A DNA stretch of 64,000 nucleotides. Source: Streptomyces sp. ISL-36 (lineage in GTDB: Bacteria; Actinomycetota; Actinomycetes; Streptomycetales; Streptomycetaceae). The translations under genes and the position numbers were made by a program. The notes below the pieces were generated by a model. It made no database searches, was not told the DNA's origin, and was given only the letters and a program-made list of their open reading frames with translations. Below are positions 1 to 64,000 of this stretch, one piece after another. Within the stretch, counting starts at the first letter, position 1. Each line of letters opens with the position of its first letter. The stretch lies in assembly GCF_018614205.1 (NCBI RefSeq), contig NZ_JAGGOS010000054.1:1-64000 (forward strand), written 5' to 3'.

Positions 1-311
1 CCGCCGGCCGGGGCCGACTCGGCGGCGGCGACGTCGGCGAGCAGGCGGCGGCAGACCGCGGCCAGCTCACCCGTCCCCGCGGAGAGGTCGACCACGGCCT
101 CCGAGCGGGCCGGGGCCGTGGTGCCGCCGTCGAGGAGACGCCCGGCACGGACGCGCGCCTGGTCCTTGCCCCCGGTGGGCGCCAGGCTGATCCAGCGCCC
201 CACGTGCTCGCCCCGGATGACCACCCCGCCGCCCCGCTCCCGGTACACGGTGTGCTCCCGCCACAGAACGCCGGCCAACTCCGTTGCCGTGTCCCTCAGT
301 TCCGCGTACAT
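1..311 (-). CDS. Hypothetical protein, 3' end cut by window edge
   Basis: Reading leftward from an ATG at 309-311, an open frame runs off the window with no stop. The product begins MYAELRDTATELAGVLW and is a small, charged, soluble-looking protein; no signal peptide or membrane segment is visible. A GGGGAG ribosome binding site lies 5-6 nt before the ATG, which is the main support for this start. I do not recognise the family. It lies downstream of the macro-domain gene on the same strand, with about 100 nt between them. Confidence 0.6.
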   Translation of the reverse strand, partial: MYAELRDTATELAGVLWREHTVYRERGGGVVIRGEHVGRWISLAPTGGKDQARVRAGRLLDGGTTAPARSEAVVDLSAGTGELAAVCRRLLADVAAAESAPAG

Positions 312-413
312 GCCGCTCCCCTGTCATGCTTCCCCGATTCGAACAAGCACGTGACTCTAGCGGCAGTCACCGACACCGAACCGCGCGGGTGCGGTGGTGC
401 CCCGAAGGGCCCT

Positions 414-896
414 TTACGCGCCGAAGTCGTACACGGTGACCGGTATCCCCCGCCCCACCAACCGCCCCTCCACCAGCGGCCCCACCCTCGACCACTTCCC
501 ACCGGCGAGCCCGCACCCGATCCGGGGCATGTGCACCGAGGCCCCCAGCTCCTCCGCCTTGCCGGCCAGCAGCCCGAGCGCCGCGTCGATCGCCTCGTAC
601 CGCACCGGCGCCCCCGTGCTCCGCCCGGTGCGTATCCCCCGCTGCCCGACCATGTTGGCCACCCACAGCCGCGGCCCGACCTGGACGAACTGCGCGGCAC
701 CCAGCCCGAAGTCGTTGTGCGCGCGCTCGCGGTGCCAGCTCCGGTAGGCGGCCTCCGGCTCCGGCCAGCGGCGCGACAGCGCAAGGACGAAGCCCTTGCC
801 CCAGCCGCCCAGGTCGTTGACGACATGCACGATGATCTTGACGCCCTTGCCCTGCGGAGCGGTGGCGTCCCCCCGTACGTACGTGATCCCCGTCAT
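414..896 (-). CDS. Macro-domain (ADP-ribose binding) protein
   Basis: A 160-residue protein of macro-domain type, a fold that binds or hydrolyses ADP-ribose and its derivatives. The N-terminal region reads YVRGDATAP, then IIVHVVNDLGGWGKGFV, which fits the adenine and distal-ribose binding loop of Appr-1''-p processing proteins; a second loop reads MPRIGCGLAGGKW. The ATG at 894-896 is preceded by GGTGAGGG, so I start there rather than at an upstream in-frame ATG. It probably acts in the cytoplasm in ADP-ribose or NAD metabolism; the substrate cannot be told. It diverges from the MerR gene. Confidence 0.82.
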   Translation of the reverse strand: MTGITYVRGDATAPQGKGVKIIVHVVNDLGGWGKGFVLALSRRWPEPEAAYRSWHRERAHNDFGLGAAQFVQVGPRLWVANMVGQRGIRTGRSTGAPVRYEAIDAALGLLAGKAEELGASVHMPRIGCGLAGGKWSRVGPLVEGRLVGRGIPVTVYDFGA

Positions 897-936
897 GCCC
901 TCACCGTACGAGGCACCACTGACAACGCCCCACACT

Positions 937-972
937 TTTACAATCCTGGTGCGACAGCAATACTGTTGCACC
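937..972 (+). promoter_or_regulatory. MerR gene promoter with overlapping dyad operator
   Basis: TTTACA at 937-942 and TACTGT at 961-966 make a plausible -35/-10 pair (18 nt spacer). An inverted repeat covers 948-972: left arm GGTGCGACAG, 5 nt spacer, right arm CTGTTGCACC, 9 of 10 positions pairing. The dyad overlaps the -10 box, as expected for an autoregulated MerR gene. It may also serve the divergent macro-domain gene. Inference from sequence only. Confidence 0.5.
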
Positions 973-1014
973 GTGGGAACGGCACGGCACCGCATCGGAA
1001 GCGAGGCACCGCAG

Positions 1015-1785
1015 ATGGCCACCGAGACCGAGGAGCAGCCGGAGCGGGGCCGGCAGGCGCCGACGTTCACCGTCGACGAACTGGCGGCCCGGGCGGGCGT
1101 CACCGTGCGGACCGTCCGCTTCTACGGCACCAAGGGGCTGCTGCCGCCGCCCGTCATCGGTCCCCGACGGGTCGGTCACTACGGGCCCGGCCACCTCTCC
1201 CGGCTGGCGCTGATCGAAGAGCTCCGGCGCCAGGGTATGACGCTGGCCGCCATCGAACGGTATCTGCACCAGCTGCCGCCCGATCTCAGTGCGCGGGACC
1301 TCGCCGTCCACCGGGCCCTCGTCGCCTCCTGGGCGCCCGAGTCCGCCGAGGAGATCACCCGGCGCGAGCTCGAGCGGCGTGCCGGTCGGACCCTCGCCGA
1401 CGGAGACGTCGACCGGCTCGCCGCCATGGGCGTCCTCGACAAGGGCGCCGATCCCGACATCTTCCGGCTCGACGCCACCCTGCTGCGTCTCGGCGTCGAA
1501 CTCCTCGACGTGCCCATCGCGCACGAGACGATCCTCGCCTCGCGCACCGTCCTGCTGGAGCACGCCCGCGCCGCCGCCCAGGAGCTGTCCCGGCTCTTCC
1601 GGGACGAGGTGTGGAACCCGTACCGGGAGAGTGCCGAGGACCCGGATCACCTCGCCGCCATGAAGTCGCTCTCCGCACACATGCAGCCGATGGTGATCCA
1701 GGCCCTGGTGACCGCGTTCCAGCGTTCTCTTCGGGAGGAGCTGCGGGCGGCGTTCGGTACGGAGCAGGCCGCGGAGACCGGCTAG
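1015..1785 (+). CDS. MerR family transcriptional regulator
   Basis: A 256-residue DNA-binding regulator. Residues around 20-90 form the MerR winged helix: FTVDELAARAGVTVRTVRFY, then GLLPPPVIG and a second helix with LALIEELRRQGMTLAAIERYL. The C-terminal 160 residues are helical and lack the cysteine pattern of metal-sensing MerR proteins, so an organic ligand or protein signal is more likely. The ATG at 1015 is chosen because the upstream extension crosses the promoter and dyad. Its TAG overlaps the TAG of the convergent membrane-protein gene within a shared CTAG. The target may be itself, or the nearby fatty-acid operon; that is a guess from position. Confidence 0.85.
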   Translation: MATETEEQPERGRQAPTFTVDELAARAGVTVRTVRFYGTKGLLPPPVIGPRRVGHYGPGHLSRLALIEELRRQGMTLAAIERYLHQLPPDLSARDLAVHRALVASWAPESAEEITRRELERRAGRTLADGDVDRLAAMGVLDKGADPDIFRLDATLLRLGVELLDVPIAHETILASRTVLLEHARAAAQELSRLFRDEVWNPYRESAEDPDHLAAMKSLSAHMQPMVIQALVTAFQRSLREELRAAFGTEQAAETG

Positions 1786-2678
1786 CCGAGCAGCTTCGGC
1801 TGGGTGCCCGGGGTCAGGCCGATCCACACGGTGTCGCTCTCCCGCACGATGTACATCGCGTCGCGGTCCACGTTCCAGCCCAGGGGGACGACGTAGTACC
1901 GCCCGTCGCGTTCGAGGAGCAGGCGCAGCCCGCTGTAGCGGTAGCGGTGCAGCAGACCGCTCGGCAGCACCTCCTTCGTGACCGTGCCGGTGGGCAGGGC
2001 GAGCGGATGGCTGCTGAGCACCACCACGCCGGTCCACTCCGTGACGTGGCGGGCGCGGGACCTGGCGTCCCGTTCGGCGGTCTGCACGGTGACCTGGGTG
2101 AGCGTCCAGAAGAGGAAGACTCCCGCCGCGAAGATCGGCAGCGCCCTGCGCCGGAACCCCTCCGGCCGTCGCCCCCTCGCGTCGCGGAACTGGCCCAGGA
2201 GAAGACCGGCCGCGATGATCAGCGGGGCGATCCAGCCGTACGGCTGGATCTCGGTCCACAGGGCGAGCAGCACCACACCGACGACCACGACCGGCAGCTG
2301 CAGACGGCCCGCCACGACCTCCGCCCGGGAGGGGGCACGGGGCGGCGCTCCCGCGCTCGGCCGGAACCGGGCACCGACCCACGGCCCGGACACGATGAGC
2401 ACGACCACCCCGGCGGCCACCAGGACCTCCAGTTTCAGCATGTGGAGGCTCTGGGTCACCTGTTCGCCGAAGCCCAGGTCCAGCGCGCTGAGCGAGATGT
2501 GGAAGTACGCGTAGAAGGTGCTGGTGTACATGGCGCCCAGATAGAACATGAGCGCCGCGATGAAGGTTCCTTGCGCGATCACGACCTTGAGGAGCGCGGT
2601 GGGGCTGTTCAGGTCGCTCCCCCGGGCCTGTCGCACGGCCTCCCGCCCGTGCGACGGGTGCTCCTCGGGCTCGCTCAC
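1782..2678 (-). CDS. Multi-pass membrane protein
   Basis: A 298-residue integral membrane protein, family not recognised. About five hydrophobic segments are seen: residues near 25-45 (VVIAQGTFIAALMFYLGAMY), 70-95, 110-130, 135-150 and 170-190. A soluble C-terminal domain of about 100 residues ends with PGTQPKLLG. The start is a GTG at 2676-2678 that overlaps the TGA of the upstream lipoprotein gene (GTGA), so the two genes are translationally coupled and their products probably work together at the cell envelope. Confidence 0.72.
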   Translation of the reverse strand: MSEPEEHPSHGREAVRQARGSDLNSPTALLKVVIAQGTFIAALMFYLGAMYTSTFYAYFHISLSALDLGFGEQVTQSLHMLKLEVLVAAGVVVLIVSGPWVGARFRPSAGAPPRAPSRAEVVAGRLQLPVVVVGVVLLALWTEIQPYGWIAPLIIAAGLLLGQFRDARGRRPEGFRRRALPIFAAGVFLFWTLTQVTVQTAERDARSRARHVTEWTGVVVLSSHPLALPTGTVTKEVLPSGLLHRYRYSGLRLLLERDGRYYVVPLGWNVDRDAMYIVRESDTVWIGLTPGTQPKLLG

Positions 2679-3031
2679 GTACCGTCGGGACCGGGGAGTT
2701 CCGGCAGCTCGGGCGGGACGGAAGGATCGCCGGGCGAGGGGCTCACCGAAGTCGGGGCCTCCGACGGCGCCGAGGTCGGGTCGCCGTCGTCGGTGCTGGT
2801 GTCCGTCGGCGGGGGCGGCGGCGGAGCGATCGACTGATCGTCGCTGCCCGTGGGCCGCGGGGTCCCGTCCTCGTCCGAATCCTGCGACGTCTGCTCGGTC
2901 ACGACCGACGGCGTCGGCTCGTCCGCCGGATCGTCCTCGTCGGAGTCGCACCCGGCGAGCAGGGCGACACTCCACACGCCGAGGACCACGAGCGCGACGG
3001 CCCGGATCCGGCGACCGATCTTCTCCCGCAT
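2675..3031 (-). CDS. Proline/aspartate-rich lipoprotein
   Basis: A 118-residue precursor with a typical lipoprotein signal: MREKIGRRIRA, a hydrophobic stretch, then the lipobox LLAGC. Modification of that cysteine would anchor it to the outer face of the membrane. The mature part is low-complexity and acidic, rich in Asp, Pro, Ser and Thr (for instance APPPPPPTDTS), with no recognisable fold; it may be a spacer or wall-spanning segment. GGAGG lies just before the ATG. It is coupled by a GTGA overlap to the membrane protein that follows. Confidence 0.75.
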   Translation of the reverse strand: MREKIGRRIRAVALVVLGVWSVALLAGCDSDEDDPADEPTPSVVTEQTSQDSDEDGTPRPTGSDDQSIAPPPPPPTDTSTDDGDPTSAPSEAPTSVSPSPGDPSVPPELPELPGPDGT

Positions 3032-3168
3032 ACGACCTCCTTGATCGTCTGCGAGCGTAGGGGCCGTCACCGTCCGCCGCCCTGCCCCACACCTGGCGGC
3101 CCCGCCGCTCCGCCCGATCGGACCATCCGACCGGTGGCGCGCCGGGGCCGCCCGACGGAGCGGGCGCG

Positions 3169-5343
3169 TCACCCGTCCGTGAAGACCTCGCCCCGCTCCG
3201 CCTTCTCCACCAGCAGCGCCGGCGGTGTGAACCGCTCGCCGTACTTCTCGGCGAGTTCGCGCGCGCGGGCGACGAAGCCGGGCAGCCCGCCCTCGTACCC
3301 GTTGATGTACTGGAGCACACCACCGGTCCAGGCGGGGAAGCCGATCCCCATGATGGAGCCGATGTTGGCGTCGGCGACCGAGGTGAGGACGTTCTCCTCC
3401 AGGCAGCGGACGGTGTCCAGCGCCTCCGAGAAGAGCATCCGCTCCTTCATGTCCTCGAAGGGGATCTCCACCCCGTCCCGGCCGAAGTGCTCGCGGAGGC
3501 CGGGCCAGAGCCCCGCCCGCCTGCCGTCCTCGCCGTACTCGTAGAAGCCCGCGCCGCCGCTGCGCCCGGTGCGCCCGAACTCGTCGACCATCCGGTCGAT
3601 CACCGCGTCCGAGGGGTGGCCGGCCCAGCTGCCGCCGGCCTCCTCGATCGCCCGCCGGGTCTCGTTGCGGATCTTGCGGGGCAGGGTGAGGGTGAGCTCG
3701 TCCATCAGGGAGAGCACCTTGGCCGGGTAGCCGGCCTGGGCGGCGGCCTGCTCGACGGAGGCGGGGTCGGCCCCCTCCCCGACCATCGCCACGCCCTCGT
3801 TGATGAACTGGCCGATCACCCGGGAGGTGAAGAACCCGCGGGAGTCGTTGACGACGATCGGGGTCTTGTTGATCTGCCGTACGAGGTCGAAGGCGCGCGC
3901 CAGCGCCTCGTCGCCGGTCTGCTCGCCCCTGATGATCTCGACCAGCGGCATCTTGTCGACGGGCGAGAAGAAGTGCAGACCGATGAAGTCGACGGGGCGG
4001 GTGACGCCCTCGGCGAGGACGGTGATGGGCAGCGTCGAGGTGTTGGAGCAGAGCAGCGCGTCCGGCTCGACGATGTCCTGGATCTCCTCGAAGACCTTGT
4101 GCTTGAGCGCGGTGTCCTCGAAGACGGCCTCGATGACGGCGTCGCAGCCCGCCAGGTCGGCCGGGTCGGCGGTCGGCGTGATCCGGGCGAGCAGCTCGTC
4201 GCGCTTGGCCTCGGTCGTGCGGCCCCGGGAGAGCGCCTTGGCGAGCAGCTTCTCGGAGTACTCCTTGCCGCGCTGGGCCGCCTCCGCCGAGACGTCCTTG
4301 AGGACGACCTCGATGCCGGCGCGGGCGCAGGAGTACGCGATGCCGGCGCCCATCATGCCGGCGCCGAGGACGGCGACCTTGCGGACGCGGCGGGGCTCGA
4401 CGCCCTGGGGGCGGCTGGCGCCGGAGTTGACGGCCTGGAGGTCGAAGAAGAACGCCTGGATCATGTTCTTCGCGGTCTGGCCGGTGACCAGCTCGGTGAA
4501 GTACCGGGCCTCGATGGTCAGCGCGGTCTCGAAGTCGACCTGCGAGCCCTCGACCGCGCAGGCCAGGATGTTGCGCGGCGCCGGATAGGGCGCGCCGTTC
4601 AGCTGCTTCTTCAGGTTGGCGGGGAAGGCCGGCAGATTGGCGGCGAACCGAGGGTTCGACGGGGTGCCGCCCGGGATCTTGTAACCCTTGACGTCCCAGG
4701 GCTGCCGCGACTCGGGGTTCGCGTCGATGAAGGCGCGCGCCTTGGCGAGCATCTCCTCCGGCGTGGCGGCCACCTCGTGGACGAGGCCGTTCTCGAGGGC
4801 CCGCCGCGGGGAGTACTGGGTGCCCTGGAGCAGTACCTTCAGCAGCGCGTCGGCGATGCCCATCAGCCGTACGGTACGGGTGACGCCGCCACCGGCGGGG
4901 AGGAGGCCGAGCGTGACCTCGGGCAGGCCGATCTTGGAGCCGGGCGCGTCGAGCGCGATGCGGTGGTGGGAGGCGAGGGCGATCTCGTAGCCGCCGCCGA
5001 GGGCCGCGCCGTTGATGGCGGCGACGACCGGCTTGCCCAGGGTCTCGATCCGGCGCAGGGACCGCTTGATGGCCATGCCGGTGTCGAAGGCCTGCTGGGC
5101 CTGCTCGGGCCCGACCTTCATCATGTCCTTGAGGTCGCCGCCCGCGAAGAAGGTCTTCTTGGCGGAGGTGTAGACGATGCCGCGGATGGAGTCCTTCTCC
5201 GCCTCGGCACGGTCGGCGATCGCGGCGATGGAGTCCTTGAACGCCTGGTTCATGGTGTTCGCGGACTGGTTGGGGTCGTCGAGGACGAGGGTGACGATCC
5301 CGGTCTCGTCCTGCTCCCAGCGGATGGTCGTGCTCTCGGTCAT
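3169..5343 (-). CDS. fadB: FadB-type enoyl-CoA hydratase / 3-hydroxyacyl-CoA dehydrogenase
   Basis: A 724-residue bifunctional beta-oxidation enzyme that hydrates trans-2-enoyl-CoA and oxidises 3-hydroxyacyl-CoA with NAD. Residues about 10-200 are a crotonase domain with NGAALGGGYEIALA and LPEVTLGLLPAGGG. From about 320, VAVLGAGMMGAGIAY is the NAD-binding Rossmann motif, followed by NTSTLPI, GLHFFSPVDKMPLVEI and NDSRGFFTSRV, all hallmarks of 3HCDH. Length matches the family. The ATG at 5341-5343 has GGAGAAG upstream. It is last in an operon racemase, acyl-CoA dehydrogenase, thiolase, fadB; the thiolase stop is 36 nt upstream. Confidence 0.95.
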   Translation of the reverse strand: MTESTTIRWEQDETGIVTLVLDDPNQSANTMNQAFKDSIAAIADRAEAEKDSIRGIVYTSAKKTFFAGGDLKDMMKVGPEQAQQAFDTGMAIKRSLRRIETLGKPVVAAINGAALGGGYEIALASHHRIALDAPGSKIGLPEVTLGLLPAGGGVTRTVRLMGIADALLKVLLQGTQYSPRRALENGLVHEVAATPEEMLAKARAFIDANPESRQPWDVKGYKIPGGTPSNPRFAANLPAFPANLKKQLNGAPYPAPRNILACAVEGSQVDFETALTIEARYFTELVTGQTAKNMIQAFFFDLQAVNSGASRPQGVEPRRVRKVAVLGAGMMGAGIAYSCARAGIEVVLKDVSAEAAQRGKEYSEKLLAKALSRGRTTEAKRDELLARITPTADPADLAGCDAVIEAVFEDTALKHKVFEEIQDIVEPDALLCSNTSTLPITVLAEGVTRPVDFIGLHFFSPVDKMPLVEIIRGEQTGDEALARAFDLVRQINKTPIVVNDSRGFFTSRVIGQFINEGVAMVGEGADPASVEQAAAQAGYPAKVLSLMDELTLTLPRKIRNETRRAIEEAGGSWAGHPSDAVIDRMVDEFGRTGRSGGAGFYEYGEDGRRAGLWPGLREHFGRDGVEIPFEDMKERMLFSEALDTVRCLEENVLTSVADANIGSIMGIGFPAWTGGVLQYINGYEGGLPGFVARARELAEKYGERFTPPALLVEKAERGEVFTDG

Positions 5344-5379
5344 TGCTGCTTCTCCGTATGAGGGGTGCGAACAGGACGG

Positions 5380-6597
5380 TCAGACGCGCTCGACGATCGT
5401 GGCGATGCCCATGCCACCGCCCACGCAGAGCGTGGCCAGGCCGTAGCGCTTGTCCTGGCGCTCCAGCTCGTCGATCAGGGTGCCGAGGATCATCGCGCCG
5501 GTCGCGCCCAGCGGGTGGCCGAGCGCGATCGCGCCCCCGTTGACGTTGACCTTGTCGAGGCTGATGCCCATGTCCTTGACGAAGCGGAGCACGACGCCGG
5601 CGAAAGCCTCGTTGATCTCGACGAGGTCGATGTCGTCCATCGTCAGACCGGCCTTGGCGAGCGCCTTGCGGGTCGCGGGCGCCGGGCCCGTGAGCATGAT
5701 GGTCGGCTCGGAGCCGGAGACGGCGGCGGCCACGATCCGGGCCCGCGGGGCCAGCCCGTACCGCTCGCCGACGGCCTTCGAGCCGATGGCGACGAGGGAG
5801 GCGCCGTCGACGATGCCGGAGGAGTTGCCCGCGTGGTGGACGTGGTCGATCTTCTCCACCCAGTGGTACTTCTGCAGCGCGACCGCGTCGAAGCCGCCCA
5901 GGTCGCCGATGTCGGCGAAGGAGGGCTTGAGCGCGGCGAGCGAGTCGGCGGTGGTGCCGGGGCGCATGTGCTCGTCGTGGTCGAGGACGAGCAGGCCGCT
6001 GCGCAGGTCCTTGACGGGGACGACGGAGCGGTCGAAGCGGCCGTCCTTCCAGGCGGCCGCCGCGCGCTCCTGGGAGAGCGCCGCGTACTCGTCGACGTCG
6101 CGGCGCGAGAAGCCCTCGATGGTGGCGATGAGATCGGCGCCGATGCCCTGGGGGACGAAGCCGGTCTCGTAGTTGGTCATCGGGTCGGCGAACCAGGCGC
6201 CGCCGTCGGAGGCCATCGGGACGCGCGACATGGACTCGACGCCGCCGGCCAGGACGAGGTCCTCCCAGCCGGAGCGGACCTTCATGGCGGCCATGTTGAC
6301 GGCTTCGAGGCCGGAGGCGCAGAAGCGGTTCTCCTGGACCCCGGCCACGGTGTCGGGGAGGCCCGCGGCGATGGCGGCGATCCGGGCGATGTCGGAGCCC
6401 TGGTCGCCGACGGGGCCGACGACGCCGAGGACGATGTCGTCGATCGCGGCGGTGTCGAGTCCGGGGAAGCGGGCCCGGATCTCGTGGATGAGGCCGACGA
6501 CCAGGTCGATGGGCTTGGTGCCGTGCAGGGAGCCGTTGGCCTTGCCGCGGCCGCGCGGGGTGCGGATCGCGTCGTACACGTACGCTTCGGTGCTCAC
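5380..6597 (-). CDS. fadA: Acetyl-CoA acyltransferase (thiolase)
   Basis: A 405-residue thiolase that cleaves 3-ketoacyl-CoA with CoA, the last step of beta-oxidation. The nucleophilic cysteine sits in [15 protein letters not shown] near residue 90; the C-terminal motifs [19 protein letters not shown] and CVGGGMG supply the catalytic His and second Cys. The GTG at 6595-6597 is chosen: it begins [15 protein letters not shown], the usual thiolase N-terminus, and has AAAGG 6 nt upstream. It lies between the acyl-CoA dehydrogenase and fadB genes with gaps of about 40 nt. Confidence 0.95.
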
Positions 6598-6638
6598 GAG
6601 AAGCCTTTCAGGAGGCAGAGGGGTGGACAGCGGAGGGG

Positions 6639-7781
6639 TCAGCCGAGCAGGGAGCGGCCGATGATCTCCTTCATGATCTCGGTCGTCCCGCCGTAGATGG
6701 TCTGGATGCGGCCGTCGGTGAAGGCTCGGGCGACCGGGAATTCGGCCATGTAGCCGTACCCTCCGTGCAGTTGGAGGCAGCGGTCGGCGACCCTCTTCTG
6801 CAGCTCGGTGGCCCACCACTTGGCCATCGAGGCGTGGACGGCGTCGAGCTCCCCGTTCGAGTGATCGACGATGCACCGGTCGAGGAAGGTGCGGGTGACG
6901 GCGCACTCGGTCGCCATCTCGGCGATCTCGAAGCGGATGTGCTGGAGCTTGGCCAGCGGCCGGCCGAACGCCTCGCGCTCCTTGACGTACGTCGTGGTGA
7001 TCTCCAGGAGGTGCTCGGCGGCGGCGATGCCGGCGACGGCTATGGCCATCCGCTCCTGGGCGAGGTTGGTCATGAGGTGGACGAAGGCGCCGTTGAGCTC
7101 GCCGAGGAGGTTCGCCTTCGGAACGCGGACGTCGTGGAAGAAGAGCTCGGCGGTGTCCTGGGACTTCTGGCCGATCTTGTCGAGGTTCCGGCCGCGCTCG
7201 AAGCCTTCCATGCCGCGTTCGACGACGAGCAGGGACAGGCCGTGGGCGCCGCCCTCGGGCGTCGTCCGCGCCACGACGATCACCAGGTCGGCGAGGATGC
7301 CGTTGGAGATGAAGGTCTTGGAGCCGTTGAGGACCCAGTGGTCGCCCCGGTCCTCGGCCGTGGTCCGGATCCCCTGGAGGTCGGAGCCGGCGCCCGGTTC
7401 GGTCATCGCGATGGCGGTGATGAGCTCACCGGAGCAGAAGCCGGGCAGCCAGCGGCGCTTCTGCTCGTCGGTGGCGAGGGAGGTCAGATAGGGGCCGATG
7501 ATGTCGTTGTGCAGGCCGAGGGCGATTCCGGGCGCGCCGGCCCGGGTGAACTCCTCGGCGAGGACGGCGCTGTAGCGGAAGTCGGCGTTGCCGCCGCCTC
7601 CGTACTCCTCGTCGACGGCGAGGCCCAGCAGCCCCTGGCGTCCGGCGGCGCGCCATGCCTCGCGGGAGACGATGCCGTCCTTCTCCCACTGCTCGTAGTG
7701 CGGCAGGACCTCCTTGGCGAGGAAGGTGCGGACGGTCTCGCGGAAGGCGTCGTGGTCGTCGGTGTAGAGCTGGCGCTTCAT
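6639..7781 (-). CDS. Acyl-CoA dehydrogenase
   Basis: A 380-residue FAD enzyme catalysing the first, desaturating step of acyl-CoA oxidation. Family signatures are clear: [18 protein letters not shown] in the FAD/substrate region, [15 protein letters not shown], and the C-terminal [17 protein letters not shown], where the Glu is the expected catalytic base. Its ATG at 7779-7781 overlaps the TGA of the upstream CoA-transferase/racemase gene (ATGA), so translation is coupled. Chain-length preference cannot be told from the sequence. Confidence 0.94.
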
Positions 7782-8935
7782 GCTTCGGGCTCCTGAGGGG
7801 CGTCTTTGCTGATCAGGGAGGGTACGGCCCAGTCGTGGGCGACCTCGTCGGTGTCGGCGCCGGGCAGGGCGGGGCCGCTGCGGACGGCGCCGGGGGTGGC
7901 GGAGAAGCGGGGCGCCGGGGCGGGCTGGGTGAGGCCACCGTGGTGGACGAAGGTGGCGCGGGCGGCGAGATGCGGATGGGCGGGCGCCTCGCGCAGCGAG
8001 AGGACCGGCGCCACGCAGGCGTCGGTCCCGGCGAAGACCGCGGTCCATTCCTCTCTCGTACGGGTACGGAAGCGGTCGGCGACGGCGGTGCGCAGCTCGG
8101 CCCAGCGTCCGAAGTCCTTGCGGGCCGGGGCGATGTCCTCGATGCCGAGGAGCCGTACGAACTGGTCGTAGAACTGCTGCTCCAGGGCGCCGACGGCCAT
8201 GTACCCGCCGTCGGAGGTCTCGTAGGTGCCGTAGAAGGGGCAGCCGCCGTCGAGCAGGTTGACGCCCCGGCGGTCCTGCCAGCCGCCGGCCGCGAGCATG
8301 CCGTGGATCATGGTGGCGAGGTGGGCGGCGCCGTCGACGATCGCCGCGTCGACGACCTGTCCCTCGCCGTGCGCGCGCGCGTGCTGGAGTGCGGCGAGGA
8401 CGCCGACGACCAGGTAGAGCGAGCCGCCCGCGTAGTCGCCGACGAGGTTGGCGGGCACGGTGGGCGGGCCGTCCGGATCGGGGCCGATCATGGAGAGCGT
8501 GCCGGTGATCGCGATGTACGCGATGTCGTGACCGGCGTCGGCGGCGAGCGGTCCGTCCTGGCCCCAGCCCGTCATCCGGCCGTAGACCAGCTTGGGGTTC
8601 CGGGCGAGACAGGCGTCGGGTCCGACGCCCAGGCGCTCGGCGACGCCGGGTCGGTACCCCTCGATCAGGATGTCGGCCCGTTCCACCAGGTCCAGGACGG
8701 CCGCGGGACCTCCTGACGCCTTGAGGTCGACAAGGACGGAACGTTTGTTGCGGTTGGTGAGGTCGTACGCGGGGTCGATACCGAGCCCCGAGCCGCCGGG
8801 CCGGTCGACCCGCACGACGTCGGCGCCGAGATCGGCCAGGAGCATGGCGGCGAAGGGGCCGGGCCCGATCCCGGCCAGCTCGACCACACGCACCGCGGAG
8901 AGCGGGCCGTTCCGGGCGTTTCGCGTCCCTGCCAT
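7778..8935 (-). CDS. Family III CoA-transferase, alpha-methylacyl-CoA racemase type
   Basis: A 385-residue CaiB/BaiF-family protein. The start RVVELAGIGPGPFAAMLLAD and the region MTGWGQDGPLAADAGHDIAY followed by PANLVGDYAGGS match alpha-methylacyl-CoA racemases, with the His and Asp expected for proton transfer both present. A racemase would convert (R)-2-methylacyl-CoA to the (S) form needed by the acyl-CoA dehydrogenase encoded next, which fits the operon. GGGGGC precedes the ATG at 8933-8935. A promoter with an embedded dyad lies upstream. A CoA-transferase role cannot be excluded. Confidence 0.85.
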   Translation of the reverse strand: MAGTRNARNGPLSAVRVVELAGIGPGPFAAMLLADLGADVVRVDRPGGSGLGIDPAYDLTNRNKRSVLVDLKASGGPAAVLDLVERADILIEGYRPGVAERLGVGPDACLARNPKLVYGRMTGWGQDGPLAADAGHDIAYIAITGTLSMIGPDPDGPPTVPANLVGDYAGGSLYLVVGVLAALQHARAHGEGQVVDAAIVDGAAHLATMIHGMLAAGGWQDRRGVNLLDGGCPFYGTYETSDGGYMAVGALEQQFYDQFVRLLGIEDIAPARKDFGRWAELRTAVADRFRTRTREEWTAVFAGTDACVAPVLSLREAPAHPHLAARATFVHHGGLTQPAPAPRFSATPGAVRSGPALPGADTDEVAHDWAVPSLISKDAPQEPEA

Positions 8936-8978
8936 CAAGCCCCCAGCGCTGTGTGACACCAATGATGTAACACCAGAG

Positions 8979-9007
8979 ATGCTAGGAACGTGTTCCACTC
9001 CGCACAA
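8979..9007 (-). promoter_or_regulatory. Fatty-acid operon promoter with AACnnGTT dyad in the spacer
   Basis: On the minus strand TTGTGC (9007-9002) and TAGCAT (8984-8979) are separated by exactly 17 nt. The spacer contains the dyad GGAACGTGTTCC at 8985-8996 (5 nt arms). AACnnGTT is the core recognised by KstR-like TetR repressors. A repressor bound here would sit between -35 and -10. Downstream, a near-direct repeat (ACACCAATGATG at 8956-8967 and ACACCAGAGATG at 8970-8981) lies near the likely transcription start. Confidence 0.55.
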
Positions 9008-9021
9008 GACCCCAGGCCGAG

Positions 9022-9063
9022 CAAGCGCTTGGAAATTGTGTCTCCCAGGAGTTCCGCTAGGCT
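9022..9063 (+). promoter_or_regulatory. Enoyl-reductase-like gene promoter with CAAGCGCTTG palindrome
   Basis: A perfect 10 nt palindrome CAAGCGCTTG lies at 9022-9031, in the context A-G-palindrome-G-A, close to the CAAGnnCTTG core of KstR2-type TetR regulators. Just downstream TTGTGT (9036-9041) and TAGGCT (9058-9063) form a -35/-10 pair with a 16 nt spacer, oriented toward the gene starting at 9114. The binding protein is not encoded in the window. Confidence 0.5.
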
Positions 9064-9113
9064 CCGCCGACGACGAGCGCCCGGAGAGCGGCGCAGGGGA
9101 AGGCGAGGGGCGG

Positions 9114-10319
9114 ATGGAGACAGGGGCGGTCGCGGGGCGGGACGCCGGAGCGAGACCGTACGACGTGGTCCTCTTCGGGGCGACGGGTTTCGTGGGCGAG
9201 CTCACCGCGGAGTATCTGGCCGAGCACGCCCCGGCCGGGTGCCGCTGGGCGCTCGCCGGCCGCAGCCGGGCCAAGCTGGGGGCGCTTCGTGAACGGCTCG
9301 CCGCGCGGTGGCCGCGCTGCGCGGAGCTGCCGTTGCTGGTCGCGGACTCCACCGACGCGGACGCGCTGCGTGAACTGGCGGAGTCCACCCGGGTGCTGGC
9401 CACCACCGTCGGCCCCTACGTCTGGTACGGCGAGGGTCTGGTGGCCGCGTGCGCGGAGGCCGGCACGGACTACGTGGACCTCACCGGCGAGGCGGAGTTC
9501 GTCGACCTGATGTACGTACGGCACGACGCGCGGGCCCGGGAGACCGGGGCGCGGATCGTGCACGCCTGCGGCTTCGACTCGGTGCCGCACGACCTGGGCG
9601 TGTACTTCACCGTCCAGCAGCTCCCGAAGGACGTGCCGCTGCGGATCGACGGCTTCGTGCGCGCCGGGGCGGTCTTCTCCGGCGGGACCTTCGCCTCCGC
9701 CCTGACGGCGATGGGACGCGGCCGCCAGATCCTGCGCGCCGCACACGAACGGCGGCTGCACGAGCCCCGGTTGATGGGGCGACGGGCGCGGGCGCCGCTG
9801 GGCGGACCACGGTTCAGCCGTGAGACGGGCACCTGGGCGCTGCCGCTGCCGACGCTCGATCCCCAGGTGGTGGTGCGCTCCGCCGCGGCGCTCGAACGGT
9901 ACGGGCCCGACTTCCGCTACCGGCACTACGCCTCGGTCAGGACGCTCCCGATGGCGCTGAGCGGCGCCGTGGCGGTCGGCACGGGCGTGGCGGCCGCCCA
10001 ACTGCCCGCTGTAAGACGTTGGCTGATGGGCCGTTATGAGCCGGGGCAGGGCCCTGGCGAGGAGCGTCGGGCACGGAGCTGGTTCTCGGTACGGTTCGTC
10101 GGCGAGGGCGGCGGGCGACGGGTCTTCACCGAGGTATCGGGCGGTGACCCCGGGTACGACGAGACGGCGAAGATGCTCGCCGAGTCGGCGCTCTGCCTCG
10201 CGCTCGACCCGCTCCCGAAGACCTCCGGCCAGGTGACGACGGCGGTGGCGATGGGCGACGCGCTGCTCGACCGGCTCGTGGCGGCGGGGATCCGCTTCCG
10301 GGTGGCCGACGCGCGCTGA
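9114..10319 (+). CDS. Saccharopine dehydrogenase-like / trans-acting enoyl reductase family protein
   Basis: A 401-residue protein with an N-terminal Rossmann fold: DVVLFGATGFVGELTAEYL, then WALAGRSRAKL, as in the saccharopine-dehydrogenase-like trans-acting enoyl reductases of mycobacteria. Later segments (DYVDLTGEAEFVD, HACGFDSVPHDLGV) are also typical. A moderately hydrophobic helix occurs near residues 285-305. It probably reduces an acyl intermediate using NAD(P)H; the real substrate in Streptomyces is not known to me. ATG 9114 follows GGCGAGGGGCGG. It diverges from the beta-oxidation operon and ends at a strong hairpin. Confidence 0.78.
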   Translation: METGAVAGRDAGARPYDVVLFGATGFVGELTAEYLAEHAPAGCRWALAGRSRAKLGALRERLAARWPRCAELPLLVADSTDADALRELAESTRVLATTVGPYVWYGEGLVAACAEAGTDYVDLTGEAEFVDLMYVRHDARARETGARIVHACGFDSVPHDLGVYFTVQQLPKDVPLRIDGFVRAGAVFSGGTFASALTAMGRGRQILRAAHERRLHEPRLMGRRARAPLGGPRFSRETGTWALPLPTLDPQVVVRSAAALERYGPDFRYRHYASVRTLPMALSGAVAVGTGVAAAQLPAVRRWLMGRYEPGQGPGEERRARSWFSVRFVGEGGGRRVFTEVSGGDPGYDETAKMLAESALCLALDPLPKTSGQVTTAVAMGDALLDRLVAAGIRFRVADAR

Positions 10320-10335
10320 GTCGTGTCCGCGAGGA

Positions 10336-10376
10336 CTCGGTGCTGCCCGGCGGATCGGGGCCGGGCAGCCTCCGAG
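10336..10376. terminator. Bidirectional hairpin terminator
   Basis: Perfect 10 nt arms GCTGCCCGGC (10342-10351) and GCCGGGCAGC (10360-10369), 8 nt loop, extended by CTCGG (10336-10340) pairing with CCGAG (10372-10376) across small internal bulges. It sits between two convergent genes. Confidence 0.65.
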
Positions 10377-10385
10377 GCGCTCATG

Positions 10386-10808
10386 TCACCCGCCCACCGG
10401 GGCTGAGGTGGGCGTGACATGGGACGGCAGGCCCTGGTGGCGTATGAGGCAGAAGGGATGGCCGGCCGGGTCCGCGTAGATCCGCCAGCCCCGGTCGCCG
10501 TCCCCGTCGTCGAGCTGCCACGCCCCGAGGGCGAGGACCGCCTGATGGGCGGCTTCCAGATCCGCCACGCGCACATCGAGATGGAACTGCTGCTCGGGCG
10601 CGCCCCAGACGGGCGGCCGGTGATCGGCCACCCCTTGGAAGGCGAGGACGGGGGCCCCGGCGGCGTCGTGCAGCGTGGCCCAGGCGTCGCTCACGGCCCA
10701 CTGGGGATCCGGTCGGTTGATCTCACCGCCGAGCAACTGCTGGTAGAACTCAGCCAGTTCCATGACGTCGGGACAGTCGAGCACGACGCACTGCAGGGTG
10801 CCGATCAT
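10386..10808 (-). CDS. VOC (glyoxalase/bleomycin-resistance fold) protein
   Basis: A 140-residue single-module VOC protein. It begins with IGTLQCVVLDCPDVMELAEF and GGEINR, the usual first beta-alpha-beta unit, and ends IYADPAGHPFCLIRH, where the DPAGHPFCL motif is typical of this family. Such proteins bind a metal and act as dioxygenases, isomerases or binding proteins; the substrate is unknown. Its ATG overlaps the TGA of the 46-residue membrane peptide gene (ATGA), placing it last in an endonuclease V operon. Confidence 0.85.
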   Translation of the reverse strand: MIGTLQCVVLDCPDVMELAEFYQQLLGGEINRPDPQWAVSDAWATLHDAAGAPVLAFQGVADHRPPVWGAPEQQFHLDVRVADLEAAHQAVLALGAWQLDDGDGDRGWRIYADPAGHPFCLIRHQGLPSHVTPTSAPVGG

Positions 10809-10945
10809 GCCGTCGCCCAGGCGACGACGACGTAGACCATGGCACAGACCCAGGCCAGGGCGACGAGACCGGCGACGGCGAGCGTCGCGGTCATGGCGCG
10901 CGCGGCAGGACGCACGGGGGTGGGGAGGGAAGCGGGGGCAGTCAT
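10805..10945 (-). CDS. Small single-pass membrane protein (46 aa)
   Basis: A 46-residue peptide with one strong membrane segment, LAVAGLVALAWVCAMVYVVV, after a short Pro/Arg N-terminus. Both ends are embedded in neighbours: its ATG at 10943-10945 overlaps the TGA of the 305-residue gene, and its TGA overlaps the ATG of the VOC gene. That double coupling is the best evidence that it is translated. Function unknown. Confidence 0.65.
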   Translation of the reverse strand: MTAPASLPTPVRPAARAMTATLAVAGLVALAWVCAMVYVVVAWATA

Positions 10946-11859
10946 GCGCCCCACTGTGCCGCCCATGACCCCAGGCCGGTATCCGTACTCGTACTCAGGT
11001 CGCGCACGATGCGATGCCACGCGTGCTCACCTCCGGGCAGGGGCCAGGCCCAGGTGGGCCGCTCGCCGCTGCGCAGCTCTTCGAGCCGGCGGACGAGGGT
11101 CCGGCCCGCGCTCTCGGCGCCGTCCGGGACGCCGGGGCCGTGCCGGTCCCTCAGAGCGCGGTGGCGGTCGAGTTCGGCCGCGTAGGCGGCCGCGGCCTCG
11201 GCCTCCCCGCGCTCGCGGTCGTCGTGGGGCACCGTGCGCCGCAGGACGAGGAAGGGCGGCTCCACATCCTCGGCGAGGGCTGCGGCGAGCCGGGCGTGGC
11301 CGTCGAGCAGGACATGGCAGTCGAGGCCGCTCACCCACCACAGGAGGACCGGGGGCAGGATCCCGGCCCGGGCCTGTCCGCGGTACGCCTTGACGCGGGC
11401 GTCGCCGGCGCCGGGCAGGGGCCGGAGCGGGAACAGCTCCGAGGACCCGTAGTGGAACCACCAGTCGATGTACCCGTCGGGGTGCCCTTCGACGAGGAGC
11501 TCGCTCCAGTAGGCGGTGGGGCCCAGCCCGTGCCGGTTCCACTGCGGGCCCGTCTCGGAGGTCAGCACCCAGCGGCCGTCGTGGAGCGGCCCGTCCGGGT
11601 CGGCCGTCAGGAGGGCCGCTATCCGGTGGCCCCAGCGCTCCGGCCGGTCCGCGTACGCGCGGGCGTCGGCGGCGCGGAGGGGAGGGAGTAGGGGGCGGGG
11701 CCGGGCCGTGCGGTAGAAGGCGACGCCTTTGTCGTACCGCTCCACGATCGCGAGGAGGAGCGCGTCGTCGCCCTGCGCGAGGATCAGGCGGTTCCCGGCG
11801 GTGCGCAGACACAGGCCCGGCACAGGGCGGTCCCGGACGTCGAGGATCAGCTCGGTCAC
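10942..11859 (-). CDS. Conserved-looking hypothetical protein
   Basis: A 305-residue soluble protein I cannot name. Features: an N-terminal domain with many short beta-strand-like stretches; a Trp-rich centre (YIDWWFHYGSSELFPL); and CHVLLDGHARLAAALAE, which resembles the ParB/sulfiredoxin-type box in form but lacks other evidence for that fold. The GTG at 11857-11859 overlaps the TGA of the endonuclease V gene. Earlier starts would enter that gene. Confidence 0.7.
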   Translation of the reverse strand: MTELILDVRDRPVPGLCLRTAGNRLILAQGDDALLLAIVERYDKGVAFYRTARPRPLLPPLRAADARAYADRPERWGHRIAALLTADPDGPLHDGRWVLTSETGPQWNRHGLGPTAYWSELLVEGHPDGYIDWWFHYGSSELFPLRPLPGAGDARVKAYRGQARAGILPPVLLWWVSGLDCHVLLDGHARLAAALAEDVEPPFLVLRRTVPHDDRERGEAEAAAAYAAELDRHRALRDRHGPGVPDGAESAGRTLVRRLEELRSGERPTWAWPLPGGEHAWHRIVRDLSTSTDTGLGSWAAQWGA

Positions 11860-12557
11860 GGCGCGGCGCCCAGCGCCTTTGTCAGGGCGCGGCGGCAGAG
11901 GGAGTCCGCGTGGCGGGTCGTCTCGGGGATGCGGTAGCGCGGGGCGAGGAGGAGGGTGTGGGCGCAGGCGCGGGGAAGGGAGACCCGGTGACCGACGGAG
12001 ACGAAGACGGGCTTCACGCCGGACTGCGTGCGCAGCGCGCGGCCGACCTCCTCCCCCTCGTCGGCCAGCAGGGGGCTGAAGTCGCCGCGGGCGGCTCCCG
12101 GTCGGTCGTACGTGAAGGTGAAGGGGTTCTTGGCGACGCCGATCGACGGCAGGCCGGTCAGCACCCCGAGGTGGCTCGCGAGGCCGAATCCGCGGGGGTG
12201 GGCGATGCCGTAGCCGTCGCAGACGAGGAGGCCGGGGTCGGCGGCGAGGGAGTCGAGCGCCGCGAGCACGGTGGGGATCTCACGGAAGGCGAGCAGCCCC
12301 GGGACGTACGGGAACGAGACACGGCCGACCGCCGTGGCCTCCTCCACGACGTCGAGCGTGCGCGCGTCGAGCACGACGGCCGCCGCCGCGACGAGGTCCC
12401 GCTCGTCGTCGTACGCCACGTCGAGCCCCGTGACATGCCCCGTGCCGGGCTCCGGGCCCGGCTCGTCGAGCACGAGCCGTCCTCGCAGCTCCCGCTGGAG
12501 AGCGCGGGCGGCGGCCTCGTCGGTGGGCCAGCCCGCGGGAATGTCGATGATCGTCAT
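11856..12557 (-). CDS. nfi: Endonuclease V (deoxyinosine 3'-endonuclease)
   Basis: A 233-residue DNA repair nuclease that nicks DNA one base 3' of deoxyinosine. Family motifs: GLDVAYDDERDLVAAAAVVLD with the first metal-binding Asp, FPYVPGLLAFREIP, VCDGYGIAHPRGFGLASHLG with the second Asp, and SIGVAKNPF. Length is normal. The ATG at 12555-12557 has TAGGGT about 9 nt upstream on the same strand, so the mRNA may have almost no leader. It heads a four-gene coupled operon. Confidence 0.93.
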   Translation of the reverse strand: MTIIDIPAGWPTDEAAARALQRELRGRLVLDEPGPEPGTGHVTGLDVAYDDERDLVAAAAVVLDARTLDVVEEATAVGRVSFPYVPGLLAFREIPTVLAALDSLAADPGLLVCDGYGIAHPRGFGLASHLGVLTGLPSIGVAKNPFTFTYDRPGAARGDFSPLLADEGEEVGRALRTQSGVKPVFVSVGHRVSLPRACAHTLLLAPRYRIPETTRHADSLCRRALTKALGAAP

Positions 12558-12627
12558 GATGAGGCCACCCTACGGCGCCGCCGCGTCCGCCTGGCGAGCG
12601 GTTTTCCGCGGCCTCGAAGCCCCCGGG

Positions 12628-12633
12628 TAGCCT
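12628..12633 (+). promoter_or_regulatory. -10 box of a probable leaderless gene
   Basis: TAGCCT followed by exactly 7 nt and then the ATG of the YciI-like gene. No ribosome binding site is present, which fits leaderless transcription. Confidence 0.45.
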
Positions 12634-12640
12634 GGCGATC

Positions 12641-12940
12641 ATGTTCGTACTGGAATTGACCTACACCGCGCCCGTCGAGCGGGTCGACCCCCTGCTCCCG
12701 GCGCACATCGAGTGGCTCGACGCGCAGTACGCCGCCGGGGTCTTCATCGCGTCGGGCCGGAAGAACCCGCGCGACGGCGGGGTCATTCTCGCCGTCGGGG
12801 GCGACCGCGAGCGGATCGAGAAGATCGTCGCGGCCGACCCCTTCACCGCCGAGGGCGTGTGCGCGTACCGGATCACGGAGTTCTACGCGACCAAGACGGC
12901 CGACGAACTCGCTCCGTTCCGCGAGCAGTTGCCCTCCTAG
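12641..12940 (+). CDS. YciI-like (YCII-domain) protein
   Basis: A 99-residue dimeric alpha+beta-barrel-type protein. The sequence FVLELTYTAPVERVDPLLPA, HIEWLDAQYAAGVFIASGR and ADPFTAEGV has the expected strand-helix pattern and the conserved His and Asp of YciI proteins. Such proteins are mostly of unknown function; some are dehalogenase-like domains. It is probably leaderless. It converges on the BNR protein gene across a hairpin. Confidence 0.87.
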   Translation: MFVLELTYTAPVERVDPLLPAHIEWLDAQYAAGVFIASGRKNPRDGGVILAVGGDRERIEKIVAADPFTAEGVCAYRITEFYATKTADELAPFREQLPS

Positions 12941-12950
12941 GAGGTGTCGC

Positions 12951-12981
12951 GTCGACCGTGCCGGACTCTGGCACGACCGAC
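12951..12981. terminator. Hairpin between convergent genes
   Basis: Twelve-nt arms at 12951-12962 and 12970-12981 with a 7 nt loop; 10 of 12 positions are complementary, with a perfect inner part CGTGCC/GGCACG. It lies just after the YciI-like gene and just before the stop of the opposing BNR gene. Confidence 0.5.
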
Positions 12982-12996
12982 GGGACGACACACGAC

Positions 12997-14079
12997 CTAG
13001 CGGCGTTCGAGGCGGGCGATGCGGCCCTGCTCGCCCGCGGCCCAGCACGCGCCGTCCCGCGTGCAGTCGACCGTGTCGTACGAGCCGGTGTCGACCGTCC
13101 GCCAGGTGCGGCCGCCGTCCGTCGTGAGGTCCGTGCCGGTGGGACCGACCGCGAGCGCGGCCGTGCCGCTGTACGGGAGCCAGGCGACGCCGGAGCGGTA
13201 CGCCGGGGGCGGCGTGGCGGCCTGGCGCCAGCTGCGGCCGCCGTCCCCGGTGACCGCGGCCGCCCGCGGGGACGGCTGGTCCGCGCGGTAGTCGCCGCCG
13301 ACGGCGATCCCGTGCGTACGGTCGCGGAACGCGAGGGCGAAGACGCCCCGTGCCGGGTCGCCCGCCGGGATCGTCGATGCGGCGGCGGTCCAGGTCATGC
13401 CGCGGTCCGCGGAGTGCAGCACGCGGGCGGTGGCGCCGCCTCCGGTGGCCAGCCAGACGTCCTTGGGGCCCGCCGAGACCAGGCACTGACCGCTCGCCGC
13501 GAAGCCCGCCTCGCCCGGCAGCGCGGCCGGCATCCCCTCGTCGGGGAGCACCCGCCAGGACCGTCCTCCGTCACGGGTGGAGAGGATCCGGTACTTCCCG
13601 TCCACCGGGTCGCTCATGGCGAGTCCGTGGCGGTCGTCGAAGAAGGTCATGCAGTCGTAGAAGGCGCGCGGGTCGGTGTTGCGGAAGGACTCGGTCCAGC
13701 TGGCGCCGCCGTCCTCGGTCCGCAAGACCCGGGACGCCTCTCCCTCCCCGATGGCGAGCACCACCGCCCGCCGGGCGTCGAACGCCTCCACGTCGCGGAA
13801 CTGGAGCTCGGCCGCCCCCGGTGGCGACACGTTCCGCCAGCTCCGTCCGCCGTCGGTGGTCCTGAGCACCGTCCCCTTCGAGCCCGCGGCCCACGCCGTG
13901 TTCCGGCTCACCGCCGCGAGCCCCCGGAAGCGGGCGTCGGTACCGGTCTGCGTCAGCTTCCAGCCGGGCGCCGCCGCAGGGGTCTCCCCGGCCTGCGCCG
14001 GGACCGCCAAGGCCATGGCGAGCGCCGCCCCGGTCAGCCCCACCGACATCATTCGTCTCGTCTTCCCCATGGACGTCAT
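12997..14079 (-). CDS. Secreted BNR/Asp-box beta-propeller protein
   Basis: A 360-residue exported protein. An N-terminal signal (RRMMSVGLTGAALAMALAVPAQA) ends near residue 30. The rest is built of Asp-box repeats: TDGGRSW, EDGGASW, RDGGRSW, SADRGMTW, GDGGRSW and TDGGRTW, i.e. a sialidase/YCF48-like beta-propeller. Sialidase active-site arginines are not obvious, so a binding or scaffold role is possible. The start could also be the ATG at 14068-14070; neither has a strong ribosome site. Confidence 0.82.
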   Translation of the reverse strand: MTSMGKTRRMMSVGLTGAALAMALAVPAQAGETPAAAPGWKLTQTGTDARFRGLAAVSRNTAWAAGSKGTVLRTTDGGRSWRNVSPPGAAELQFRDVEAFDARRAVVLAIGEGEASRVLRTEDGGASWTESFRNTDPRAFYDCMTFFDDRHGLAMSDPVDGKYRILSTRDGGRSWRVLPDEGMPAALPGEAGFAASGQCLVSAGPKDVWLATGGGATARVLHSADRGMTWTAAASTIPAGDPARGVFALAFRDRTHGIAVGGDYRADQPSPRAAAVTGDGGRSWRQAATPPPAYRSGVAWLPYSGTAALAVGPTGTDLTTDGGRTWRTVDTGSYDTVDCTRDGACWAAGEQGRIARLERR

Positions 14080-14423
14080 GGCGCCGGAAGCTAGCCCACG
14101 GGGAAGGCCCCGTCCAGGGTGCGTCGACCAGGCGCCTCGTCAGAAGGCGCGTAGGGGGTGGGCAGTGGGGTGGCTCGTCGCGATGGCTCGTACGAATGCG
14201 CCGGGAGAGTGGCTCGTCGGGGTGGCTCGTATGGATACGGAGCTTCGGGGAACCCGGACTACTGCGATCGCTCGGGCCGGCCCTCGTCCGTCGGGAGTCC
14301 GAGCGCGCACCGGAGCGGTGACACAGCTCACGTGACCCTCCAGTGCACGTTCAGGCCCGATCGTTCGTCTTCCCTGGTGTCAGGGAGACGTCAGGAACCG
14401 AAGCCGCGTGACAGGAGCTGGCC
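14080..14423. other. Intergenic region with a 39 bp duplication
   Basis: No convincing gene. TGGCTCGT occurs four times (14171, 14184, 14210, 14223), spaced 13, 26 and 13 nt, the result of an imperfect 39 bp tandem duplication. Nearer the ssgA-like gene a short hairpin TCCCTG/CAGGGA spans 14371-14386. This should hold the promoters of the divergent BNR and ssgA-like genes, but I cannot place them with confidence. Confidence 0.5.
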
Positions 14424-14849
14424 TTGTCCACCGTCATCGAGCAGGCCGTCGAGGCCCGCCTGGTCGCATCCGCTCCCCGGATGGAAACCGTTCCCGCCAC
14501 ACTGCGCTACGACCGTGAGGATCCGTTCGCGGTGAGCATGGCCTTCCCGCCGCCGGCGACCCTGGAGGGCGTCGAGGTGTCGTGGGCGTTCTCGCGCGAC
14601 CTGCTCGCGCAGGGCGTGGACGGCCCGGCCGGCGTCGGCGACGTACGCGTCCGTCCGTACGGCTACGACCGCACCGTCCTGGAGTTCCACGCGCCCGAGG
14701 GGGTGGCCGTCGTCCACATCCGTACGGCGGAACTCCGGGACTTCCTCGCACGCTCGCAGCATCTCGTGCCGGTCGGCCGCGAACACCACTACCTGGAGGC
14801 GGGCAAGTGGGACCAGGAACTGGCGGCGCTCCTGGAGGAGTACTCCTGA
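14424..14849 (+). CDS. SsgA-like sporulation/cell-division protein
   Basis: A 141-residue SsgA-like protein (SALP), a family confined to sporulating actinomycetes that guides septum placement and spore wall steps. Typical segments: VPATLRYDREDPFAVSMAF, VSWAFSRDLLAQGVDGPAG, GDVRVRPY and REHHYLEAGKWDQELAALL. The start is a rare TTG at 14424, supported by AGGAG 7 nt upstream and no better in-frame codon. I cannot say which SALP paralogue it is. It stands alone, followed by the ABC-F gene on the same strand. Confidence 0.92.
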   Translation: MSTVIEQAVEARLVASAPRMETVPATLRYDREDPFAVSMAFPPPATLEGVEVSWAFSRDLLAQGVDGPAGVGDVRVRPYGYDRTVLEFHAPEGVAVVHIRTAELRDFLARSQHLVPVGREHHYLEAGKWDQELAALLEEYS

Positions 14850-14962
14850 CCCGCTGACCGCCGGCCTCCCTCCGACGTCCCGGCTGCCTCCCGCCGTAAA
14901 CCGATTGCCTCCCCTCCGGCGGCGCGCGTACCGTCCTGACCTGGCCCTGTTGTCGCCCGATC

Positions 14963-15084
14963 GGAGAAGGCCGTTGCTCGTCTGAGGTTCGAGACACCGC
15001 GCCGCGCGTGCCCCTTCGTGCCGCGTGTGCCGTGTTCGACCTCGGCGTACGAGCCTCTGTGCCTGCCCGCGCCTCCGGTGTCTC
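14963..15084 (+). promoter_or_regulatory. Possible attenuator leader of the ABC-F gene
   Basis: A ribosome binding site GGAGAAGG (14963-14970) precedes a minute reading frame at 14974. Overlapping its stop, the segment 14984-14999 can pair in two exclusive ways: GAGGTTCGAGACAC with GTGTTCGACCTC (15032-15043, small bulges), or GAGACACCG (14991-14999) with the perfect complement CGGTGTCTC (15076-15084). This is the layout of ribosome-mediated attenuators ahead of antibiotic-resistance ABC-F genes. Chance pairing is possible at this GC content. Confidence 0.35.
14974..14985 (+). CDS. Candidate four-codon upstream ORF (M-L-V-stop)
   Basis: TTG CTC GTC TGA directly follows a strong Shine-Dalgarno with correct spacing. 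No other frame starts from that site, so the ribosome binding site is otherwise unexplained. Stalling here would free or block the downstream pairings. Evidence is positional only. Confidence 0.3.
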   Translation: MLV

Positions 15085-15126
15085 ACCCGTTGCCCCAGCC
15101 CACGCTCTTGCAACCGGGAGGCCCCC

Positions 15127-16803
15127 ATGGCGACCCGCCCCACCTTCATCACCTGCTCGTCCCTCTCGTTCTCCTGGCCCGACGGCACCGAGGTCCTCGA
15201 CGACTTCCGGCTCGCCGTCGGCCCGGGCAGGACCGGTCTCATCGGCCTGAACGGCTCGGGGAAGTCCACGCTCCTCAAGCTGATCGCCGGTGAGCTCACC
15301 CCCGCATCCGGCGCCGTCCGCACGGTCGGCGAGGTCGGGTACCTGCCGCAGAACCTGGTCCTCGACACCACGCTCCGGGTCGACCAGGCCCTCGGCATCG
15401 CGGCGGCCCGTGCCGCGCTGCACGCCATCGAGGCGGGCGATCCCGCCGAGGAGCACTTCGCCGCCGTCGGCGACGACTGGGACGTGGAGGAACGGGCCCG
15501 CGCCACGCTCGACCAGCTCGGTCTCCGTCGTATCGGCCTCGACCGGACCATCGGCGAGGTCTCGGGCGGCGAGTCCGTCCTGCTGCGCCTGGCCGCGCTG
15601 CTGCTCGCCCGGCCGGACATCCTGCTGCTCGACGAGCCGACCAACAATCTCGATCTGTACGCCCGGGCGAGGCTCTACGAGGCGGTGGAGGCCTGGAGCG
15701 GCGTCATGGTCGTCGTCAGCCACGACCGCGAACTCCTGGAGCGGGTCGACCAGATCGCCGATCTGCACGACGGCGAGGTCACCTGGTACGGCGGCGCGTA
15801 CTCCGCGTACGAGGAGACGCTCGCCGCCGAACAGGAGGCGGCACAGCGCATGGTGCGGGTCGCCGAGGCCGACATGCAGCGCCAGAAGCGCGAACTGTCG
15901 GACGCTCACCTCAAGTTGGCGCGTCGCAAGCGGTACGCGCAGAAGAGCGCGCAGAACAAGGTGGTACCGAAGATCGTCGCCAACAACCGCAAGAGCGAGG
16001 CCCAGGTCTCCGCGGGCAAGCACCGCGCCCTGCACTCCGAGCGGCTCGCCGAGGCGAAGGAGCGGTTGGACGCGGCGGTGGAGGCGGTACGGGACGACGA
16101 CGAGATCCGGATCGAGCTGCCGCGCACCATCGTCCATCCGGGCCGGGGCGTACTGGCGCTGCGCGCGCTGGAACTGCGGTACGGCGCCCGCGTCGGCGGC
16201 GAGTTCGAGCTGCGCGGTCCGGAGCGGATCGCGCTCGTCGGCCGGAACGGAGCGGGCAAGACCACGCTGCTGCGGACGATCGCCGGGGAGTTGGAGCCGG
16301 TGTCGGGCGAGGTGGTGACGCAGGTGCCGCTGCGCTTTCTGCCGCAGCGCCTCGACGTGCTGGACGACGGGCTGAGCCTGGTGGAGAACGTCGCCCGGTT
16401 CGCGCCCACGGCGACGGCCAACGCGATCCGGGCGCGGCTGGCGCGCTTCCTGTTCCGGGGCGCGCGGGCGGATCAGCCGGCCGGCACCCTGTCGGGCGGG
16501 GAGCGCTTCCGGGCGACGCTGGCGGCACTGCTGCTCGCCGAACCGGCGCCGCAGCTGCTGATGCTGGACGAACCGACCAACAACCTGGACATGGCCTCAG
16601 TCCGGAAGCTGACGGCGGCGCTGGAGTCGTACGAGGGGGCGCTGATCGTGGCCAGCCACGACGTGCCGTTCCTGGAGTCGCTCGGGATCACCCGCTGGCT
16701 GCTGCTCGACGGTGAGCTGCGGGCGACGACGGCGGACACGGTGCGGGAGGAGCTGCGGGAGGCCCAGCCGGAGCGGCCCCGCGAGGCATCGCGGGAGACG
16801 TAG
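15127..16803 (+). CDS. ABC-F family ATPase
   Basis: A 558-residue soluble protein with two ABC domains and no membrane segments, i.e. ABC-F type, which acts on the ribosome (translation factor or antibiotic target protection). Domain 1: GLNGSGKST, VSGGE, LLLDEPTNN. Domain 2: GRNGAGKTT, LSGGE, LMLDEPTNN. Between them lies a charged linker of about 90 residues (EADMQRQKRELSDAH to AAVEAV) that would reach the peptidyl-transferase region. The ATG at 15127 follows GGGAGG. The long leader suggests drug-inducible control. Whether it confers resistance cannot be told. Confidence 0.9.
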   Translation: MATRPTFITCSSLSFSWPDGTEVLDDFRLAVGPGRTGLIGLNGSGKSTLLKLIAGELTPASGAVRTVGEVGYLPQNLVLDTTLRVDQALGIAAARAALHAIEAGDPAEEHFAAVGDDWDVEERARATLDQLGLRRIGLDRTIGEVSGGESVLLRLAALLLARPDILLLDEPTNNLDLYARARLYEAVEAWSGVMVVVSHDRELLERVDQIADLHDGEVTWYGGAYSAYEETLAAEQEAAQRMVRVAEADMQRQKRELSDAHLKLARRKRYAQKSAQNKVVPKIVANNRKSEAQVSAGKHRALHSERLAEAKERLDAAVEAVRDDDEIRIELPRTIVHPGRGVLALRALELRYGARVGGEFELRGPERIALVGRNGAGKTTLLRTIAGELEPVSGEVVTQVPLRFLPQRLDVLDDGLSLVENVARFAPTATANAIRARLARFLFRGARADQPAGTLSGGERFRATLAALLLAEPAPQLLMLDEPTNNLDMASVRKLTAALESYEGALIVASHDVPFLESLGITRWLLLDGELRATTADTVREELREAQPERPREASRET

Positions 16804-16901
16804 GACTTCCTCCCCCCGCGCGGACCGGGCACCGGGGCGAGACGCCGGTCTCCGCCGTGGGCGTCGACCGCCGCGGCCGGCAGCCGGATGCGGCGGCCGC
16901 G

Positions 16902-16937
16902 GCGGTCACGGCGGTCACGGCGGTCACGGCGGTCACG
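16902..16937. repeat. Four tandem copies of a 9 bp unit
   Basis: GCGGTCACG repeated exactly at 16902, 16911, 16920 and 16929, followed by a partial copy. Non-coding; function unknown. Confidence 0.9.
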
Positions 16938-17140
16938 GCGGCCGCGTACGAGGCCTTCCCGGGCGGGGGCCCGAACCGGCCCGGCCCGGCCCTGTCCTGC
17001 TCTGCGTAGCCGTGATCGCGGCAGCGGGGGGCGGCCGGGCACGTGACCTGCCTCTCTGTGGGCCGGGCACGAGCTGCGTACATAACGGAACGTAACCGGA
17101 CATCGCTGAGACGGGCTTGGCCGACCGCCTTACGGAGCCT

Positions 17141-17175
17141 TAACCTACGGTTTCGTAACCTACGAGTGCGTAGGT
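17141..17175 (+). promoter_or_regulatory. Probable operator of the desaturase gene
   Basis: TAACCTACG occurs as a direct repeat at 17141-17149 and 17156-17164 (15 nt period). The second copy is the left half of a perfect dyad: ACCTACG (17158-17164), 4 nt, CGTAGGT (17169-17175). The dyad ends 36 nt before the GTG start. A TetR- or GntR-type lipid-responsive regulator is a natural candidate, but none is encoded nearby. Confidence 0.5.
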
Positions 17176-17211
17176 ATTTCCGTTCCCCTTTCTCCGTCCC
17201 CAGGAGTCCCC

Positions 17212-18186
17212 GTGACACTCACCTCTCCCCACCTCGGCAGCTCGACCGGGTGGACCGACGCCCGCCTGCTGTACGCGCTGGAAGAGGTCGTGGAGAAGGA
17301 GCTCAACCGGCACCTCAAGGTCACCAAGGACTGGATGCCGCACGAGTACGTCCCTTGGTCCGACGCCCGGAACTTCCCGGGGCTCTTCGAGGACGGCGAG
17401 GCCTGGGACCCCTCCCAGTCCAAGGTCACCGACATCGGCAAGATCGCCCTCGTGGTGAACCTGCTCACCGAGGACAACCTCCCCAGCTACCACCACGAGA
17501 TCGCCTCCCTCTTCGGCCGCGACGGCGCCTGGGGCACCTGGGTGCACCGCTGGACCGCCGAGGAGGGCCGGCACGGCATCGTGATGCGCGACTATCTGCT
17601 GGCCTCGCGCGCGGTGGACCCGGACAAGCTGGAGCAGTTCCGGATGGCCCACATGAGCGAGGGCTTCGAGTCCGACAACCGGCACTCGATGCTGCACTCC
17701 GTCGCGTACGTCGCCTTCCAGGAGCTCGCCACCCGCATCTCCCACCGGAACACCGGCCACCAGTCCGGCGACCCGGTCTGCGACCGGATGCTGGCGCGCA
17801 TCGCCACCGACGAGAACCTGCACATGGTCTTCTACCGCAACCTGCTGGGCGCGGCCTTCGAGCTCGCCCCCGACCTGACCATGCAGGCCGTGCGGGACGT
17901 CGTCGTGAACTTCCGGATGCCCGGACACGGCATGCCGGGCTTCGAGCGGGCGGCCGCGCAGATGGCGATCGGCGAGATCTACAACATGCGCATCCACCAC
18001 GACGACGTGCTGCAGCCCGTGCTGCGCTTCCTCAAGGTGCTCCAGATCGACGGCCTGGGCCCCGAGGGTGTGAAGGCCCAGGAGGAGCTGGGTCTGTACA
18101 TGGCGGGCCTGGACAGCGAGGCGAGCAAGTTCGACGAGAAGCTCGCGGCCCGCAAGGCTCGCATGGCGGCGCGCGCGGCGGGCTGA
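17212..18186 (+). CDS. Acyl-[ACP] desaturase (soluble di-iron)
   Basis: A 324-residue soluble fatty-acyl-ACP desaturase of the plant stearoyl-ACP/DesA type, which inserts a double bond into acyl chains and so sets membrane fluidity. The two carboxylate-histidine di-iron motifs are present: EEGRH at about residues 117-121 and DENLH at about 200-204; an extra TEDNLPSYH supplies the other ligands. GTG start at 17212, with GGAG just upstream. Likely controlled by the dyad at 17158-17175. Length is normal. Confidence 0.92.
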   Translation: MTLTSPHLGSSTGWTDARLLYALEEVVEKELNRHLKVTKDWMPHEYVPWSDARNFPGLFEDGEAWDPSQSKVTDIGKIALVVNLLTEDNLPSYHHEIASLFGRDGAWGTWVHRWTAEEGRHGIVMRDYLLASRAVDPDKLEQFRMAHMSEGFESDNRHSMLHSVAYVAFQELATRISHRNTGHQSGDPVCDRMLARIATDENLHMVFYRNLLGAAFELAPDLTMQAVRDVVVNFRMPGHGMPGFERAAAQMAIGEIYNMRIHHDDVLQPVLRFLKVLQIDGLGPEGVKAQEELGLYMAGLDSEASKFDEKLAARKARMAARAAG

Positions 18187-18212
18187 ACCACGCGCGGAGC
18201 CGTCACGCCCGG

Positions 18213-18276
18213 GCGCCCGGAGCCGTCCCATCCGCGCCCGGAGCCGCCACTCCCGGCGCCCGGAGCCGCCACTCCC
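18213..18276. repeat. Three 21-22 bp repeats between convergent genes
   Basis: Units beginning GCGCCCGGAGCCG start at 18213, 18234 and 18256. They fill the gap between the desaturase stop and the stop of the opposing SDR gene. No standard terminator hairpin is seen here, so the repeats may be what separates the two transcripts. Confidence 0.75.
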
Positions 18277-18280
18277 GCGC

Positions 18281-19645
18281 TCACCACTCCGCCACGGCGT
18301 AGTCCTTGAGGAACACGCCGGAGAACGGCTCCCCCGCCTCGCCGCGCACGATCGGGTCGTAGATCCTGGCCGCGCCGTCGACGACGTCGAGCGGCGTACG
18401 GGTGCCGACGGCGGCGATCCTGGCCTTGCGCGGCGCGGGATTCTCGTCCGTGATCCAGCCCGTGTCGACGCTGCACATGTGGACGCCCTGTGCGGCGAGC
18501 TCGGCGGCGCTGGTGCGGGTGAGCATGTTCAGGGCGGCCTTCGCCATGTTGGTGTGGGGGTGGCCGCCCGTCTTGTTCCGCACGGCGAACCGGCCCTCCA
18601 CCGCCGACACGTTGACGATGTAGCGACGCGGTCGCGGTGAGGCGAGCAGCAGCGGTAGCAGCCGGTCGCACAGCAGGGTCGGCGCGACGGCGTTGACGAG
18701 CTGGGCCTCCAGGAGTTCGGCGGCGTCCAGGTCGCCGAGCCGTACGGACCAGGAGTTCTGCGGCGAGAGGTCGGGCAGCAGCCCGGCCTCGTCAGGCGCG
18801 TCCGGCCTGTCCGGCCCGTCGAGGGCGGCGAGGCCGGTGAGACCGGCCAGGACCGGGACGCGGTCGGCGCTCTCGTACCCGGGCGCGCGGATCACGTCCT
18901 CCGGCAGTGCCTTGCGCTCCCCCGCGGCCAGCAGGGCGTACGACTCCGGGGGCCGGCGTATCGTCTGGGCCGCGTTGTTGACGAGTACGTCCAGGGGCCG
19001 GCCGTCCGCGCGCAGCCGCTCGCACAGGCCGAGGACCTGGCGGGGGTCGCGCAGGTCGATGGCGACGACCGTCAGCCGGTCCATCCACCGCTCACTGCCC
19101 TCGGCGGCCCGGAAGCGGCGCAGGGTGTCGTGCGGGAAGCGGCTGGTGACGAGCAGTTCGGCGCCGTCCCGCAGCATCATCAGGGCCAGCTGGAAACCGA
19201 TCTTGACGCGGCCGCCCGTGAGGAGCACGCGCCGTCCGGTGAGATCGGTGGACAGGGCCCGGCGGGCCGTGTGGTCGGCGGCGCAGGGCGGGCAGAGCCG
19301 GTGGTAGAAGGAGTCGGCCTGTCGATAGGGCGTCTTGCAGACATAGCAGTAGCGCGGCCTGAGGAACACGCCCGGTGATTCCCTCCCGTCGGCCACCAGC
19401 GGCGCGTCCTCCCGCCGGTCGAGGGCCCCGGTCGCGGTGCGCGCGGCCAGCGCGGCATCGGCGGCCGACCGCTGGGCGCGCAGCGCCTTGCGGCGCTTGT
19501 TGCGACTCTCGCGGGCGAAGGTGGCGGCGAGCTCCTCGCCGCGCATGCGCGCGGGATCGCCGAGGGGCAGGCCGCGCAGCCTGCCGATCGTGCGGTCGAA
19601 GGCGGCCAGTTCCTCGTCCGTGACGGGTATGTGGTGGGGCTCCAT
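18281..19645 (-). CDS. SDR-fold oxidoreductase with N-terminal zinc-ribbon segment and no catalytic Tyr
   Basis: A 454-residue protein. An N-terminal helical region of about 95 residues is followed by a four-cysteine segment (Cys100, 103, 118, 121; two CxxC pairs) and then a Rossmann fold with TGGRVKIG at 143-150 and LVNNAAQT. The classical SDR YxxxK is replaced: the text reads HPHTNMAKAALN, with Thr where Tyr should be. The NVSA serine region is kept. So it may be a non-standard reductase or cofactor-binding protein. The ATG at 19643-19645 sits 9 nt after TACGAT; an earlier ATG at 19684 is possible. Confidence 0.75.
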   Translation of the reverse strand: MEPHHIPVTDEELAAFDRTIGRLRGLPLGDPARMRGEELAATFARESRNKRRKALRAQRSAADAALAARTATGALDRREDAPLVADGRESPGVFLRPRYCYVCKTPYRQADSFYHRLCPPCAADHTARRALSTDLTGRRVLLTGGRVKIGFQLALMMLRDGAELLVTSRFPHDTLRRFRAAEGSERWMDRLTVVAIDLRDPRQVLGLCERLRADGRPLDVLVNNAAQTIRRPPESYALLAAGERKALPEDVIRAPGYESADRVPVLAGLTGLAALDGPDRPDAPDEAGLLPDLSPQNSWSVRLGDLDAAELLEAQLVNAVAPTLLCDRLLPLLLASPRPRRYIVNVSAVEGRFAVRNKTGGHPHTNMAKAALNMLTRTSAAELAAQGVHMCSVDTGWITDENPAPRKARIAAVGTRTPLDVVDGAARIYDPIVRGEAGEPFSGVFLKDYAVAEW

Positions 19646-19784
19646 GATCCGGTGATCGTAGTAAGAGCGGGTCAGGGACGGCATCCTGATATCGCCTCAC
19701 CCGAGGCCGTGACGGGTTTTCCCCTCGTCTGCGACGGTCCGCCGGCGCGGTCGGCCATGGATTCCTGATCTTCAGGCCGCCCGC

Positions 19785-20066
19785 TCAGCCACGCTGCCGC
19801 TTCAGCCGGATCCGTTCCTTCTCCGAAAGCCCGCCCCACACCCCGAACCGTTCGTCGTGCGTCAGCGCGTACTCCAGGCACGCCACTCGCCCCTCGCACG
19901 CCCCGCACAACTGCTTCGCCTCGCGGGTCGAGGAGCCCGGGGCCGGGAAGAAGAATTCGGGGCCGGCCTGGGCACAGAGGGCGTTCTCCTGCCAGGTCAT
20001 GTCCGAAGCAAGGGCGGGGACGGAAGCGGGGGCGGGGGCTGTCAGTACGGTGGTGTCGGTCTGCAT
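19785..20066 (-). CDS. WhiB-like iron-sulfur regulator
   Basis: A 93-residue Wbl protein. Four cysteines (Cys31, Cys54, Cys57, Cys63; the CxxC is CGAC) bind a [4Fe-4S] cluster, followed by the GVWGG turn at about 75-79 and a basic C-terminus SEKERIRLKRQRG. The stretch STREAKQLC through CLEYALTHDERFG resembles WhiB itself more than WblA or WhiD, but a paralogue is likely and I give no symbol. The ATG at 20064-20066 is preceded by GGGGG. Wbl proteins bind sigma factors or DNA in development and stress control. Confidence 0.92.
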   Translation of the reverse strand: MQTDTTVLTAPAPASVPALASDMTWQENALCAQAGPEFFFPAPGSSTREAKQLCGACEGRVACLEYALTHDERFGVWGGLSEKERIRLKRQRG

Positions 20067-20139
20067 GGCTGACACGTTGCCCCCTGGCCGTAAACGGTCC
20101 ATCAACATTCGATCAATGCGGCGCGCCGATCTCCGTCCA

Positions 20140-21216
20140 TCAGTCCGCCGACCCGCCGTCGGGAGCCTTCCCTTCGGCTCCTTCGGCTCCTTCGGGCCCT
20201 CCGGCCTTCTTGGCCCGGCTCGGCTGGACCCGCTTCGGCTCCCCGGGCATCTTCGGGTACTCCGGCGGATAGGGCAGATCCCCGAGACCGTGTTCCGCCT
20301 CGTCCCGACGGGCCAGTTCCAGCAGCCCCTCCAGGCTGAACCGCTCATCGTCCATGTCCGCGTGCACGTCGCCCACCTCGGCGTAGCGGGTCGGCATCGT
20401 CGTGATGTCGAAGTCCTGCGGCGTCGCGTCGTCGACCTCCTCCCAGCGCAGCGGCGCGGAGACCGGTGCGTGCGGGCGGGGGCGTACGGAGTAGGCGGAG
20501 GCGATCGTACGGTCGCGTGCGGTCTGGTTGTAGTCGACGAAGATCTTCTGCCCGCGCTCCTCCTTCCACCACTTGGTGGTCACGTGCTGCGGCATCCTGC
20601 GTTCCAGTTCACGGCCGGCGGCGATGGCCGCGCGGCGGACCTGGGTGAAGGTCCAGAGCGGCTGGATCGGGACGAAGACGTGCAGGCCGCGCCCGCCGGA
20701 GGTCTTGGGCCAGCCGCGCAGCCCGGCCTCGCCCAGAATCGCGCGCAGTTCGTGGGCGGCGCGCACGGCGTCGGCGTAGTCGGTGCCGGGCTGCGGGTCG
20801 AGGTCGAGGCGCAGTTCGTCGGGGTGGTCGGTGTCCTCGCGCCGCACCGGCCACGGGTGGAAGGTGACCGCGCCGAGGTTGGCGGCCCACAGCACGGCGG
20901 CGGGTTCGGTCGGGCACATCTCGTCGGCGGAGCGTCCGCTGGGGAAGGTGATGTGCGCGGTGGGGATCCAGTCCGGGAGGTACTTGGGGGCGCGCTTCTG
21001 GAAGAAGGATTCGCCGGTCACCCCTTCGGGGTAGCGCTCCAGGGTCGTGGGCCGGTCCCGCAGGGCGCGGGTGATGCCCTCGCCGACGGCCAGGTAGTAG
21101 CTGACCATGTCGAGCTTGGTGTAGCCGGTCTCGGGAAAGTACACCTTGTCGGGATTGGAGACGCGCACGGTCCGCTCGCCGACCTCCAGCTCGATCGCTG
21201 CCGCTTTTCCTGCCAT
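20140..21216 (-). CDS. LigD-type primase/polymerase (NHEJ)
   Basis: A 358-residue stand-alone polymerase domain of the archaeo-eukaryotic primase fold, as in LigD, which fills gaps at double-strand breaks. Conserved parts: VSNPDKVYFPETGYTKLDM, GVTGESFFQKRAPKYLPDWI, the catalytic DLD at about 138-140 (LDLDPQPG), and TSGGRGLHVFVP. The C-terminal 40 residues are a Lys/Glu/Pro tail. Its ATG follows TACGCT by 7 nt, so it may be leaderless. It diverges from the ligase gene over 52 nt; together they form a split LigD system. Confidence 0.9.
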   Translation of the reverse strand: MAGKAAAIELEVGERTVRVSNPDKVYFPETGYTKLDMVSYYLAVGEGITRALRDRPTTLERYPEGVTGESFFQKRAPKYLPDWIPTAHITFPSGRSADEMCPTEPAAVLWAANLGAVTFHPWPVRREDTDHPDELRLDLDPQPGTDYADAVRAAHELRAILGEAGLRGWPKTSGGRGLHVFVPIQPLWTFTQVRRAAIAAGRELERRMPQHVTTKWWKEERGQKIFVDYNQTARDRTIASAYSVRPRPHAPVSAPLRWEEVDDATPQDFDITTMPTRYAEVGDVHADMDDERFSLEGLLELARRDEAEHGLGDLPYPPEYPKMPGEPKRVQPSRAKKAGGPEGAEGAEGKAPDGGSAD

Positions 21217-21268
21217 GCGTGCCAGCGTAGGGCTCGCCGACAATCGCCGCATACCGGACAATCAATCC

Positions 21269-22336
21269 ATGGATCTGCCGGTGATGCCCCCTGTGAAGCC
21301 GATGCTGGCCAAGTCCGTGAAGAAGATTCCGCCGGGGATGCAGTACGAGGCCAAGTGGGACGGCTTCCGTGCCATCGTGCACCGCGACGGCCCCGAGCTC
21401 GTCATCGGTAGCCGTACGGGCAAACCGCTGACGCGCTACTTCCCCGAGCTCGCCGAGGCGCTGCCGCCCCGGCTCCCGCGGCGGTGCGTGGTCGACGGCG
21501 AGATCGTGATCGAGCACGAGGGACGCCTCGACTTCGACCGGCTCACCGAGCGCATCCACCCCGCCGATTCCCGGGTGCGGATGCTGGCCGAGAGGACCCC
21601 TGCCCGGTTCATCGCCTTCGATCTGCTCGCCCTCGACGACGAGTCGCTGATGGACACGCCCCTCACGGACCGGCGGGCCGCCTTGGAGCAGGCCCTGAGC
21701 GGCGTGGACGCACCGGTCCATCTGGCGCCGGCGACGACGGATCCGGACGTGGCGGCGCGCTGGTTCGAGCAGTACGAAGGCGCGGGCCTCGACGGCGTGA
21801 TCGCCAAACCGCTGGATCTGCCGTACCGGCCGGACGCCCGGCTGATGTACAAGATCAAGCACGAGCGGACGGCCGACGTGGTGGTGGCCGGCTACCGCTT
21901 CCACAAGAGCGGGCCGGTGGTCGGCTCCCTGCTGCTCGGCCTGTACGACCGGGGCGGCACCCTCCAGCACGTCGGCGTCTGCGCGGCCTTCACCGCCAGG
22001 CGCCGCGAGGAACTCGTCGAGGAGCTCGCACCGCTTCGGATGGACCCACCCGACGCGCACCCCTGGGCGGCGTGGGCGCAGGAGGCGGCTCACCAGAGCG
22101 CGCGGCTCCCGGGCGCGCCGAGCCGCTGGTCGGGGAAGAAGGACCTGTCGTGGGTGGCGTTGCGGCCGGAACGGGTCTGTGAGGTCGGGTACGACCACAT
22201 GGAGGGCGACCGGTTCCGGCACACGGCCCAGTTCAAGCGGTGGCGGCCGGACCGTACGCCGGAATCCTGCGGGTACGCACAGCTGGAGGAACCGGTCTCC
22301 TACGACCTGTCGGAGGTACTGTCCCCGCCTCCCTAG
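21269..22336 (+). CDS. ATP-dependent DNA ligase (NHEJ type)
   Basis: A 355-residue ligase that seals nicks using ATP. The nucleotidyl-transfer lysine lies in EAKWDGFRA (Lys29); later motifs are RTGKPLTRYFPEL, VVDGEIVIEH, FIAFDLLAL, DGVIAKPLD and the C-terminal OB-fold region with MYKIKHERTADVVVAGYR. It corresponds to the ligase domain of LigD as a separate protein. It diverges from the polymerase-domain gene, so both are likely co-regulated. No Ku gene is in the window. Confidence 0.92.
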   Translation: MDLPVMPPVKPMLAKSVKKIPPGMQYEAKWDGFRAIVHRDGPELVIGSRTGKPLTRYFPELAEALPPRLPRRCVVDGEIVIEHEGRLDFDRLTERIHPADSRVRMLAERTPARFIAFDLLALDDESLMDTPLTDRRAALEQALSGVDAPVHLAPATTDPDVAARWFEQYEGAGLDGVIAKPLDLPYRPDARLMYKIKHERTADVVVAGYRFHKSGPVVGSLLLGLYDRGGTLQHVGVCAAFTARRREELVEELAPLRMDPPDAHPWAAWAQEAAHQSARLPGAPSRWSGKKDLSWVALRPERVCEVGYDHMEGDRFRHTAQFKRWRPDRTPESCGYAQLEEPVSYDLSEVLSPPP

Positions 22337-22388
22337 CCCTTCTGGCCTCCCCCGACTTCCCGACTTCCCGGCTTCCCCGCCCCCCGTC

Positions 22389-24302
22389 TCAGCGGTAGAG
22401 GTCCTCGATCTCGGCGGCGTAGGCGGCCGCGACCGCGTGTCGCTTGATCTTGAGGGAGGGCGTGAGCAGGCCGTTGTCCTCGGTGAACTCCCCCGGCACG
22501 ATGCGGAACATGCGGATCGCCTCGGCCCGGGAGACGGCCTGGTTGGCGTAGTCGACGGCCTTCTGGACGTCGGCGATCAGCTCGGGGTCGTCGCAGAGTG
22601 CGGCCGCCGGAGTGTCCCGGGGGCGCTTGCGAACGGCCAGCCAGTGCTGGACCGCCTCAGGGTCGAGGGTGACGAGGGCGGCGACGCAGGGACGGTTGTC
22701 GCCGACGACCATGCACTGGCCCACCGGCGGACGGCTGCGCAGCCGGTCCTCCAGTACGGCCGGTGAGACGTTCTTCCCGCCGGAGGTGACCAGGATGTCC
22801 TTCTTGCGGCCGGTGATGACCAGATAGCCGTCGTCGTCGAGGGCGCCGAGGTCACCGGTGGCGAACCAGCCGTCCCGCAGCGCTTCCCGCGTGGCCTCGG
22901 GGTTGTTCCAGTACGCGGTGAACACGATGGGGCCCTTGACGAGGATCTCGCCGTCGTCGGCGATGCGGACGGCGGTGCCGGGGACGGGCCGGCCGACGGT
23001 GCCCGGCCGGGGCCGCAGGGGCGGGGTGACGGTGGCGGCGGCGGTGGTCTCGGTCAGGCCGTAACCCTCGTAGACGAGGATGCCCGCGGCGTAGAAGAAG
23101 AGGCTCAGGCGGCGGTCGAGCGGGGAGCCGCCGCTGATGGCGTACCGCAGTCTTCCGCCGAGCTCCTTGCGGATACGGCGGTAGACGAGCAGGTCGTAGA
23201 GCGCCCGGGCAGCCCTGAGTCCGAGGCCGGGGCGGCCGCCTCCGCCCAGCAGGTGGTCGAGCGCCGCCTCGCCGAAGCGGACGGCGACGGAGTCGGCGCG
23301 GTCGAAGGACGAGCCGCGCCCGAGCTTCTCGGCGGTGGCCCGGCCGGTGTCGTGGATCTTCTCGAAGAGATAGGGCACGCCGACGACGAAGGTCGGCCTG
23401 AACCGCCGCAGTTCGGGGCGGAGCTCGTCGGGCTTGATGCTCGAAAAGTGCCCGAGTTCGATACGGGCCATGAGGCAGGCGATCTGGAGGGTGCGCCCGA
23501 GAATGTGGGCGAGCGGCAGGAAGAGGAGGGTCGAAGCCGTCTGACCGGTGACCTCCTTGAAGACCGGATGCAAAAGTTCGACGGTCGTCGACGCCTCGGC
23601 GTGGAGGTTGCCGTGCGTGAGGACACAGCCCTTGGGGCGGCCGGTGGTGCCCGAGGTGTAGCAGAGGGTGGCGATGGTGTCCGGGGTGAGCCCCGCGCGG
23701 CGCTCGGTGACCTCGCCCTCCGGTGTCTCGCTCCCCAGTGCGGCGAGTTCGGTCAGGCCGCCGGAGTCGAGCTGCCAGACACGGGGTGGTCCCGGCAGCG
23801 CCACGGCCGCCTCGGCGACCGCGGCGGTGTGCTCGGCGTTCTCGGTGACGACGTGACGGGCTCCGGAGTCCCGCAGGATCCAGGCGATCTGCTCGACGGA
23901 GGAGGTGGCGTAGACGGGCACGCTCTGTCCGCCGACGGCCCAGACGGCGAAGTCGAGCACGGCCCACTCGTAACTCGTCCGCGCCATCAACGCGACCCGG
24001 CCCCCGACGTCGAGCCCGGCGGCGATCAGACCCTTGGCCGTCGCCATCACGTCGCCGGCGAACTCGGCCGCGGTGACGGGCAGCCAGTGCCCGTCCCGCC
24101 GTCGGCGGATGACGACGGCCCCGGGGTCCTCGGCGGCGTTGACGAACGGGATGTCGGCGGGGGTCCCGGCGGCGTGCGGAGCGACGACGAGCCCGGTGCG
24201 CGCCTCCCGTACGACCCCGTTCTCCCGGATCACCTCCACGGGAAACCGGTCGAGGAGATCGGCACGCTTCCTGGCCTGCTTCAGATCCTTGCGTACGCCC
24301 AT
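22389..24302 (-). CDS. Long-chain fatty-acid-CoA ligase (AMP-forming)
   Basis: A 637-residue acyl-CoA synthetase that activates fatty acids with ATP and CoA. Adenylation motifs: CYTSGTTGRPKGCVLTHGN, YEGYGLTETTAAAT, WFATGDLG and VITGRKKDILVTSGGKNVSP, ending with SLKIKRHAVA. This architecture matches the FadD15-like group. CAGGAG precedes the ATG at 24300-24302. A strong palindromic region about 100 nt upstream suggests control by a TetR-type lipid sensor. It converges on the ligase gene with a 52 nt gap. Confidence 0.93.
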   Translation of the reverse strand: MGVRKDLKQARKRADLLDRFPVEVIRENGVVREARTGLVVAPHAAGTPADIPFVNAAEDPGAVVIRRRRDGHWLPVTAAEFAGDVMATAKGLIAAGLDVGGRVALMARTSYEWAVLDFAVWAVGGQSVPVYATSSVEQIAWILRDSGARHVVTENAEHTAAVAEAAVALPGPPRVWQLDSGGLTELAALGSETPEGEVTERRAGLTPDTIATLCYTSGTTGRPKGCVLTHGNLHAEASTTVELLHPVFKEVTGQTASTLLFLPLAHILGRTLQIACLMARIELGHFSSIKPDELRPELRRFRPTFVVGVPYLFEKIHDTGRATAEKLGRGSSFDRADSVAVRFGEAALDHLLGGGGRPGLGLRAARALYDLLVYRRIRKELGGRLRYAISGGSPLDRRLSLFFYAAGILVYEGYGLTETTAAATVTPPLRPRPGTVGRPVPGTAVRIADDGEILVKGPIVFTAYWNNPEATREALRDGWFATGDLGALDDDGYLVITGRKKDILVTSGGKNVSPAVLEDRLRSRPPVGQCMVVGDNRPCVAALVTLDPEAVQHWLAVRKRPRDTPAAALCDDPELIADVQKAVDYANQAVSRAEAIRMFRIVPGEFTEDNGLLTPSLKIKRHAVAAAYAAEIEDLYR

Positions 24303-24823
24303 GGGGGCTCCTGTTCGCGGCGTGCGGGTGGGGAGTTGCCTGGAGCGGTGGACTGGCTGCGGGGGGATCGACTGCCCCGGGGACGCACCCCCGAGGGCTT
24401 ACTCATGAGTCAACTTACTCACGCGTAATCAGATTTCAACACCCCTGCAGCGATGACTCGACACGGCGGCGAGCCGCCCCGCAAACCTCAAGGACCGGTC
24501 GCTCGGGGGTGAGATGCTTCACATTCCTCAGCGAGCGTTCCGCCGCCGAATCCGGAATTCCGGCGCGATGTTCGGTGGACTCCTGGGCGATCCCGGCACC
24601 TCGTGGCGGCCCGGTGATCGCGCAGCGCGCCGCACACCTGCGGGAACGTCCCGCGCCGCTGCCGCCCCGCCCCGGCACACGCGGCTCCGACGATCCGTAC
24701 GCCGCGCCGAACGGCCCGAGCGCCGTTGCGCCGCGGAGACATCCCCGTCGACGAACCCGGAAGCGCATCCGGTACGTATGTAAGGAAGACCCCGCCTCGC
24801 CCCGCACCCACAAGGACTGACTC
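24303..24823. other. Intergenic region upstream of fadD-like and 84-aa genes
   Basis: Apart from the operator at 24398-24428 I see nothing firm here. An ORF on the plus strand (24509-24820) has no recognisable domain and an Arg/Pro-rich composition typical of out-of-frame GC-rich sequence. A regulatory role for the 24430-24820 part is possible but unsupported. Confidence 0.5.
24398..24428 (-). promoter_or_regulatory. Operator-like repeats upstream of the acyl-CoA ligase
   Basis: A perfect palindrome ACTCATGAGT lies at 24401-24410. CTTACTCA occurs as a direct repeat at 24398-24405 and 24414-24421 (16 nt period), and the second copy belongs to TTAC-TCACGC-GTAA (24415-24428). AT-rich, symmetric, and isolated in high-GC DNA, this is a likely repressor site; TTGACT within it could be a -35 box for the leftward gene. 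Confidence 0.5.
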
Positions 24824-25078
24824 GTGATCACCTCGCCCTCGCGCCTCGTTCCCGTTCCGATCCCCGACCGTGTGGCCGCGTTGATCGGTTCCTGCCTGCC
24901 GCTGCACGTCCTGCAGGCGGAGGTCGACGCCGACTGCGCCGCGCGCGAGGTGTACCGATTCCGCGGGCCGCTCTGCGCGGAGGACCGCGCGGACCGCGAG
25001 CACGCCCTGGCCACGCTGGCGCGGGCGAACAAGATCCTGGCGAAGCACCACCCCCTCCTGCCGGTGCGCCCGCGGTAA
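24824..25078 (+). CDS. Small hypothetical protein (84 aa)
   Basis: GTG start at 24824 with AAGGA 7 nt upstream. The product (ITSPSRLVPVPIPDRVAALI then a Cys- and Arg-containing helix region CAAREVYRFRGPLCAEDRAD) is soluble and mostly helical. No family recognised. Codon use fits the local norm, so translation is plausible. Confidence 0.5.
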   Translation: MITSPSRLVPVPIPDRVAALIGSCLPLHVLQAEVDADCAAREVYRFRGPLCAEDRADREHALATLARANKILAKHHPLLPVRPR

Positions 25079-25099
25079 CGGGACCGGAGGACGCGGCAC

Positions 25100-25227
25100 A
25101 CCCCGCCCGCAGCGCCGCCCGTTCGGGCCCCACCCCGCCCGCAGCGCCGCCCGTTCGGGTCCCACCCCGCCCGCAGCGCCGCCCGTTCGGGTCCCACCCC
25201 GTCCGAAGCGCCGCGCATTCGGCTCCC
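25100..25227. repeat. 32 bp minisatellite, four copies
   Basis: Units beginning ACCCCGCCCGCAGCGCCGCC start at 25100, 25132, 25164 and 25196; the first three are almost identical, the fourth has diverged, and degenerate traces continue to about 25300. A 32 bp period is not a multiple of three, so it is unlikely to code. Each unit contains CCCG-TT-CGGG, a short hairpin. It lies between the 84-aa gene and the efflux gene. Confidence 0.9.
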
Positions 25228-25376
25228 ATCGCCTCCGGAGCCTCGCCCGTTCGACCTGTGGACCGTTCCAGGCGTAGCCGTTCGAGGTGTAGCCCGTTCG
25301 AGGCGCCGCCCCGCCGCCGCACCGGTTCGGCCGTCTCCCGCATGCGGGCGGCGACGCCCGGTGTGAGGCTGCGAGG

Positions 25377-27461
25377 GTGACCACCACCAGCGAAACCGGC
25401 CCCGCGCCCCGGGTCGCCGAGCCCCCCGTGCTCGACAGCCGCCGCCGCAACATCGTCTTCGGCACGATCATGCTCGGCGTCCTGCTCGCCGCGCTGGACC
25501 AGACGATCGTCGGCACCGCCCTGCCGACGATCGTCTCGGACCTGGGCGGCGCCGCCCACATGTCCTGGGTGGTCACCGCCTACCTGCTGGCCGAGACGGT
25601 CGCCACCGTCCTGGTCGGCAAGTTCGGCGACCTCTTCGGCCGCAAGGTGATCTTCCAGATCTCCGCGATCGTCTTCATCACGGGCTCGTTCCTCTGCGGC
25701 CTCGCCGCCAACATGACGCTGCTGATCCTCTGGCGCGGTCTGCAGGGCATCGGCGCCGGCGGCCTGATGGTCACCTCGATGGCGCTGATCGCCGATGTGA
25801 TCCCGCTGCGCGACCGCGGGAAGTACCAGGGCGCGATCGGCGCCGTCTTCGGCGTCTCCACCGTCATCGGACCGCTGCTCGGCGGCCTCTTCACCGATCA
25901 CCTGAGCTGGCGCTGGGCGTTCTACGTCAACGTCCCCATCGCGATCCTGGTCGTCATCGCCGCCGCCCGCACGATTCCCTCCGTGCGCTCCGCGAGCCGG
26001 CCGGTCATCGACTACGCCGGCATCGCGCTCGTCGCGGCCGGTTCCAGCGCGCTGATCCTGGCGACCAGTTGGGGCGGCAACGAGTACGCATGGGGCTCCG
26101 GCGTCATCATCGGGCTGTTCGCCGGCGGTCTGATCGCCCTCGCGCTGTTCTGCTGGGTGGAGACCCGGGCCGCCGAACCGATGCTGCCCATGCGGCTGTT
26201 CGCCAATCCGGTGTTCACCGTCTGCTCCGTGCTGAGCTTCGTGGTGGGCTTCGCCATGCTCGGCTCCATGACCTTCCTCCCGTCGTATCTCCAGTACGTC
26301 GACGGGGACTCGGCCACCCTCTCCGGCATCCGGACCCTGCCGATGGTCGTCGGTCTGCTGATCGCCTCGATCTACAGCGGCAATGTGGTGAGCAAGACCG
26401 GCCGCTACCGCATCTTCCCCATCGCCGGCTGTCTGGTGATGGGGGTCGGCCTCTTCCTTCTGTCGCTGATGGACACGGAGACCGGCACGTGGCTCGAGTC
26501 GCTCTACATGTTCGTGCTGGGTGTGGGCATCGGCCTGTGCATGCAGGTGCTCACGATCGCCGTGCAGAACACCGTGGACTACGCCGATCTCGGCACCGCC
26601 ACCTCGGGCGTCACCTTCTTCCGTACCCTCGGCAGCGCCTTCGGCACGGCCGTCTTCGGCACCATCTACGCCAACTCCCTCCGTCCCAACCTCGGCCAGG
26701 GCGTCGGCGAGGCCGCCGCCCTCCCCGGAGCTCCGGACCCGTCCGTCCTCGCGGGCGCCGCGCAGAGCCCCTCGGGTGTCCACGGGCTGCCGGACGACAT
26801 GGCGGCGCCGATCGTCCAGGCCTATGCGGACACGTTGCACACGGTCTTCCTCTGGACGGTGCCGGTCGCCGCGATCGGCCTCGTCGTGGCGCTCTTTCTG
26901 AAGGAGGTGCCGCTCAGGGACACCGCCCGGGCTTCGGCACCCGACATGGGCGAGGGGTTCGCCTCGCCCACGACGGCGGGCGACTCGGCCAAACTGCTCG
27001 AACTCTCCGTCGGCCGGATCATGCGGAAGACGGGCCTCGACACGGCGCGCCGGATCGTCGCCGACTCCGACACCCGGCTGGACACGGCCGGCGCGTGGGC
27101 GGTGATGCAGGTGGAGCTCTTCACCCGGCTGGTCGGGCACGCCAGCCTGGGTCTGATCTCGGCCGGCCGCCGGGTGCCGCCGGAGGTGCTGCTGCCGGTC
27201 TTCGACCGCATGGTCGACGAGGGGTTCCTGACCAGGGACGGCACACTGCTCTCGCACACGCCGGCGGGGAAGCGGGAGGCCGAGGTCATCACCCATGCCT
27301 GGTCGGACTGGCTCAGCTCCCGGATCGAGCACGAGCGCGGCCGGCCGAGCGGGCCGGAGCTGCGGGCGGCGACGGACGCCATCGCCAAGAAGCTGATCGC
27401 GGAGGATCTCGCGAGCGGCCTGCCGTCGGGCCGCCGCGAGCCGGTCGGCGTGACGTCCTGA
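25377..27461 (+). CDS. DHA2-type MFS drug transporter with C-terminal MarR-like domain
   Basis: A 694-residue protein. Residues about 25-515 form a 14-segment EmrB/QacA-type transporter: [14 protein letters not shown] (motif D1), [10 protein letters not shown] (motif A) and [16 protein letters not shown] (motif C). Such pumps export drugs in exchange for protons. The final 150 residues are soluble and read like a MarR winged helix: [49 protein letters not shown] fused sensor or DNA-binding tail on a pump is unusual in general, though I recall similar Streptomyces proteins. GTG start; TGAGG upstream. Confidence 0.88.
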
Positions 27462-27511
27462 TCAGGAGTCGGGTGTCGGGCCGCCGCGAGACGGTCGGCG
27501 TCACGTCCTGA
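27425..27511. repeat. 37 bp direct repeat at the 3' end of the efflux gene
   Basis: 27425-27461 (last codons plus TGA) is repeated at 27475-27511 with two mismatches, period 50. The palindrome TCCTGATCAGGA (27456-27467) straddles the real stop codon. The second copy is downstream of the stop and so is a non-coding echo of the gene end. Confidence 0.9.
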
Positions 27512-27529
27512 CCGAGGCGCTCGGTGGCG

Positions 27530-27551
27530 GGCGCCCTCGGGCCGAGGCGCC
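27530..27551. terminator. Hairpin between efflux and SEC-C genes
   Basis: GGCGCCCTCGG (27530-27540) pairs with CCGAGGCGCC (27542-27551) with one bulged base and a very short loop. It sits between convergent genes. Confidence 0.4.
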
Positions 27552-27591
27552 GTCTTCGGGCGCAGTTCACGGGCGCCGCGCCGGCCCGCCC

Positions 27592-28038
27592 TCACGCGCC
27601 GTCGAGGAACTCCCCGTCCACATACACCCATGCCCCCTCGTGCCGCCGGAAACGGCTGCGCTCGTGCAGTGAGCCGGGCGCTCCTCCGTGGGTGTACCGG
27701 GCGACGAAGGTGACGGTCCCGTCCTGGTGGAAGGCGGTGCCGTCGGTCGTGTCCCGGATCTCCAGGCCCGTCCAGCGCAGTGACCGGTCGAAGTCGACCT
27801 CGCCGGGCCGGGTCTCCGGCGCCCAGGTGCGCAGCAGATACGCCTCGTCGCGGACGACGAAGGCGCTGTAGCGGGAGCGCATGAGGAGCTCCGCCGTGGG
27901 TGCGGTGGTCGGGCCGGCGTGGAAGCGCCCGCAGCACGCGCCGTAGGTGGCGGTGAGACCGCAGGGGCAGGGGGTGTCTGCGGAGACGGCGGGGCGCTGG
28001 GGCCGGGTGGGGTTCTTGCGGGCGTTGCGTCGGGACAT
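27592..28038 (-). CDS. YchJ/UPF0225 family protein with SEC-C motif
   Basis: A 148-residue protein. The N-terminus has the SEC-C zinc-binding motif PCPCGLTATYGACCGRFH; the remainder is an NTF2-like domain (ELLMRSRYSAFVVRDEAYLL, TWAPETRP, TVTFVARYTHGG). The function of YchJ proteins is not established. The ATG at 28036-28038 lacks a clear ribosome site; ACAAT about 6 nt upstream hints at a leaderless start. It converges on the efflux gene. Confidence 0.88.
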   Translation of the reverse strand: MSRRNARKNPTRPQRPAVSADTPCPCGLTATYGACCGRFHAGPTTAPTAELLMRSRYSAFVVRDEAYLLRTWAPETRPGEVDFDRSLRWTGLEIRDTTDGTAFHQDGTVTFVARYTHGGAPGSLHERSRFRRHEGAWVYVDGEFLDGA

Positions 28039-28155
28039 GGGGCCATTGTGTCGTGGGGCGTCCGAGGTCGGGATCGCGCCATGTGTGCGGCGGGGGCCGC
28101 GCGGGCCTTCCGGGTACCGGTGGACGCCCGTATGCTCCTGCGCCGGACGTGACTG

Positions 28156-28168
28156 TTACCGCCGGTAA
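28156..28168 (+). promoter_or_regulatory. TTACC-GCC-GGTAA dyad before the FAD oxidoreductase gene
   Basis: Perfect 5 nt arms around a 3 nt centre, 12 nt upstream of the ATG. A -10-like TATGCT lies at 28131-28136, so the dyad would sit just after the transcription start. Likely repressor site; the protein is unknown. Confidence 0.4.
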
Positions 28169-28180
28169 AGGGGTTGGGGC

Positions 28181-29983
28181 ATGAACCGTACGGGCACCTC
28201 GCGACGCACCTTCGTGACCACGGCCGCCGCGGTCACCGGCGCGGCCGCCGTCGTAGCCGTACCGGCCTCGGCCACCGCGGCCGAGACGACGGTGGCCGAG
28301 ACGAGGACGCCGGCCGCCGCGGCCCCCTCCGTCGCCGTGCTCGGCGGCGGGGTCGCCGGTCTGACCGCCGCCCACGAACTGGCCGAACGCGGCTTCCGTG
28401 TCACCGTCTACGAGCGCCGGGCGCTCGGCGGAAAGGCCCGTTCGATGGACGTGCCGGACAGCGCGCGCGGCGGCCGGCGGGCGCTCCCCGCCGAGCACGG
28501 CTTCCGGTTCATCCCCGGCATCTATCACAACCTCCCCGACACCATGCGGCGCATCCCCTTCCCCGGGAACGCGAACGGCGTCTGGGACAACCTGGTCGCC
28601 CCCGCCGAGATGTCCTTCGCCCGCACCGGCCGTGAGGACCTGCGCATCCCGCTCCCCTGGCCCGGCCACCGGCCCGCCGAGCTCACGCTCGACGAGATCC
28701 GCCGCGCCCTGACCGCGCTCCTGGAGACCGTCCGCTCCATCCCGCTCGCCGAGGCCGCGTACTTCGTCAACCGCTTCCTGGTCTTCCTCACCAGCTGCGA
28801 CGAGCGGCGGAACGAGACCTGGGAGCGGACCCCGTGGTGGGAGTTCCTGCGGGCCGAGCGGATGAGCTACGACTACCAGCGCATCCTCGCCGTCGGCCTC
28901 ACCCGCAACATCGTGGCCACCAAGGCCGAGGAGGCCAGCACCCGTACGGTCGCCACGCTCCTGGAGGCCTTCGCCTTCAACGCCCTCGGCCGTGGCGCCG
29001 ACGGGCCCCTCGACCGGATCCTGAACCTGCCCACCAACGAGGCCTGGATCGACCCGTGGGTCGCCCATCTGACCGGCCTGGGCGTCGAGTTCCGGGTCGG
29101 CTGGACCGTACGGGAGATGGCGTACGACTCCGGAGCCGGACGGATCGCGGCGGCGGTGATCGAGGACCCGCAGGGCGTCCGCCGTTCGATGACCGCCGAC
29201 CATTACGTCTCCGCGATGCCGGTCGAGCACGCCCGGCGGACCTGGGGCGCGGCGCTGCGGGCGGCCGACCCGCAGCTCGCGCGGTGCGACAGGCTGGAGA
29301 CGGACTGGATGACGGGCATTCAGTTCTATCTGACCGAGCCCGCACCGCTGTTGGCCGGTCATGCCAACTGCATCGACTCGCCCTGGTCCCTGACGTGCAT
29401 CCAGCAGGCGGGGCACTGGCCGTCCCGCGACTTCGCCGCCGACTACGGCGACGGGTCCGTCGTCGACTGCCTCTCGGTGGACATCTCGGAGTGGGACCGG
29501 CCCGGCGTCCTCTACGGCAGGACGGCCAAGCAGTGCACCCGCACCGAGGTGGCCCGGGAGGTGTGGGCGCAGCTCAAGGCCGCCTTCAACGACACGGGCC
29601 GTACGGTGCTCAAGGACGGCGCCCTGCACTCCTGGTCCCTCGACCCGGGCGTGGACGGCCTCGGCACCCCGAACCCGACCAACGACGACCAGCTCCTCAT
29701 CCACCCCGTCGGCACCTTCCACAACCGCCCGCGGGCGGCGACGAAGATCCCCAACTTCTACCTGGCCGGCGACTACGTCGCCGTCGACATCGACCTCGCG
29801 ACGATGGAGGGCGCCAACGCCTCCGCCCGCCAGGCGGTCAACGCGCTCCTCGACCGTACGGGCTCGGCCGCCGCGCGCTGCACGGTGAAGCCGCTCTTCC
29901 GCGCCCCCGAGCTGGAGGCCCTCAAACGGCACGACCGGCTCCGCCACCGTCTCGGTCTGCGCAACGCCCTCGACGCGGGCTGA
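28181..29983 (+). CDS. Tat-exported FAD-dependent amine oxidase/phytoene-desaturase-like protein
   Basis: A 600-residue protein. A twin-arginine signal is present (TSRRTFVTTAAAVTG, then a hydrophobic Ala/Val stretch). Residues about 51-80 carry the FAD motif VAVLGGGVAGLTAAHELAER and the Glu of TVYERR. The C-terminal FAD loop reads NFYLAGDYVAVDIDLATMEG. This resembles hydroxysqualene dehydroxylase and carotenoid desaturase relatives, here predicted to act outside the membrane. The substrate is unknown. A dyad precedes the gene. Confidence 0.85.
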   Translation: MNRTGTSRRTFVTTAAAVTGAAAVVAVPASATAAETTVAETRTPAAAAPSVAVLGGGVAGLTAAHELAERGFRVTVYERRALGGKARSMDVPDSARGGRRALPAEHGFRFIPGIYHNLPDTMRRIPFPGNANGVWDNLVAPAEMSFARTGREDLRIPLPWPGHRPAELTLDEIRRALTALLETVRSIPLAEAAYFVNRFLVFLTSCDERRNETWERTPWWEFLRAERMSYDYQRILAVGLTRNIVATKAEEASTRTVATLLEAFAFNALGRGADGPLDRILNLPTNEAWIDPWVAHLTGLGVEFRVGWTVREMAYDSGAGRIAAAVIEDPQGVRRSMTADHYVSAMPVEHARRTWGAALRAADPQLARCDRLETDWMTGIQFYLTEPAPLLAGHANCIDSPWSLTCIQQAGHWPSRDFAADYGDGSVVDCLSVDISEWDRPGVLYGRTAKQCTRTEVAREVWAQLKAAFNDTGRTVLKDGALHSWSLDPGVDGLGTPNPTNDDQLLIHPVGTFHNRPRAATKIPNFYLAGDYVAVDIDLATMEGANASARQAVNALLDRTGSAAARCTVKPLFRAPELEALKRHDRLRHRLGLRNALDAG

Positions 29984-29995
29984 CCGCCCCCTCGC

Positions 29996-30382
29996 TCAGG
30001 GGCGGTAGCGCAGCGGATGCTCCTCGGGCACTTCGACGACGGCGATCCGGACGCCGTCGGGGTCAGCGATCCACATCTCGACCAGGCCCCAGGGCTCCTT
30101 CACCGGCTCCCGGAGCACCTCCACCTCCTTGCCTCGCAGCTCCTCGCGGACCGCGCGCACATCGTCCACCTGCAGCCAGAGCCGCAGCTCCGGCGGGGGC
30201 GGGGGCGCGGCGGCTCGCCCGGAGACCTCCAGGAAGCCGCCGCCGAGGAAGTAGACGGTGCCCCGATCGGGTCCGGTGCCGAACTCGCGGTACACCGCGA
30301 GCCCGAGCGTCTCGCCGTAGAAACGCCGGGATCGCTCGGGATCGGCCGGCCGAAGCAGAATCCGGCTGCTCAGTACGTGCAT
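29996..30382 (-). CDS. VOC family protein
   Basis: A 128-residue VOC-fold protein: VLSSRILLRPADPERSRRFY, FLGGGFLEVSG, a Pro-rich loop, LWLQVDDVRAVREEL, and MWIADPDGVRIAVVEVP. Two metal-ligand positions look preserved (Glu in FLEVSG and Glu in VVEVP). It is divergent from the GH4 gene with only 17 nt between start codons and appears leaderless (TACGCT, 6 nt, ATG). Confidence 0.86.
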   Translation of the reverse strand: MHVLSSRILLRPADPERSRRFYGETLGLAVYREFGTGPDRGTVYFLGGGFLEVSGRAAAPPPPPELRLWLQVDDVRAVREELRGKEVEVLREPVKEPWGLVEMWIADPDGVRIAVVEVPEEHPLRYRP

Positions 30383-30387
30383 CGCAG

Positions 30388-30394
30388 TAGCGTA
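30388..30394. promoter_or_regulatory. Shared -10 element of two divergent leaderless genes
   Basis: The heptamer TAGCGTA reads TAGCGT on the plus strand (30388-30393) and TACGCT on the minus strand (30394-30389). Each lies exactly 6 nt from its ATG (30400 and 30382). The two -10 boxes overlap almost completely. Confidence 0.45.
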
Positions 30395-30399
30395 CGACC

Positions 30400-31743
30400 A
30401 TGAAACTGACGATTCTCGGAGGCGGCGGATTCCGGGTCCCGCTCGTGTACGGCGCGCTGCTGGCGGACCACGCCGAGGGGCGGGTCAGCCACGTCACGCT
30501 TCACGACCTCGACGCCGGACGGCTCTCGGCCGTCGCCCGGGTCCTCGCCGAGCAGGGTGCTGGGGTGGCCGACGCCCCGTCGGTCGAGGCGACGACGGAC
30601 CTGGACGAGGCGCTGCGCGGCGCCGACTTCGTCTTCTCGGCGATCCGGGTGGGCGGTCTCGAAGGCCGGGCGGCCGACGAGCGGATCGCGCTCGCCGAAG
30701 GGGTGCTCGGCCAGGAGACGGTCGGCGCGGGCGGTATCGCCTACGGTCTGCGGACGGTGCCCGTCGCCTTGCACATCGCCCGGCGGGTCGCCGCACTCGC
30801 CCCGGACGCCTGGGTCATCAACTTCACCAACCCGGCCGGTCTGGTGACCGAGGCCATGTCCCGGGTCCTCGGGGACCGGGTCATCGGCATCTGCGACTCT
30901 CCCGTGGGACTGGGCCGCCGGGTCGCCCGGATCCTCGGCGCCGACCCCGACGAGGCGTGGATCGACTACGTGGGTCTGAACCACCTCGGCTGGCTGCGCG
31001 GTCTGCGGGTCGGCGGACGTGACCAGCTGCCGCGTCTGCTCGCGGACGAGCAGGCGCTCGGCTCCTTCGAGGAGGGCAAGCTCTTCGGCGCCGACTGGCT
31101 GCGCTCGTTGGGCGCGATCCCCAACGAGTACCTGCACTACTACTACTTCAACCGGGAGGCCGTTCAGGCCTACCAGCGGGCCGAGCGGACCCGGGGCGCC
31201 TATCTCCTCGGCCAACAGGCCGGTTTCTACGAGGAGATGAGCAAGCCCGACACGCCTGCGCTGGCCACCTGGCAGCGCACCCTCGCCGACCGGGAGGCCA
31301 CGTACATGGCCGCCAACCGGGAGGCCGCCGGGGTGGGCGAGCGGGACGAGGACGACCTGGAGTCGGGCGGGTACGAGAAGGTCGCCCTGGCGCTGATGCG
31401 GGCGATCGCGCGCAACGAGCGCGCCACCCTCATCCTCAACGTCCGTAATCGCACGACCCTTTCGGTGCTCGACGCGGACGCGGTCGTCGAGGTGCCCTGT
31501 TTCGTGGACGCGGCCGGCGCGCACCCGGTGTCGGTGGCACCCCTGCCGTACCACGCGGTGGGTCTGGTGACGGCGGTCAAGGCGGTCGAACGCGAGGTGC
31601 TGGCGGCGGCGGAGAGCGGATCGCGTGCGACGGCGGTCAAGGCGTTCGCGCTGCATCCACTGGTGGACTCGGTGACCGTGGCGCGCCGGCTGGTCGACGG
31701 CTACACGGCCGAGCACGAGGGTCTGGCGTACCTGCGAAGGTGA
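30400..31743 (+). CDS. GH4 family 6-phospho-glycosidase-like enzyme
   Basis: A 447-residue glycoside hydrolase family 4 protein; these need NAD and Mn and usually hydrolyse 6-phospho-beta-glucosides. Visible: N-terminal LTILGGGGFRVPLVYGALL (NAD fold), the metal-binding cysteine and histidine ICDSPVG (Cys165) and LNHLGW (His195), and FNREAVQAYQR. Length is normal. There is no PTS or transporter gene next to it, so the sugar source is unclear. Probably leaderless (TAGCGT 6 nt before the ATG). Confidence 0.9.
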   Translation: MKLTILGGGGFRVPLVYGALLADHAEGRVSHVTLHDLDAGRLSAVARVLAEQGAGVADAPSVEATTDLDEALRGADFVFSAIRVGGLEGRAADERIALAEGVLGQETVGAGGIAYGLRTVPVALHIARRVAALAPDAWVINFTNPAGLVTEAMSRVLGDRVIGICDSPVGLGRRVARILGADPDEAWIDYVGLNHLGWLRGLRVGGRDQLPRLLADEQALGSFEEGKLFGADWLRSLGAIPNEYLHYYYFNREAVQAYQRAERTRGAYLLGQQAGFYEEMSKPDTPALATWQRTLADREATYMAANREAAGVGERDEDDLESGGYEKVALALMRAIARNERATLILNVRNRTTLSVLDADAVVEVPCFVDAAGAHPVSVAPLPYHAVGLVTAVKAVEREVLAAAESGSRATAVKAFALHPLVDSVTVARRLVDGYTAEHEGLAYLRR

Positions 31744-31811
31744 GGCGACAGGCCGACGACGGCTGGTGAACATCTTTACGTCACTCGGGGCACGGCCTAC
31801 GCTCGCGCCCC

Positions 31812-33704
31812 ATGGATTCTCCTGGCATGCGTTTTCGAAGGGCGGCGGCCGGCCTCACGACGGCCTGTCTGCTGACCGCCGGTCTGGTCGGCGCCGGACC
31901 GGCGGTCGCCGGACCGGCGCCCGTCATCGAGGCCGCCACCGTCGTCCCCGTCCAGACGACCGGCCCCGCGGACAAGCGGTTCAACCTGGTGGTCATGGGC
32001 GACGGTTACACGGCCGAGGAGATGCCGGCGTTCCGCGCCGACGTCGAGAAGCATCTGAACGTTCTGTGGAGCATCGAGCCGTTCGCCTCGTACCGTTCGT
32101 ACATCAACGTCTGGGCGGTGGAGGTGCCTTCGCGCGAGTCGGGCGTCGACTGCGACCCGGGGCTCGACGCCCCGCGCCGGGACACCGCCCTGGGCATGGG
32201 CTTCTGGGGCGGCTGCGACCCGGACAGCGTGCAGCGGCTGCTGACCGTCGACAGCAGGCTCGCCGGCGCGCTCGCCGATCTCGTACCGGGTACGAGCGGC
32301 GCCAACCGGCAGATCGTGGCGCTGGCCCACAGCGACACCTACGGCGGGGCGGGGGGCAGTTACGCCACGGCGTCCGGCGGGAACGCCCTCTCCTCCCTCA
32401 TCACCCCGCACGAGATCGGCCACTCGCTGGGCAGGCTCCAGGACGAGTACGACTACTACGCGCGTGGGGTCCCCGGCGGCGTGTACTCCGGCCCCGAGCC
32501 CTCCTCGGCGCATCACACGCTCCGCACCGAGCGGGAGATGCGGGACGAGCGCGCCAAGTGGTGGCGCTGGCTGGGCGAACGCAGCGAGGCGGGCGGCGTC
32601 ATCGGCCGGTACGAGGGCGGGCTGTACAGCACCGGTGGTGTCTGGCGGCCGAGCAAGCACTCGATCATGAAGACGCTCGGCTACGCCTTCGACCAGGTGG
32701 AGCGGGAGGTGATGGTCCAGGCGATCTCGGCGAAGGTGGACCTCGTCCAGGGCCACACCCCCGACACGGCCCCGATCGGCGCCGACCGGACGGTGTGGGT
32801 CGACACCTTGCACCCGCTCGGTGGAGAACTCGATGTGGTGTGGCGGCTGGACGGCCGGGCGCTGGACCGTGGCAACGCCCGCACCCTGGACCTGCGCGAG
32901 CTGGCCCTCTCCCCCGGCGCCCACACGCTGACGGCGACGGTGAGCGACCCGACCCCGTTCGTCCGCGACCCCGCCGTGCGGGGCTCCGCCGCCCTGACCC
33001 GTACGGTGACGTGGACGGTCGACCCCGCGCTCAGCACACCCCGGGACGACGTCGGGGCCGCGTTCACCGGCCACACCCCGACCGAGGCGCCCGTCGGAGG
33101 GCGGTCGGTGGTCCACGCCGACACCACCCACCCGACCCACCGCACCTTCGCCGTCCGGTGGCGCCTCGACGGCCGTACCGTCGCGAACCCGGGCAACGAC
33201 CGTGATCTGGACCTGCGTTCGCTCCGCCTCACCGACGGCACCCACACCCTGACGGCACGGATTCCCGGCTCGGACGCCGAGTTGAGGTGGACGGTCGACG
33301 CCCGGGCGGCGTCGACGTCGTACGAACTGTCACCGCCGCTGCGCACGGTGCAGCGGCCGGGCAGGCCGGTCGAGTACGTCTACGACGGCGAGTTCACGAT
33401 GCGGCTGGCGGGGCGGGACGACCGACCGGGGCCCGTGGTGAGCCAGTTCCGCGTGGACGGCGACGGCTGGTACACGTACTACGGCTGGCCCACGGACGCC
33501 GACGCGCCGTTCCGCTTCTCGCCGGGCGGCACGGTGATCGACGACCTCGTGTACGGGAAGCTGGGCCGGAGCCGCGCGGTCCCGTGGGACGACGCCACGC
33601 CGGACTACGGCACGCACACGGTGGAGTACCGCACGATCGACGCGGCGGGGAACGTGGGCGCGGCGCGGACGTTCCTGGTGACGCTGGTGGAGCCCCGGGG
33701 CTGA
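31812..33704 (+). CDS. Secreted M64 family metallopeptidase
   Basis: A 630-residue exported zinc peptidase of the IgA-peptidase M64 family. Signal peptide: about residues 1-33, ending GPAVAGPA. Catalytic motif TPHEIGHSLGRLQDEYDY with His200, Glu201, His204. Residues about 295-500 hold two Ig-like repeats (each ends in a TLDLRELALSPGAHTLTA-like strand set), and a C-terminal beta domain of about 120 residues follows. ATG 31812 lies 8 nt after TACGCT; a second ATG at 31827 is possible. A strong terminator follows. Confidence 0.88.
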   Translation: MDSPGMRFRRAAAGLTTACLLTAGLVGAGPAVAGPAPVIEAATVVPVQTTGPADKRFNLVVMGDGYTAEEMPAFRADVEKHLNVLWSIEPFASYRSYINVWAVEVPSRESGVDCDPGLDAPRRDTALGMGFWGGCDPDSVQRLLTVDSRLAGALADLVPGTSGANRQIVALAHSDTYGGAGGSYATASGGNALSSLITPHEIGHSLGRLQDEYDYYARGVPGGVYSGPEPSSAHHTLRTEREMRDERAKWWRWLGERSEAGGVIGRYEGGLYSTGGVWRPSKHSIMKTLGYAFDQVEREVMVQAISAKVDLVQGHTPDTAPIGADRTVWVDTLHPLGGELDVVWRLDGRALDRGNARTLDLRELALSPGAHTLTATVSDPTPFVRDPAVRGSAALTRTVTWTVDPALSTPRDDVGAAFTGHTPTEAPVGGRSVVHADTTHPTHRTFAVRWRLDGRTVANPGNDRDLDLRSLRLTDGTHTLTARIPGSDAELRWTVDARAASTSYELSPPLRTVQRPGRPVEYVYDGEFTMRLAGRDDRPGPVVSQFRVDGDGWYTYYGWPTDADAPFRFSPGGTVIDDLVYGKLGRSRAVPWDDATPDYGTHTVEYRTIDAAGNVGAARTFLVTLVEPRG

Positions 33705-33709
33705 CGGCC

Positions 33710-33743
33710 GAAGGCCCGCGGACCGGACGGTCCGCGGGCCTTC
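33710..33743. terminator. Strong bidirectional terminator
   Basis: Perfect 16 nt arms (33710-33725 and 33728-33743) separated by 2 nt, between convergent genes. Left arm GAAGGCCCGCGGACCG. No U-tract, as usual in Streptomyces. Confidence 0.85.
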
Positions 33744-33762
33744 GAGCGGGTACGGCGACAGG

Positions 33763-34569
33763 TCAGAGCTTGCGGCCGACGCCGGCCCACCCCGGGATGG
33801 GGTCGTCGCCCTGAACCGGGACGGCCTCGCCCAGCTCCGGGTGCCACTCAGCCGTGAGCGAGACGCCGGGCTCGACCAGCTCGAGGCCGTCGAAGAACGC
33901 GGCCAGCTCGTCCCGCGAACGCGGGCGCAGGGTCAGGCCACGGGCCTTGTACATGCCGACGGCCTTCGCCGCGCCCTCCGGGTCGAAGTCCCCGGTGACG
34001 TGCGACAGGACGAGGTAGCTGCCCGGTGCGAGCTTCTCGACGAGCTTGCCGACCAGGTCGTACGCGCCGTCCTCGTCCCCGACGAAGTGCAGCAGGGCGA
34101 GCATCGACAGCGCGATGGGCTGGTCGAAATCAAGGACCTTTCCGGCCCTTTCGAGGATCAGTTCGGGGTCGCGGGCGTCCGCCTGGATGTACTCGGTGGC
34201 CCCTTCGGGCGTCGAGCGCAGCAGCGCGGCCGCGTGCGCGAGCACGATCGGATCGTTGTCGCAGTAGACGACCCTGGACTCGGGCGCGGCCTCCTGGGCG
34301 ATCTGGTGCAGGTTGGGCTCGGTCGGGATGCCCGTGCCGATGTCCAGGTACTGCCGTACGCCGTTGGCGCTGAGCCAGCGGATGGCGCGGTGCATGAAGG
34401 CCCGGTTGACCCGGGCCATGTCCCGGCCGCGGGCGTCGACGGTGAGCAGCTGCCGGGCCATCTCCTCGTCGACCGGATAGTTGTCCTTGCCGCCCAGGAA
34501 CCAGTCGTACATCCGTGCGGGATGCGGCTTGCTGGTGTCGATCCGTACGGCTGCGGGGTCCTGGGTCAT
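33763..34569 (-). CDS. DUF574-type SAM-dependent methyltransferase
   Basis: A 268-residue protein of the SAM-methyltransferase group formerly DUF574, abundant in Streptomyces. Diagnostic start: IDTSKPHPARMYDWFLGGKDNYPVDEE (only the core HPARMYDWFLGGKDNYP is diagnostic); SAM loop YLDIGTGIPTEPNLH; VVYCDNDPIVLAHA. The methylated substrate is not known. CAGGAG precedes the ATG. These genes often lie beside XRE/DUF397 pairs, as here. Confidence 0.9.
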   Translation of the reverse strand: MTQDPAAVRIDTSKPHPARMYDWFLGGKDNYPVDEEMARQLLTVDARGRDMARVNRAFMHRAIRWLSANGVRQYLDIGTGIPTEPNLHQIAQEAAPESRVVYCDNDPIVLAHAAALLRSTPEGATEYIQADARDPELILERAGKVLDFDQPIALSMLALLHFVGDEDGAYDLVGKLVEKLAPGSYLVLSHVTGDFDPEGAAKAVGMYKARGLTLRPRSRDELAAFFDGLELVEPGVSLTAEWHPELGEAVPVQGDDPIPGWAGVGRKL

Positions 34570-34645
34570 CGGGGCTCCTGGTCGGCGGAGGAACTACGGT
34601 TGCTGGAGCAAGAGTTACGCGACGGTAGGGGTGTGACGGAAGGGG

Positions 34646-34882
34646 TCAGGTGAGCAGAAAGTCGGCCTGACCGGATTTCGCTCCTTGGATGAACGCGGCG
34701 ATCTCGCCGTGGGTGTAGATGAGCGCTGGTCCTTCAGGGTCTGCGGACTGTCGCACGGCGACTCTGCCGTCGGCCAGCTTCATGGCCTCCACGCAGTTGC
34801 CCCCGTTCCCGCCGCTCCAGGGCTTGTGCCATCCCTCGGCACCGAGCTCCGCGGCGGGCATGCCGTTGTATATGCGATCCAT
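34646..34882 (-). CDS. DUF397 protein
   Basis: A 78-residue DUF397 protein: WHKPWSGGNGGNCVEAMKLADGRVAVRQSADPEGPALIYTHGE with the typical GNCVEA and RDSKDP-like positions (here RQSADPEGP). These act with adjacent XRE/DUF5753 regulators in Streptomyces development and antibiotic control. The ATG abuts the TGA of the regulator gene with no gap, and AAGGAG lies within that gene's last codons. Confidence 0.92.
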   Translation of the reverse strand: MDRIYNGMPAAELGAEGWHKPWSGGNGGNCVEAMKLADGRVAVRQSADPEGPALIYTHGEIAAFIQGAKSGQADFLLT

Positions 34883-35746
34883 TCACAGCTCCTTGCGGAG
34901 ATCCTTGAGGATCTCCTTCGTGCGTTGTGCAGTCGCGGCCTGGGCCGCCATGCGGTCCATGACCTCGAGATGGGAAGCCACCTCGGGGCGCGCGTCGAGG
35001 TAGACGGCGCCGGTCAGGTACTCGCTGTAGACCATGTCCGGGAGTTCGGGCATGGCGAAGCGGAAGAGGACGAACGGTCCGTAGGTGCCGGGGTGGTGGC
35101 CGGACGCGAACTCCGCGATCTGCAGGGTGACGTTCGGCAGCTCGGACGCTTCGAGCAGCCGGTCGAGCTGGTCGCGCATCACTTCCGGCCCGTCGCCGAC
35201 CGGTCGGCGCAGGACTGTCTCGTCCATGATCACCCAGAACTTCGGTGCGTCGTCCCTGGTCAGCAGGGACTGCCGCTCCATCCTCAGGGCTACATGACGT
35301 TCGATCTCCTCGGCATCGCTGCCGCCGACGGCCCCGCTGCGCAGAATGGCGCGGGCGTACCCCTCGGTCTGCAACAGACCGGGGACGAACTGCGGTTCGT
35401 ACGCCCGGATGAGGCTCGCGGCCCCCTCCAGGCTGACGTACATGGAGAACCAGCCGGGCAGCACGTCGTGGAACCGCTGCCACCAGCCGGGAAGGTTGGC
35501 CTCCTCGGCGAGGGCGATGAACCCCTCGGCCTCGGAGTCGGTGATGCCGTACGCCTTCAGCAGGAGCTGGACGTACGGGATCTTCAGCGCGACCTCCGCG
35601 GTCTCCATGCGGCGGATCGTGGCCGGCGCGACGCGGAGGACCTTGGCGGCCTCCTCCCGCTTCAGGCCGGCCCGCTCGCGCAGATCCTGCAGACGCTTGC
35701 CGAGAACGACCTGTCCCACCGTGGGGGCGGACCGCGGCTCGCTCAC
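34883..35746 (-). CDS. XRE-family regulator with DUF5753 (WhiJ/AbaA-like)
   Basis: A 287-residue DNA-binding protein. Residues about 12-70 form the helix-turn-helix (RLQDLRERAGLKREEAAKVL, APATIRRMETA). The remaining 200 residues are the DUF5753 ligand/partner domain (YEPQFVPGLLQTEGYARAIL, PNVTLQIAEFASGHHPG, YLDARPEVASHLEVMDRM). GTG start at 35744-35746 with GGGGAGG upstream. It pairs with DUF397 and diverges from an ATP-binding protein, the classic whiJ-like arrangement. Its operator is probably the repeated GGCACTCT-type motif upstream. Confidence 0.92.
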   Translation of the reverse strand: MSEPRSAPTVGQVVLGKRLQDLRERAGLKREEAAKVLRVAPATIRRMETAEVALKIPYVQLLLKAYGITDSEAEGFIALAEEANLPGWWQRFHDVLPGWFSMYVSLEGAASLIRAYEPQFVPGLLQTEGYARAILRSGAVGGSDAEEIERHVALRMERQSLLTRDDAPKFWVIMDETVLRRPVGDGPEVMRDQLDRLLEASELPNVTLQIAEFASGHHPGTYGPFVLFRFAMPELPDMVYSEYLTGAVYLDARPEVASHLEVMDRMAAQAATAQRTKEILKDLRKEL

Positions 35747-35780
35747 TCCCAGACCTCCCCGACGCGCTCTGTTTCGACCG

Positions 35781-35849
35781 AGTGTGCCATGAAGAGGTGC
35801 CAGAGAGAACACGGCACTCTGCAATTTTCAGAGTGCCACTTGCCAAGTG
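35781..35849. promoter_or_regulatory. Repeat-rich operator region of the XRE locus
   Basis: A perfect dyad GGCACTCTG (35813-35821), 7 nt, CAGAGTGCC (35829-35837) is followed by CACTTG-C-CAAGTG (35837-35849). Half sites AGTGTGCC (35781-35788) and AGAGGTGCC (35793-35801) precede it. Five related elements in 70 nt between divergent genes suggest co-operative binding by the XRE regulator. Confidence 0.6.
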
Positions 35850-35874
35850 TCCTCGTCAGGAGCAGAGTACTCCG

Positions 35875-35994
35875 ATGAACCAGTACGCGCTGCTGCCGCG
35901 CGCCGCCACGGGGGGCGACGTACGGAGCTGCTTACCCACTGTTGTGAGGAACCGGTCGTGGCTTCTGGTAACGCGCTCCCCTCAGATCTCATGA
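35875..35994 (+). CDS. Candidate 39-aa leader ORF containing a TTA codon
   Basis: ATG at 35875, stop TGA at 35992-35994; begins MNQYALLPRAATGGDVRSC. In the first 19 codons 18 end in G or C, as expected for Streptomyces coding sequence, while the competing frame is poor. Codon 20 is TTA, the only in-frame TTA I found in the window, so translation past it would need the bldA tRNA. AGGAG lies 12 nt upstream, rather far. The ORF overlaps the first 12 codons of the ATP-binding protein gene in another frame. Confidence 0.4.
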   Translation: MNQYALLPRAATGGDVRSCLPTVVRNRSWLLVTRSPQIS

Positions 35995-36443
35995 GCCCCC
36001 GCGTCATGACCCAGCGCCCACGAACCGGTGTCACCCGCCCCGATATCCGACGTTTCGCCTTCGAGCTCCCGGCCCGCACGGAATCCGTCTCGCGCGCCCG
36101 CAGGCTGGCGGAGGAGCGGCTCATCCTCTGGGGCTGCGATCCGGAGATACGCGACACGGTCACCCTGATCGTCTCCGAACTCGTCACCAACGCGGTCGTG
36201 CACACCGCGAGCGGTCATGTCGTCTGCGAACTGCGGGAGGGCGAGGAGCAGTTGCGCATAGCGGTACGGGACGAGGGCGGCGCGGGCGACCCGTTGATCC
36301 GCGACTGCGGCGAGGACGAGCGCGGCCGAGGGCTGCTGCTGGTGGACGGCCTGTGCACCGCCTGGGGCGCGGACCGCACGGGGCACGGAACGGCCAGAGT
36401 CGTGTGGGCGGAGCTGGCCCACGGCATGGGGGAGCCGTGCTGA
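35958..36443 (+). CDS. ATP-binding (HATPase, SpoIIAB-like) regulatory protein
   Basis: A 161-residue histidine-kinase-type ATPase without a kinase dimerisation domain, as in anti-sigma factors and AbaA-locus ATP-binding proteins. The N box is LIVSELVTNAVVHT, then VRDEGGAGDP and GRGLLLVDGL for the G1/G2 boxes. The GTG at 35958 is chosen for its excellent GAGGA site 7 nt upstream; an ATG at 35991 has none. It diverges from the XRE/DUF397 genes and overlaps the TTA-containing leader ORF. Confidence 0.87.
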   Translation: MASGNALPSDLMSPRVMTQRPRTGVTRPDIRRFAFELPARTESVSRARRLAEERLILWGCDPEIRDTVTLIVSELVTNAVVHTASGHVVCELREGEEQLRIAVRDEGGAGDPLIRDCGEDERGRGLLLVDGLCTAWGADRTGHGTARVVWAELAHGMGEPC

Positions 36444-36895
36444 GGTCGATGGCGACGCTGCTGGCCCCTCGGGCGCGCCGGACCACGCCCACGGGCTCGA
36501 CCCGTCTGATCGTCCCCCCGGCCCTCTCGACCAGCCTGGGCTGCGACGCGGTCGGCGTGCCGGCCCGCTACGGCTTCCGGATCCTCTCCCGCCTGCCCGC
36601 GAAGGGTTGCGTCTACGCCGACACCGACTGGTGGTGGTGGCTGGTCCCGGCCGGCTCCGACCTGGACCTGCTCTGGCCCATGCCGGCCTGTTACGCCACC
36701 GGCGCGGAGATCCCCGACCGCCGCCCCCGCCTGATCCACCACCCGGACGGCACGTCCCCGTACACCCCGCCGATCCCCCTCTATCTGCTCACCTGCCAGC
36801 TGACCGGCATCGCCCCCTCGTGGACGGCCGTGCGGCCGCGGGGCGACGGCGTACTGTCTGAGCATGTTCACCCCACAGGGCCCGACCGCCCGTGA
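36437..36895 (+). CDS. Hypothetical protein associated with the ATP-binding gene
   Basis: A 152-residue protein of unknown family with a run of aromatic residues, VYADTDWWWWLVPAGSDLDL, near the middle and RLIHHPDGTSPYTPPIPLYL later. The GTG at 36437 overlaps the stop of the ATP-binding gene by 7 nt and has GGGGGAG just upstream; ATG 36449 is an alternative. It overlaps the next gene by 32 nt. The position suggests a shared operon. Confidence 0.7.
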   Translation: MLRSMATLLAPRARRTTPTGSTRLIVPPALSTSLGCDAVGVPARYGFRILSRLPAKGCVYADTDWWWWLVPAGSDLDLLWPMPACYATGAEIPDRRPRLIHHPDGTSPYTPPIPLYLLTCQLTGIAPSWTAVRPRGDGVLSEHVHPTGPDRP

Positions 36896-37574
36896 GCTGA
36901 CCTACCAGGCGCTCGCCTCGGTGGAACGCGGCTACGACCTGCTGGCGAAGAAGTTCGACGAGACGCCCTTCCGCACCCCCGACCACATCCTCTGCGCGGT
37001 GACGGACACCCTGCGCCCGCTGGGCCCCTTCGCCACGGGCCTCGACCTCTGCTGCGGGACGGGCGCGGGCCTCTGCGTCCTCCGGTCGCTGTGCACGGGC
37101 CGGGTCGCGGGCGTCGACTTCAGCGCGGGGATGCTGACCGAGGCCCGCCGCGCTCACCCCACGACCACCCTGATCCGCGCGGACGCCTTGGCTCTCCCCT
37201 TCGCGCCCGTCTTCGACCTCGCGGTGAGTTTCGGCGCCTTCGGCCACTTCCTGCCGGGGGAGCAGCAGATCCTCTTCCAGCAGGCTCACGCCTCCCTGCG
37301 CCCCGGCGGCCTCTTCGCCTTCCCCCTCCCCGCTCCCCCGCGCGTCGGCTCGCTGCCCTACTGGGCCCTGCTCGGCTTCGACACCGTGATGCGGGTCCGC
37401 AACGCGGTGTGGCGCCCGCGCTTCGTCATGTACTACCGCACCTTCCGGCTCGCGGACGTGCGGGCGAAGCTGGAGCGGGCGGGCTTCGAGGTGTCGCTGC
37501 TGCCGGTCGAGTCCTTGGGGCGCCGGGAGGACGGGAGCCCGAGGTGCCGGGTGGTGGTGGCACGGAAGGTCTGA
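36864..37574 (+). CDS. Class I SAM-dependent methyltransferase
   Basis: A 236-residue methyltransferase. SAM-binding motif I is GLDLCCGTGAGLCVLRSL; the acidic loop VAGVDFSAGMLTEARR and IRADALALPF follow, and the post-motif region FGHFLPGEQQILFQQ is typical of the UbiE/Methyltransf_11 group. The substrate is unknown. The ATG at 36864 lies within the end of the preceding gene. Transcription ends at the hairpin 37636-37668. Confidence 0.87.
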   Translation: MFTPQGPTARELTYQALASVERGYDLLAKKFDETPFRTPDHILCAVTDTLRPLGPFATGLDLCCGTGAGLCVLRSLCTGRVAGVDFSAGMLTEARRAHPTTTLIRADALALPFAPVFDLAVSFGAFGHFLPGEQQILFQQAHASLRPGGLFAFPLPAPPRVGSLPYWALLGFDTVMRVRNAVWRPRFVMYYRTFRLADVRAKLERAGFEVSLLPVESLGRREDGSPRCRVVVARKV

Positions 37575-37635
37575 ACGGATGGGCGGCTTCCGCCGCCCTG
37601 TGCCGCCCCGGCAGGGCGCAGCCCGCCCAAAACGA

Positions 37636-37668
37636 AAGTGCTGGTTGAGAACATCTCAACCAGCACTT
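37636..37668. terminator. Strong hairpin terminator
   Basis: Perfect 15 nt arms AAGTGCTGGTTGAGA (37636-37650) and its complement (37654-37668), loop ACA. It lies between the methyltransferase gene and the oppositely oriented tRNA gene, serving both. Confidence 0.85.
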
Positions 37669-37697
37669 GGGGCGAGATCCCGGGAGATCTCTCTGTG

Positions 37698-37782
37698 TGT
37701 CCGAGGGGGGACTTGAACCCCCACGCCCGATAAAGGGCACTAGCACCTCAAGCTAGCGCGTCTGCCATTCCGCCACCCGGAC
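37698..37782 (-). tRNA. tRNA-Leu (anticodon GAG)
   Basis: An 85 nt class II tRNA on the minus strand. The acceptor stem GTCCGGG pairs with CTCGGAC (one G-U); the D-arm starts GGCGGAATGGCAGAC; the anticodon stem CTAGC/GCTAG encloses the loop TTGAGGT, anticodon GAG, reading CTC codons. A long variable arm (TGCCC-TTTATC-GGGCG) is typical of tRNA-Leu. The T-arm contains GGTTCAAGTCC. CCA is not encoded. Confidence 0.95.
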
Positions 37783-38000
37783 CAGGTGTTGTGCCGCTTT
37801 GGGGTGTTCCCCGCGGCGACATGGATAACTCTACCAGGGGTTCGAGGCGCCTTTCACCCACGTTTCCCGTGGTCAGTGAGGTGCGGCGGGTCGGTTGCGC
37901 TTGATCCGCCCGGCGCCGGGCGGCGCACGTGCGGACGGTGATCACGGCTTCACGGGGCGTCGTCGGCCTCTCCGGGGCGGCGGCGCCTAGCCTGCGCGAG

Positions 38001-39302
38001 GTGGGTTACTTCTCCGAGTACCGCCGGCCCCGGATGCTCTCGCCGCTGCGCGAGCATCTGCGGGACACCTTCTGGTTCGCCCCGGTCGTCGCGATGGCGG
38101 GGGTGTTCGTGCTGTGGGCGGCGGCGTCCGCCGTGGACACGGCGCTCGTCGAGGCGCTGCAGGAGGCGGAGGCGTACGACGAGGTCACCGAGCTGATCGG
38201 GATCGTCGAGGACGCCAAGACGATCGTGACGACCATCAGCTCCGCGATGATGACCTTCATCGGTGTCGTCTTCTCGATCTCGCTGGTCGCGGTGCAGATG
38301 GCGAGCGGGCAGTTCAGCCCCCGGGTGGTGCGGATCTTCATCCGGAGCCGGATCACCAAGGCGACCTTCTCGGTCTTCCTCGCGACGTTTCTGCTGTCGC
38401 TGCTGGTCCTCACCTCGTACGACAGCGGGACCGATCCCCGCCGTGTCTCCACCGTGCCGCTCGTGCAGTCGGCCCTCACGCTGCTGATGGTGGGACTGAG
38501 CCTGCTGCTCTTCGTGGCGTATGTGAACACGACACTGCGGCTGATGCGGGTGGGGCATGTGGTGGAGCGAATCACGACGGAGTCGTTCCGGGTGCTCGCG
38601 AAGCAGCCGCGCTACGCGGGTGAGGTCGACGCGCTCGGGGAGGCGACGGCCTTCCTTGTTCACCGGGGGCGTGCGGGCCTGGTCCGGGATGTGAATGTCG
38701 CGCTGCTGGTGCGGGCGGCCCGGCGGCAGGGGGTGGTGCTGCGGCTGCTGCCACGGATCGGGGATTTCGTGGTGCCGGGGACGCCGGTTCTGGCCGTGCA
38801 CGGCGGTCAGGCGTCCCGCCGACTGGCGGCGGCGGTCTCCGTCGGGGTCGAGCGGACCTTCCACCAGGACGTCGGTTTCGGGCTGCGGCAGCTCGCCGAC
38901 ATCGGTCTGCGGGCCCTCTCCCCCGCCGTCAACGATCCGACGACGGCCGTGCAGAGTCTGGACCGGATCACGCAGCTGCTCGCCGAGCTGGCCGGCCGGC
39001 CGTTGGGGACCGTCCACCACCGCGACCGCGCCGGTGTGGTGCGGCTGGTGCAGGACGTGCCGGGGTGGACCGATCTGGTGGATCTGGGGTTCACCGAGAT
39101 CCGGGGGTGCGCGGCGGGCAACCCGCAGGTGTCGCGGCGGATGCTGGCCGGGCTGGACGATCTTCTGTCGCTGGCGCCGGAGGACCGCCGGGAGCCGCTG
39201 GTCCGGCACCGTACGCTCCTGGTCCAGCTGGTGGAGCGTACGGCGCCGGAGGGCGCGGACCGTGCCTTCGCCCTGGAGGCGGATCGCCAGGGGATCGGGT
39301 GA
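38001..39302 (+). CDS. DUF2254 membrane protein
   Basis: A 433-residue integral membrane protein. Four hydrophobic helices in the first 200 residues: FAPVVAMAGVFVLWAAAS, MMTFIGVVFSISLVAVQM, VFLATFLLSLLVLTSY and LTLLMVGLSLLLFVAYV, followed by a soluble C-terminal domain containing GFGLRQLADIGLRALSPAVN, the hallmark of DUF2254. Function unknown. The GTG at 38001 lies 7 nt after TAGCCT, which suggests a leaderless start; ATG 38034 is an alternative. Confidence 0.82.
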   Translation: MGYFSEYRRPRMLSPLREHLRDTFWFAPVVAMAGVFVLWAAASAVDTALVEALQEAEAYDEVTELIGIVEDAKTIVTTISSAMMTFIGVVFSISLVAVQMASGQFSPRVVRIFIRSRITKATFSVFLATFLLSLLVLTSYDSGTDPRRVSTVPLVQSALTLLMVGLSLLLFVAYVNTTLRLMRVGHVVERITTESFRVLAKQPRYAGEVDALGEATAFLVHRGRAGLVRDVNVALLVRAARRQGVVLRLLPRIGDFVVPGTPVLAVHGGQASRRLAAAVSVGVERTFHQDVGFGLRQLADIGLRALSPAVNDPTTAVQSLDRITQLLAELAGRPLGTVHHRDRAGVVRLVQDVPGWTDLVDLGFTEIRGCAAGNPQVSRRMLAGLDDLLSLAPEDRREPLVRHRTLLVQLVERTAPEGADRAFALEADRQGIG

Positions 39303-39308
39303 GCCGCG

Positions 39309-40868
39309 TCAGGGCATCAGGTGGTGGTCGGGGAAGTTGCCCGGCAGCCGCTCGCCGTCCGGGCCCTCCGTGACCGCCTTGACGAGCAGGTCTCCGCCGA
39401 CGAAGGCGCCGCGCCAGGAGGCGCCGAAGCCGCCGAAGAGTTCGGAGCGGTCGCCTCGGGAACGGGGTGTGCCGTGGCCGGTCTTGAAGGCGCGGATCTG
39501 CGGGGCGAGCCGGTCGTACGTCTTCTCGTCGTCGGTGGAGAGGGTGGCGACGAGGGCGCCGTTCGAGGCGTTCATCGCGGCGAGGAGTTCCGCCTCGGTG
39601 TCGACCAGGACGATCGTGTCGACCGGGCCGAAGGGTTCGGCGTGGTGGAGAGGCGAGGATGGCGGCGGGCCGAGGAGGGTCACGGGCGGCAGGTAGGCGG
39701 ACGTGTCCTGGCCGGGCAGGAACCGGCCCTCGGCGAGGGTTCCGCGGTGGAGGGGGATCGCGCCCCGGTCGACGGCCTCGGCGACCTGGTCGCCGAGTTC
39801 TTTGGCCTTGGCCGCGTTGATGAGCGGCCCGAAGTCGAGGTCGGGGAGGGCGTCGTCGGGGTGCTCGACGGCCAGGGGGTGGCCGAAGCGGAGGGCGCGG
39901 ACGGGGGGCAGGTAGGCCGCGAGGAAGTCGGCGAAGAGGGTGCGCTGGACGACGAAGCGCGGATAGGCGGTGCAGCGCTGCTTGCCGTAGTCGAAGAGCT
40001 TGGGGACGACGGCGGTGAGCGTGGGCCAGTCGGTGTGGTTCCAGATGCCCCAGGTGTTGAGGCCCTCCTGCTCCAGGATGTGGCGTTTGCCGAGGTCGGC
40101 GACTGCGGTGGCGATGCTCGCGCCGGTGTCGCGGCCTCCGACGAAGGAGACGCAGCCGATCTCGGGCGCGCGGACGAGGGCCTCGGAGAGTTCGCCCCCG
40201 CTGCCGCTGACCAGGGTGATCGGGATGCCCTCGCGGGCGGCGAGGGCCGAGGCGAGGGTGAGGCAGGCGAGGCCGCCGTCGGTCGGGGTTTTGGCGACGA
40301 CCGCGTTTCCCGCCAGCGCCTGGACGAGCAGGGCGTGGACCAGGACGGACATCGGGTAGTTCCAGCTGGCGATGTTGGAGACGGGCCCGGGCAGCGGGGT
40401 GCGGCCGGCCAGCATCGGCTCGATGCCCTCGACGTACCAGCGCACTCCGTCGATCGCGCGGTCGACGTCGGCCTGGGCGAGCCGCCAGGGCTTGCCGATC
40501 TCCCAGACGAGGAGGAGGGCGAGCAGTTCGCGGTGCGCGCAGAGCGCGTCGAGCGTGGCGGCCACGCGTGCGCGGCGCTCCGGAAGGGGGATGTGCCGCC
40601 AGGCGCGGTGCTGGTCGAGCGAGGCGCGTACGGCCTGGTGGGCGGTGGTGGCGTCGAGGCGCGGTGGTCCGGCGATGGGACTGCCGTCGACGGGACTGGT
40701 GGCGGGGAGCGCCCGGCCGTCGGGGTGCCAGGTGCCGGCCCAGAGGTTGAGGACGGTCTCGTCGCGGAACGCCTCGGGGGCGGCGGCCTGGCACCGCTGC
40801 CAGGCGTCGGCCCAGGCGGTGCCGGGTTTGAGGGTGAGGGTGGGGGCGGGAGGTGGGGTGGGTGCCAT
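39309..40868 (-). CDS. Divergent aldehyde dehydrogenase family protein
   Basis: A 519-residue ALDH-fold protein. The nucleophile is in GKQRCTAYPRFVVQ; the general base region reads LEQEGLN instead of the usual LELGGK, so the Glu is kept but the neighbouring Gly-Lys is changed. SWNYPMSVLVHALLVQALAG and PFGPVDTIVLVD are recognisable. It would oxidise an aldehyde, or possibly act on a CoA thioester, with NAD(P). The ATG at 40866-40868 has GGAG upstream. It lies 179 nt downstream of the sucD-like gene on the same strand, so it probably belongs to the oxalate locus. Confidence 0.85.
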   Translation of the reverse strand: MAPTPPPAPTLTLKPGTAWADAWQRCQAAAPEAFRDETVLNLWAGTWHPDGRALPATSPVDGSPIAGPPRLDATTAHQAVRASLDQHRAWRHIPLPERRARVAATLDALCAHRELLALLLVWEIGKPWRLAQADVDRAIDGVRWYVEGIEPMLAGRTPLPGPVSNIASWNYPMSVLVHALLVQALAGNAVVAKTPTDGGLACLTLASALAAREGIPITLVSGSGGELSEALVRAPEIGCVSFVGGRDTGASIATAVADLGKRHILEQEGLNTWGIWNHTDWPTLTAVVPKLFDYGKQRCTAYPRFVVQRTLFADFLAAYLPPVRALRFGHPLAVEHPDDALPDLDFGPLINAAKAKELGDQVAEAVDRGAIPLHRGTLAEGRFLPGQDTSAYLPPVTLLGPPPSSPLHHAEPFGPVDTIVLVDTEAELLAAMNASNGALVATLSTDDEKTYDRLAPQIRAFKTGHGTPRSRGDRSELFGGFGASWRGAFVGGDLLVKAVTEGPDGERLPGNFPDHHLMP

Positions 40869-41047
40869 GACGGTTCTCCGCTCTCGGTGCACAGTCGGGG
40901 CGGGAGTTGCTCTGGCCGAACGGGGGTGGGGTGCGCGGGGGGGGTGTCGGGATGTCGGCTGTCGGCAGTCGGGATGTCGACTGTCCGGGATCTCGCCCGA
41001 CGGCGCCGCGGCGGCTTGTCGGGGATGGCGCCGGCGCTCCGGGGGTG

Positions 41048-41950
41048 TCAGGCGGGGGTGGCGTCGGCGGGTGCCGCGAGCCGGGCGAGGACGAGTCCGG
41101 CCGTCTCGGTGGGGGTGGAGCCGACCTGCACACCGGCCGCTTCCAGCGCCTTCTTCTTGCCCTCCGCCGTACCGGAGGAGCCCGAGACGATGGCGCCGGC
41201 GTGGCCCATCGTCCTGCCCTCGGGTGCGGTGAAGCCGGCGATGTAGGCGATGACGGGCTTGGTGATGTGGGCCGCGATGTGGTCGGCGGCGCGTTCCTCG
41301 GCGTCACCGCCGATCTCGCCGATCATCACGATGAGGTCGGTGTCGGGGTCGGCCTCGAAAGCGGTGAGGCAGTCGATGTGGGTGGTGCCGACGACGGGGT
41401 CGCCGCCGATGCCGACGGCCGAGGAGAAGCCGTGCTCGCGGAGTTCGTACATGAGTTGGTAGGTGAGCGTGCCGGACTTGGAGACGAGTCCGATGCGGCC
41501 GGGCTCGGCGGCGATGTCGGCGGGGATGATGCCGGCGTTGGACTGGCCGGGGCTGATGAGGCCGGGACAGTTCGGCCCGATGATCCGGGTGCCGCGGGCG
41601 CGGGCGTACGCCTGGAAGGCGACGGTGTCGTGGACGGGGATGCCTTCGGTGATGACGACGGCGAGGCGGATGCCGGCGTCGACGGCTTCCATGACGGCCG
41701 CCTTGGCGAAGGGGGGCGGGACGAAGACGACCGTGACGTCCGCCCCGGTGGCGTCGATGCCTTCGCGTACGGAGCCGAAGACGGGTGTCGCCCGGCCGTC
41801 GAGGTCGAGGGTGGTGCCTGCCTTGCGCGGGTTGACCCCGCCGACGACGTCGGTGCCGGCGGCGAGCATGCGGCGGGTGTGTTTCATGCCCTCGGCGCCC
41901 GTCATGCCCTGCACGAGGACCTTGCTGTCCTTGGTGAGGTAGATGGCCAT
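41048..41950 (-). CDS. sucD: Succinyl-CoA ligase alpha subunit-like protein
   Basis: A 300-residue ADP/GDP-forming CoA ligase alpha subunit. CoA-binding start: [44 protein letters not shown]; and the phosphohistidine loop [18 protein letters not shown]. Length normal. It follows the beta-subunit gene by 15 nt. Because the pair sits opposite oxalate genes, it may be a dedicated paralogue supplying an acyl-CoA donor for oxalate activation rather than the TCA-cycle enzyme; that is inference. Confidence 0.92.
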
Positions 41951-41965
41951 GTCCTTGGCATCCCT

Positions 41966-43138
41966 TCAGGTGGTGGCGAGTCGGGCGGCGCGGGCGGCGG
42001 CGCCGTCCATCGTGGTGGCCTGCTCGACGAGGGGGTGGGCGCGGGCGTCGAGGACGGCCCGGCCGCGTGCGGCGTTGTTGCCGTCGAGGCGGACGACCAG
42101 GGGTTTGGTGAGGTGGACGGATTCGAGGGCTTGGACGATGCCTTCGGCGACGGCGTCACAGGCGGTGATGCCGCCGAAGACGTTCACCAGTACGGCGTTC
42201 ACGTCCGGGTCGCTCAGGATGACGTCGAGGCCGTCGGCCATGACCTGGGCGGAGGCGCCGCCGCCGATGTCGAGGAAGTTGGCGGGGCGGGCTCCCTGGC
42301 CGGCGACGACGTCGAGGGTGGACATGACGAGTCCGGCGCCGTTGCCGATGATGCCGACCTGGCCGTCGAGCTTGACGTAGTTGAGGCCCTTGGCCCGCGC
42401 GGTGGCCTCCAGCCGGTCGGTGCCGGCGGATGTGCCGGTGGCGGCGGGGCCGGCGCCGGGCGTGTCCGGTGCGGCTGACTCCTCGCCCCAACGGGACTGC
42501 CGGAAACGGGCGTTGTCGTCAAGGGTGACCTTGCCGTCGAGGGCGAGGATCGCGCCGTCGGCCGTACGGACGAGGGGGTTGACCTCGACGAGCAGGGCGT
42601 CCTCGCGGACGAGGACCCGCCAGAGGCGGTGCAGTACGTCGGCGGCCTCCGGGGGCAGGCCGGCCGCGGCGGCGATCTCGGCGGCCTTGGCCTCGGTGAC
42701 GCCCTCGGCCGGGTCGACGGGGATGCGGGCGACGGCTTCGGGGCGGTTGGCGGCGACCTCCTCGATGTCCATGCCGCCCTCGGCGGAGGCGATGGCGAGG
42801 AAGGCGCCGGCCGCCCGGTCGAGGACGTAGCTCGCATAGAACTCGTCCCGGACGTCGACGGGTTGGGCGATCATCACCCGGCGCACGGTGTGGCCCTTGA
42901 TGTCCATGCCGAGGATCTGGCGAGCCTTGATCTCGGCGGCGGCGGGGTCGTCCGCCAGTTTGACGCCGCCCGCCTTGCCCCGGCCTCCGGTCTTCACCTG
43001 CGCCTTCACCACGACGCGGCCGCCGAGGAGTTCGGCGGCCCGCCGTGCTTCACGGGGGTGGTCGACGACGGCCGCGTCGGGGACCGCGATGCCGTAGCCC
43101 TTGAAGAGTTCCCTTGCCTGGTGCTCGTACAGGTCCAT
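41966..43138 (-). CDS. sucC: Succinyl-CoA ligase beta subunit-like protein
   Basis: A 390-residue beta subunit with an ATP-grasp fold: [45 protein letters not shown], then the CoA-ligase part [24 protein letters not shown] and VFGGITACD. An insert of about 15 residues, poor in order ([18 protein letters not shown]), occurs near 235. The ATG at 43136-43138 has GGGAG upstream. First gene of the leftward arm, just beside the central dyad. Confidence 0.92.
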
Positions 43139-43208
43139 CTCGGCTCCCTGTCTCGAAAGTGCCGCACACCCCCTGGACACCATCCGGGCGATGCGGGATA
43201 ACAAGCTT

Positions 43209-43232
43209 CATACAGTATTCGTCGACTGTATG
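43209..43232. promoter_or_regulatory. Perfect dyad between the divergent oxalate-locus arms
   Basis: CATACAGT (43209-43216), 8 nt, ACTGTATG (43225-43232). The AT-rich flanks and the position between sucC-like and oxc-like genes, 71 nt from one start and 62 nt from the other, make it a strong candidate operator for one regulator of both arms. The symmetry and TACAG/CTGTA core recall GntR-type sites. No regulator gene lies next to it. Confidence 0.6.
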
Positions 43233-43294
43233 CAATCGACCGCGATCAAGCGCACCGAGTACCCAACGCCCCTACGAAGGGACAGGACTTCGCC

Positions 43295-44989
43295 ATGCCC
43301 GACGACAGCCAGCAGCCCCAGCAGGAACGGATCTCCGGCGGACATCTGGTCGCCAAGGCCCTCAAGGCGGAGGGGGTCGACGTCATCTACACGCTCTGCG
43401 GCGGCCACATCATCGACATCTACGACGGCTGTGTCGACGAGGGCATCGAAGTCGTCGACGTACGCCATGAGCAGGTGGCCGCGCACGCCGCCGACGGCTA
43501 CGCCCGGATCACCGGGAAGCCCGGCTGCGCGGTCGTGACCGCCGGCCCCGGGACCACCGACGCGGTCACCGGAGTGGCCAACGCCTTCCGCGCCGAGTCC
43601 CCCATGCTCCTGATCGGCGGCCAGGGCGCCCACACCCAGCACAAGATGGGCTCCCTGCAGGACCTGCCGCACGTCGACATGATGACCCCCATCACCAAGT
43701 TCGCCGCCACCGTCCCGGACACGGCCCGGGCGGCGGACATGGTCTCCATGGCGTTCCGCGAGTGCTACCACGGAGCGCCCGGCCCGTCCTTCCTGGAGAT
43801 CCCGCGCGACGTCCTCGACGCCACCGTCCCGGTGGAGAAGGCGCGGATCCCCAAGGCCGGGCAGTACCGCGCCTCCACCCGCAGCGCCGGCGACCCGGAG
43901 GCCGTCGAGAAGCTCGCCGATCTGCTGGTGCACGCCGAGAAGCCCGCGATCCTGCTGGGCAGCCAGGTGTGGACGACCCGCGCCACGGACGCCGCCGTCG
44001 AACTCGTCCGGACCCTCAACATCCCCGCGTACATGAACGGGGCGGGACGCGGCACCCTGCCGCCCGGCGATCCGCACCACTTCCAGCTCTCCCGGCGCTA
44101 CGCCTTCGCCAACGCCGATGTCATCGTCATCGTCGGCACTCCCTTCGACTTCCGGATGGGCTACGGCAAGCGGCTCTCCCCGGACGCGACCGTCGTCCAG
44201 ATCGACCTGGACTACCGCACCGTCGGCAAGAACCGGGACATCGACCTGGGGATCGTCGGCGACGCGGGGCTGGTCCTGCGGTCCGTGACCGAGGCGGCGA
44301 GCGGCCGGCTCAACGGCGGAGCCATCCGGCGCAAGGCGTGGCTGGAGGAGCTGCGCACCGCCGAGCAGACCGCTCTGGACAAGCGGCTGCCGCAACTGCG
44401 CTCGGACGCCTCGCCGATCCACCCGTACCGCCTGGTCAGCGAGATCAACGACTTCCTCACCGAGGACTCGATCTACATCGGCGACGGCGGGGACATCGTC
44501 ACCTTCTCCGGCCAGGTCGTGCAGCCCAAATCACCCGGGCACTGGATGGACCCCGGTCCCCTGGGCACGCTCGGCGTCGGCATCCCCTTCGTCCTGGCCG
44601 CCAAGCAGGCCCGCCCGGACAAGGAGGTGGTGGCGCTCTTCGGTGACGGCGCGTTCTCCCTCACCGGCTGGGACTTCGAGACGCTCGTCCGCTACAACCT
44701 CCCCTTCGTAGGCATCGTCGGCAACAACTCCTCCATGAACCAGATCCGTTACGGCCAGGCCCAGAAGTACGGCCTGGAGCGCGAGCGGGTCGGCAACACC
44801 CTCGGCGACGTCCACTACGACAAGTTCGCCCAGATGCTCGGCGGCTACGGCGAGGAGGTGCGCGACCCCGCCGACATCGGACCGGCGCTGCGCCGGGCCC
44901 GCGAGTCCGGGCTGCCGTCCCTGATCAACGTCTGGGTCGACCCCGACGCGTACGCCCCCGGAACCATGAACCAGACCATGTACAAGTGA
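43295..44989 (+). CDS. oxc: Oxalyl-CoA decarboxylase-type ThDP enzyme
   Basis: A 564-residue thiamine-diphosphate enzyme. Glu59 in [16 protein letters not shown] activates the cofactor; the ThDP motif is [20 protein letters not shown] with GIVGNN near 450-478. It belongs to the acetolactate-synthase/oxalyl-CoA-decarboxylase superfamily. I call oxalyl-CoA decarboxylase (oxalyl-CoA to formyl-CoA and CO2) because formyl-CoA transferase and an OFA antiporter follow directly; sequence alone would leave acetolactate synthase-like enzymes open. The TGA is 13 nt before frc. Confidence 0.8.
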
Positions 44990-45002
44990 GGAGCGCCCGG
45001 CC

Positions 45003-46232
45003 ATGACCAAGGCACTCGAAGGCATCCGCGTTCTCGACATGACGCATGTGCAGTCCGGTCCCTCCGCCACCCAACTGCTCGCCTGGCTCGGCGCGGACGT
45101 GGTGAAGCTGGAGGCCCCGTCCGGGGACATCACGCGCAAGCAGCTGCGGGACATCCCGGACGTCGACTCGCTCTACTTCACGATGCTCAACTGCAACAAG
45201 CGGAGCATCACCCTCAACACCAAGACCCAGCGGGGCAAGGAGATCCTGACCGAGCTGATCCGGCGCAGCGACGTCATGGTCGAGAACTTCGGCCCCGGGG
45301 CCGTCGACCGGATGGGCTTCACCTGGGAGCGCATCCAGGAGATCAATCCACGAATCGTCTATGCCTCCATCAAGGGGTTCGGGGACGGCCCGTACACCAA
45401 CTTCAAGGCGTACGAGGTCGTCGCACAGGCCATGGGCGGCTCGATGGCCACCACGGGGTTCGAGGACGGGCCGCCGCTGGCGACGGGCGCCCAGATCGGT
45501 GACTCCGGCACCGGCGTCCATGCCGTGGCTGGGATCCTCGCGGCGCTCTTCCAGCGCGAGAACACCGGGCGGGGGCAGCGGGTGAACGTCGCGATGCAGC
45601 ACGCGGTGCTGAATCTGTGCCGCGTGAAGCTGCGGGATCAGCAGAGGCTGTCCCACGGGCCGCTCTCCGAGTATCCCAACGAAGATTTCGGCGAGGAAGT
45701 CCCCCGTTCGGGTAATGCTTCGGGCGGAGGCCAGCCGGGCTGGGCGGTGCGGTGCGCCCCCGGCGGCCCCAACGACTACGTGTACGTCATCGTCCAGCCC
45801 GTCGGCTGGGCCCCCATCTCGGAACTCATCGGCCGGCCCGAGCTCGCCGACGACCCGGAGTGGGCGACTCCGGAGGCCCGGCTGCCCAAGCTCTCCAAGA
45901 TGTTCCAGCTGATCGAGGAGTGGTCCTCGACGCTTCCCAAGTGGCAGGTGCTGGAACTGCTCAACAGCCGCGGTATTCCGTGCGGTCCGATCCTGTCCAC
46001 CAAGGAGATCATCGAGGACGCCTCGCTGGTCGCCAACGAGATGGTGGTCGAGGTCGCCCACCCCGAGCGGGGCACCTTCACCACCGTCGGTTCCCCGCTC
46101 AAGCTCTCCGACTCCCCCGTGGAGGTGATCGCCTCCCCGCTGCTCGGCGAGCACAACGAAGAGGTGTACGTCGGCGAGCTCGGGCTCGGCGACGAGGAAC
46201 TGCGGCTGCTCAAGACGAGCGGGGTGATCTAG
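45003..46232 (+). CDS. frc: Formyl-CoA:oxalate CoA-transferase
   Basis: A 409-residue family III CoA-transferase that moves CoA from formyl-CoA to oxalate. It starts [20 protein letters not shown], a sequence typical of Frc; the catalytic Asp is at about 167 in [10 protein letters not shown]; the glycine loop GGGQPG at about 241 matches the mobile GGGGQ loop of characterised Frc. GAGGAG precedes the ATG. Its TAG overlaps the GTG of the next gene by one base, so translation is coupled. Confidence 0.92.
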
Positions 46233-48388
46233 TGACAGCGCACAGCTTCGATCAGCGGGCGGTACGGGAACTGCTCGACGCCGTACGGGCGGAGGGGCGC
46301 ACCGCGCTCACCGCGCCCGAGGGGAAGAGGATCGCCGACGCGTACGGCATCGCCGTGCCGGGCGAGGCGCTCGCACGGGACGTGGACGAGGCGGTGGCAC
46401 AGGCCGACCGGCTCGGCGGCAAGGTGGTCCTCAAGATCGTCTCTCCGGACATCCTGCACAAGACCGACGCGGGCGCTGTCGTCATCGGTGTGGAGGGCGC
46501 GGCCCAGGTCAGGGAGGCGTTCTGCCGGATCGTCGAGAACGCCCGCGCCTACGCTCCCGACGCGCGGATCGATGGTGTCCAGGTGCAGCAGATGCTGCCG
46601 CCGGGCCAGGAGGTCATCGTCGGTGCCGTCACCGATCCCGCCTTCGGCAAGATCGTCGCCTTCGGGCTCGGCGGGGTGCTGGTGGAGGTGCTGAAGGACG
46701 TCACGTTCCGGCTCGCGCCGGTGACCGCCGACGAGGCGGTGTCGATGCTCGACTCGATCCGGGCGGCGGAGATCCTGCGTGGGGTGCGGGGGGCGCCGGC
46801 CGTCGACCGGTGGGCGCTCGCCGAGCAGATCCGGCGCGTCTCCCGGCTGGTCACCGACTTTCCGGAGATCGCCGAGATCGACCTCAACCCCGTGATCGCC
46901 ACACCCACCGGCGCCACGGCCGCCGACATCCGCGTGATCCTCGCCTCCGAACTCCCCCCGCCGCGAAGGACGTACACCCGGGAGGAGATCCTGCGCTCCA
47001 TGCGGCGGCTGATGCAGCCGACCGCCGTGGCCGTCATCGGCGCCTCCAACGAGACCGGGAAGATCGGCAATTCGGTGATGCGCAACCTCATCGACGGCGG
47101 ATTCCCGGGCGAGATCCATCCGGTGAACCCCCGAGCCGATGACATTCTGGGCCGCAAGGCGTACAAGAGTGTCACGGACGTTCCCGGTGAGGTGGATGTG
47201 GCGGTCTTCGCGATCCCCGCTCCGTTCGTGGCATCGGCGCTGGAGGAGGTGGGGCGCAAGGGCATTCCCAACGCGGTGCTGATCCCGTCCGGCTTCGCCG
47301 AGACCGGGGAGCACGCCCTGCAGGACGAGATCGTGGAGGTGGCGCAGCGGTACGGCATCCGTCTGCTGGGCCCGAACATCTACGGCTACTACTCGACCTG
47401 GCAGGACCTGTGCGCCACGTTCTGCACTCCGTACGACGTCAAGGGCGGCGTGGCGCTGACCTCGCAGTCGGGCGGCATCGGGATGGCCATCCTGGGCTTC
47501 GCCCGCACCACGCGCACGGGTGTGTCGGCGATCGTCGGGCTCGGCAACAAGTCGGACATCGACGAGGACGATCTGCTCACCTGGTTCGGCGAGGACCCCC
47601 GTACCGAGTGCATCGCGATGCACCTGGAGGACCTCAAGGACGGGCGGGCCTTCGTGGAGGCGGCCCGGGCGACCGTGCCGAAGAAGCCGGTGATCGTCCT
47701 CAAGGCGGGCCGTACGAGTGCCGGGGCGAAGGCGGCGGGCTCGCACACGGGGGCGCTCGCGGGTGACGACGCGGTGTACGACGACATCCTGCGGCAGGCG
47801 GGCGTCATCCGGGCGCCCGGGCTGAGCGACATGCTGGAGTACGCGCGTGCCCTGCCCGTGCTGCCGGCTCCGCGGGGGGACAACGTCGTCGTCATCACCG
47901 GCGCCGGCGGGTCGGGAGTACTGCTGTCCGACGCGATCGTCGACAACGGGCTGCGGCTGATGGAGATCCCGGACGATCTGGACGCAGCCTTCAAGGCGTT
48001 CATCCCGCCCTTCGGGGCCTCGGGCAACCCCATCGACATCACGGGCGGCGAGCCGCCCTCCACGTACGAGGCGACGATCCGGCTCGGCCTGGAGGACCCA
48101 CGCATCCACGCGCTCGTGCTGGGCTACTGGCACACCATCGTCACTCCCCCGATGGTGTTCGCCGAGCTCACCGCGCGCGTGGTGGCGGAGTTCCGGGAAC
48201 GGGGCATCGAGAAGCCGGTGGTGGCCTCCCTCGCCGGTGACGTCGAGGTCGAGGAGGCCTGCCAGTACCTCTTCGAACGGGGCGTCGTGGCCTACCCGTA
48301 CACCACCGAGCGGCCCGTGGACGTGCTCGGTGCGAAATACCGGTGGGCGCGCGCCGCCGGACTGCTGGGCGGTGATGCGGTGAGCTGA
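46232..48388 (+). CDS. NDP-forming acyl-CoA ligase, ATP-grasp domain first
   Basis: A 718-residue single-chain ligase of the acetate-CoA ligase (ADP-forming) family. Residues about 10-230 form the ATP-grasp domain (GKVVLKIVSPDILHKTDAGA, FGLGGVLVEVLKDVTFRLAP, EIDLNPV); 260-360 the CoA-binding domain (VAVIGASNETGKIGNSVMRN); 375-700 the ligase domains with the likely phospho-His near 504 in GSHTGALAGDD. In many relatives the ATP-grasp domain is last. In this operon it could prime the pathway by making oxalyl-CoA or another acyl-CoA donor; inference. Confidence 0.85.
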   Translation: MTAHSFDQRAVRELLDAVRAEGRTALTAPEGKRIADAYGIAVPGEALARDVDEAVAQADRLGGKVVLKIVSPDILHKTDAGAVVIGVEGAAQVREAFCRIVENARAYAPDARIDGVQVQQMLPPGQEVIVGAVTDPAFGKIVAFGLGGVLVEVLKDVTFRLAPVTADEAVSMLDSIRAAEILRGVRGAPAVDRWALAEQIRRVSRLVTDFPEIAEIDLNPVIATPTGATAADIRVILASELPPPRRTYTREEILRSMRRLMQPTAVAVIGASNETGKIGNSVMRNLIDGGFPGEIHPVNPRADDILGRKAYKSVTDVPGEVDVAVFAIPAPFVASALEEVGRKGIPNAVLIPSGFAETGEHALQDEIVEVAQRYGIRLLGPNIYGYYSTWQDLCATFCTPYDVKGGVALTSQSGGIGMAILGFARTTRTGVSAIVGLGNKSDIDEDDLLTWFGEDPRTECIAMHLEDLKDGRAFVEAARATVPKKPVIVLKAGRTSAGAKAAGSHTGALAGDDAVYDDILRQAGVIRAPGLSDMLEYARALPVLPAPRGDNVVVITGAGGSGVLLSDAIVDNGLRLMEIPDDLDAAFKAFIPPFGASGNPIDITGGEPPSTYEATIRLGLEDPRIHALVLGYWHTIVTPPMVFAELTARVVAEFRERGIEKPVVASLAGDVEVEEACQYLFERGVVAYPYTTERPVDVLGAKYRWARAAGLLGGDAVS

Positions 48389-48500
48389 GCGACAGCTCGA
48401 ACCACGGGGCTCGCGGCGGCCGCTCGCCGCGGGTCCCGGTGCGAAGGGAACGGACAGGGGGCGCTGGCCAGACTTCTTCCACGCGAGGGGTTCGATCTCC

Positions 48501-49895
48501 ATGACGACAACCGACATCACCACCTCCCTCCCCTACAGAGAGGTGACGGACGCCAACGGCCGCACGTACCGGGTCGGCGAGACCGACATCGACCTGATGG
48601 GCCGCACACGCAAGTGGATGGTCATCCTGCCGTGGGTGGGCATGATGGGCATCAGCTCGGCGGAGTACGCTTTCGCGTCCGCCGAGGAAACCCTGCACAC
48701 CGCGCACAGCTGGAGCAGCGCGCACATCTTCTGGATGCTCGGCGTCTGGGTGTTCTTCCAGGCCTCGGTGGCCTTCCCGGCCGGGAAGCTGCGCGAGAGC
48801 GGAAAGCTTCCGGCCCGCTGGGCGATGATGCTGGGCGCGGTCGGCACGCTCCTCGGCTACCTCTCGCTGGCGTTCGCGCCGCATGTGATCGTCGCCTACA
48901 TCGGCTTCGGCATGTTCAGCGGTATGGGCGCGGGCATGGTCTACGCGACCTGCGTCAACATGGTCGGCAAGTGGTACCCGGAACGCAAGGGCGGCAAGAC
49001 CGGCTTCGTCAACGGCGGGTTCGCCTACGGCTCGGTGCCGTTCGTCTTCATCTTCACCGGCTACATGGATCTGACGAACTTCCGCTGGGTGCTGGTCGCC
49101 GTCGGTCTCTTCCTGGCCGCGATGGTGGCGGTGGCGGGGTACTTCTTCCAGGACCCGCCGAAGAACTGGTGGCCGGCCCAGATCGATCCGCTGAGGAAGC
49201 CCGACGACCCGCGCGCCAGGCGGGCGCTGGAGAAGAACCCTCCGGCGGTGAAGCAGTACACGCCGATCGAGGCCTGGCGGACCGGGCGGGTCGCGCTGAT
49301 GTGGTTCTGTCTGCTGTGCACCTCGGGCGTCAACATCTTCGGGATCGCCTTCCAGGTGCCGTTCGGCGACGAGGCGGGGTTCGCGGGCGGGATCGTGGCG
49401 ACCGCGATGTCCCTGAAGGCGATCGTGAACGGCACCGGGCGTGGCGTGATCGGCTGGCTCTCCGACCGGTACGGCCGCAAGCAGTGCCTGATCTTCGTCT
49501 GTATCGTCCTCGGGCTCGCCCAGTACGGAATCCTCTGGTCCGGCAGCATCCACAATCTGCCGCTGTTCCTGGTGTTCTCCAGCATCTCCGGCTTCGGCGG
49601 CGGAGCGATCTTCCCGATGTTCGCGGCGATGACCGCGGACTACTTCGGTGAGAACAACAACGCCTCCAACTACGGCCTGGTCTACAGCTCCAAGCTGGTT
49701 TCGGGACTGCTCGGTTCCGGTATGGGCGCGGTGGTGGTCTCCGCCTGGGACTACTCCGGAGCCTTCGTGCTCGCCGGGTCGATCTCGCTCTTCGCCGGCT
49801 TCGTGGCGCTGTTCCTGCATCCGCCGGGACGGCCGCGGGCCCGCCGTGTGACGGCGAACCCGCGGCCGATCAGCCGCGACGCGGGGGCGGAGTGA
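48501..49895 (+). CDS. OFA-family MFS transporter (oxalate/formate antiporter type)
   Basis: A 464-residue, 12-segment MFS protein. The stretch GMGAGMVYATCVNMVGKWYP with ERKGGKTGFVNGGFAYGS is the OFA-family signature; GWLSDRYGRK and FFGEN-like YFGENNNASNYG also fit. It would import oxalate in exchange for formate, the product of frc. A cytoplasmic loop of about 50 residues lies between the two halves. GAGGGG is about 9 nt upstream of the ATG. Last gene of the rightward arm. Confidence 0.9.
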   Translation: MTTTDITTSLPYREVTDANGRTYRVGETDIDLMGRTRKWMVILPWVGMMGISSAEYAFASAEETLHTAHSWSSAHIFWMLGVWVFFQASVAFPAGKLRESGKLPARWAMMLGAVGTLLGYLSLAFAPHVIVAYIGFGMFSGMGAGMVYATCVNMVGKWYPERKGGKTGFVNGGFAYGSVPFVFIFTGYMDLTNFRWVLVAVGLFLAAMVAVAGYFFQDPPKNWWPAQIDPLRKPDDPRARRALEKNPPAVKQYTPIEAWRTGRVALMWFCLLCTSGVNIFGIAFQVPFGDEAGFAGGIVATAMSLKAIVNGTGRGVIGWLSDRYGRKQCLIFVCIVLGLAQYGILWSGSIHNLPLFLVFSSISGFGGGAIFPMFAAMTADYFGENNNASNYGLVYSSKLVSGLLGSGMGAVVVSAWDYSGAFVLAGSISLFAGFVALFLHPPGRPRARRVTANPRPISRDAGAE

Positions 49896-49904
49896 CCACC
49901 CAGG

Positions 49905-50978
49905 TCAGCTCTTCTCACGCAGCGAGTGGAGGTGCGCGCTCGACTTGCGGGCGAAGTCGAACGACTCGACCGGGTTGTCGCGTTCGGCCTGCCAGTGGTG
50001 GGCGTGGCGTCCGTGACGGGTGCGGTTCACCGCCGAGATGAAGCGCCGGTAGTCGATGTCTCCGTCCCCGACGTCCGCCATGCGGTAGCCGTCCCGGACG
50101 GAGTCGTCGCGTTCACCGTCCTTGACGTGGAAGAGCGGATAGCGGTGGGGCTGGTCGAGGACGTAGGTCAGCGGGTCGAAGGGGGCGGGGGTGCCGTCGG
50201 CGCGGCGGGAGAAGCGGTGCTGGGCGACGTAACCCCAGTAGATGTCCATTTCGAGGTGGACGAGGTCGGGGTCGGTCTCGGCGAGCAGGACGTCGTAGAG
50301 GCGGACGTCCGGCTGGTCGGTGGCGAAGGAGAACTCCTCGGCGTGGTTGTGCTGGTAGAACTTCATGCCGCGCTTCTTCGCCTCGGCGCCGTAGTGGTTG
50401 AACTCCTCGGCGCAGCGCTTCCAGCCGTCGACGGTCGCCCCGTAGCGCCAGGGGCCCGAGGCGGTGCCGATGTGCGGGAGGCCGAGGGCCTGGGCGTCGT
50501 CGAGGACCCGGGTGAGGTTCTGGGCGAAGGTGTAGGCGTTGGGGTCGGACGAGTAGTAGCCGACATGGCTGCCGATGCCGCGCAGGCCGTGGTCGCGGGT
50601 GAGCCGATCGAGTTCGGCGAGCGTGATCGGGCCGGCGGAGCCCTGGGTGTACCCGGCGAACTCGACCTCGTCGTAGCCGTACTTCTTCAGCTCGGCGAAG
50701 ACGGTGGCGAACCCGAGCGTGGAGACCTTGTCGCGCAGGGAGTAGAGCTGGATGCCGAGGTGGCCGGGGGGCAGTACGGGCCGGCCGTGGCCGTTGCCCC
50801 GGTCGGTGGGGTCGGCCGCGGCGGGGGCGGCCTCGGCGGCGCCTGCGGTGGGGGCGGCCGCTCCGAGGAGGGCGGCGGCGGTGGCGCCGGCGGCGACACC
50901 GAGCATGTTCCGTCTGCTGAGCTTCCGGGTGAGCTCGGGGTCGGCCGGGGCGCTGTGGATACGGCGGGTGCGGCTCAT
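49905..50978 (-). CDS. Tat-exported sugar-phosphate isomerase/epimerase (TIM barrel)
   Basis: A 357-residue protein. Twin-arginine signal KLSRRNMLGVAAGATAAALL near residues 20-45. The rest is an AP-endonuclease-2-like TIM barrel: LGIQLYSLRDKVSTLGF, YGYDEVEFAGYT, HNHAEEF, HLEMDIYWGY, FHVKDGERDD. The Glu/Asp/His metal ligands are visible. It may act on oxidised or keto sugars outside the membrane. The ATG at 50976-50978 has GAGGAG upstream. It lies 49 nt after the ebo-type cluster on the same strand and may be co-transcribed. Confidence 0.87.
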   Translation of the reverse strand: MSRTRRIHSAPADPELTRKLSRRNMLGVAAGATAAALLGAAAPTAGAAEAAPAAADPTDRGNGHGRPVLPPGHLGIQLYSLRDKVSTLGFATVFAELKKYGYDEVEFAGYTQGSAGPITLAELDRLTRDHGLRGIGSHVGYYSSDPNAYTFAQNLTRVLDDAQALGLPHIGTASGPWRYGATVDGWKRCAEEFNHYGAEAKKRGMKFYQHNHAEEFSFATDQPDVRLYDVLLAETDPDLVHLEMDIYWGYVAQHRFSRRADGTPAPFDPLTYVLDQPHRYPLFHVKDGERDDSVRDGYRMADVGDGDIDYRRFISAVNRTRHGRHAHHWQAERDNPVESFDFARKSSAHLHSLREKS

Positions 50979-51027
50979 CTGTGGATAACTCCTCGTTGTC
51001 GGTGGGGTCTGATTCACTGGAGTCCGG

Positions 51028-52434
51028 TCAGCAGAGACCGGCCAGTTGGAGCAGCAGGGACTTCACATCGGTGGCCGCGACGCGGCCGCTGACAGCGCGG
51101 GGGGTGGAGCACAGAATGAGCGGACCTTCGTCATCGCTCGTGGGGAGGCGGCCATGGCTGCCGCGAATAGGTGAGGGATCGAGAGGCACGACCGCCAGTC
51201 GGTAGCGCATGCCCAGCTTCTTGCGGGCGATCGCCGTCGCCGCCTTGATCCGTACGTAGGGGTCCAGCGGGTCCATGAAGAGCTCGACGGGGTCGTAGCC
51301 CGGTTTGCGGTGGATCTCCACGAGCCGGGCGAAGTCGGGCGCCTTCGTGTCGTCGAGCCAGTAGTAGTACGTGAACCAGGCGTCGCGCTCGGCGAGGGCG
51401 ACGAGCTCCCCGGAGCGGGGGTGGTCGAGGCCGTACTCCTTCTTGCCCTCGTCGTCGAGGAGCCGTTCCAGTCCGGGAAGCCCGGCGAGGGCCTCGCGCG
51501 TGGCGGCCATCTCTCCGGGGTCCTCGGGGCGGCGGACGTACACGTGGGCGAGCTGGTGGTCGGCGACCGCGAAGGCGCGGGAGGCCATCGGATCCAGGTA
51601 CTCCATGCCGTCCTGGGTGTGGACCTCGAGCAGTCCGGCGCGGCGCAGGGCGCGGTTGATGTCGACGGGCCGGTCGACGCGGGTGATGCCGTACTCCGAG
51701 AGGACGACGACGGTGCGCCCCTCGGCCCGTGCCTCGTCGAGGAGGGGTGTGAGGGCGGCGTCGAGATCGGCGGCCGCGCGCTCGGAGCGCGGGTCGTCCG
51801 GTCCGAACCGCTGCAGGTCGTAGTCGAGGTGCGGGAGGTAGCTGAGGGCGAGGTCGGGGCGGCGGGTGCGCAGGATGTGCCGGGTGGCGTCGATGATCCA
51901 CCGGCTGGAGACGAGATCCGCGCCCGGGCCCCAGAAGTGGAAGAGGGGGAAGGTGCCGAATTTCTCGGTGAGTTCGTCGTGGAGGGCCGGGGGCCGGGTG
52001 TAGCAGTCGGGTTCCTTGCGGCCGTCCGCGTAGTAGACGGGACGGGGGGTGACGGTGATGTCGGTGTCCGCGCCCATGGCGTACCACCAGCAGATATTGG
52101 CCACGGTGTAGCCGGGGTGGGAGCGGCGGGCCGCGTCCCAGAGTTTGTCGCCGGCGACGAGGCCGTTGTGCTGGCGCCAGAGGAGGACGTCGCCCAGGTC
52201 GCGGAAGTACCAGCCGTTGGCGACGATGCCGTGCTCGGAGGGGAGAGTACCGGTGAGGAAGGTGGACTGGGCGGTGCAGGTCACCGCCGGCAGGACGGTG
52301 GAGAGAGCGGCCTGGGAGCCTGACCCGGCAAGGGCCCGGAGGCGGGGCATGTGCTGGAGGAGGCGGGGCGTGAGACCGACGACGTCGAGGACCAGGAGGG
52401 GGATGGGTCGGGTGTCGCTCCGGAGACCGGTCAT
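51028..52434 (-). CDS. eboF: Alkaline-phosphatase-superfamily phosphodiesterase (EboF-like)
   Basis: A 468-residue nucleotide pyrophosphatase/phosphodiesterase-type protein. The nucleophile is in AVTCTAQSTFLTGTLPSEHG (Thr or Ser); metal-binding residues appear in LPHLDYDLQ, LSEYGI and VADHQLAHV. No signal peptide is seen, so it is likely cytoplasmic or needs another export route. The ATG overlaps the EboE stop (ATGA). It would remove a phosphate or nucleotide group from the cluster's product; inference. Confidence 0.85.
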   Translation of the reverse strand: MTGLRSDTRPIPLLVLDVVGLTPRLLQHMPRLRALAGSGSQAALSTVLPAVTCTAQSTFLTGTLPSEHGIVANGWYFRDLGDVLLWRQHNGLVAGDKLWDAARRSHPGYTVANICWWYAMGADTDITVTPRPVYYADGRKEPDCYTRPPALHDELTEKFGTFPLFHFWGPGADLVSSRWIIDATRHILRTRRPDLALSYLPHLDYDLQRFGPDDPRSERAAADLDAALTPLLDEARAEGRTVVVLSEYGITRVDRPVDINRALRRAGLLEVHTQDGMEYLDPMASRAFAVADHQLAHVYVRRPEDPGEMAATREALAGLPGLERLLDDEGKKEYGLDHPRSGELVALAERDAWFTYYYWLDDTKAPDFARLVEIHRKPGYDPVELFMDPLDPYVRIKAATAIARKKLGMRYRLAVVPLDPSPIRGSHGRLPTSDDEGPLILCSTPRAVSGRVAATDVKSLLLQLAGLC

Positions 52435-53600
52435 GGGAGTTCCTTGAGGCCGAGGTCGGTCAGGAGGTCACGGGCCAGCGTGAGTTCGGCGGCGATGCCG
52501 TCGGCGAGACGGGCGCGGGTGCGGGGGCGCTGCGCGGCCGGGAGGGCCTGCCAGGTGTAGGTCTCGACCTCCAGATGGTGGGTGCGGGGGCGCGGGCCGC
52601 CGAGGAGGAGGCCGAGGGTGTCCTGGAGCACGGGGAGGGTGGAGGTGAGCGGAGGAGCGGGCGGCGTATGGAGGGGGACGTGGAAGTGTGCGCGCCAGGG
52701 CGCGCCGTCGGGGAGCGAGCGGCCCGCGAGGGCTTCGGGGAGGTCATCGGTCCCGCGCAGACCGGCGGCGGTGCTGGTGCGGGTCTGGTGCAGGAATCGG
52801 GGTTCCGCGAAGGCGGCGAGCGCGGCGCGGACCTCGGGGAGATGGGGGTGCTCGGCGTGCAGTGCGGCGGAGAGCTGGGACTTGACCACGGGGACACCGA
52901 CGGCGGCGAGGCCGTCCAAGGCGGTACGGGGGTCCTCGAAGGACGTGGCGAGGTGGCAGGTGTCGACGCAGACGCCGATGCGCCGGCTCGATACGGCGGT
53001 GAGCGGGGCGATCGCGTCGGCGGTGGTCTCGACGGTGCAGCCGGGTTCCGGCTCGAGTCCGATCCGGACGGACTTGCCGGTGAGCTCCTCCAGGGCGTCG
53101 AGGCGTTCGGCGAGGGTCCTCAGGGCCCTGCGGGCGGTGTCGGCGGCGCGGGAGTCGAAGGAGGTGCGCCAGGCGAGGGGCAGGGTGGAGACGGAGCCGT
53201 CGGTGACGTCGTCGGGGAGGAGCGCGGCGAGGAGCCGGGCCAGGTCGGTGGTGTGGGCGAGACGTTCGGGGCGGGTCCAGTCCGGCTGGTAGACGCGGTA
53301 CTTGACCTCTTCGGCGCCGAAGCCCTCGTAGGGGAAGCCGTTGAGGGTGACCACTTCGAGGCCGCGGTGGTCGAGTTCGGCGCGCAGTGCGCGCAGGGAG
53401 GCGGGATCGGTGATCAGTGAGCGGGCGGCGTCCCGGGCGAGCCAGAGGCCGATGCCGAGACGGTCGCGGCCGAGACGCCGGCGAACGGGTTCGCAGTGGT
53501 CCCGGAGCTGGGCGAGTACGCCGTCGAGGGTCTCGGCGGGGTGGACGTTGGTGCAGTAGGCGAGGTGGACGGTCGAGCCGTCGGGGTGGCGAAAGCGCAT
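52431..53600 (-). CDS. eboE: EboE-like metabolite traffic protein (TIM barrel)
   Basis: A 389-residue TIM-barrel protein. Typical EboE features: HLAYCTNVHPAETLDGVL at the start, GIGLWLARDAA, VVTLNGFPYEGF, YRVYQPDW, IGLEPEPGCTVETT and GVCVDTCHLAT, with HVPLHTPPAPPL near the end. It resembles xylose-isomerase-like enzymes, but its reaction is not established. The ATG at 53598-53600 has GGAGG upstream, 12 nt after EboB. It is coupled by ATGA to the phosphodiesterase gene. Confidence 0.85.
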   Translation of the reverse strand: MRFRHPDGSTVHLAYCTNVHPAETLDGVLAQLRDHCEPVRRRLGRDRLGIGLWLARDAARSLITDPASLRALRAELDHRGLEVVTLNGFPYEGFGAEEVKYRVYQPDWTRPERLAHTTDLARLLAALLPDDVTDGSVSTLPLAWRTSFDSRAADTARRALRTLAERLDALEELTGKSVRIGLEPEPGCTVETTADAIAPLTAVSSRRIGVCVDTCHLATSFEDPRTALDGLAAVGVPVVKSQLSAALHAEHPHLPEVRAALAAFAEPRFLHQTRTSTAAGLRGTDDLPEALAGRSLPDGAPWRAHFHVPLHTPPAPPLTSTLPVLQDTLGLLLGGPRPRTHHLEVETYTWQALPAAQRPRTRARLADGIAAELTLARDLLTDLGLKELP

Positions 53601-53612
53601 CGAGGGCCTCCC

Positions 53613-54461
53613 TCATTCCCCGCCGCGGAGGATGGAGTTGCCCTGGTGGGACGCGCCGGGTGAAGGGAGGTCGAGCCGGAGCCGGCCGCTGAGGCCGTAG
53701 AAGGCGACGGGGTTGCGCCAGAGCACCCGGTCGACGTCGTCGTCGGAGAATCCGGCGGCGAGCATGGCGTCGCCGACCTTGCGGGTCTTGAGCGGATCGC
53801 TCTTGCCCCAGTCGGCGGCCGAGTTCACGAGGACGCGGTCCGGGCCGTGGTCCTTGAGTACGGCGACCATGCGGTCCTCGTCCATCTTGGTGTCGGGGTA
53901 GATGGAGAAGCCGAGCCAGGCACCGCTGTCGGCGGCTTCCTTGACGGTGGTCTCGTTGAGGTGGTCGAGGAGGACCTGGTCGGGGGCGAGTGCGGATTCG
54001 CGCACGACGTCGAGGGTGCGCCTGAGGCCGGCCGGCTTGTCGCGGTGCGGGGTGTGGACGAGAGCGGGCAGGCCGTGGTCGGCGGCGAGCTGGAGCTGGG
54101 CGGCGAGGGCGGTGTCCTCGGCGGGGGTCATGGAGTCGTAGCCGATCTCGCCGACGGCGACGACGTTGTCCTTCACGAGGTAGCGGGGCAGGGCGTCGAG
54201 GACGGGGGTGCAGCGGGGGTCGTTGGCCTCCTTCGGGTTGAGGGCGAGGGTGCAGTGGTGGGCGATGCCGTACTGGGCGGCTCGGAAGGGTTCCCAGCCG
54301 AGGAGGGAATCGAAGTAGTCGAAGAAGGAGGCGGGCGAGGTGCGAGGCTGGCCGAGCCAGAAGGAGGGTTCGACCAGGGCGCGGACGCCGGCCTCGTACA
54401 TGGCGCGGTAGTCGTCCGTGGTGCGCGAGGTCATGTGGATGTGGGGGTCGAAGATGCGCAT
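53613..54461 (-). CDS. eboB: TatD-like metal-dependent hydrolase (EboB-like)
   Basis: A 282-residue TatD-family TIM-barrel hydrolase. The HxH metal motif is at the very start (RIFDPHIHMTSRTTDD); VGEIGYDSMTPAEDTALAAQ gives the bridging Glu; LVHTPHRDK and LDHLNETT follow; NSAADWGKSDPL is the final Asp. It lacks a nucleic-acid-processing context, and in ebo clusters a small-molecule role is assumed. The ATG shares its A with the EboA stop (TGATG). Confidence 0.87.
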   Translation of the reverse strand: MRIFDPHIHMTSRTTDDYRAMYEAGVRALVEPSFWLGQPRTSPASFFDYFDSLLGWEPFRAAQYGIAHHCTLALNPKEANDPRCTPVLDALPRYLVKDNVVAVGEIGYDSMTPAEDTALAAQLQLAADHGLPALVHTPHRDKPAGLRRTLDVVRESALAPDQVLLDHLNETTVKEAADSGAWLGFSIYPDTKMDEDRMVAVLKDHGPDRVLVNSAADWGKSDPLKTRKVGDAMLAAGFSDDDVDRVLWRNPVAFYGLSGRLRLDLPSPGASHQGNSILRGGE

Positions 54462-55015
54462 CAGGAGTCCTCCGTGGGGGTGGTGAGGGCGAGGACGCGG
54501 TGGAGGTCGTCGGGGACGGGGCGTCCGGCGGCGGTGCGTTCCGCGGCGTAGTCGATGAGCATCCGGGCGAGTTCGGCGTCGCCCCGGGCCCGGTGGGGCA
54601 GGCCGGCGACGGTGTCGACGGGGATGCCGGTGAAGAGGCACTTGAGGACGGCGTGGCGCCAGGGGTGGGGTGCCAGATGGGAGGCGGCGTAGGGGCCGAC
54701 GGCGGCGGCGATCAGGGTGGTGTCGTGGGTGCGCAGGGCGTCCTCGACGAGGGGCAGGGCCTCGGGGCCGGTGAGGAGCGAGGGGAGGGCGAGGAGGACG
54801 GCGCGGCGTTCGGCGGCGGTGCCCTGGTGGTAGAGCCGGGTCAGGGTGGTCGCGTCGGCGCGGGCTTCCTTGAGGAGAAGGACCCGGACGGAGTCGGCGT
54901 GCTCCTGGCCGCAGTGCCGGCCCGCGGAGGCGAAGCGCAGCTCCCAGAGGGAGGTGCGGGCAGCGGCGGCGGCGAGGGCCTCGTCGAGCCAGCTGCGGGC
55001 GGAGTCGGTCAGCAT
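54461..55015 (-). CDS. eboA: EboA-like protein
   Basis: A 184-residue all-helical protein with HEAT-like character: ARSWLDEALAAAAARTSLWE, FASAGRHCG, AERRAVLLALPSLLTG, HPWRHAVLKCLFTGIPVDTV. The last motif (LKCLFTGIPVDTVAGL) is characteristic of EboA-domain proteins, whose function is unknown. The ATG at 55013-55015 overlaps the upstream gene by 7 nt. No catalytic residues are evident; a scaffold role is possible. Confidence 0.8.
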   Translation of the reverse strand: MLTDSARSWLDEALAAAAARTSLWELRFASAGRHCGQEHADSVRVLLLKEARADATTLTRLYHQGTAAERRAVLLALPSLLTGPEALPLVEDALRTHDTTLIAAAVGPYAASHLAPHPWRHAVLKCLFTGIPVDTVAGLPHRARGDAELARMLIDYAAERTAAGRPVPDDLHRVLALTTPTEDS

Positions 55016-55908
55016 GCCGGAGTCTCCCGTCGGGCGAGGTGGTCGCGGAGGTACGCGAGGGAGGTGCGGGCGAGTGCGGGGCCCGCGTGGGAGTGGCGGG
55101 GCAGTTCGACGACCGTCAGGCCCTGGTAGCCGCCGGCGGTGATGTCGGCGAGGGCGGCGAGCACGGGCGGGAAGTCGATCTCGCCTTCGCCGAACGGAAG
55201 GTGTTCGTGGACGCCGCGGCGCATGTCCTCGATCTGGACGTGGTGCAGCCAGGGGGCGGCGGCGCGGAGGCAGTCGGCCGGGGCGGCCGGCTCCAGGCAC
55301 TGGCAGTGGCCTATGTCGAGGGTGAGGCCGAGGACGGCGGGGTCCGGATCGCCGAGGAGGCCGCGGAGGTGGTGGAAGTCGTCGAGGGTGGCGAGGAGGT
55401 GACCGGGTTCGGGTTCGACGGCGAGGGGGACGCGGGCGGCGGCCGCGGCGTCGATGACAGGGGTGAGGGATGCGGCGAGGCGTTTCCAGGCGACGGGCTC
55501 GGTGGTGCCGTCGGGGGTGATGCCGCTGAAGCAGTGGACGGCGTGGGCGCCGAGGTCGGCGGCGACGCGGACGGCCCGCAGGAGGAGGCGGGTGCGGTGG
55601 GCGCGGGCGTCGGGGTCCGGCTCGAGCAGTGAGGGGCCGTGCTTGCGGCGGGGGTCGAGGACGTAGCGGGCGCCGGTCTCGACGGTGACGCCGAGGCCGA
55701 GTGTGTCGAGGCGGCGGGCGACGTGGGCGGTGCGGGTGGCGAGGTCGGGCGCGAGGGGGTCGAGGTGCATGTGGTCGAGGGCGAGGCCGACGCCGTCGTA
55801 GCCGAGGTCGGCGAGGAGGGCAAGGGCGTCGTCCAGCCGGAGGTCGGTGAGGCCGTTGGTGCCGTAGCCGAGGCGAGGGGCGGGGGCGGCGGTGCCGAGG
55901 GCGCTCAT
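55009..55908 (-). CDS. Sugar-phosphate isomerase/epimerase-like TIM barrel
   Basis: A 299-residue AP-endonuclease-2/xylose-isomerase-like barrel: LGYGTNGLTDLRLDDALALL, DGVGLALDHMHLDP, VTVETGARYVLDPRRKHGPS, VPLAVEPEPGHLLATLDDF, GLTLDIGHCQCLEP, and HVQIEDMRRGVHEHLPFGEG with the usual metal ligands Glu, Asp, His, Glu. The GEGEIDF motif is also found in inositol-catabolic isomerases. It is coupled to EboC by ATGA. Probably converts a cyclitol or keto sugar in the cluster's pathway. Confidence 0.85.
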   Translation of the reverse strand: MSALGTAAPAPRLGYGTNGLTDLRLDDALALLADLGYDGVGLALDHMHLDPLAPDLATRTAHVARRLDTLGLGVTVETGARYVLDPRRKHGPSLLEPDPDARAHRTRLLLRAVRVAADLGAHAVHCFSGITPDGTTEPVAWKRLAASLTPVIDAAAAARVPLAVEPEPGHLLATLDDFHHLRGLLGDPDPAVLGLTLDIGHCQCLEPAAPADCLRAAAPWLHHVQIEDMRRGVHEHLPFGEGEIDFPPVLAALADITAGGYQGLTVVELPRHSHAGPALARTSLAYLRDHLARRETPAC

Positions 55909-56825
55909 GTGGGGCTCACCTTCCGTGCGAGGGTGCGCGCGAGGGGGGCGAGGCCGAGGAGCGCGAGGGCGGTGATGGGTGCGCCGGAGCGGGCGGCGAG
56001 GGTGGCCTGGAGGGGGATGAGGGCGCGGATACCGGCGCCGACGGAGCGCTGGGTGAGGGGCGGTGACGGGTTGAGGGCCGCGTGGAGGAAGGGCGCGGCG
56101 GGGGTGCGGGCGTAGCCGGCGGCAAGGGCGGCGGCGACGAGCCGGGCAGAGGTGGGTGAGGTGCGGTTCCCGGCGGTGGGGCGGGCCGCGGTCGCGGCCA
56201 CGGCGAGGGTGGCGGCGAGGGCCAGCGCGGGGGCGCGGGTGGAGCCTCCCTGGGCCTCGTGCCGGGAGACGGCGGTGATCGCGTAGGTGTGGGCGGCGAG
56301 GAGGGCGGCGGAGGCGAGGGGGCGGGCGGAGCGGAGGCGGAGGGAGGGTGGGCGGGGGGAGGGGGAGGGGGAGCCCCCCGTGGCGGTGGCGCCGAGGAGG
56401 AGGTCCAGGGCCCGGGCCGCCGCCATCGCCGCCGGTCCCGCCGAGGTGTGCTTGAGGTGCAGGTCGTAGGACCAGACCGTCGCGGCGAGGCCGGTGGCGA
56501 CCGCGAGCGCCGGGCGGCCCGCGCGGGCGGCGAGGCCGAGGCCGGCCGCGGTCAGGGCCGCCGAGGCGGCGAGGGCCGCGCCGGGGGTGATCCGACCGGA
56601 GGGGATGGGGCGGTGGGGGCGGTCGACGGCGTCCTCCGCGCGGTCGGCCCAGTCGTTGAGGGCCATGCCCGCCTCATACAGGCAGAGGGAGGAACCGATG
56701 GCCAGGAGCGTGGACCGGTTCGGGCGCAGTCCCATGGCCGCCGCGCCGGCGAGGGCGTCCCCCGGGACGGTGAAGAGGGCGGAGACGCGGAGCAGTTCCG
56801 CCCAGGAGGCGAGGGGGCCGCTCAC
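55905..56825 (-). CDS. eboC: UbiA-like prenyltransferase (EboC-like)
   Basis: A 306-residue membrane protein of the UbiA superfamily. The first Asp-rich motif is NDWADRAEDAVDRPHRPIPS; the second region is TVWSYDLHLKHTSAGP. About eight hydrophobic helices are seen, with a Pro/Ser/Arg-rich loop near residue 160. UbiA enzymes attach isoprenoid chains to aromatic or polyol acceptors within the membrane. The GTG at 56823-56825 overlaps the TGA of the inositol phosphate synthase gene (GTGA). Confidence 0.87.
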   Translation of the reverse strand: MSGPLASWAELLRVSALFTVPGDALAGAAAMGLRPNRSTLLAIGSSLCLYEAGMALNDWADRAEDAVDRPHRPIPSGRITPGAALAASAALTAAGLGLAARAGRPALAVATGLAATVWSYDLHLKHTSAGPAAMAAARALDLLLGATATGGSPSPSPRPPSLRLRSARPLASAALLAAHTYAITAVSRHEAQGGSTRAPALALAATLAVAATAARPTAGNRTSPTSARLVAAALAAGYARTPAAPFLHAALNPSPPLTQRSVGAGIRALIPLQATLAARSGAPITALALLGLAPLARTLARKVSPT

Positions 56826-58078
56826 TCCCCCTCCCCGAGCCGTGCGGCGAAGGCCAGCAGGCGCCCGTACTGCTCCGCCAGTGCGGCGGGGGCGTCGCCC
56901 TCGGGGTCCTTGAAGTAGAAGGCCAGATCCTCCAGGGGGCCGGTGAGGCCCTTTTCGTGGGCGCGGGCCGTCAGGCGGGCGAGGTCCAGGACGAGGGGGG
57001 CGGCAAGGGCCGAGTCGCAGCCCTGCCAGGTGGTCTGGAGGGTCATGCGGGAGCCGAGGAAGCCGTCGAAGGCGATGTGGTCCCAGGCCGTCTTCCACTC
57101 CCCCAGGGCCGGGACGTCGTCGATGTGGACCTCGCCTTCGGGTGCGCCGCCGAGGACCTCCGCGAGGACGCGTTCCTTGCCGGCGTTCTTCGCCGCCGCG
57201 GCGGCCGGGTCGGCGAGGGCCGCGCCGTCGCCGCCGCCGAGCAGGTTGGTGCCGGACCAGGCCCGGACGGTGAGGGCGCGCTGGACGAACATCGGGGCGA
57301 GGACGGAGCGGAGGAGGGTCTGGCCGGTCTTGCCGTCGCGGCCGGCGTGGGGCAGTCCGCAGGCCGTGGCGATGCCGGTGAGGGTGGGGTGGCGCAGGCC
57401 GGTGGAGGGGGTGAAGTTGACGTAGGGGCAGCCGGCGCGCAGGGCGGCGGCCGCGTAGAGGGAGCTGGGTGGGAGCGCGGCGCCCCCCGACGCCGGCTCC
57501 GTACCCGGAACCCGTGCGTCCCCCGACGCCGGCTCCGTACCCGGAACCCGTGCGCCCCCCGACGCCGGCTCCGTACCCGAAGCCCGTTCGTCCCCCGACG
57601 CGGGCTCCGTACGCGGAACCCGTGCGTCCCCTGACGCGGGTTCCGTGGAGGCCACATTGACGACCACCACCCTGGTCAGGTCCAGTCGTTCGCGGAAGTC
57701 CGTCATGTCGGCGGCGAAGGAGGCGATGAGTTCTTCGTCGGTGCGGGGTTCTCCGGGGAGGGGGCCGCCGGGTCGGATCTCCTCGTCGGCGGCGTGGAGT
57801 TCCGCGGTGACGGCAGCGGCGAGGCCGTGCGGCAGGACTCCGGCGACGGTCAGTTCCTCGGCCCGTTTGGGCAGGGGGCAGGCGGTGGTGTCGTGTCCGC
57901 CGAAGACGAGGGAGGACAGTGGGGGCAGGCCTGCGGTGGTGAAGGCCTGGGTTTCGGTGGCCATGCCGGTGGGTGGGTGCAGGCCGGCCGTCATGGCGGC
58001 GCAGCCGGCCACCACCGTGGTGGCGACGGAGCCTCTGGCCCCGATGAGCCAGACTCCGGTACGTGTTCCAGTGGTCAC
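56822..58078 (-). CDS. myo-Inositol-1-phosphate synthase with repeat insertion
   Basis: A 418-residue inositol-3-phosphate synthase, which isomerises glucose 6-phosphate to myo-inositol 1-phosphate with NAD. N-terminal NAD fold VWLIGARGSVATTVVAGC; SLVFGGHDTT; VVVVNVAS; SLYAAAALRAGCPYVNFTPS; DGKTGQTLL; WSGTNLLGGGDG. Between VVVVNVAS and SLYAAAAL a 60-residue insertion made of five 12-residue repeats (TEPASGDARVPG type) occurs. Without it the length would be about 355, normal for the bacterial type. GTG start at 58076-58078, GGGAGG upstream. It heads the ebo-type operon. Confidence 0.9.
   Translation of the reverse strand: MTTGTRTGVWLIGARGSVATTVVAGCAAMTAGLHPPTGMATETQAFTTAGLPPLSSLVFGGHDTTACPLPKRAEELTVAGVLPHGLAAAVTAELHAADEEIRPGGPLPGEPRTDEELIASFAADMTDFRERLDLTRVVVVNVASTEPASGDARVPRTEPASGDERASGTEPASGGARVPGTEPASGDARVPGTEPASGGAALPPSSLYAAAALRAGCPYVNFTPSTGLRHPTLTGIATACGLPHAGRDGKTGQTLLRSVLAPMFVQRALTVRAWSGTNLLGGGDGAALADPAAAAAKNAGKERVLAEVLGGAPEGEVHIDDVPALGEWKTAWDHIAFDGFLGSRMTLQTTWQGCDSALAAPLVLDLARLTARAHEKGLTGPLEDLAFYFKDPEGDAPAALAEQYGRLLAFAARLGEGE
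57484..57652. repeat. 36 bp in-frame minisatellite inside the inositol phosphate synthase gene
   Basis: Units recur with an exact 36 bp period, with GACGCCGGCTCC-type starts at 57489, 57525, 57561, 57597 and 57633. Each encodes 12 residues of the TEPASG(D/G)ARVPG type in the gene's frame. Copies differ by a few substitutions, all preserving the frame. Confidence 0.92.
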
Positions 58079-58162
58079 GACGCTGCCTCCCTTGCTCGGT
58101 GGTGGAGACGGCGGGCGGGGGGTACGGCGCCTCCCCGCCCGCCGCCGGCTGTGCGGGGAGCT

Positions 58163-61100
58163 CTACGGGGTGAGCTCCTTGAGTTGGATGTTGCGGAAGG
58201 ACACCTGGTCGTCGGCTCCGTGGTTCTGGATGCCGATGTGGCCGTCCTTGAGGCTGCGGGCCGGGTCGGTGTTGGTGAAGTCGTTGATCTTGACTCCGTT
58301 GAGGAACACCTGGAGCCGTTCGCCCTGGACGCGGATCTCGTAGCTGTTCCACTGGCCGGGCGGCCGCAGGACCGCGTCGCGTGCCGTGAGGTTGGCGGAC
58401 TTGAAGCCGTAGACGGCTCCGGTGGTCCGGTCGGCGGCGTCGGTGGCGTCGATCTGGATCTCGTAGCCGTTGTTCACGGCGGACCAGGGGTCGTCGGAGG
58501 CGGGGAAGCCGACGAAGATCCCGGAGTTGTCGTCGCCGGCCATCTTCCAGTCGAGCTTGAGGGAGTAGGAGGAGAACTCCTTGGCCTGGTACCAGAGCAT
58601 TCCCATGCCGCCGACCGAGCGCAGTTCGCCGTCGGTGACGTCGAAGCTGCCGGGGCCCGCCTGCTTCCAGCCTTCGCGGGTCTGGCCGTTGAAGAGGTCG
58701 CGGTAGCCGGTCTGGGGCCGGCAGTCGGCCGTGACCTGGCCGGTGGCGTAGCGGAGTCCGCCGAGGAGGTGCTGTCGGAAGGCGGGTTCGGTGTAGGACT
58801 CCTTGGTGTGGCCGCCGCCGGTGTAGAAGGAGCGGCCGCCGCCGTAGGACTTGCACCAGGCGATGGGGTGGTCGCCCTTCATCGTGCCGCCCTGGTAGGT
58901 GGTTTCGTCGAGGGTGGCGAGGATGCGGGCCTGGCCGCGGGGGTTGGTGCGGTAGTTGTACCACTCGTCGGTGCGCTGCCAGGGGCCTTCGATGTGGGCG
59001 GTCGCGGGGTGGTCGTGGTCCTCGACGCGGACGGTCGCCGGCTGGATCTGGGGGTGGGAGGCGAAGTGGGCGCCGACGAGTCCGCCGTAGAACTCCCAGT
59101 CGTACTCGGTGTCGGCGGCGGCGTGGATGCCCATGTATCCGCCGCCGTTGGCGACGTAGTTCTCGAAGGCGGTCTGCTGTTGTGGGTTCAGCACGTCGCC
59201 TGTGGTGGACAGGAAGGCGACGGCGTCGTAGCGGGCGAGGTTCTCGGTGGTGAACTGGCGTGGTTCTTCGGTGGCGTCGACGGTGATTGCGCTGTCGGCT
59301 CCGAGCTCTTTGAGTGCGGTGATGCCGGCGGGGATGGAGTCGTGGCGGAATCCGGCGGTGCGGGAGAAGACGAGGACGCGCTTGGCGGTCCTGTCGACGG
59401 GGGTGTTGGTGATGGTGAAGTCGTCGACGTCGTAGAGGGCGCCGGTGCCTCCCTTGAAGACGAGGAAGAGTTCGGTGGTCCTGCGGGGTGCGGTGCGCAG
59501 GGGTACGTCGATGTTCTGGAAGGTCTCCCAGCCTCCGGTGACGGGGACGGGTGCGGAGCCGAGGAGGGTGCCGGTGGGTGATCCGGTGCGGACTTCGAGG
59601 AAGCCGCCGGCGCCGCCGGAGGAGACGCGGGCGGTGAGCTTGGTGGATCCGGTGAGGTTGTAGGGCTTGAAGGCGATCCAGTCGCCGTTGTCGATGTCGC
59701 CGACGGTCCGGCCGCCGTTCGCGGGGGCCTTGTCGATGACGCTGATGCCGCTGTGGGTGTCGAAGTGTTCGGCCTGGCGGTGGCGGGGTTGGAGCTTGGC
59801 CTGGTCGTGGGTGGTGAGGGCGGCCTGGCCGCCGCCTCCGCCGTCGGTGTATTCGGCGTCGAAGACGGCGAAGATGTTGGCGTCGTCGTCGTGGCCGCCG
59901 TCGGCGGAGGTCTTGATGGTGCCGGTGCAGCCGTTGGCGCTGGTGACGGGGTGGCCGTGGCTGTCGTGGCCGAGGATGTAGGTGACCTTGACCTTGGTGC
60001 AGTCGATCGTCCGGTCCTCGGGGTCGGTGACCGTCACCTTGAAGGGGATGTCGTCGCCGAAGTCGAACAGTGCGCCTTCGGCGGGGAGTTCGAGGGTGAC
60101 CTTGGGGGCGGTGTTGCCGACGACGATGTGGACGGAGGCGGAGCCGGTGCGGCCCGAGGGATCCTTGGCCGTGACGGTCGCGGTGTAGGTGCCGTTCTTC
60201 CGGTACGTGTAGGTGGGGTTGGCCGCCGTCGACGTGCCGCCGTCGCCGAAGTCCCAGCTGTAGGTGAGGGCGTCGCCGTCGGAGTCCGTGGTGCCGGCCG
60301 AGGAGAAGACGATCTTCAGCGGCGCGGTGCCGGAGGTCTTGTCGGCGCTCGCTTCGGCGACGGGTGAGCGGCCGCCGGTGGCGTTCTCGATGCGGTAGAG
60401 GCCGGAGTTGTGGTCGCCGCCGAACCAGGCGGTGCCGTAGTCGAGGACGTAGAGGGCGCCGTCGGGGCCGAAGGCCATGTCCATGATCTGGGTGCCGGTC
60501 CAGGGGACGGGGTTGATGGACTGGACGGTGCCGTCGGTGCCTTGTTCGATGCGTTTGATCCAGCGTCGGCCGAACTCGCCGGCGAAGAAGTCTCCGTCGT
60601 AGGCCTCGGGGAACTTGACGGGGGAGGTGGAGGTGGCGTCGTAGCGGTAGACGGGTCCCCCCATGGGGGATTCGGAGCCGTTGCCGAATTCGGGTAGGGA
60701 GCCGCCGTTGTACGGGATCCAGGCGGGTTCGGCGGGCGGGAGGTCGACGAGTCCGGTGTTGTAGGGGGAGTCGTTCTTCAGGGCGCCGCAGTCGAAGGTC
60801 GCGCCGGAGGTCTTGGTGGCGAAGTCGTAGTCGACGTAGGGGTCGTTGTTGCCGGTGCAGAAGGGCCAGCCGAAGTTTCCGGGTTTGGTGACGCGGGCGA
60901 ATTCGACCTGGCCGGCGGGGCCACGCTGGGGGTCGGCGGCGCCGGCGTCGGGGCCGTAGTCGCCGACGTAGAGGATGCCGGTGGGCTTGTCGACGCTGAA
61001 GCGGAAGGGGTTACGGAAGCCCATCGCGTAGATCTCGGGGCGGGTCTTGGCGGTGCCGGGTGCGAAGAGGTTGCCGGTGGGGATGGTGTAGGAGCCGTCG

Positions 61101-61876
61101 TCGGCGACCTTGATGCGCAGGATCTTGCCGCGCAGGTCGTTGGTGTTGCCGGAGGTGCGGCGGGCGTCGTAGGCGGGGTTGCGGCCGGGGCGTTCGTCGA
61201 TGGGGGTGTAGCCGTCGGAGGCGAAGGGGTTGGAGTCGTCGCCGGTGGACAGGTAGAGGTTGCCCTGGGCGTCGAAGTCGATGTCGCCGCCGACGTGGCA
61301 GCAGATGCCCCGGGTGGCGGGGATGTCGATGACCTTCTTCTCGCTGGCGTTGTCGAGGGTGCCGTCGGCCTTCAGGGTGAAGCGTGAGAGGCGGTTGACT
61401 CCGTCGTAGGCGGCGAAGTCGGCGGGTGTGCCGTCGTTGGGGGCGTCTCCGGCGGGGGTGGTGAGGGGCGGGGCGTAGTAGAGGTAGATGGCCCTGTTCT
61501 GGGCGAAGTTCGGGTCGAGGCCGATGCCTTGGAGGCCTTCCTCGTCGTGGGAGTAGACGGGGACGGTGCCGATGACCTGGGTGTTGCCGGCGGCGTCGGT
61601 GCGGCGTAGTTCGCCGCCCCGTGAGGTGTGCAGGACGCTGCGGTCGGGGAGCACGGCGAGTGACATCGGTTCGCCGACTTCTTCGCCGCCCTTGGCGAGG
61701 GTGACCTGCTGGAACTCTTCGGCGGCGGCGGCGGTGGTGGTGGTGGCTGTGGCTGTGGCGGTTTCGTCGGCGTGGGGGTCGGCGTCGGCGGCCAGGACCT
61801 GGGGGGCGCCGAGGGCGAGGAGTCCGACGGTGAGTAGGGCGAGTGACTTCCTGGCTCGGAGTCGTTTTCTGTGCAC
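58163..61876 (-). CDS. Giant secreted sugar dehydrogenase-PKD-CBM-ThuA-DUF1080 fusion
   Basis: A 1237-residue exported protein. Signal peptide about 1-29 (SLALLTVGLLALGAPQVLA). Residues about 55-500: soluble glucose/sorbosone-dehydrogenase beta-propeller (GLQGIGLDPNFAQNRAIYLY, MGFRNPFRFSVDK, VLDYGTAWFGGD). About 515-600: PKD domain (YSWDFGDGGTSTAANPTYTY). About 715-835: CBM6-like carbohydrate-binding module. About 845-1075: ThuA domain (VLVFSRTAGFRHDSIPAGI, GGGYMGIHAAADTEYDW). About 1085-1237: DUF1080/3-keto-disaccharide hydrolase (YRDLFNGQTREGWKQAG). It suggests extracellular oxidation and cleavage of disaccharides. GTG start, GGAGGA upstream; 84 nt before the inositol gene. Confidence 0.88.
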   Translation of the reverse strand: MHRKRLRARKSLALLTVGLLALGAPQVLAADADPHADETATATATTTTAAAAEEFQQVTLAKGGEEVGEPMSLAVLPDRSVLHTSRGGELRRTDAAGNTQVIGTVPVYSHDEEGLQGIGLDPNFAQNRAIYLYYAPPLTTPAGDAPNDGTPADFAAYDGVNRLSRFTLKADGTLDNASEKKVIDIPATRGICCHVGGDIDFDAQGNLYLSTGDDSNPFASDGYTPIDERPGRNPAYDARRTSGNTNDLRGKILRIKVADDGSYTIPTGNLFAPGTAKTRPEIYAMGFRNPFRFSVDKPTGILYVGDYGPDAGAADPQRGPAGQVEFARVTKPGNFGWPFCTGNNDPYVDYDFATKTSGATFDCGALKNDSPYNTGLVDLPPAEPAWIPYNGGSLPEFGNGSESPMGGPVYRYDATSTSPVKFPEAYDGDFFAGEFGRRWIKRIEQGTDGTVQSINPVPWTGTQIMDMAFGPDGALYVLDYGTAWFGGDHNSGLYRIENATGGRSPVAEASADKTSGTAPLKIVFSSAGTTDSDGDALTYSWDFGDGGTSTAANPTYTYRKNGTYTATVTAKDPSGRTGSASVHIVVGNTAPKVTLELPAEGALFDFGDDIPFKVTVTDPEDRTIDCTKVKVTYILGHDSHGHPVTSANGCTGTIKTSADGGHDDDANIFAVFDAEYTDGGGGGQAALTTHDQAKLQPRHRQAEHFDTHSGISVIDKAPANGGRTVGDIDNGDWIAFKPYNLTGSTKLTARVSSGGAGGFLEVRTGSPTGTLLGSAPVPVTGGWETFQNIDVPLRTAPRRTTELFLVFKGGTGALYDVDDFTITNTPVDRTAKRVLVFSRTAGFRHDSIPAGITALKELGADSAITVDATEEPRQFTTENLARYDAVAFLSTTGDVLNPQQQTAFENYVANGGGYMGIHAAADTEYDWEFYGGLVGAHFASHPQIQPATVRVEDHDHPATAHIEGPWQRTDEWYNYRTNPRGQARILATLDETTYQGGTMKGDHPIAWCKSYGGGRSFYTGGGHTKESYTEPAFRQHLLGGLRYATGQVTADCRPQTGYRDLFNGQTREGWKQAGPGSFDVTDGELRSVGGMGMLWYQAKEFSSYSLKLDWKMAGDDNSGIFVGFPASDDPWSAVNNGYEIQIDATDAADRTTGAVYGFKSANLTARDAVLRPPGQWNSYEIRVQGERLQVFLNGVKINDFTNTDPARSLKDGHIGIQNHGADDQVSFRNIQLKELTP

Positions 61877-62077
61877 GGGTGTCCTCCGGAGTAGGGCCGG
61901 GTGTGCGGGTTGTCCGGGGACCGGCGTGCGCCGTCACGCTGGTCACATACCGCTGTTACGTCATGTACACATCAGAGACCGTAGCCGGGTTCGTCCGCCA
62001 CGGAAAGCCCTTGTGCATGAGTGCGGTTGAACTTTTCACAGTGAGAGGACAAAGCCTCTCGGAGGCAGGGCGGACCG

Positions 62078-62103
62078 GCCTGGTGGCGTCGTCACCACCA
62101 GGC
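62078..62103. terminator. Hairpin terminator after the isomerase gene
   Basis: Perfect 9 nt arms GCCTGGTGG (62078-62086) and CCACCAGGC (62095-62103), 8 nt loop, 30 nt past the stop of the gene ending at 62134. A smaller hairpin GCCTC/GAGGC (62054-62066) follows. This separates the isomerase from the large secreted fusion gene, so they are probably independent transcripts. Confidence 0.65.
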
Positions 62104-62133
62104 ACCGACCTGCGGCTTCGGGGTTTCGCAGGG

Positions 62134-63138
62134 CTAGCGGTCGCCCCCGAACGCGGCGTCGAAGGAGGCCGTGGGCGGGTCGAAGTCGTACCGCTTCAGA
62201 TGAGAAAGCGCTTCCGGTGCGCCGGTGAGCCGGTCCATCCCCGCGTCCTCCCACTCCACCGAGACCGGCCCGCCGTAGCCGATCGAGCGGAGCATCCGGA
62301 ACACGTCCTCCCAGGGGACGTCACCGTGGCCGGCCGAGACGAAGTCCCAGCCGCGCCGCGGATCCCCCCAGGGCAGGTGGGAGCCGAGCCGCCCGTTGCG
62401 GCCGTCGAGGCGCTTGCGGGCCTCCTTGCAGTCCACGTGGTAGATCCGGTCGCGGAAGTCCCACAGGAAGCCGACCGGGTCCAGGTCCTGCCAGACGAAA
62501 TGGCTCGGGTCGAAGTTCAGGCCGAAGGCCGGCCGGTGGCCGACCGCCTCCAGCGCCCGCTGGGTGGTCCAGTAGTCGTACGCGATCTCGCTCGGGTGGA
62601 CCTCGTGAGCGAACCGCACGCCTTCGGCGTCGAAGACGTCCAGGATCGGGTTCCAGCGCTCCGCGAAGTCCTCGAAGCCGCGCTCGATCATCCGCTCGGG
62701 CACCGGGGGGAACATCGCGACGAGATGCCAGATCGACGAACCGGTGAACCCGATCACGGTGTCGACTCCGAGGGCCGCCGCGGCCCGGGCGGTGTCGGCG
62801 ATCTCGGCCGCCGCCCGTCGCCGTACGCCCTCGGGCTCGCCGTCCCCCCAGATCCTGGCGGGGAGGATCCCCTGATGACGCTCGTCGATCGGATGGTCGC
62901 AGACGGCCTGCCCGACCAGGTGGTTGGAGATCGCCCAGCACGACAGCCCGTACTTCTCCAGCAGGGCACGGCGGCCGTCGACGTACGAGGGGTCGGCGAG
63001 CGCCTTGTCGACCTCGAAGTGGTCTCCCCAGCAGGCGAGTTCGAGACCGTCGTAACCGAAGTCGCGGGCGAGCCGGCAGACCTCCTCCAGCGGCAGGTCG
63101 GCCCACTGGCCGGTGAAGAGGGTGAAGGGACGAGGCAC
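62134..63138 (-). CDS. Cytoplasmic sugar-phosphate isomerase/epimerase (TIM barrel)
   Basis: A 334-residue AP-endonuclease-2-like TIM barrel: [91 protein letters not shown]. Metal ligands (Glu, Asp, His, Glu) are visible. No signal peptide. I choose the GTG at 63136-63138 because GGAGG lies at perfect spacing; an ATG at 63153 is possible. It follows the Gfo/Idh gene across a minisatellite; the two families usually work together on keto sugars or inositols. Confidence 0.87.
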
Positions 63139-63162
63139 GGAAGGAACCTCCATTACTCCTGT

Positions 63163-63286
63163 ACGGGCGTGTGGACGGCTACGGGTGTGTGGGGGACGGC
63201 ACGGGCCTGGGGACGGCTACGGCGTGTGGACGGCACGGGCGTGGGGACGGCTACGGCGTGTGGACGGCTACGGGCGTGTAGACGGA
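63163..63286. repeat. 16-20 bp minisatellite, seven copies, spanning a gene end
   Basis: Units of ACGGGCGTGTGGACGGCT type begin at 63163, 63181, 63201, 63219, 63235, 63253 and 63270 and vary from 16 to 20 bp. The last two supply the final codons and the TAG of the Gfo/Idh gene on the minus strand; the rest fill the gap to the isomerase gene. Confidence 0.88.
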
Positions 63287-64000
63287 GTTCTTGCTCGCGC
63301 TCTCCTCCACGGCGGCGAGCACCCGCTGGACCTGGAGCCCGTCGGCGAAGGACGGCGCGGGCGCCGCCCTGGACGCGATGGCGTGGACCAGGTCGCGGGC
63401 CTGGTGCACGAAGGTGTGCTCGTAGCCGAGTGCGTGTCCGGGCGGCCACCAGCCCTCCAGGTACGGGTGGCCCGGCTCGGTCACCAGGATGCGGCGGAAG
63501 CCCGCTGAGACGGCCGGTTCGGTGTGGTCGTGGAAGGAGAGCTCGTTGAGCCGCTCCAGGTCGAAGGCGAGGGAGCCGTTCTCCCCGTTGATCTCCAGAC
63601 GCAGGGCGTTCTTGCGGCCCGCCGCCATCCGGGTCGCCTCGAAGGAGGCGAGCGCACCGGAGGCGAGCCGTCCGGTGAACAGGGCGGCGTCGTCCACCGT
63701 CACCGTCCCGTACGACGTGCTCGCCGAGGCCCCCGAGAGACCGGCCGACGCCCCGGCGAGCAGCGGCCGCTCCCGTACGAAGGTCTCGGTGAGCGCCGAG
63801 ACACCGACCAGGGGCTCCCCCGCCAGGTACTGGGCGAGGTCCACGGCGTGCGCCCCGAGGTCCCCGAGCGCGCCGGACCCTGCGTGTTCGCGCTCCAGGC
63901 GCCAGGTCAGCGGGAAGCGGGGGTCGACGAGCCAGTCCTGCAGGTAGGTGACCCGTACGTGCCGGAGCGCTCCGAGCCGGCCGTCAGCGACGAGCCGGCG
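63251..64000 (-). CDS. Gfo/Idh/MocA family oxidoreductase, 5' end cut by window edge
   Basis: The last 249 residues of an NAD(P)-dependent Gfo/Idh/MocA oxidoreductase; the N-terminal Rossmann part lies beyond the window. Visible: WRLEREHAGSGALGDLGAHAVDLAQYLAGE, of which GSGALGDLGAHAVDL is the family's catalytic region with Asp and His, and LRLEINGENGSLAFDLERLN. Family members oxidise sugars or inositols to keto forms. The C-terminal ten residues come from a minisatellite. It probably shares an operon with the isomerase that follows. Confidence 0.87.
   Translation of the reverse strand, partial: RRLVADGRLGALRHVRVTYLQDWLVDPRFPLTWRLEREHAGSGALGDLGAHAVDLAQYLAGEPLVGVSALTETFVRERPLLAGASAGLSGASASTSYGTVTVDDAALFTGRLASGALASFEATRMAAGRKNALRLEINGENGSLAFDLERLNELSFHDHTEPAVSAGFRRILVTEPGHPYLEGWWPPGHALGYEHTFVHQARDLVHAIASRAAPAPSFADGLQVQRVLAAVEESASKNSVYTPVAVHTP

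Follow-up and report, generated by a model that had tools for sequence, protein, structure and literature searches.

A widespread actinomycete variant of the ebo operon in which a predicted inositol phosphate synthase stands in place of EboD

Introduction

The ebo cluster, eboA-F, is known from scytonemin export in Nostoc, for which a role in metabolite export has been reported (PMC6282210), and from eustigmatophyte plastids. An isoprenoid-cyclitol product has previously been proposed for clusters of the EboD type (Yurchenko et al. 2016, in the available text of PMC5133447). The available parts of the ebo papers argue from sequence on whether EboD produces a cyclitol or supplies the shikimate route. 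The available text of PMC5133447 also gives a precedent for the combination of a cyclitol route with prenylation by UbiA, the biosynthesis of BE-40644 by an EEVS and a UbiA-superfamily farnesyltransferase; that route uses EEVS, not MIPS, and its prenyltransferase is said there to differ from EboC. Ubi-297, a relative of EboC that comes from EboD-type bacteria, farnesylated quinolines, 8-HQA among them; all 14 tested acceptors are described as aromatic in the accessible text of PMC9235831. In Streptomyces coelicolor, SCO3243 is listed as a myo-inositol phosphate synthase and SCO3242 as a putative transferase together with the genes of the CDA cluster (PMC3610822).

Here we describe an ebo-type operon of Streptomyces sp. 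ISL-36 headed by a myo-inositol-1-phosphate synthase (MIPS) gene. We found no description of a MIPS-headed ebo variant in the open papers that were searched, the pair SCO3242/SCO3243 being already in print, and nothing there that joins ebo and inositol synthase with UbiA or CDA beyond PMC5133447, PMC6282210, PMC9235831 and the CDA listings. The word "inositol" occurs 0 times in the available main text of those three papers.

Results

Seven tightly coupled genes

The window, i.e. the whole stretch of 64,000 nucleotides that was analysed, carries seven minus-strand genes between positions 51028 and 58078. The MIPS gene (56822..58078) is followed by genes for a UbiA-superfamily prenyltransferase of the SCO3242 family in the EboC position (55905..56825), an extra xylose-isomerase-like TIM barrel, here called T (55009..55908; PF01261, 140 bits), an EboA-domain protein (54461..55015), a TatD/amidohydrolase-type EboB (53613..54461), EboE, which is a second TIM barrel (52431..53600), and EboF, an NPP/phosphonoacetate-hydrolase-fold protein whose metal site is altered (51028..52434; PF01663, 219 bits). 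The tight coupling claimed for all six junctions was borne out along with the coordinates, the junctions ranging from a 7-nt overlap (T/EboA) to a 12-nt gap (EboB/EboE), with overlaps of 4 nt at MIPS/UbiA, UbiA/T and EboE/EboF and of 1 nt at EboA/EboB. All 105 loci that carry the seven genes on a single strand have them in the order MIPS-UbiA-T-EboA-EboB-EboE-EboF; since the order recurs in this way, it is not due to chance, and the seven-gene arrangement is real. A promoter and terminator scan gave one promoter-like site (0.3 in shuffles) and two terminator-like sites (4.0 in shuffles), and none of these was relied on.

The operon also belongs to the ebo type, as originally predicted. EboE passes its model NF035939 (428 bits, cut-off 250) and EboA the domain model NF035938 (162 bits, cut-off 50), and the family domains of EboB (PF01026, 48 bits, cut-off 27) and EboF were found. 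The narrower EboA family model NF035937 was not passed (60 bits, cut-off 320), and there was no curated EboB model among the family-model matches. The operon thus has EboB, EboE, EboF, an EboA-domain protein and a UbiA-superfamily enzyme in common with eboA-F, but it lacks EboD, carries MIPS and the extra TIM barrel, and has a UbiA enzyme below the EboC cut-off. The eboG variant of the ebo operon likewise has one member exchanged, although there, according to the available text of PMC5133447, eboG replaces eboA, whereas here eboA is retained and eboD is replaced.

MIPS and EboD across genomes

We compared 130 actinomycete loci, made up of 19 from a phylum sample, 55 from a class sample outside the genus of the window (60 fetched, 5 dropped as non-clusters), 40 genus loci taken by rank order with few gaps, further genus matches being left out, 15 genus loci picked chiefly as second copies, and the window itself. 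Ten of 140 loci with EboE alone (5 full-length above the cut-off and 5 partial) were excluded before this count. A scan of species genomes with EboB provided the best 80 of 580 loci, including L142 (on a contig shared with L007), L190 and L193. L190 is from Microbispora, an actinomycete, and looks eroded; L193 belongs to a record without taxon. A gene was scored as present when it matched profiles made from the window genes and their relatives with no less than 40 bits in the actinomycete loci and no less than 35 bits in the EboB-scan loci.

Of the 130 actinomycete loci, 111 have MIPS (phylum 16/19, class 52/55, genus by rank order 38/40, genus second copies 4/15, window 1/1), and a single one, L007, has EboD, a sugar-phosphate cyclase; in L007 a type 2 IPP isomerase gene follows the EboD-type cluster. 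Among the best 80 of the 580 EboB-scan loci, MIPS was found in 0, EboD was found in 51 of the 57 that have at least three other ebo genes, and the commonest order was A-B-C-D-E-F, against M-C-T-A-B-E-F here. The synthase had been expected to stand at the place of EboD, and these counts agree; the original prediction was to be given up if the synthase was not conserved with the ebo genes of other genomes, and the same 111 loci, with the constant order of the full sets, establish that it is. No EboD was found at the window locus. Elsewhere in the genome the two matches to the L007 EboD, at 34-35% identity, were rejected as EboD, one being AroB (357 bits, cut-off 305) and the other a different cyclase (PRK06203, 213 bits, cut-off 333).

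In a tree of EboB, EboE and EboF, obtained by a quick search with SH-aLRT support only, a midpoint root and many rows that deviate in composition, the MIPS and EboD heads need one change and the MIPS-type group has an SH-aLRT of 100; the rows came from the window, 35 actinomycete clusters out of the 129 fetched, and 51 further loci. The gene for T accompanies MIPS, and the two together seem to have replaced EboD once. Moreover, among 199 congeners EboE occurred in 136 and the operon-type MIPS in 135, with both in 131, neither in 59 and discordance in 9. The distances of MIPS and its six partners correlate at 0.88-0.93 (Mantel, MIPS against EboB, 0/500).

Of the 19 actinomycete loci that lack MIPS, L007 has EboD, L055, L056 and L140 are cut by a contig end, L090 consists of tandem partial copies, and L021 and L050 are odd. 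The other 12 form a Streptomyces subtype, 10 of whose loci were fetched deliberately and 11 of which lie in genomes with two EboE matches. Because such clusters exist, the locus does not strictly depend on MIPS, and a strict need was rejected.

The prenyltransferase and its acceptor

The enzyme in the EboC position passes PF01040 and the NCBIfam SCO3242 model NF045897 (393 bits, cut-off 260), and fails the curated EboC model NF035940 (134 bits, cut-off 250). Its plain identification as EboC, as first proposed, was therefore rejected. SCO3242 of S. coelicolor is the namesake of the model that was passed; the likeness comes through the model name and the listing in PMC3610822, where SCO3242/SCO3243 appear as CDA genes and not as an ebo operon. 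The NDxxDxxxD motif (N57, D58, D61, D65) is 100% conserved, the residue counts given for MIPS, UbiA, T, EboB and EboF being based on copies that span the greater part of the profile and not on each locus.

UbiA enzymes are frequently aromatic prenyltransferases, which favors a scheme in which an aromatic acceptor is prenylated, as by Ubi-297 with 8-hydroxyquinoline-2-carboxylic acid, while MIPS provides some other metabolite or a headgroup and the cyclitol does not accept the prenyl group. In vitro, Ubi-297 transferred farnesyl to 6 of the 14 aromatic acceptors (available text of PMC9235831). However, the acceptors named in that text are all aromatic, so that a failure with cyclitols is not implied, and the recurrent heads EboD and MIPS both form rings on sugar phosphates. 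An aromatic acceptor is, in our view, unlikely.

The head gene and its product

The operon MIPS has both the NAD_binding_5 (PF07994, 121 bits) and the Inos-1-P_synth (PF01658, 103 bits) domains. Its closest PDB match is the MIPS of Archaeoglobus fulgidus (1u1i, 188 bits), against 30 bits for the Ino1 1gr0, and K274, K278, K306, K367 and N255 (A. fulgidus numbering) are kept in 110 of 110 copies; in PDB alignments the K278 and K367 positions read A in 3qvw and 3qvx. A separate housekeeping Ino1 lies on contig 23 (TIGR03450, 738 bits, cut-off 638), which makes the operon MIPS an extra copy. By its sequence, then, the operon enzyme is archaeal-like and distinct from the housekeeping Ino1. It shares the two Pfam domains and the catalytic residues with the A. 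fulgidus enzyme, but unlike it the actinomycete MIPS is bound to an operon, alongside a separate housekeeping Ino1 in the genome. An in-frame tandem repeat on the minus strand (57480..57646; 36 bp x 4.6, TRF score 264) lengthens one loop of the window MIPS to 58 aa, compared with at most 28 aa in the 41 other loops that were measurable by a pattern among the 110 copies.

The operon MIPS falls outside the curated Ino1 equivalog TIGR03450 (28 bits against 638), and a relative with a different product exists (6k96, "Five-membered-cyclitol-phosphate synthase", Ari2 type). The homologue might therefore yield an unusual cyclitol in place of myo-inositol 1-phosphate, either one with a five-membered ring like that of aristeromycin or an inosose phosphate that is set free before it is reduced. 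Since keto-cyclitols are the expected products of EboD, an inosose would be compatible with later steps common to both pathways. On the other side, the archaeal MIPS is far closer (188 bits) than 6k96 (36 bits), and the lysines and N255 are kept in every copy, which leaves this possibility improbable. We would predict 1L-myo-inositol 1-phosphate as the product of the operon MIPS.

The remaining enzymes

Many residues of EboB, EboE, EboF and UbiA are common to the MIPS-type and EboD-type clusters. In EboB, H7, H9, E105, H136, H167 and D217 are conserved in at least 98% of 131 actinomycete and 81 other copies. E165, D198, H201, H236 and E268 of T are 100% conserved (n=122 copies); its matches to IolO, hydroxypyruvate isomerase and IolE models are weak and every one is under its cut-off, so that T looks like a sugar or inosose isomerase and nothing nearer in function emerged. 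The AF2 model of EboA (pLDDT 97.5) is all-helical and HEAT-repeat-like and matches general HEAT, alphaRep and AlkD-like structures (Z 8-11; best Foldseek E 0.29), which is uninformative on function because this helical arrangement is common.

EboF had been predicted to remove a phosphate. Its AF2 model (pLDDT 90.7) has the NPP fold (Z 33.5, rmsd 2.5-2.7 and 332-335 residues aligned to NPP structures). NPP-type enzymes have His, Asp and His at three zinc-ligand places, and in EboF these places, located by a weak alignment to 1ei6, are occupied by Q208, E247 and Y248, in 124 of 124 actinomycete copies. T52, D204, Q208, E247 and Y248 are shared with 50 EboF proteins from the best 80 of 580 EboB-scan loci, E247 in 49 of the 50. 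With Q, E and Y in place of the expected ligands, plain phosphate removal is doubtful, and the step of EboF is hardly assignable as such.

Flanking genes

On the same strand, 84 nt upstream of MIPS, lies a gene (Thu, 58163..61876) whose product combines GSDH, PKD, CBM6, ThuA and 3-keto-disaccharide-hydrolase domains (Pfam) and is probably secreted, judging by eye from a signal-like N terminus. Thu matches occur in 80 of the 130 ebo loci, on the same strand within 1000 nt in 41. Downstream of EboF, at 10-49 nt and also on the minus strand, a further TIM barrel gene (t2, 49905..51017; PF01261, 62 bits) starts at GTG 51017 or ATG 50978 and encodes a Tat-like signal (TAT_signal 16.2 bits, under the cut-off of 22.7); it has matches in 67 of the 130 loci, on the same strand within 1000 nt in 44. 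The operon may thus extend to Thu and t2, or their adjacency may have other causes.

These neighbours, with the several TIM barrels and sugar-active proteins around the locus, and L050, which adjoins a sugar ABC importer and a Gfo/Idh/MocA dehydrogenase, are what would be expected of an operon for sugar or cyclitol utilisation tied to the ThuA-GSDH-ketosugar hydrolase and Tat-TIM genes, UbiA being incidental. MIPS and UbiA are, however, biosynthetic enzymes; UbiA is present in 124 of the 130 loci, and the seven-gene order is rigid while Thu and t2 are absent or shifted in many of them. We regard utilisation as quite unlikely. That MIPS is a second housekeeping source of inositol, for mycothiol or phosphatidylinositol, placed in the ebo operon by accident, is very improbable and was rejected, for although actinomycetes require inositol, a separate Ino1 that passes the curated cut-off is encoded elsewhere in the genome, and MIPS tracks EboE nearly genome by genome and keeps its position in all 105 full sets.

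Discussion

A variant of the ebo operon is widespread in actinomycetes, in which the ring-forming EboD seems to have been exchanged once for an unrelated inositol-making enzyme. Our preferred explanation is that an archaeal-like MIPS, with T, took the ring-forming place of EboD once and that the product is a prenylated cyclitol; we give this explanation as a whole a probability of roughly 0.55. It draws on the gene content and order, the single change of head on the tree, the conserved active-site residues and the co-inheritance, and from these we infer the reactions, their order, the product and its role. MIPS would convert glucose 6-phosphate to 1L-myo-inositol 1-phosphate, and T might isomerise, epimerise or dehydrate the cyclitol. 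Within the membrane, the UbiA enzyme would then join the cyclitol to an isoprenoid. EboB, EboE and EboF may trim or rearrange the prenylated cyclitol, with EboA as a putative HEAT-repeat scaffold. The end product would be a membrane-associated prenylated cyclitol for export or extracytoplasmic chemistry, comparable to scytonemin export. A prenyl-linked cyclitol is the best reading of the product that we can offer; in the open papers that were searched we found no product or enzyme assay for a MIPS-type cluster.

In a broader and doubtful version, which we advance only tentatively, actinomycetes would hold unrecorded prenylated inositol lipids and ebo would everywhere build, with either of two unrelated ring-formers, a prenyl-cyclitol carrier that takes small molecules to the outer side of the membrane, the cargo or carrier in Streptomyces being processed by the secreted products of the adjacent ThuA-GSDH and Tat-TIM genes.

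To conclude, the apparent replacement of EboD by an unrelated inositol-making enzyme suggests a sugar-derived ring with an isoprenoid tail as the basis of the ebo product. That an unrelated enzyme of known ring-forming type occupies this place, in an operon otherwise conserved, provides independent evidence that ebo starts from a sugar-derived ring. The variant also moves the ebo question to the genetically tractable Streptomyces, including S. coelicolor with its listed pair SCO3242/SCO3243, and the ebo product thereby becomes directly testable.

Results

In the window, which comes from an 8.0-Mb draft assembly of 216 contigs and has a GC content of 71.5%, seven minus-strand genes (51028-58078) encoding myo-inositol-1-phosphate synthase (MIPS), UbiA, an extra xylose-isomerase-like TIM barrel (T), EboA, EboB, EboE and EboF follow one another, with junctions that range between a 7-nt overlap and a 12-nt gap. 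Curated models are divided on the naming of these genes. UbiA, called EboC in the original prediction, passes the NCBIfam SCO3242 model (393 bits, cut-off 260) and fails the EboC model (134 bits, cut-off 250); the EboE model and the EboA domain model are both passed by window proteins; and the MIPS passes both Pfam MIPS domains and falls far short of the housekeeping Ino1 equivalog (28 bits, cut-off 638). The CDA gene table has entries for SCO3242 ('Putative transferase') and SCO3243 ('Myo-inositol phosphate synthase') (PMC3610822).

EboE matches were found in 19 of 396 genomes at phylum level, 98 of 394 at class level and 136 of 199 at genus level. Profiles derived from the window genes were used to annotate the fetched loci; counts rest on the 130 of 140 (window counted) in which three or more of EboA, EboB, EboE and EboF are present. 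MIPS is present in 111/130, a figure lowered by 15 loci picked mainly as second copies, and EboD, the sugar-phosphate cyclase of usual ebo clusters, in 1/130 (L007, Solirubrobacteraceae, on the same contig as locus L142). All 105 loci with the seven genes on one strand show the order MIPS-UbiA-T-EboA-EboB-EboE-EboF, over 6.1-8.8 kb. Across these loci, distance matrices of the seven proteins correlate at 0.85-0.93, and for MIPS against EboB none of 500 permutations reached the observed correlation. Among the 199 genus genomes, 131 carry EboE with this MIPS, 5 EboE without MIPS, 4 MIPS without EboE, and 59 neither.

The best solved relative of the window MIPS is that of A. fulgidus (1u1i, 188 bits); Ino1 (1gr0) and a five-membered-cyclitol-phosphate synthase (6k96) give 30 and 36 bits. 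The equivalents of A. fulgidus N255, K274, K278, K306 and K367, whose four lysines we take to be catalytic, are kept in 110/110 MIPS copies; in alignments, entries 3qvw and 3qvx have alanine at K278 and K367. On contig 23 of the same genome, a second MIPS-family gene scores 738 bits with the housekeeping Ino1 model (cut-off 638), which makes the operon MIPS an extra copy. An in-frame tandem repeat (36 bp x 4.6; 57480-57646) lies within the MIPS gene, and the loop bearing it has 58 residues, against at most 28 in the 41 other copies, of 110, in which loop length was measurable by pattern. In three other genomes (G396, G483 and G496) the alignment runs unbroken through the repeat stretch, so long loops may occur there too. 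The genome of the window also holds a further AroB-superfamily sugar-phosphate cyclase away from the ebo operon (L222:1384-2664, contig 161), under the AroB and PRK06203 cut-offs and adjoining an ORF that by eye resembles an aldo/keto reductase.

UbiA residues N57, D58, D61, D65, Y120, K125 and R138 are at least 95% conserved (103 actinomycete and 48 other copies). T residues E165, D198, H201, H236 and E268 are invariant in 122 copies, and the models closest to T are keto-sugar isomerases, epimerases and IolE, every score being under cut-off. In EboB, an H, H, E, H, H, D set, presumably metal-binding, is conserved. EboA is all helix (AF2 pLDDT 97.5), with structural likeness to HEAT/alphaRep proteins (Z 8-11), a common arrangement. 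Two proteins outside ebo clusters (L038:9396-10613, 419 bits, and L080:9394-10608, 372 bits) score above the cut-off of the NCBIfam EboE equivalog, so the EboE label by itself is no proof of an ebo cluster; the L038 gene adjoins 2-oxoacid dehydrogenase, aldehyde dehydrogenase and ABC transporter genes.

The AF2 model of EboF (pLDDT 90.7) adopts an NPP fold at Z 33.5. In a weak alignment with phosphonoacetate hydrolase 1ei6, a His is replaced by Q208 and an Asp-His pair by E247-Y248. Q208 and Y248 occur in 124/124 actinomycete and 50/50 other copies, E247 in 124/124 and 49/50, while T52 and D204 are retained in all. Position 17, where Asp is expected, is D in 106/124 and N in 13/124 actinomycete copies, and N in 27/50 and D in 18/50 others. 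Zinc ligands are expected at the positions of Q208, E247 and Y248, so EboF is conserved yet unlikely to act as an ordinary two-zinc phosphatase.

We scanned 84,980 species genomes using an EboB alignment headed by the L007 protein and obtained 580 matches, the best 80 of which come from Bacteroidota, Verrucomicrobiota, Planctomycetota, Geotalea and others, including two actinobacterial loci (L142, L190). By profile search, MIPS was found in 0 of these 80 loci. EboD occurs in 51 of the 57 among them that carry three or more of EboA, B, C, E and F, and a T match anywhere in the locus in 4 of the same 57. In a midpoint-rooted EboB+EboE+EboF tree of 87 rows, all 30 MIPS-type rows and five that lack MIPS make up a single group of 35 (SH-aLRT 100), and one change is needed for the MIPS/EboD exchange. 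From the wider spread of EboD, we infer that it is the ancestral state. The branch adjoining the actinomycete group holds two gammaproteobacterial MAG loci, L172 (C-A-B-E-F-D, C being UbiA) and L211 (T-C-A-B-E-F, on a contig beginning 242 nt before T), whose arrangements look like intermediates.

MIPS-less Streptomyces clusters (L004, L084-L087, L089, L092; also L082, L096, L102), mostly second copies ordered UbiA-T-EboA-EboB-EboE-EboF, are their own subtype. A cytochrome P450 lies 3' of EboF in 4/4 tested (L004, L082, L096, L102), and seven MIPS-less loci have upstream matches to a CrtI-like flavoprotein and an inositol-monophosphatase-superfamily protein that misses all curated cut-offs (best HisN, 123 of 275). 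This subtype looks like specialised metabolism.

A GSDH-PKD-CBM6-ThuA-3-keto-disaccharide-hydrolase protein with an N terminus signal-like by eye is encoded 84 nt upstream of the operon (58163-61876, minus strand). Downstream, after a gap of 10-49 nt, comes the gene of a TIM barrel that bears a Tat-like signal (49905-51017, minus strand). These two proteins have matches in 80/130 and 67/130 loci, on the same strand and within 1000 nt in 41 and 44. As the genome has three ThuA genes in total, we calculate that such proximity would arise by chance in about 1% of genomes. The ThuA-GSDH gene is itself preceded, on the same strand, by another xylose-isomerase-like TIM barrel gene (62134-63138). On the plus strand, 43295-49895 encodes a TPP enzyme, a CoA-transferase family III protein, an NDP-forming acyl-CoA-ligase-like protein and an MFS transporter, a run that may serve oxalate or formyl-CoA metabolism.

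Discussion

Yurchenko et al. 2016 describe eboA-F and an eboG variant, note actinobacterial TIM-EboA hybrid proteins and propose an isoprenoid-cyclitol product (PMC5133447). Klicki et al. 2018 reported that ebo genes function in metabolite export in Nostoc (PMC6282210). Among the matches listed, we found no link between MIPS and ebo in the open-access literature. We favour a prenyl-cyclitol route because two unrelated sugar-phosphate cyclising enzymes accompany one pathway; this MIPS/EboD swap is itself the strongest argument, and the conserved active-site residues of the remaining ebo proteins are common to both versions. The weakest parts of the route are the putative prenyl acceptor and the chemistry of EboF. 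Ubi-297, a UbiA relative that has been assayed, farnesylates quinolines (PMC9235831). In the EboD-type actinobacterial cluster, the gene immediately after eboF encodes a type 2 isopentenyl-diphosphate isomerase (L007:12822-13862), which hints at isoprenoid precursors being used by the pathway.

In such a route, MIPS would convert glucose 6-phosphate to inositol 1-phosphate, T and EboE might carry out isomerisation or dehydration, and UbiA would then prenylate the resulting compound, with EboB and EboF possibly trimming and EboA serving as a scaffold. The recurrent ThuA-GSDH and Tat-TIM neighbours are compatible with an extracytoplasmic role, and the end product would be a membrane prenyl-cyclitol that may aid export.
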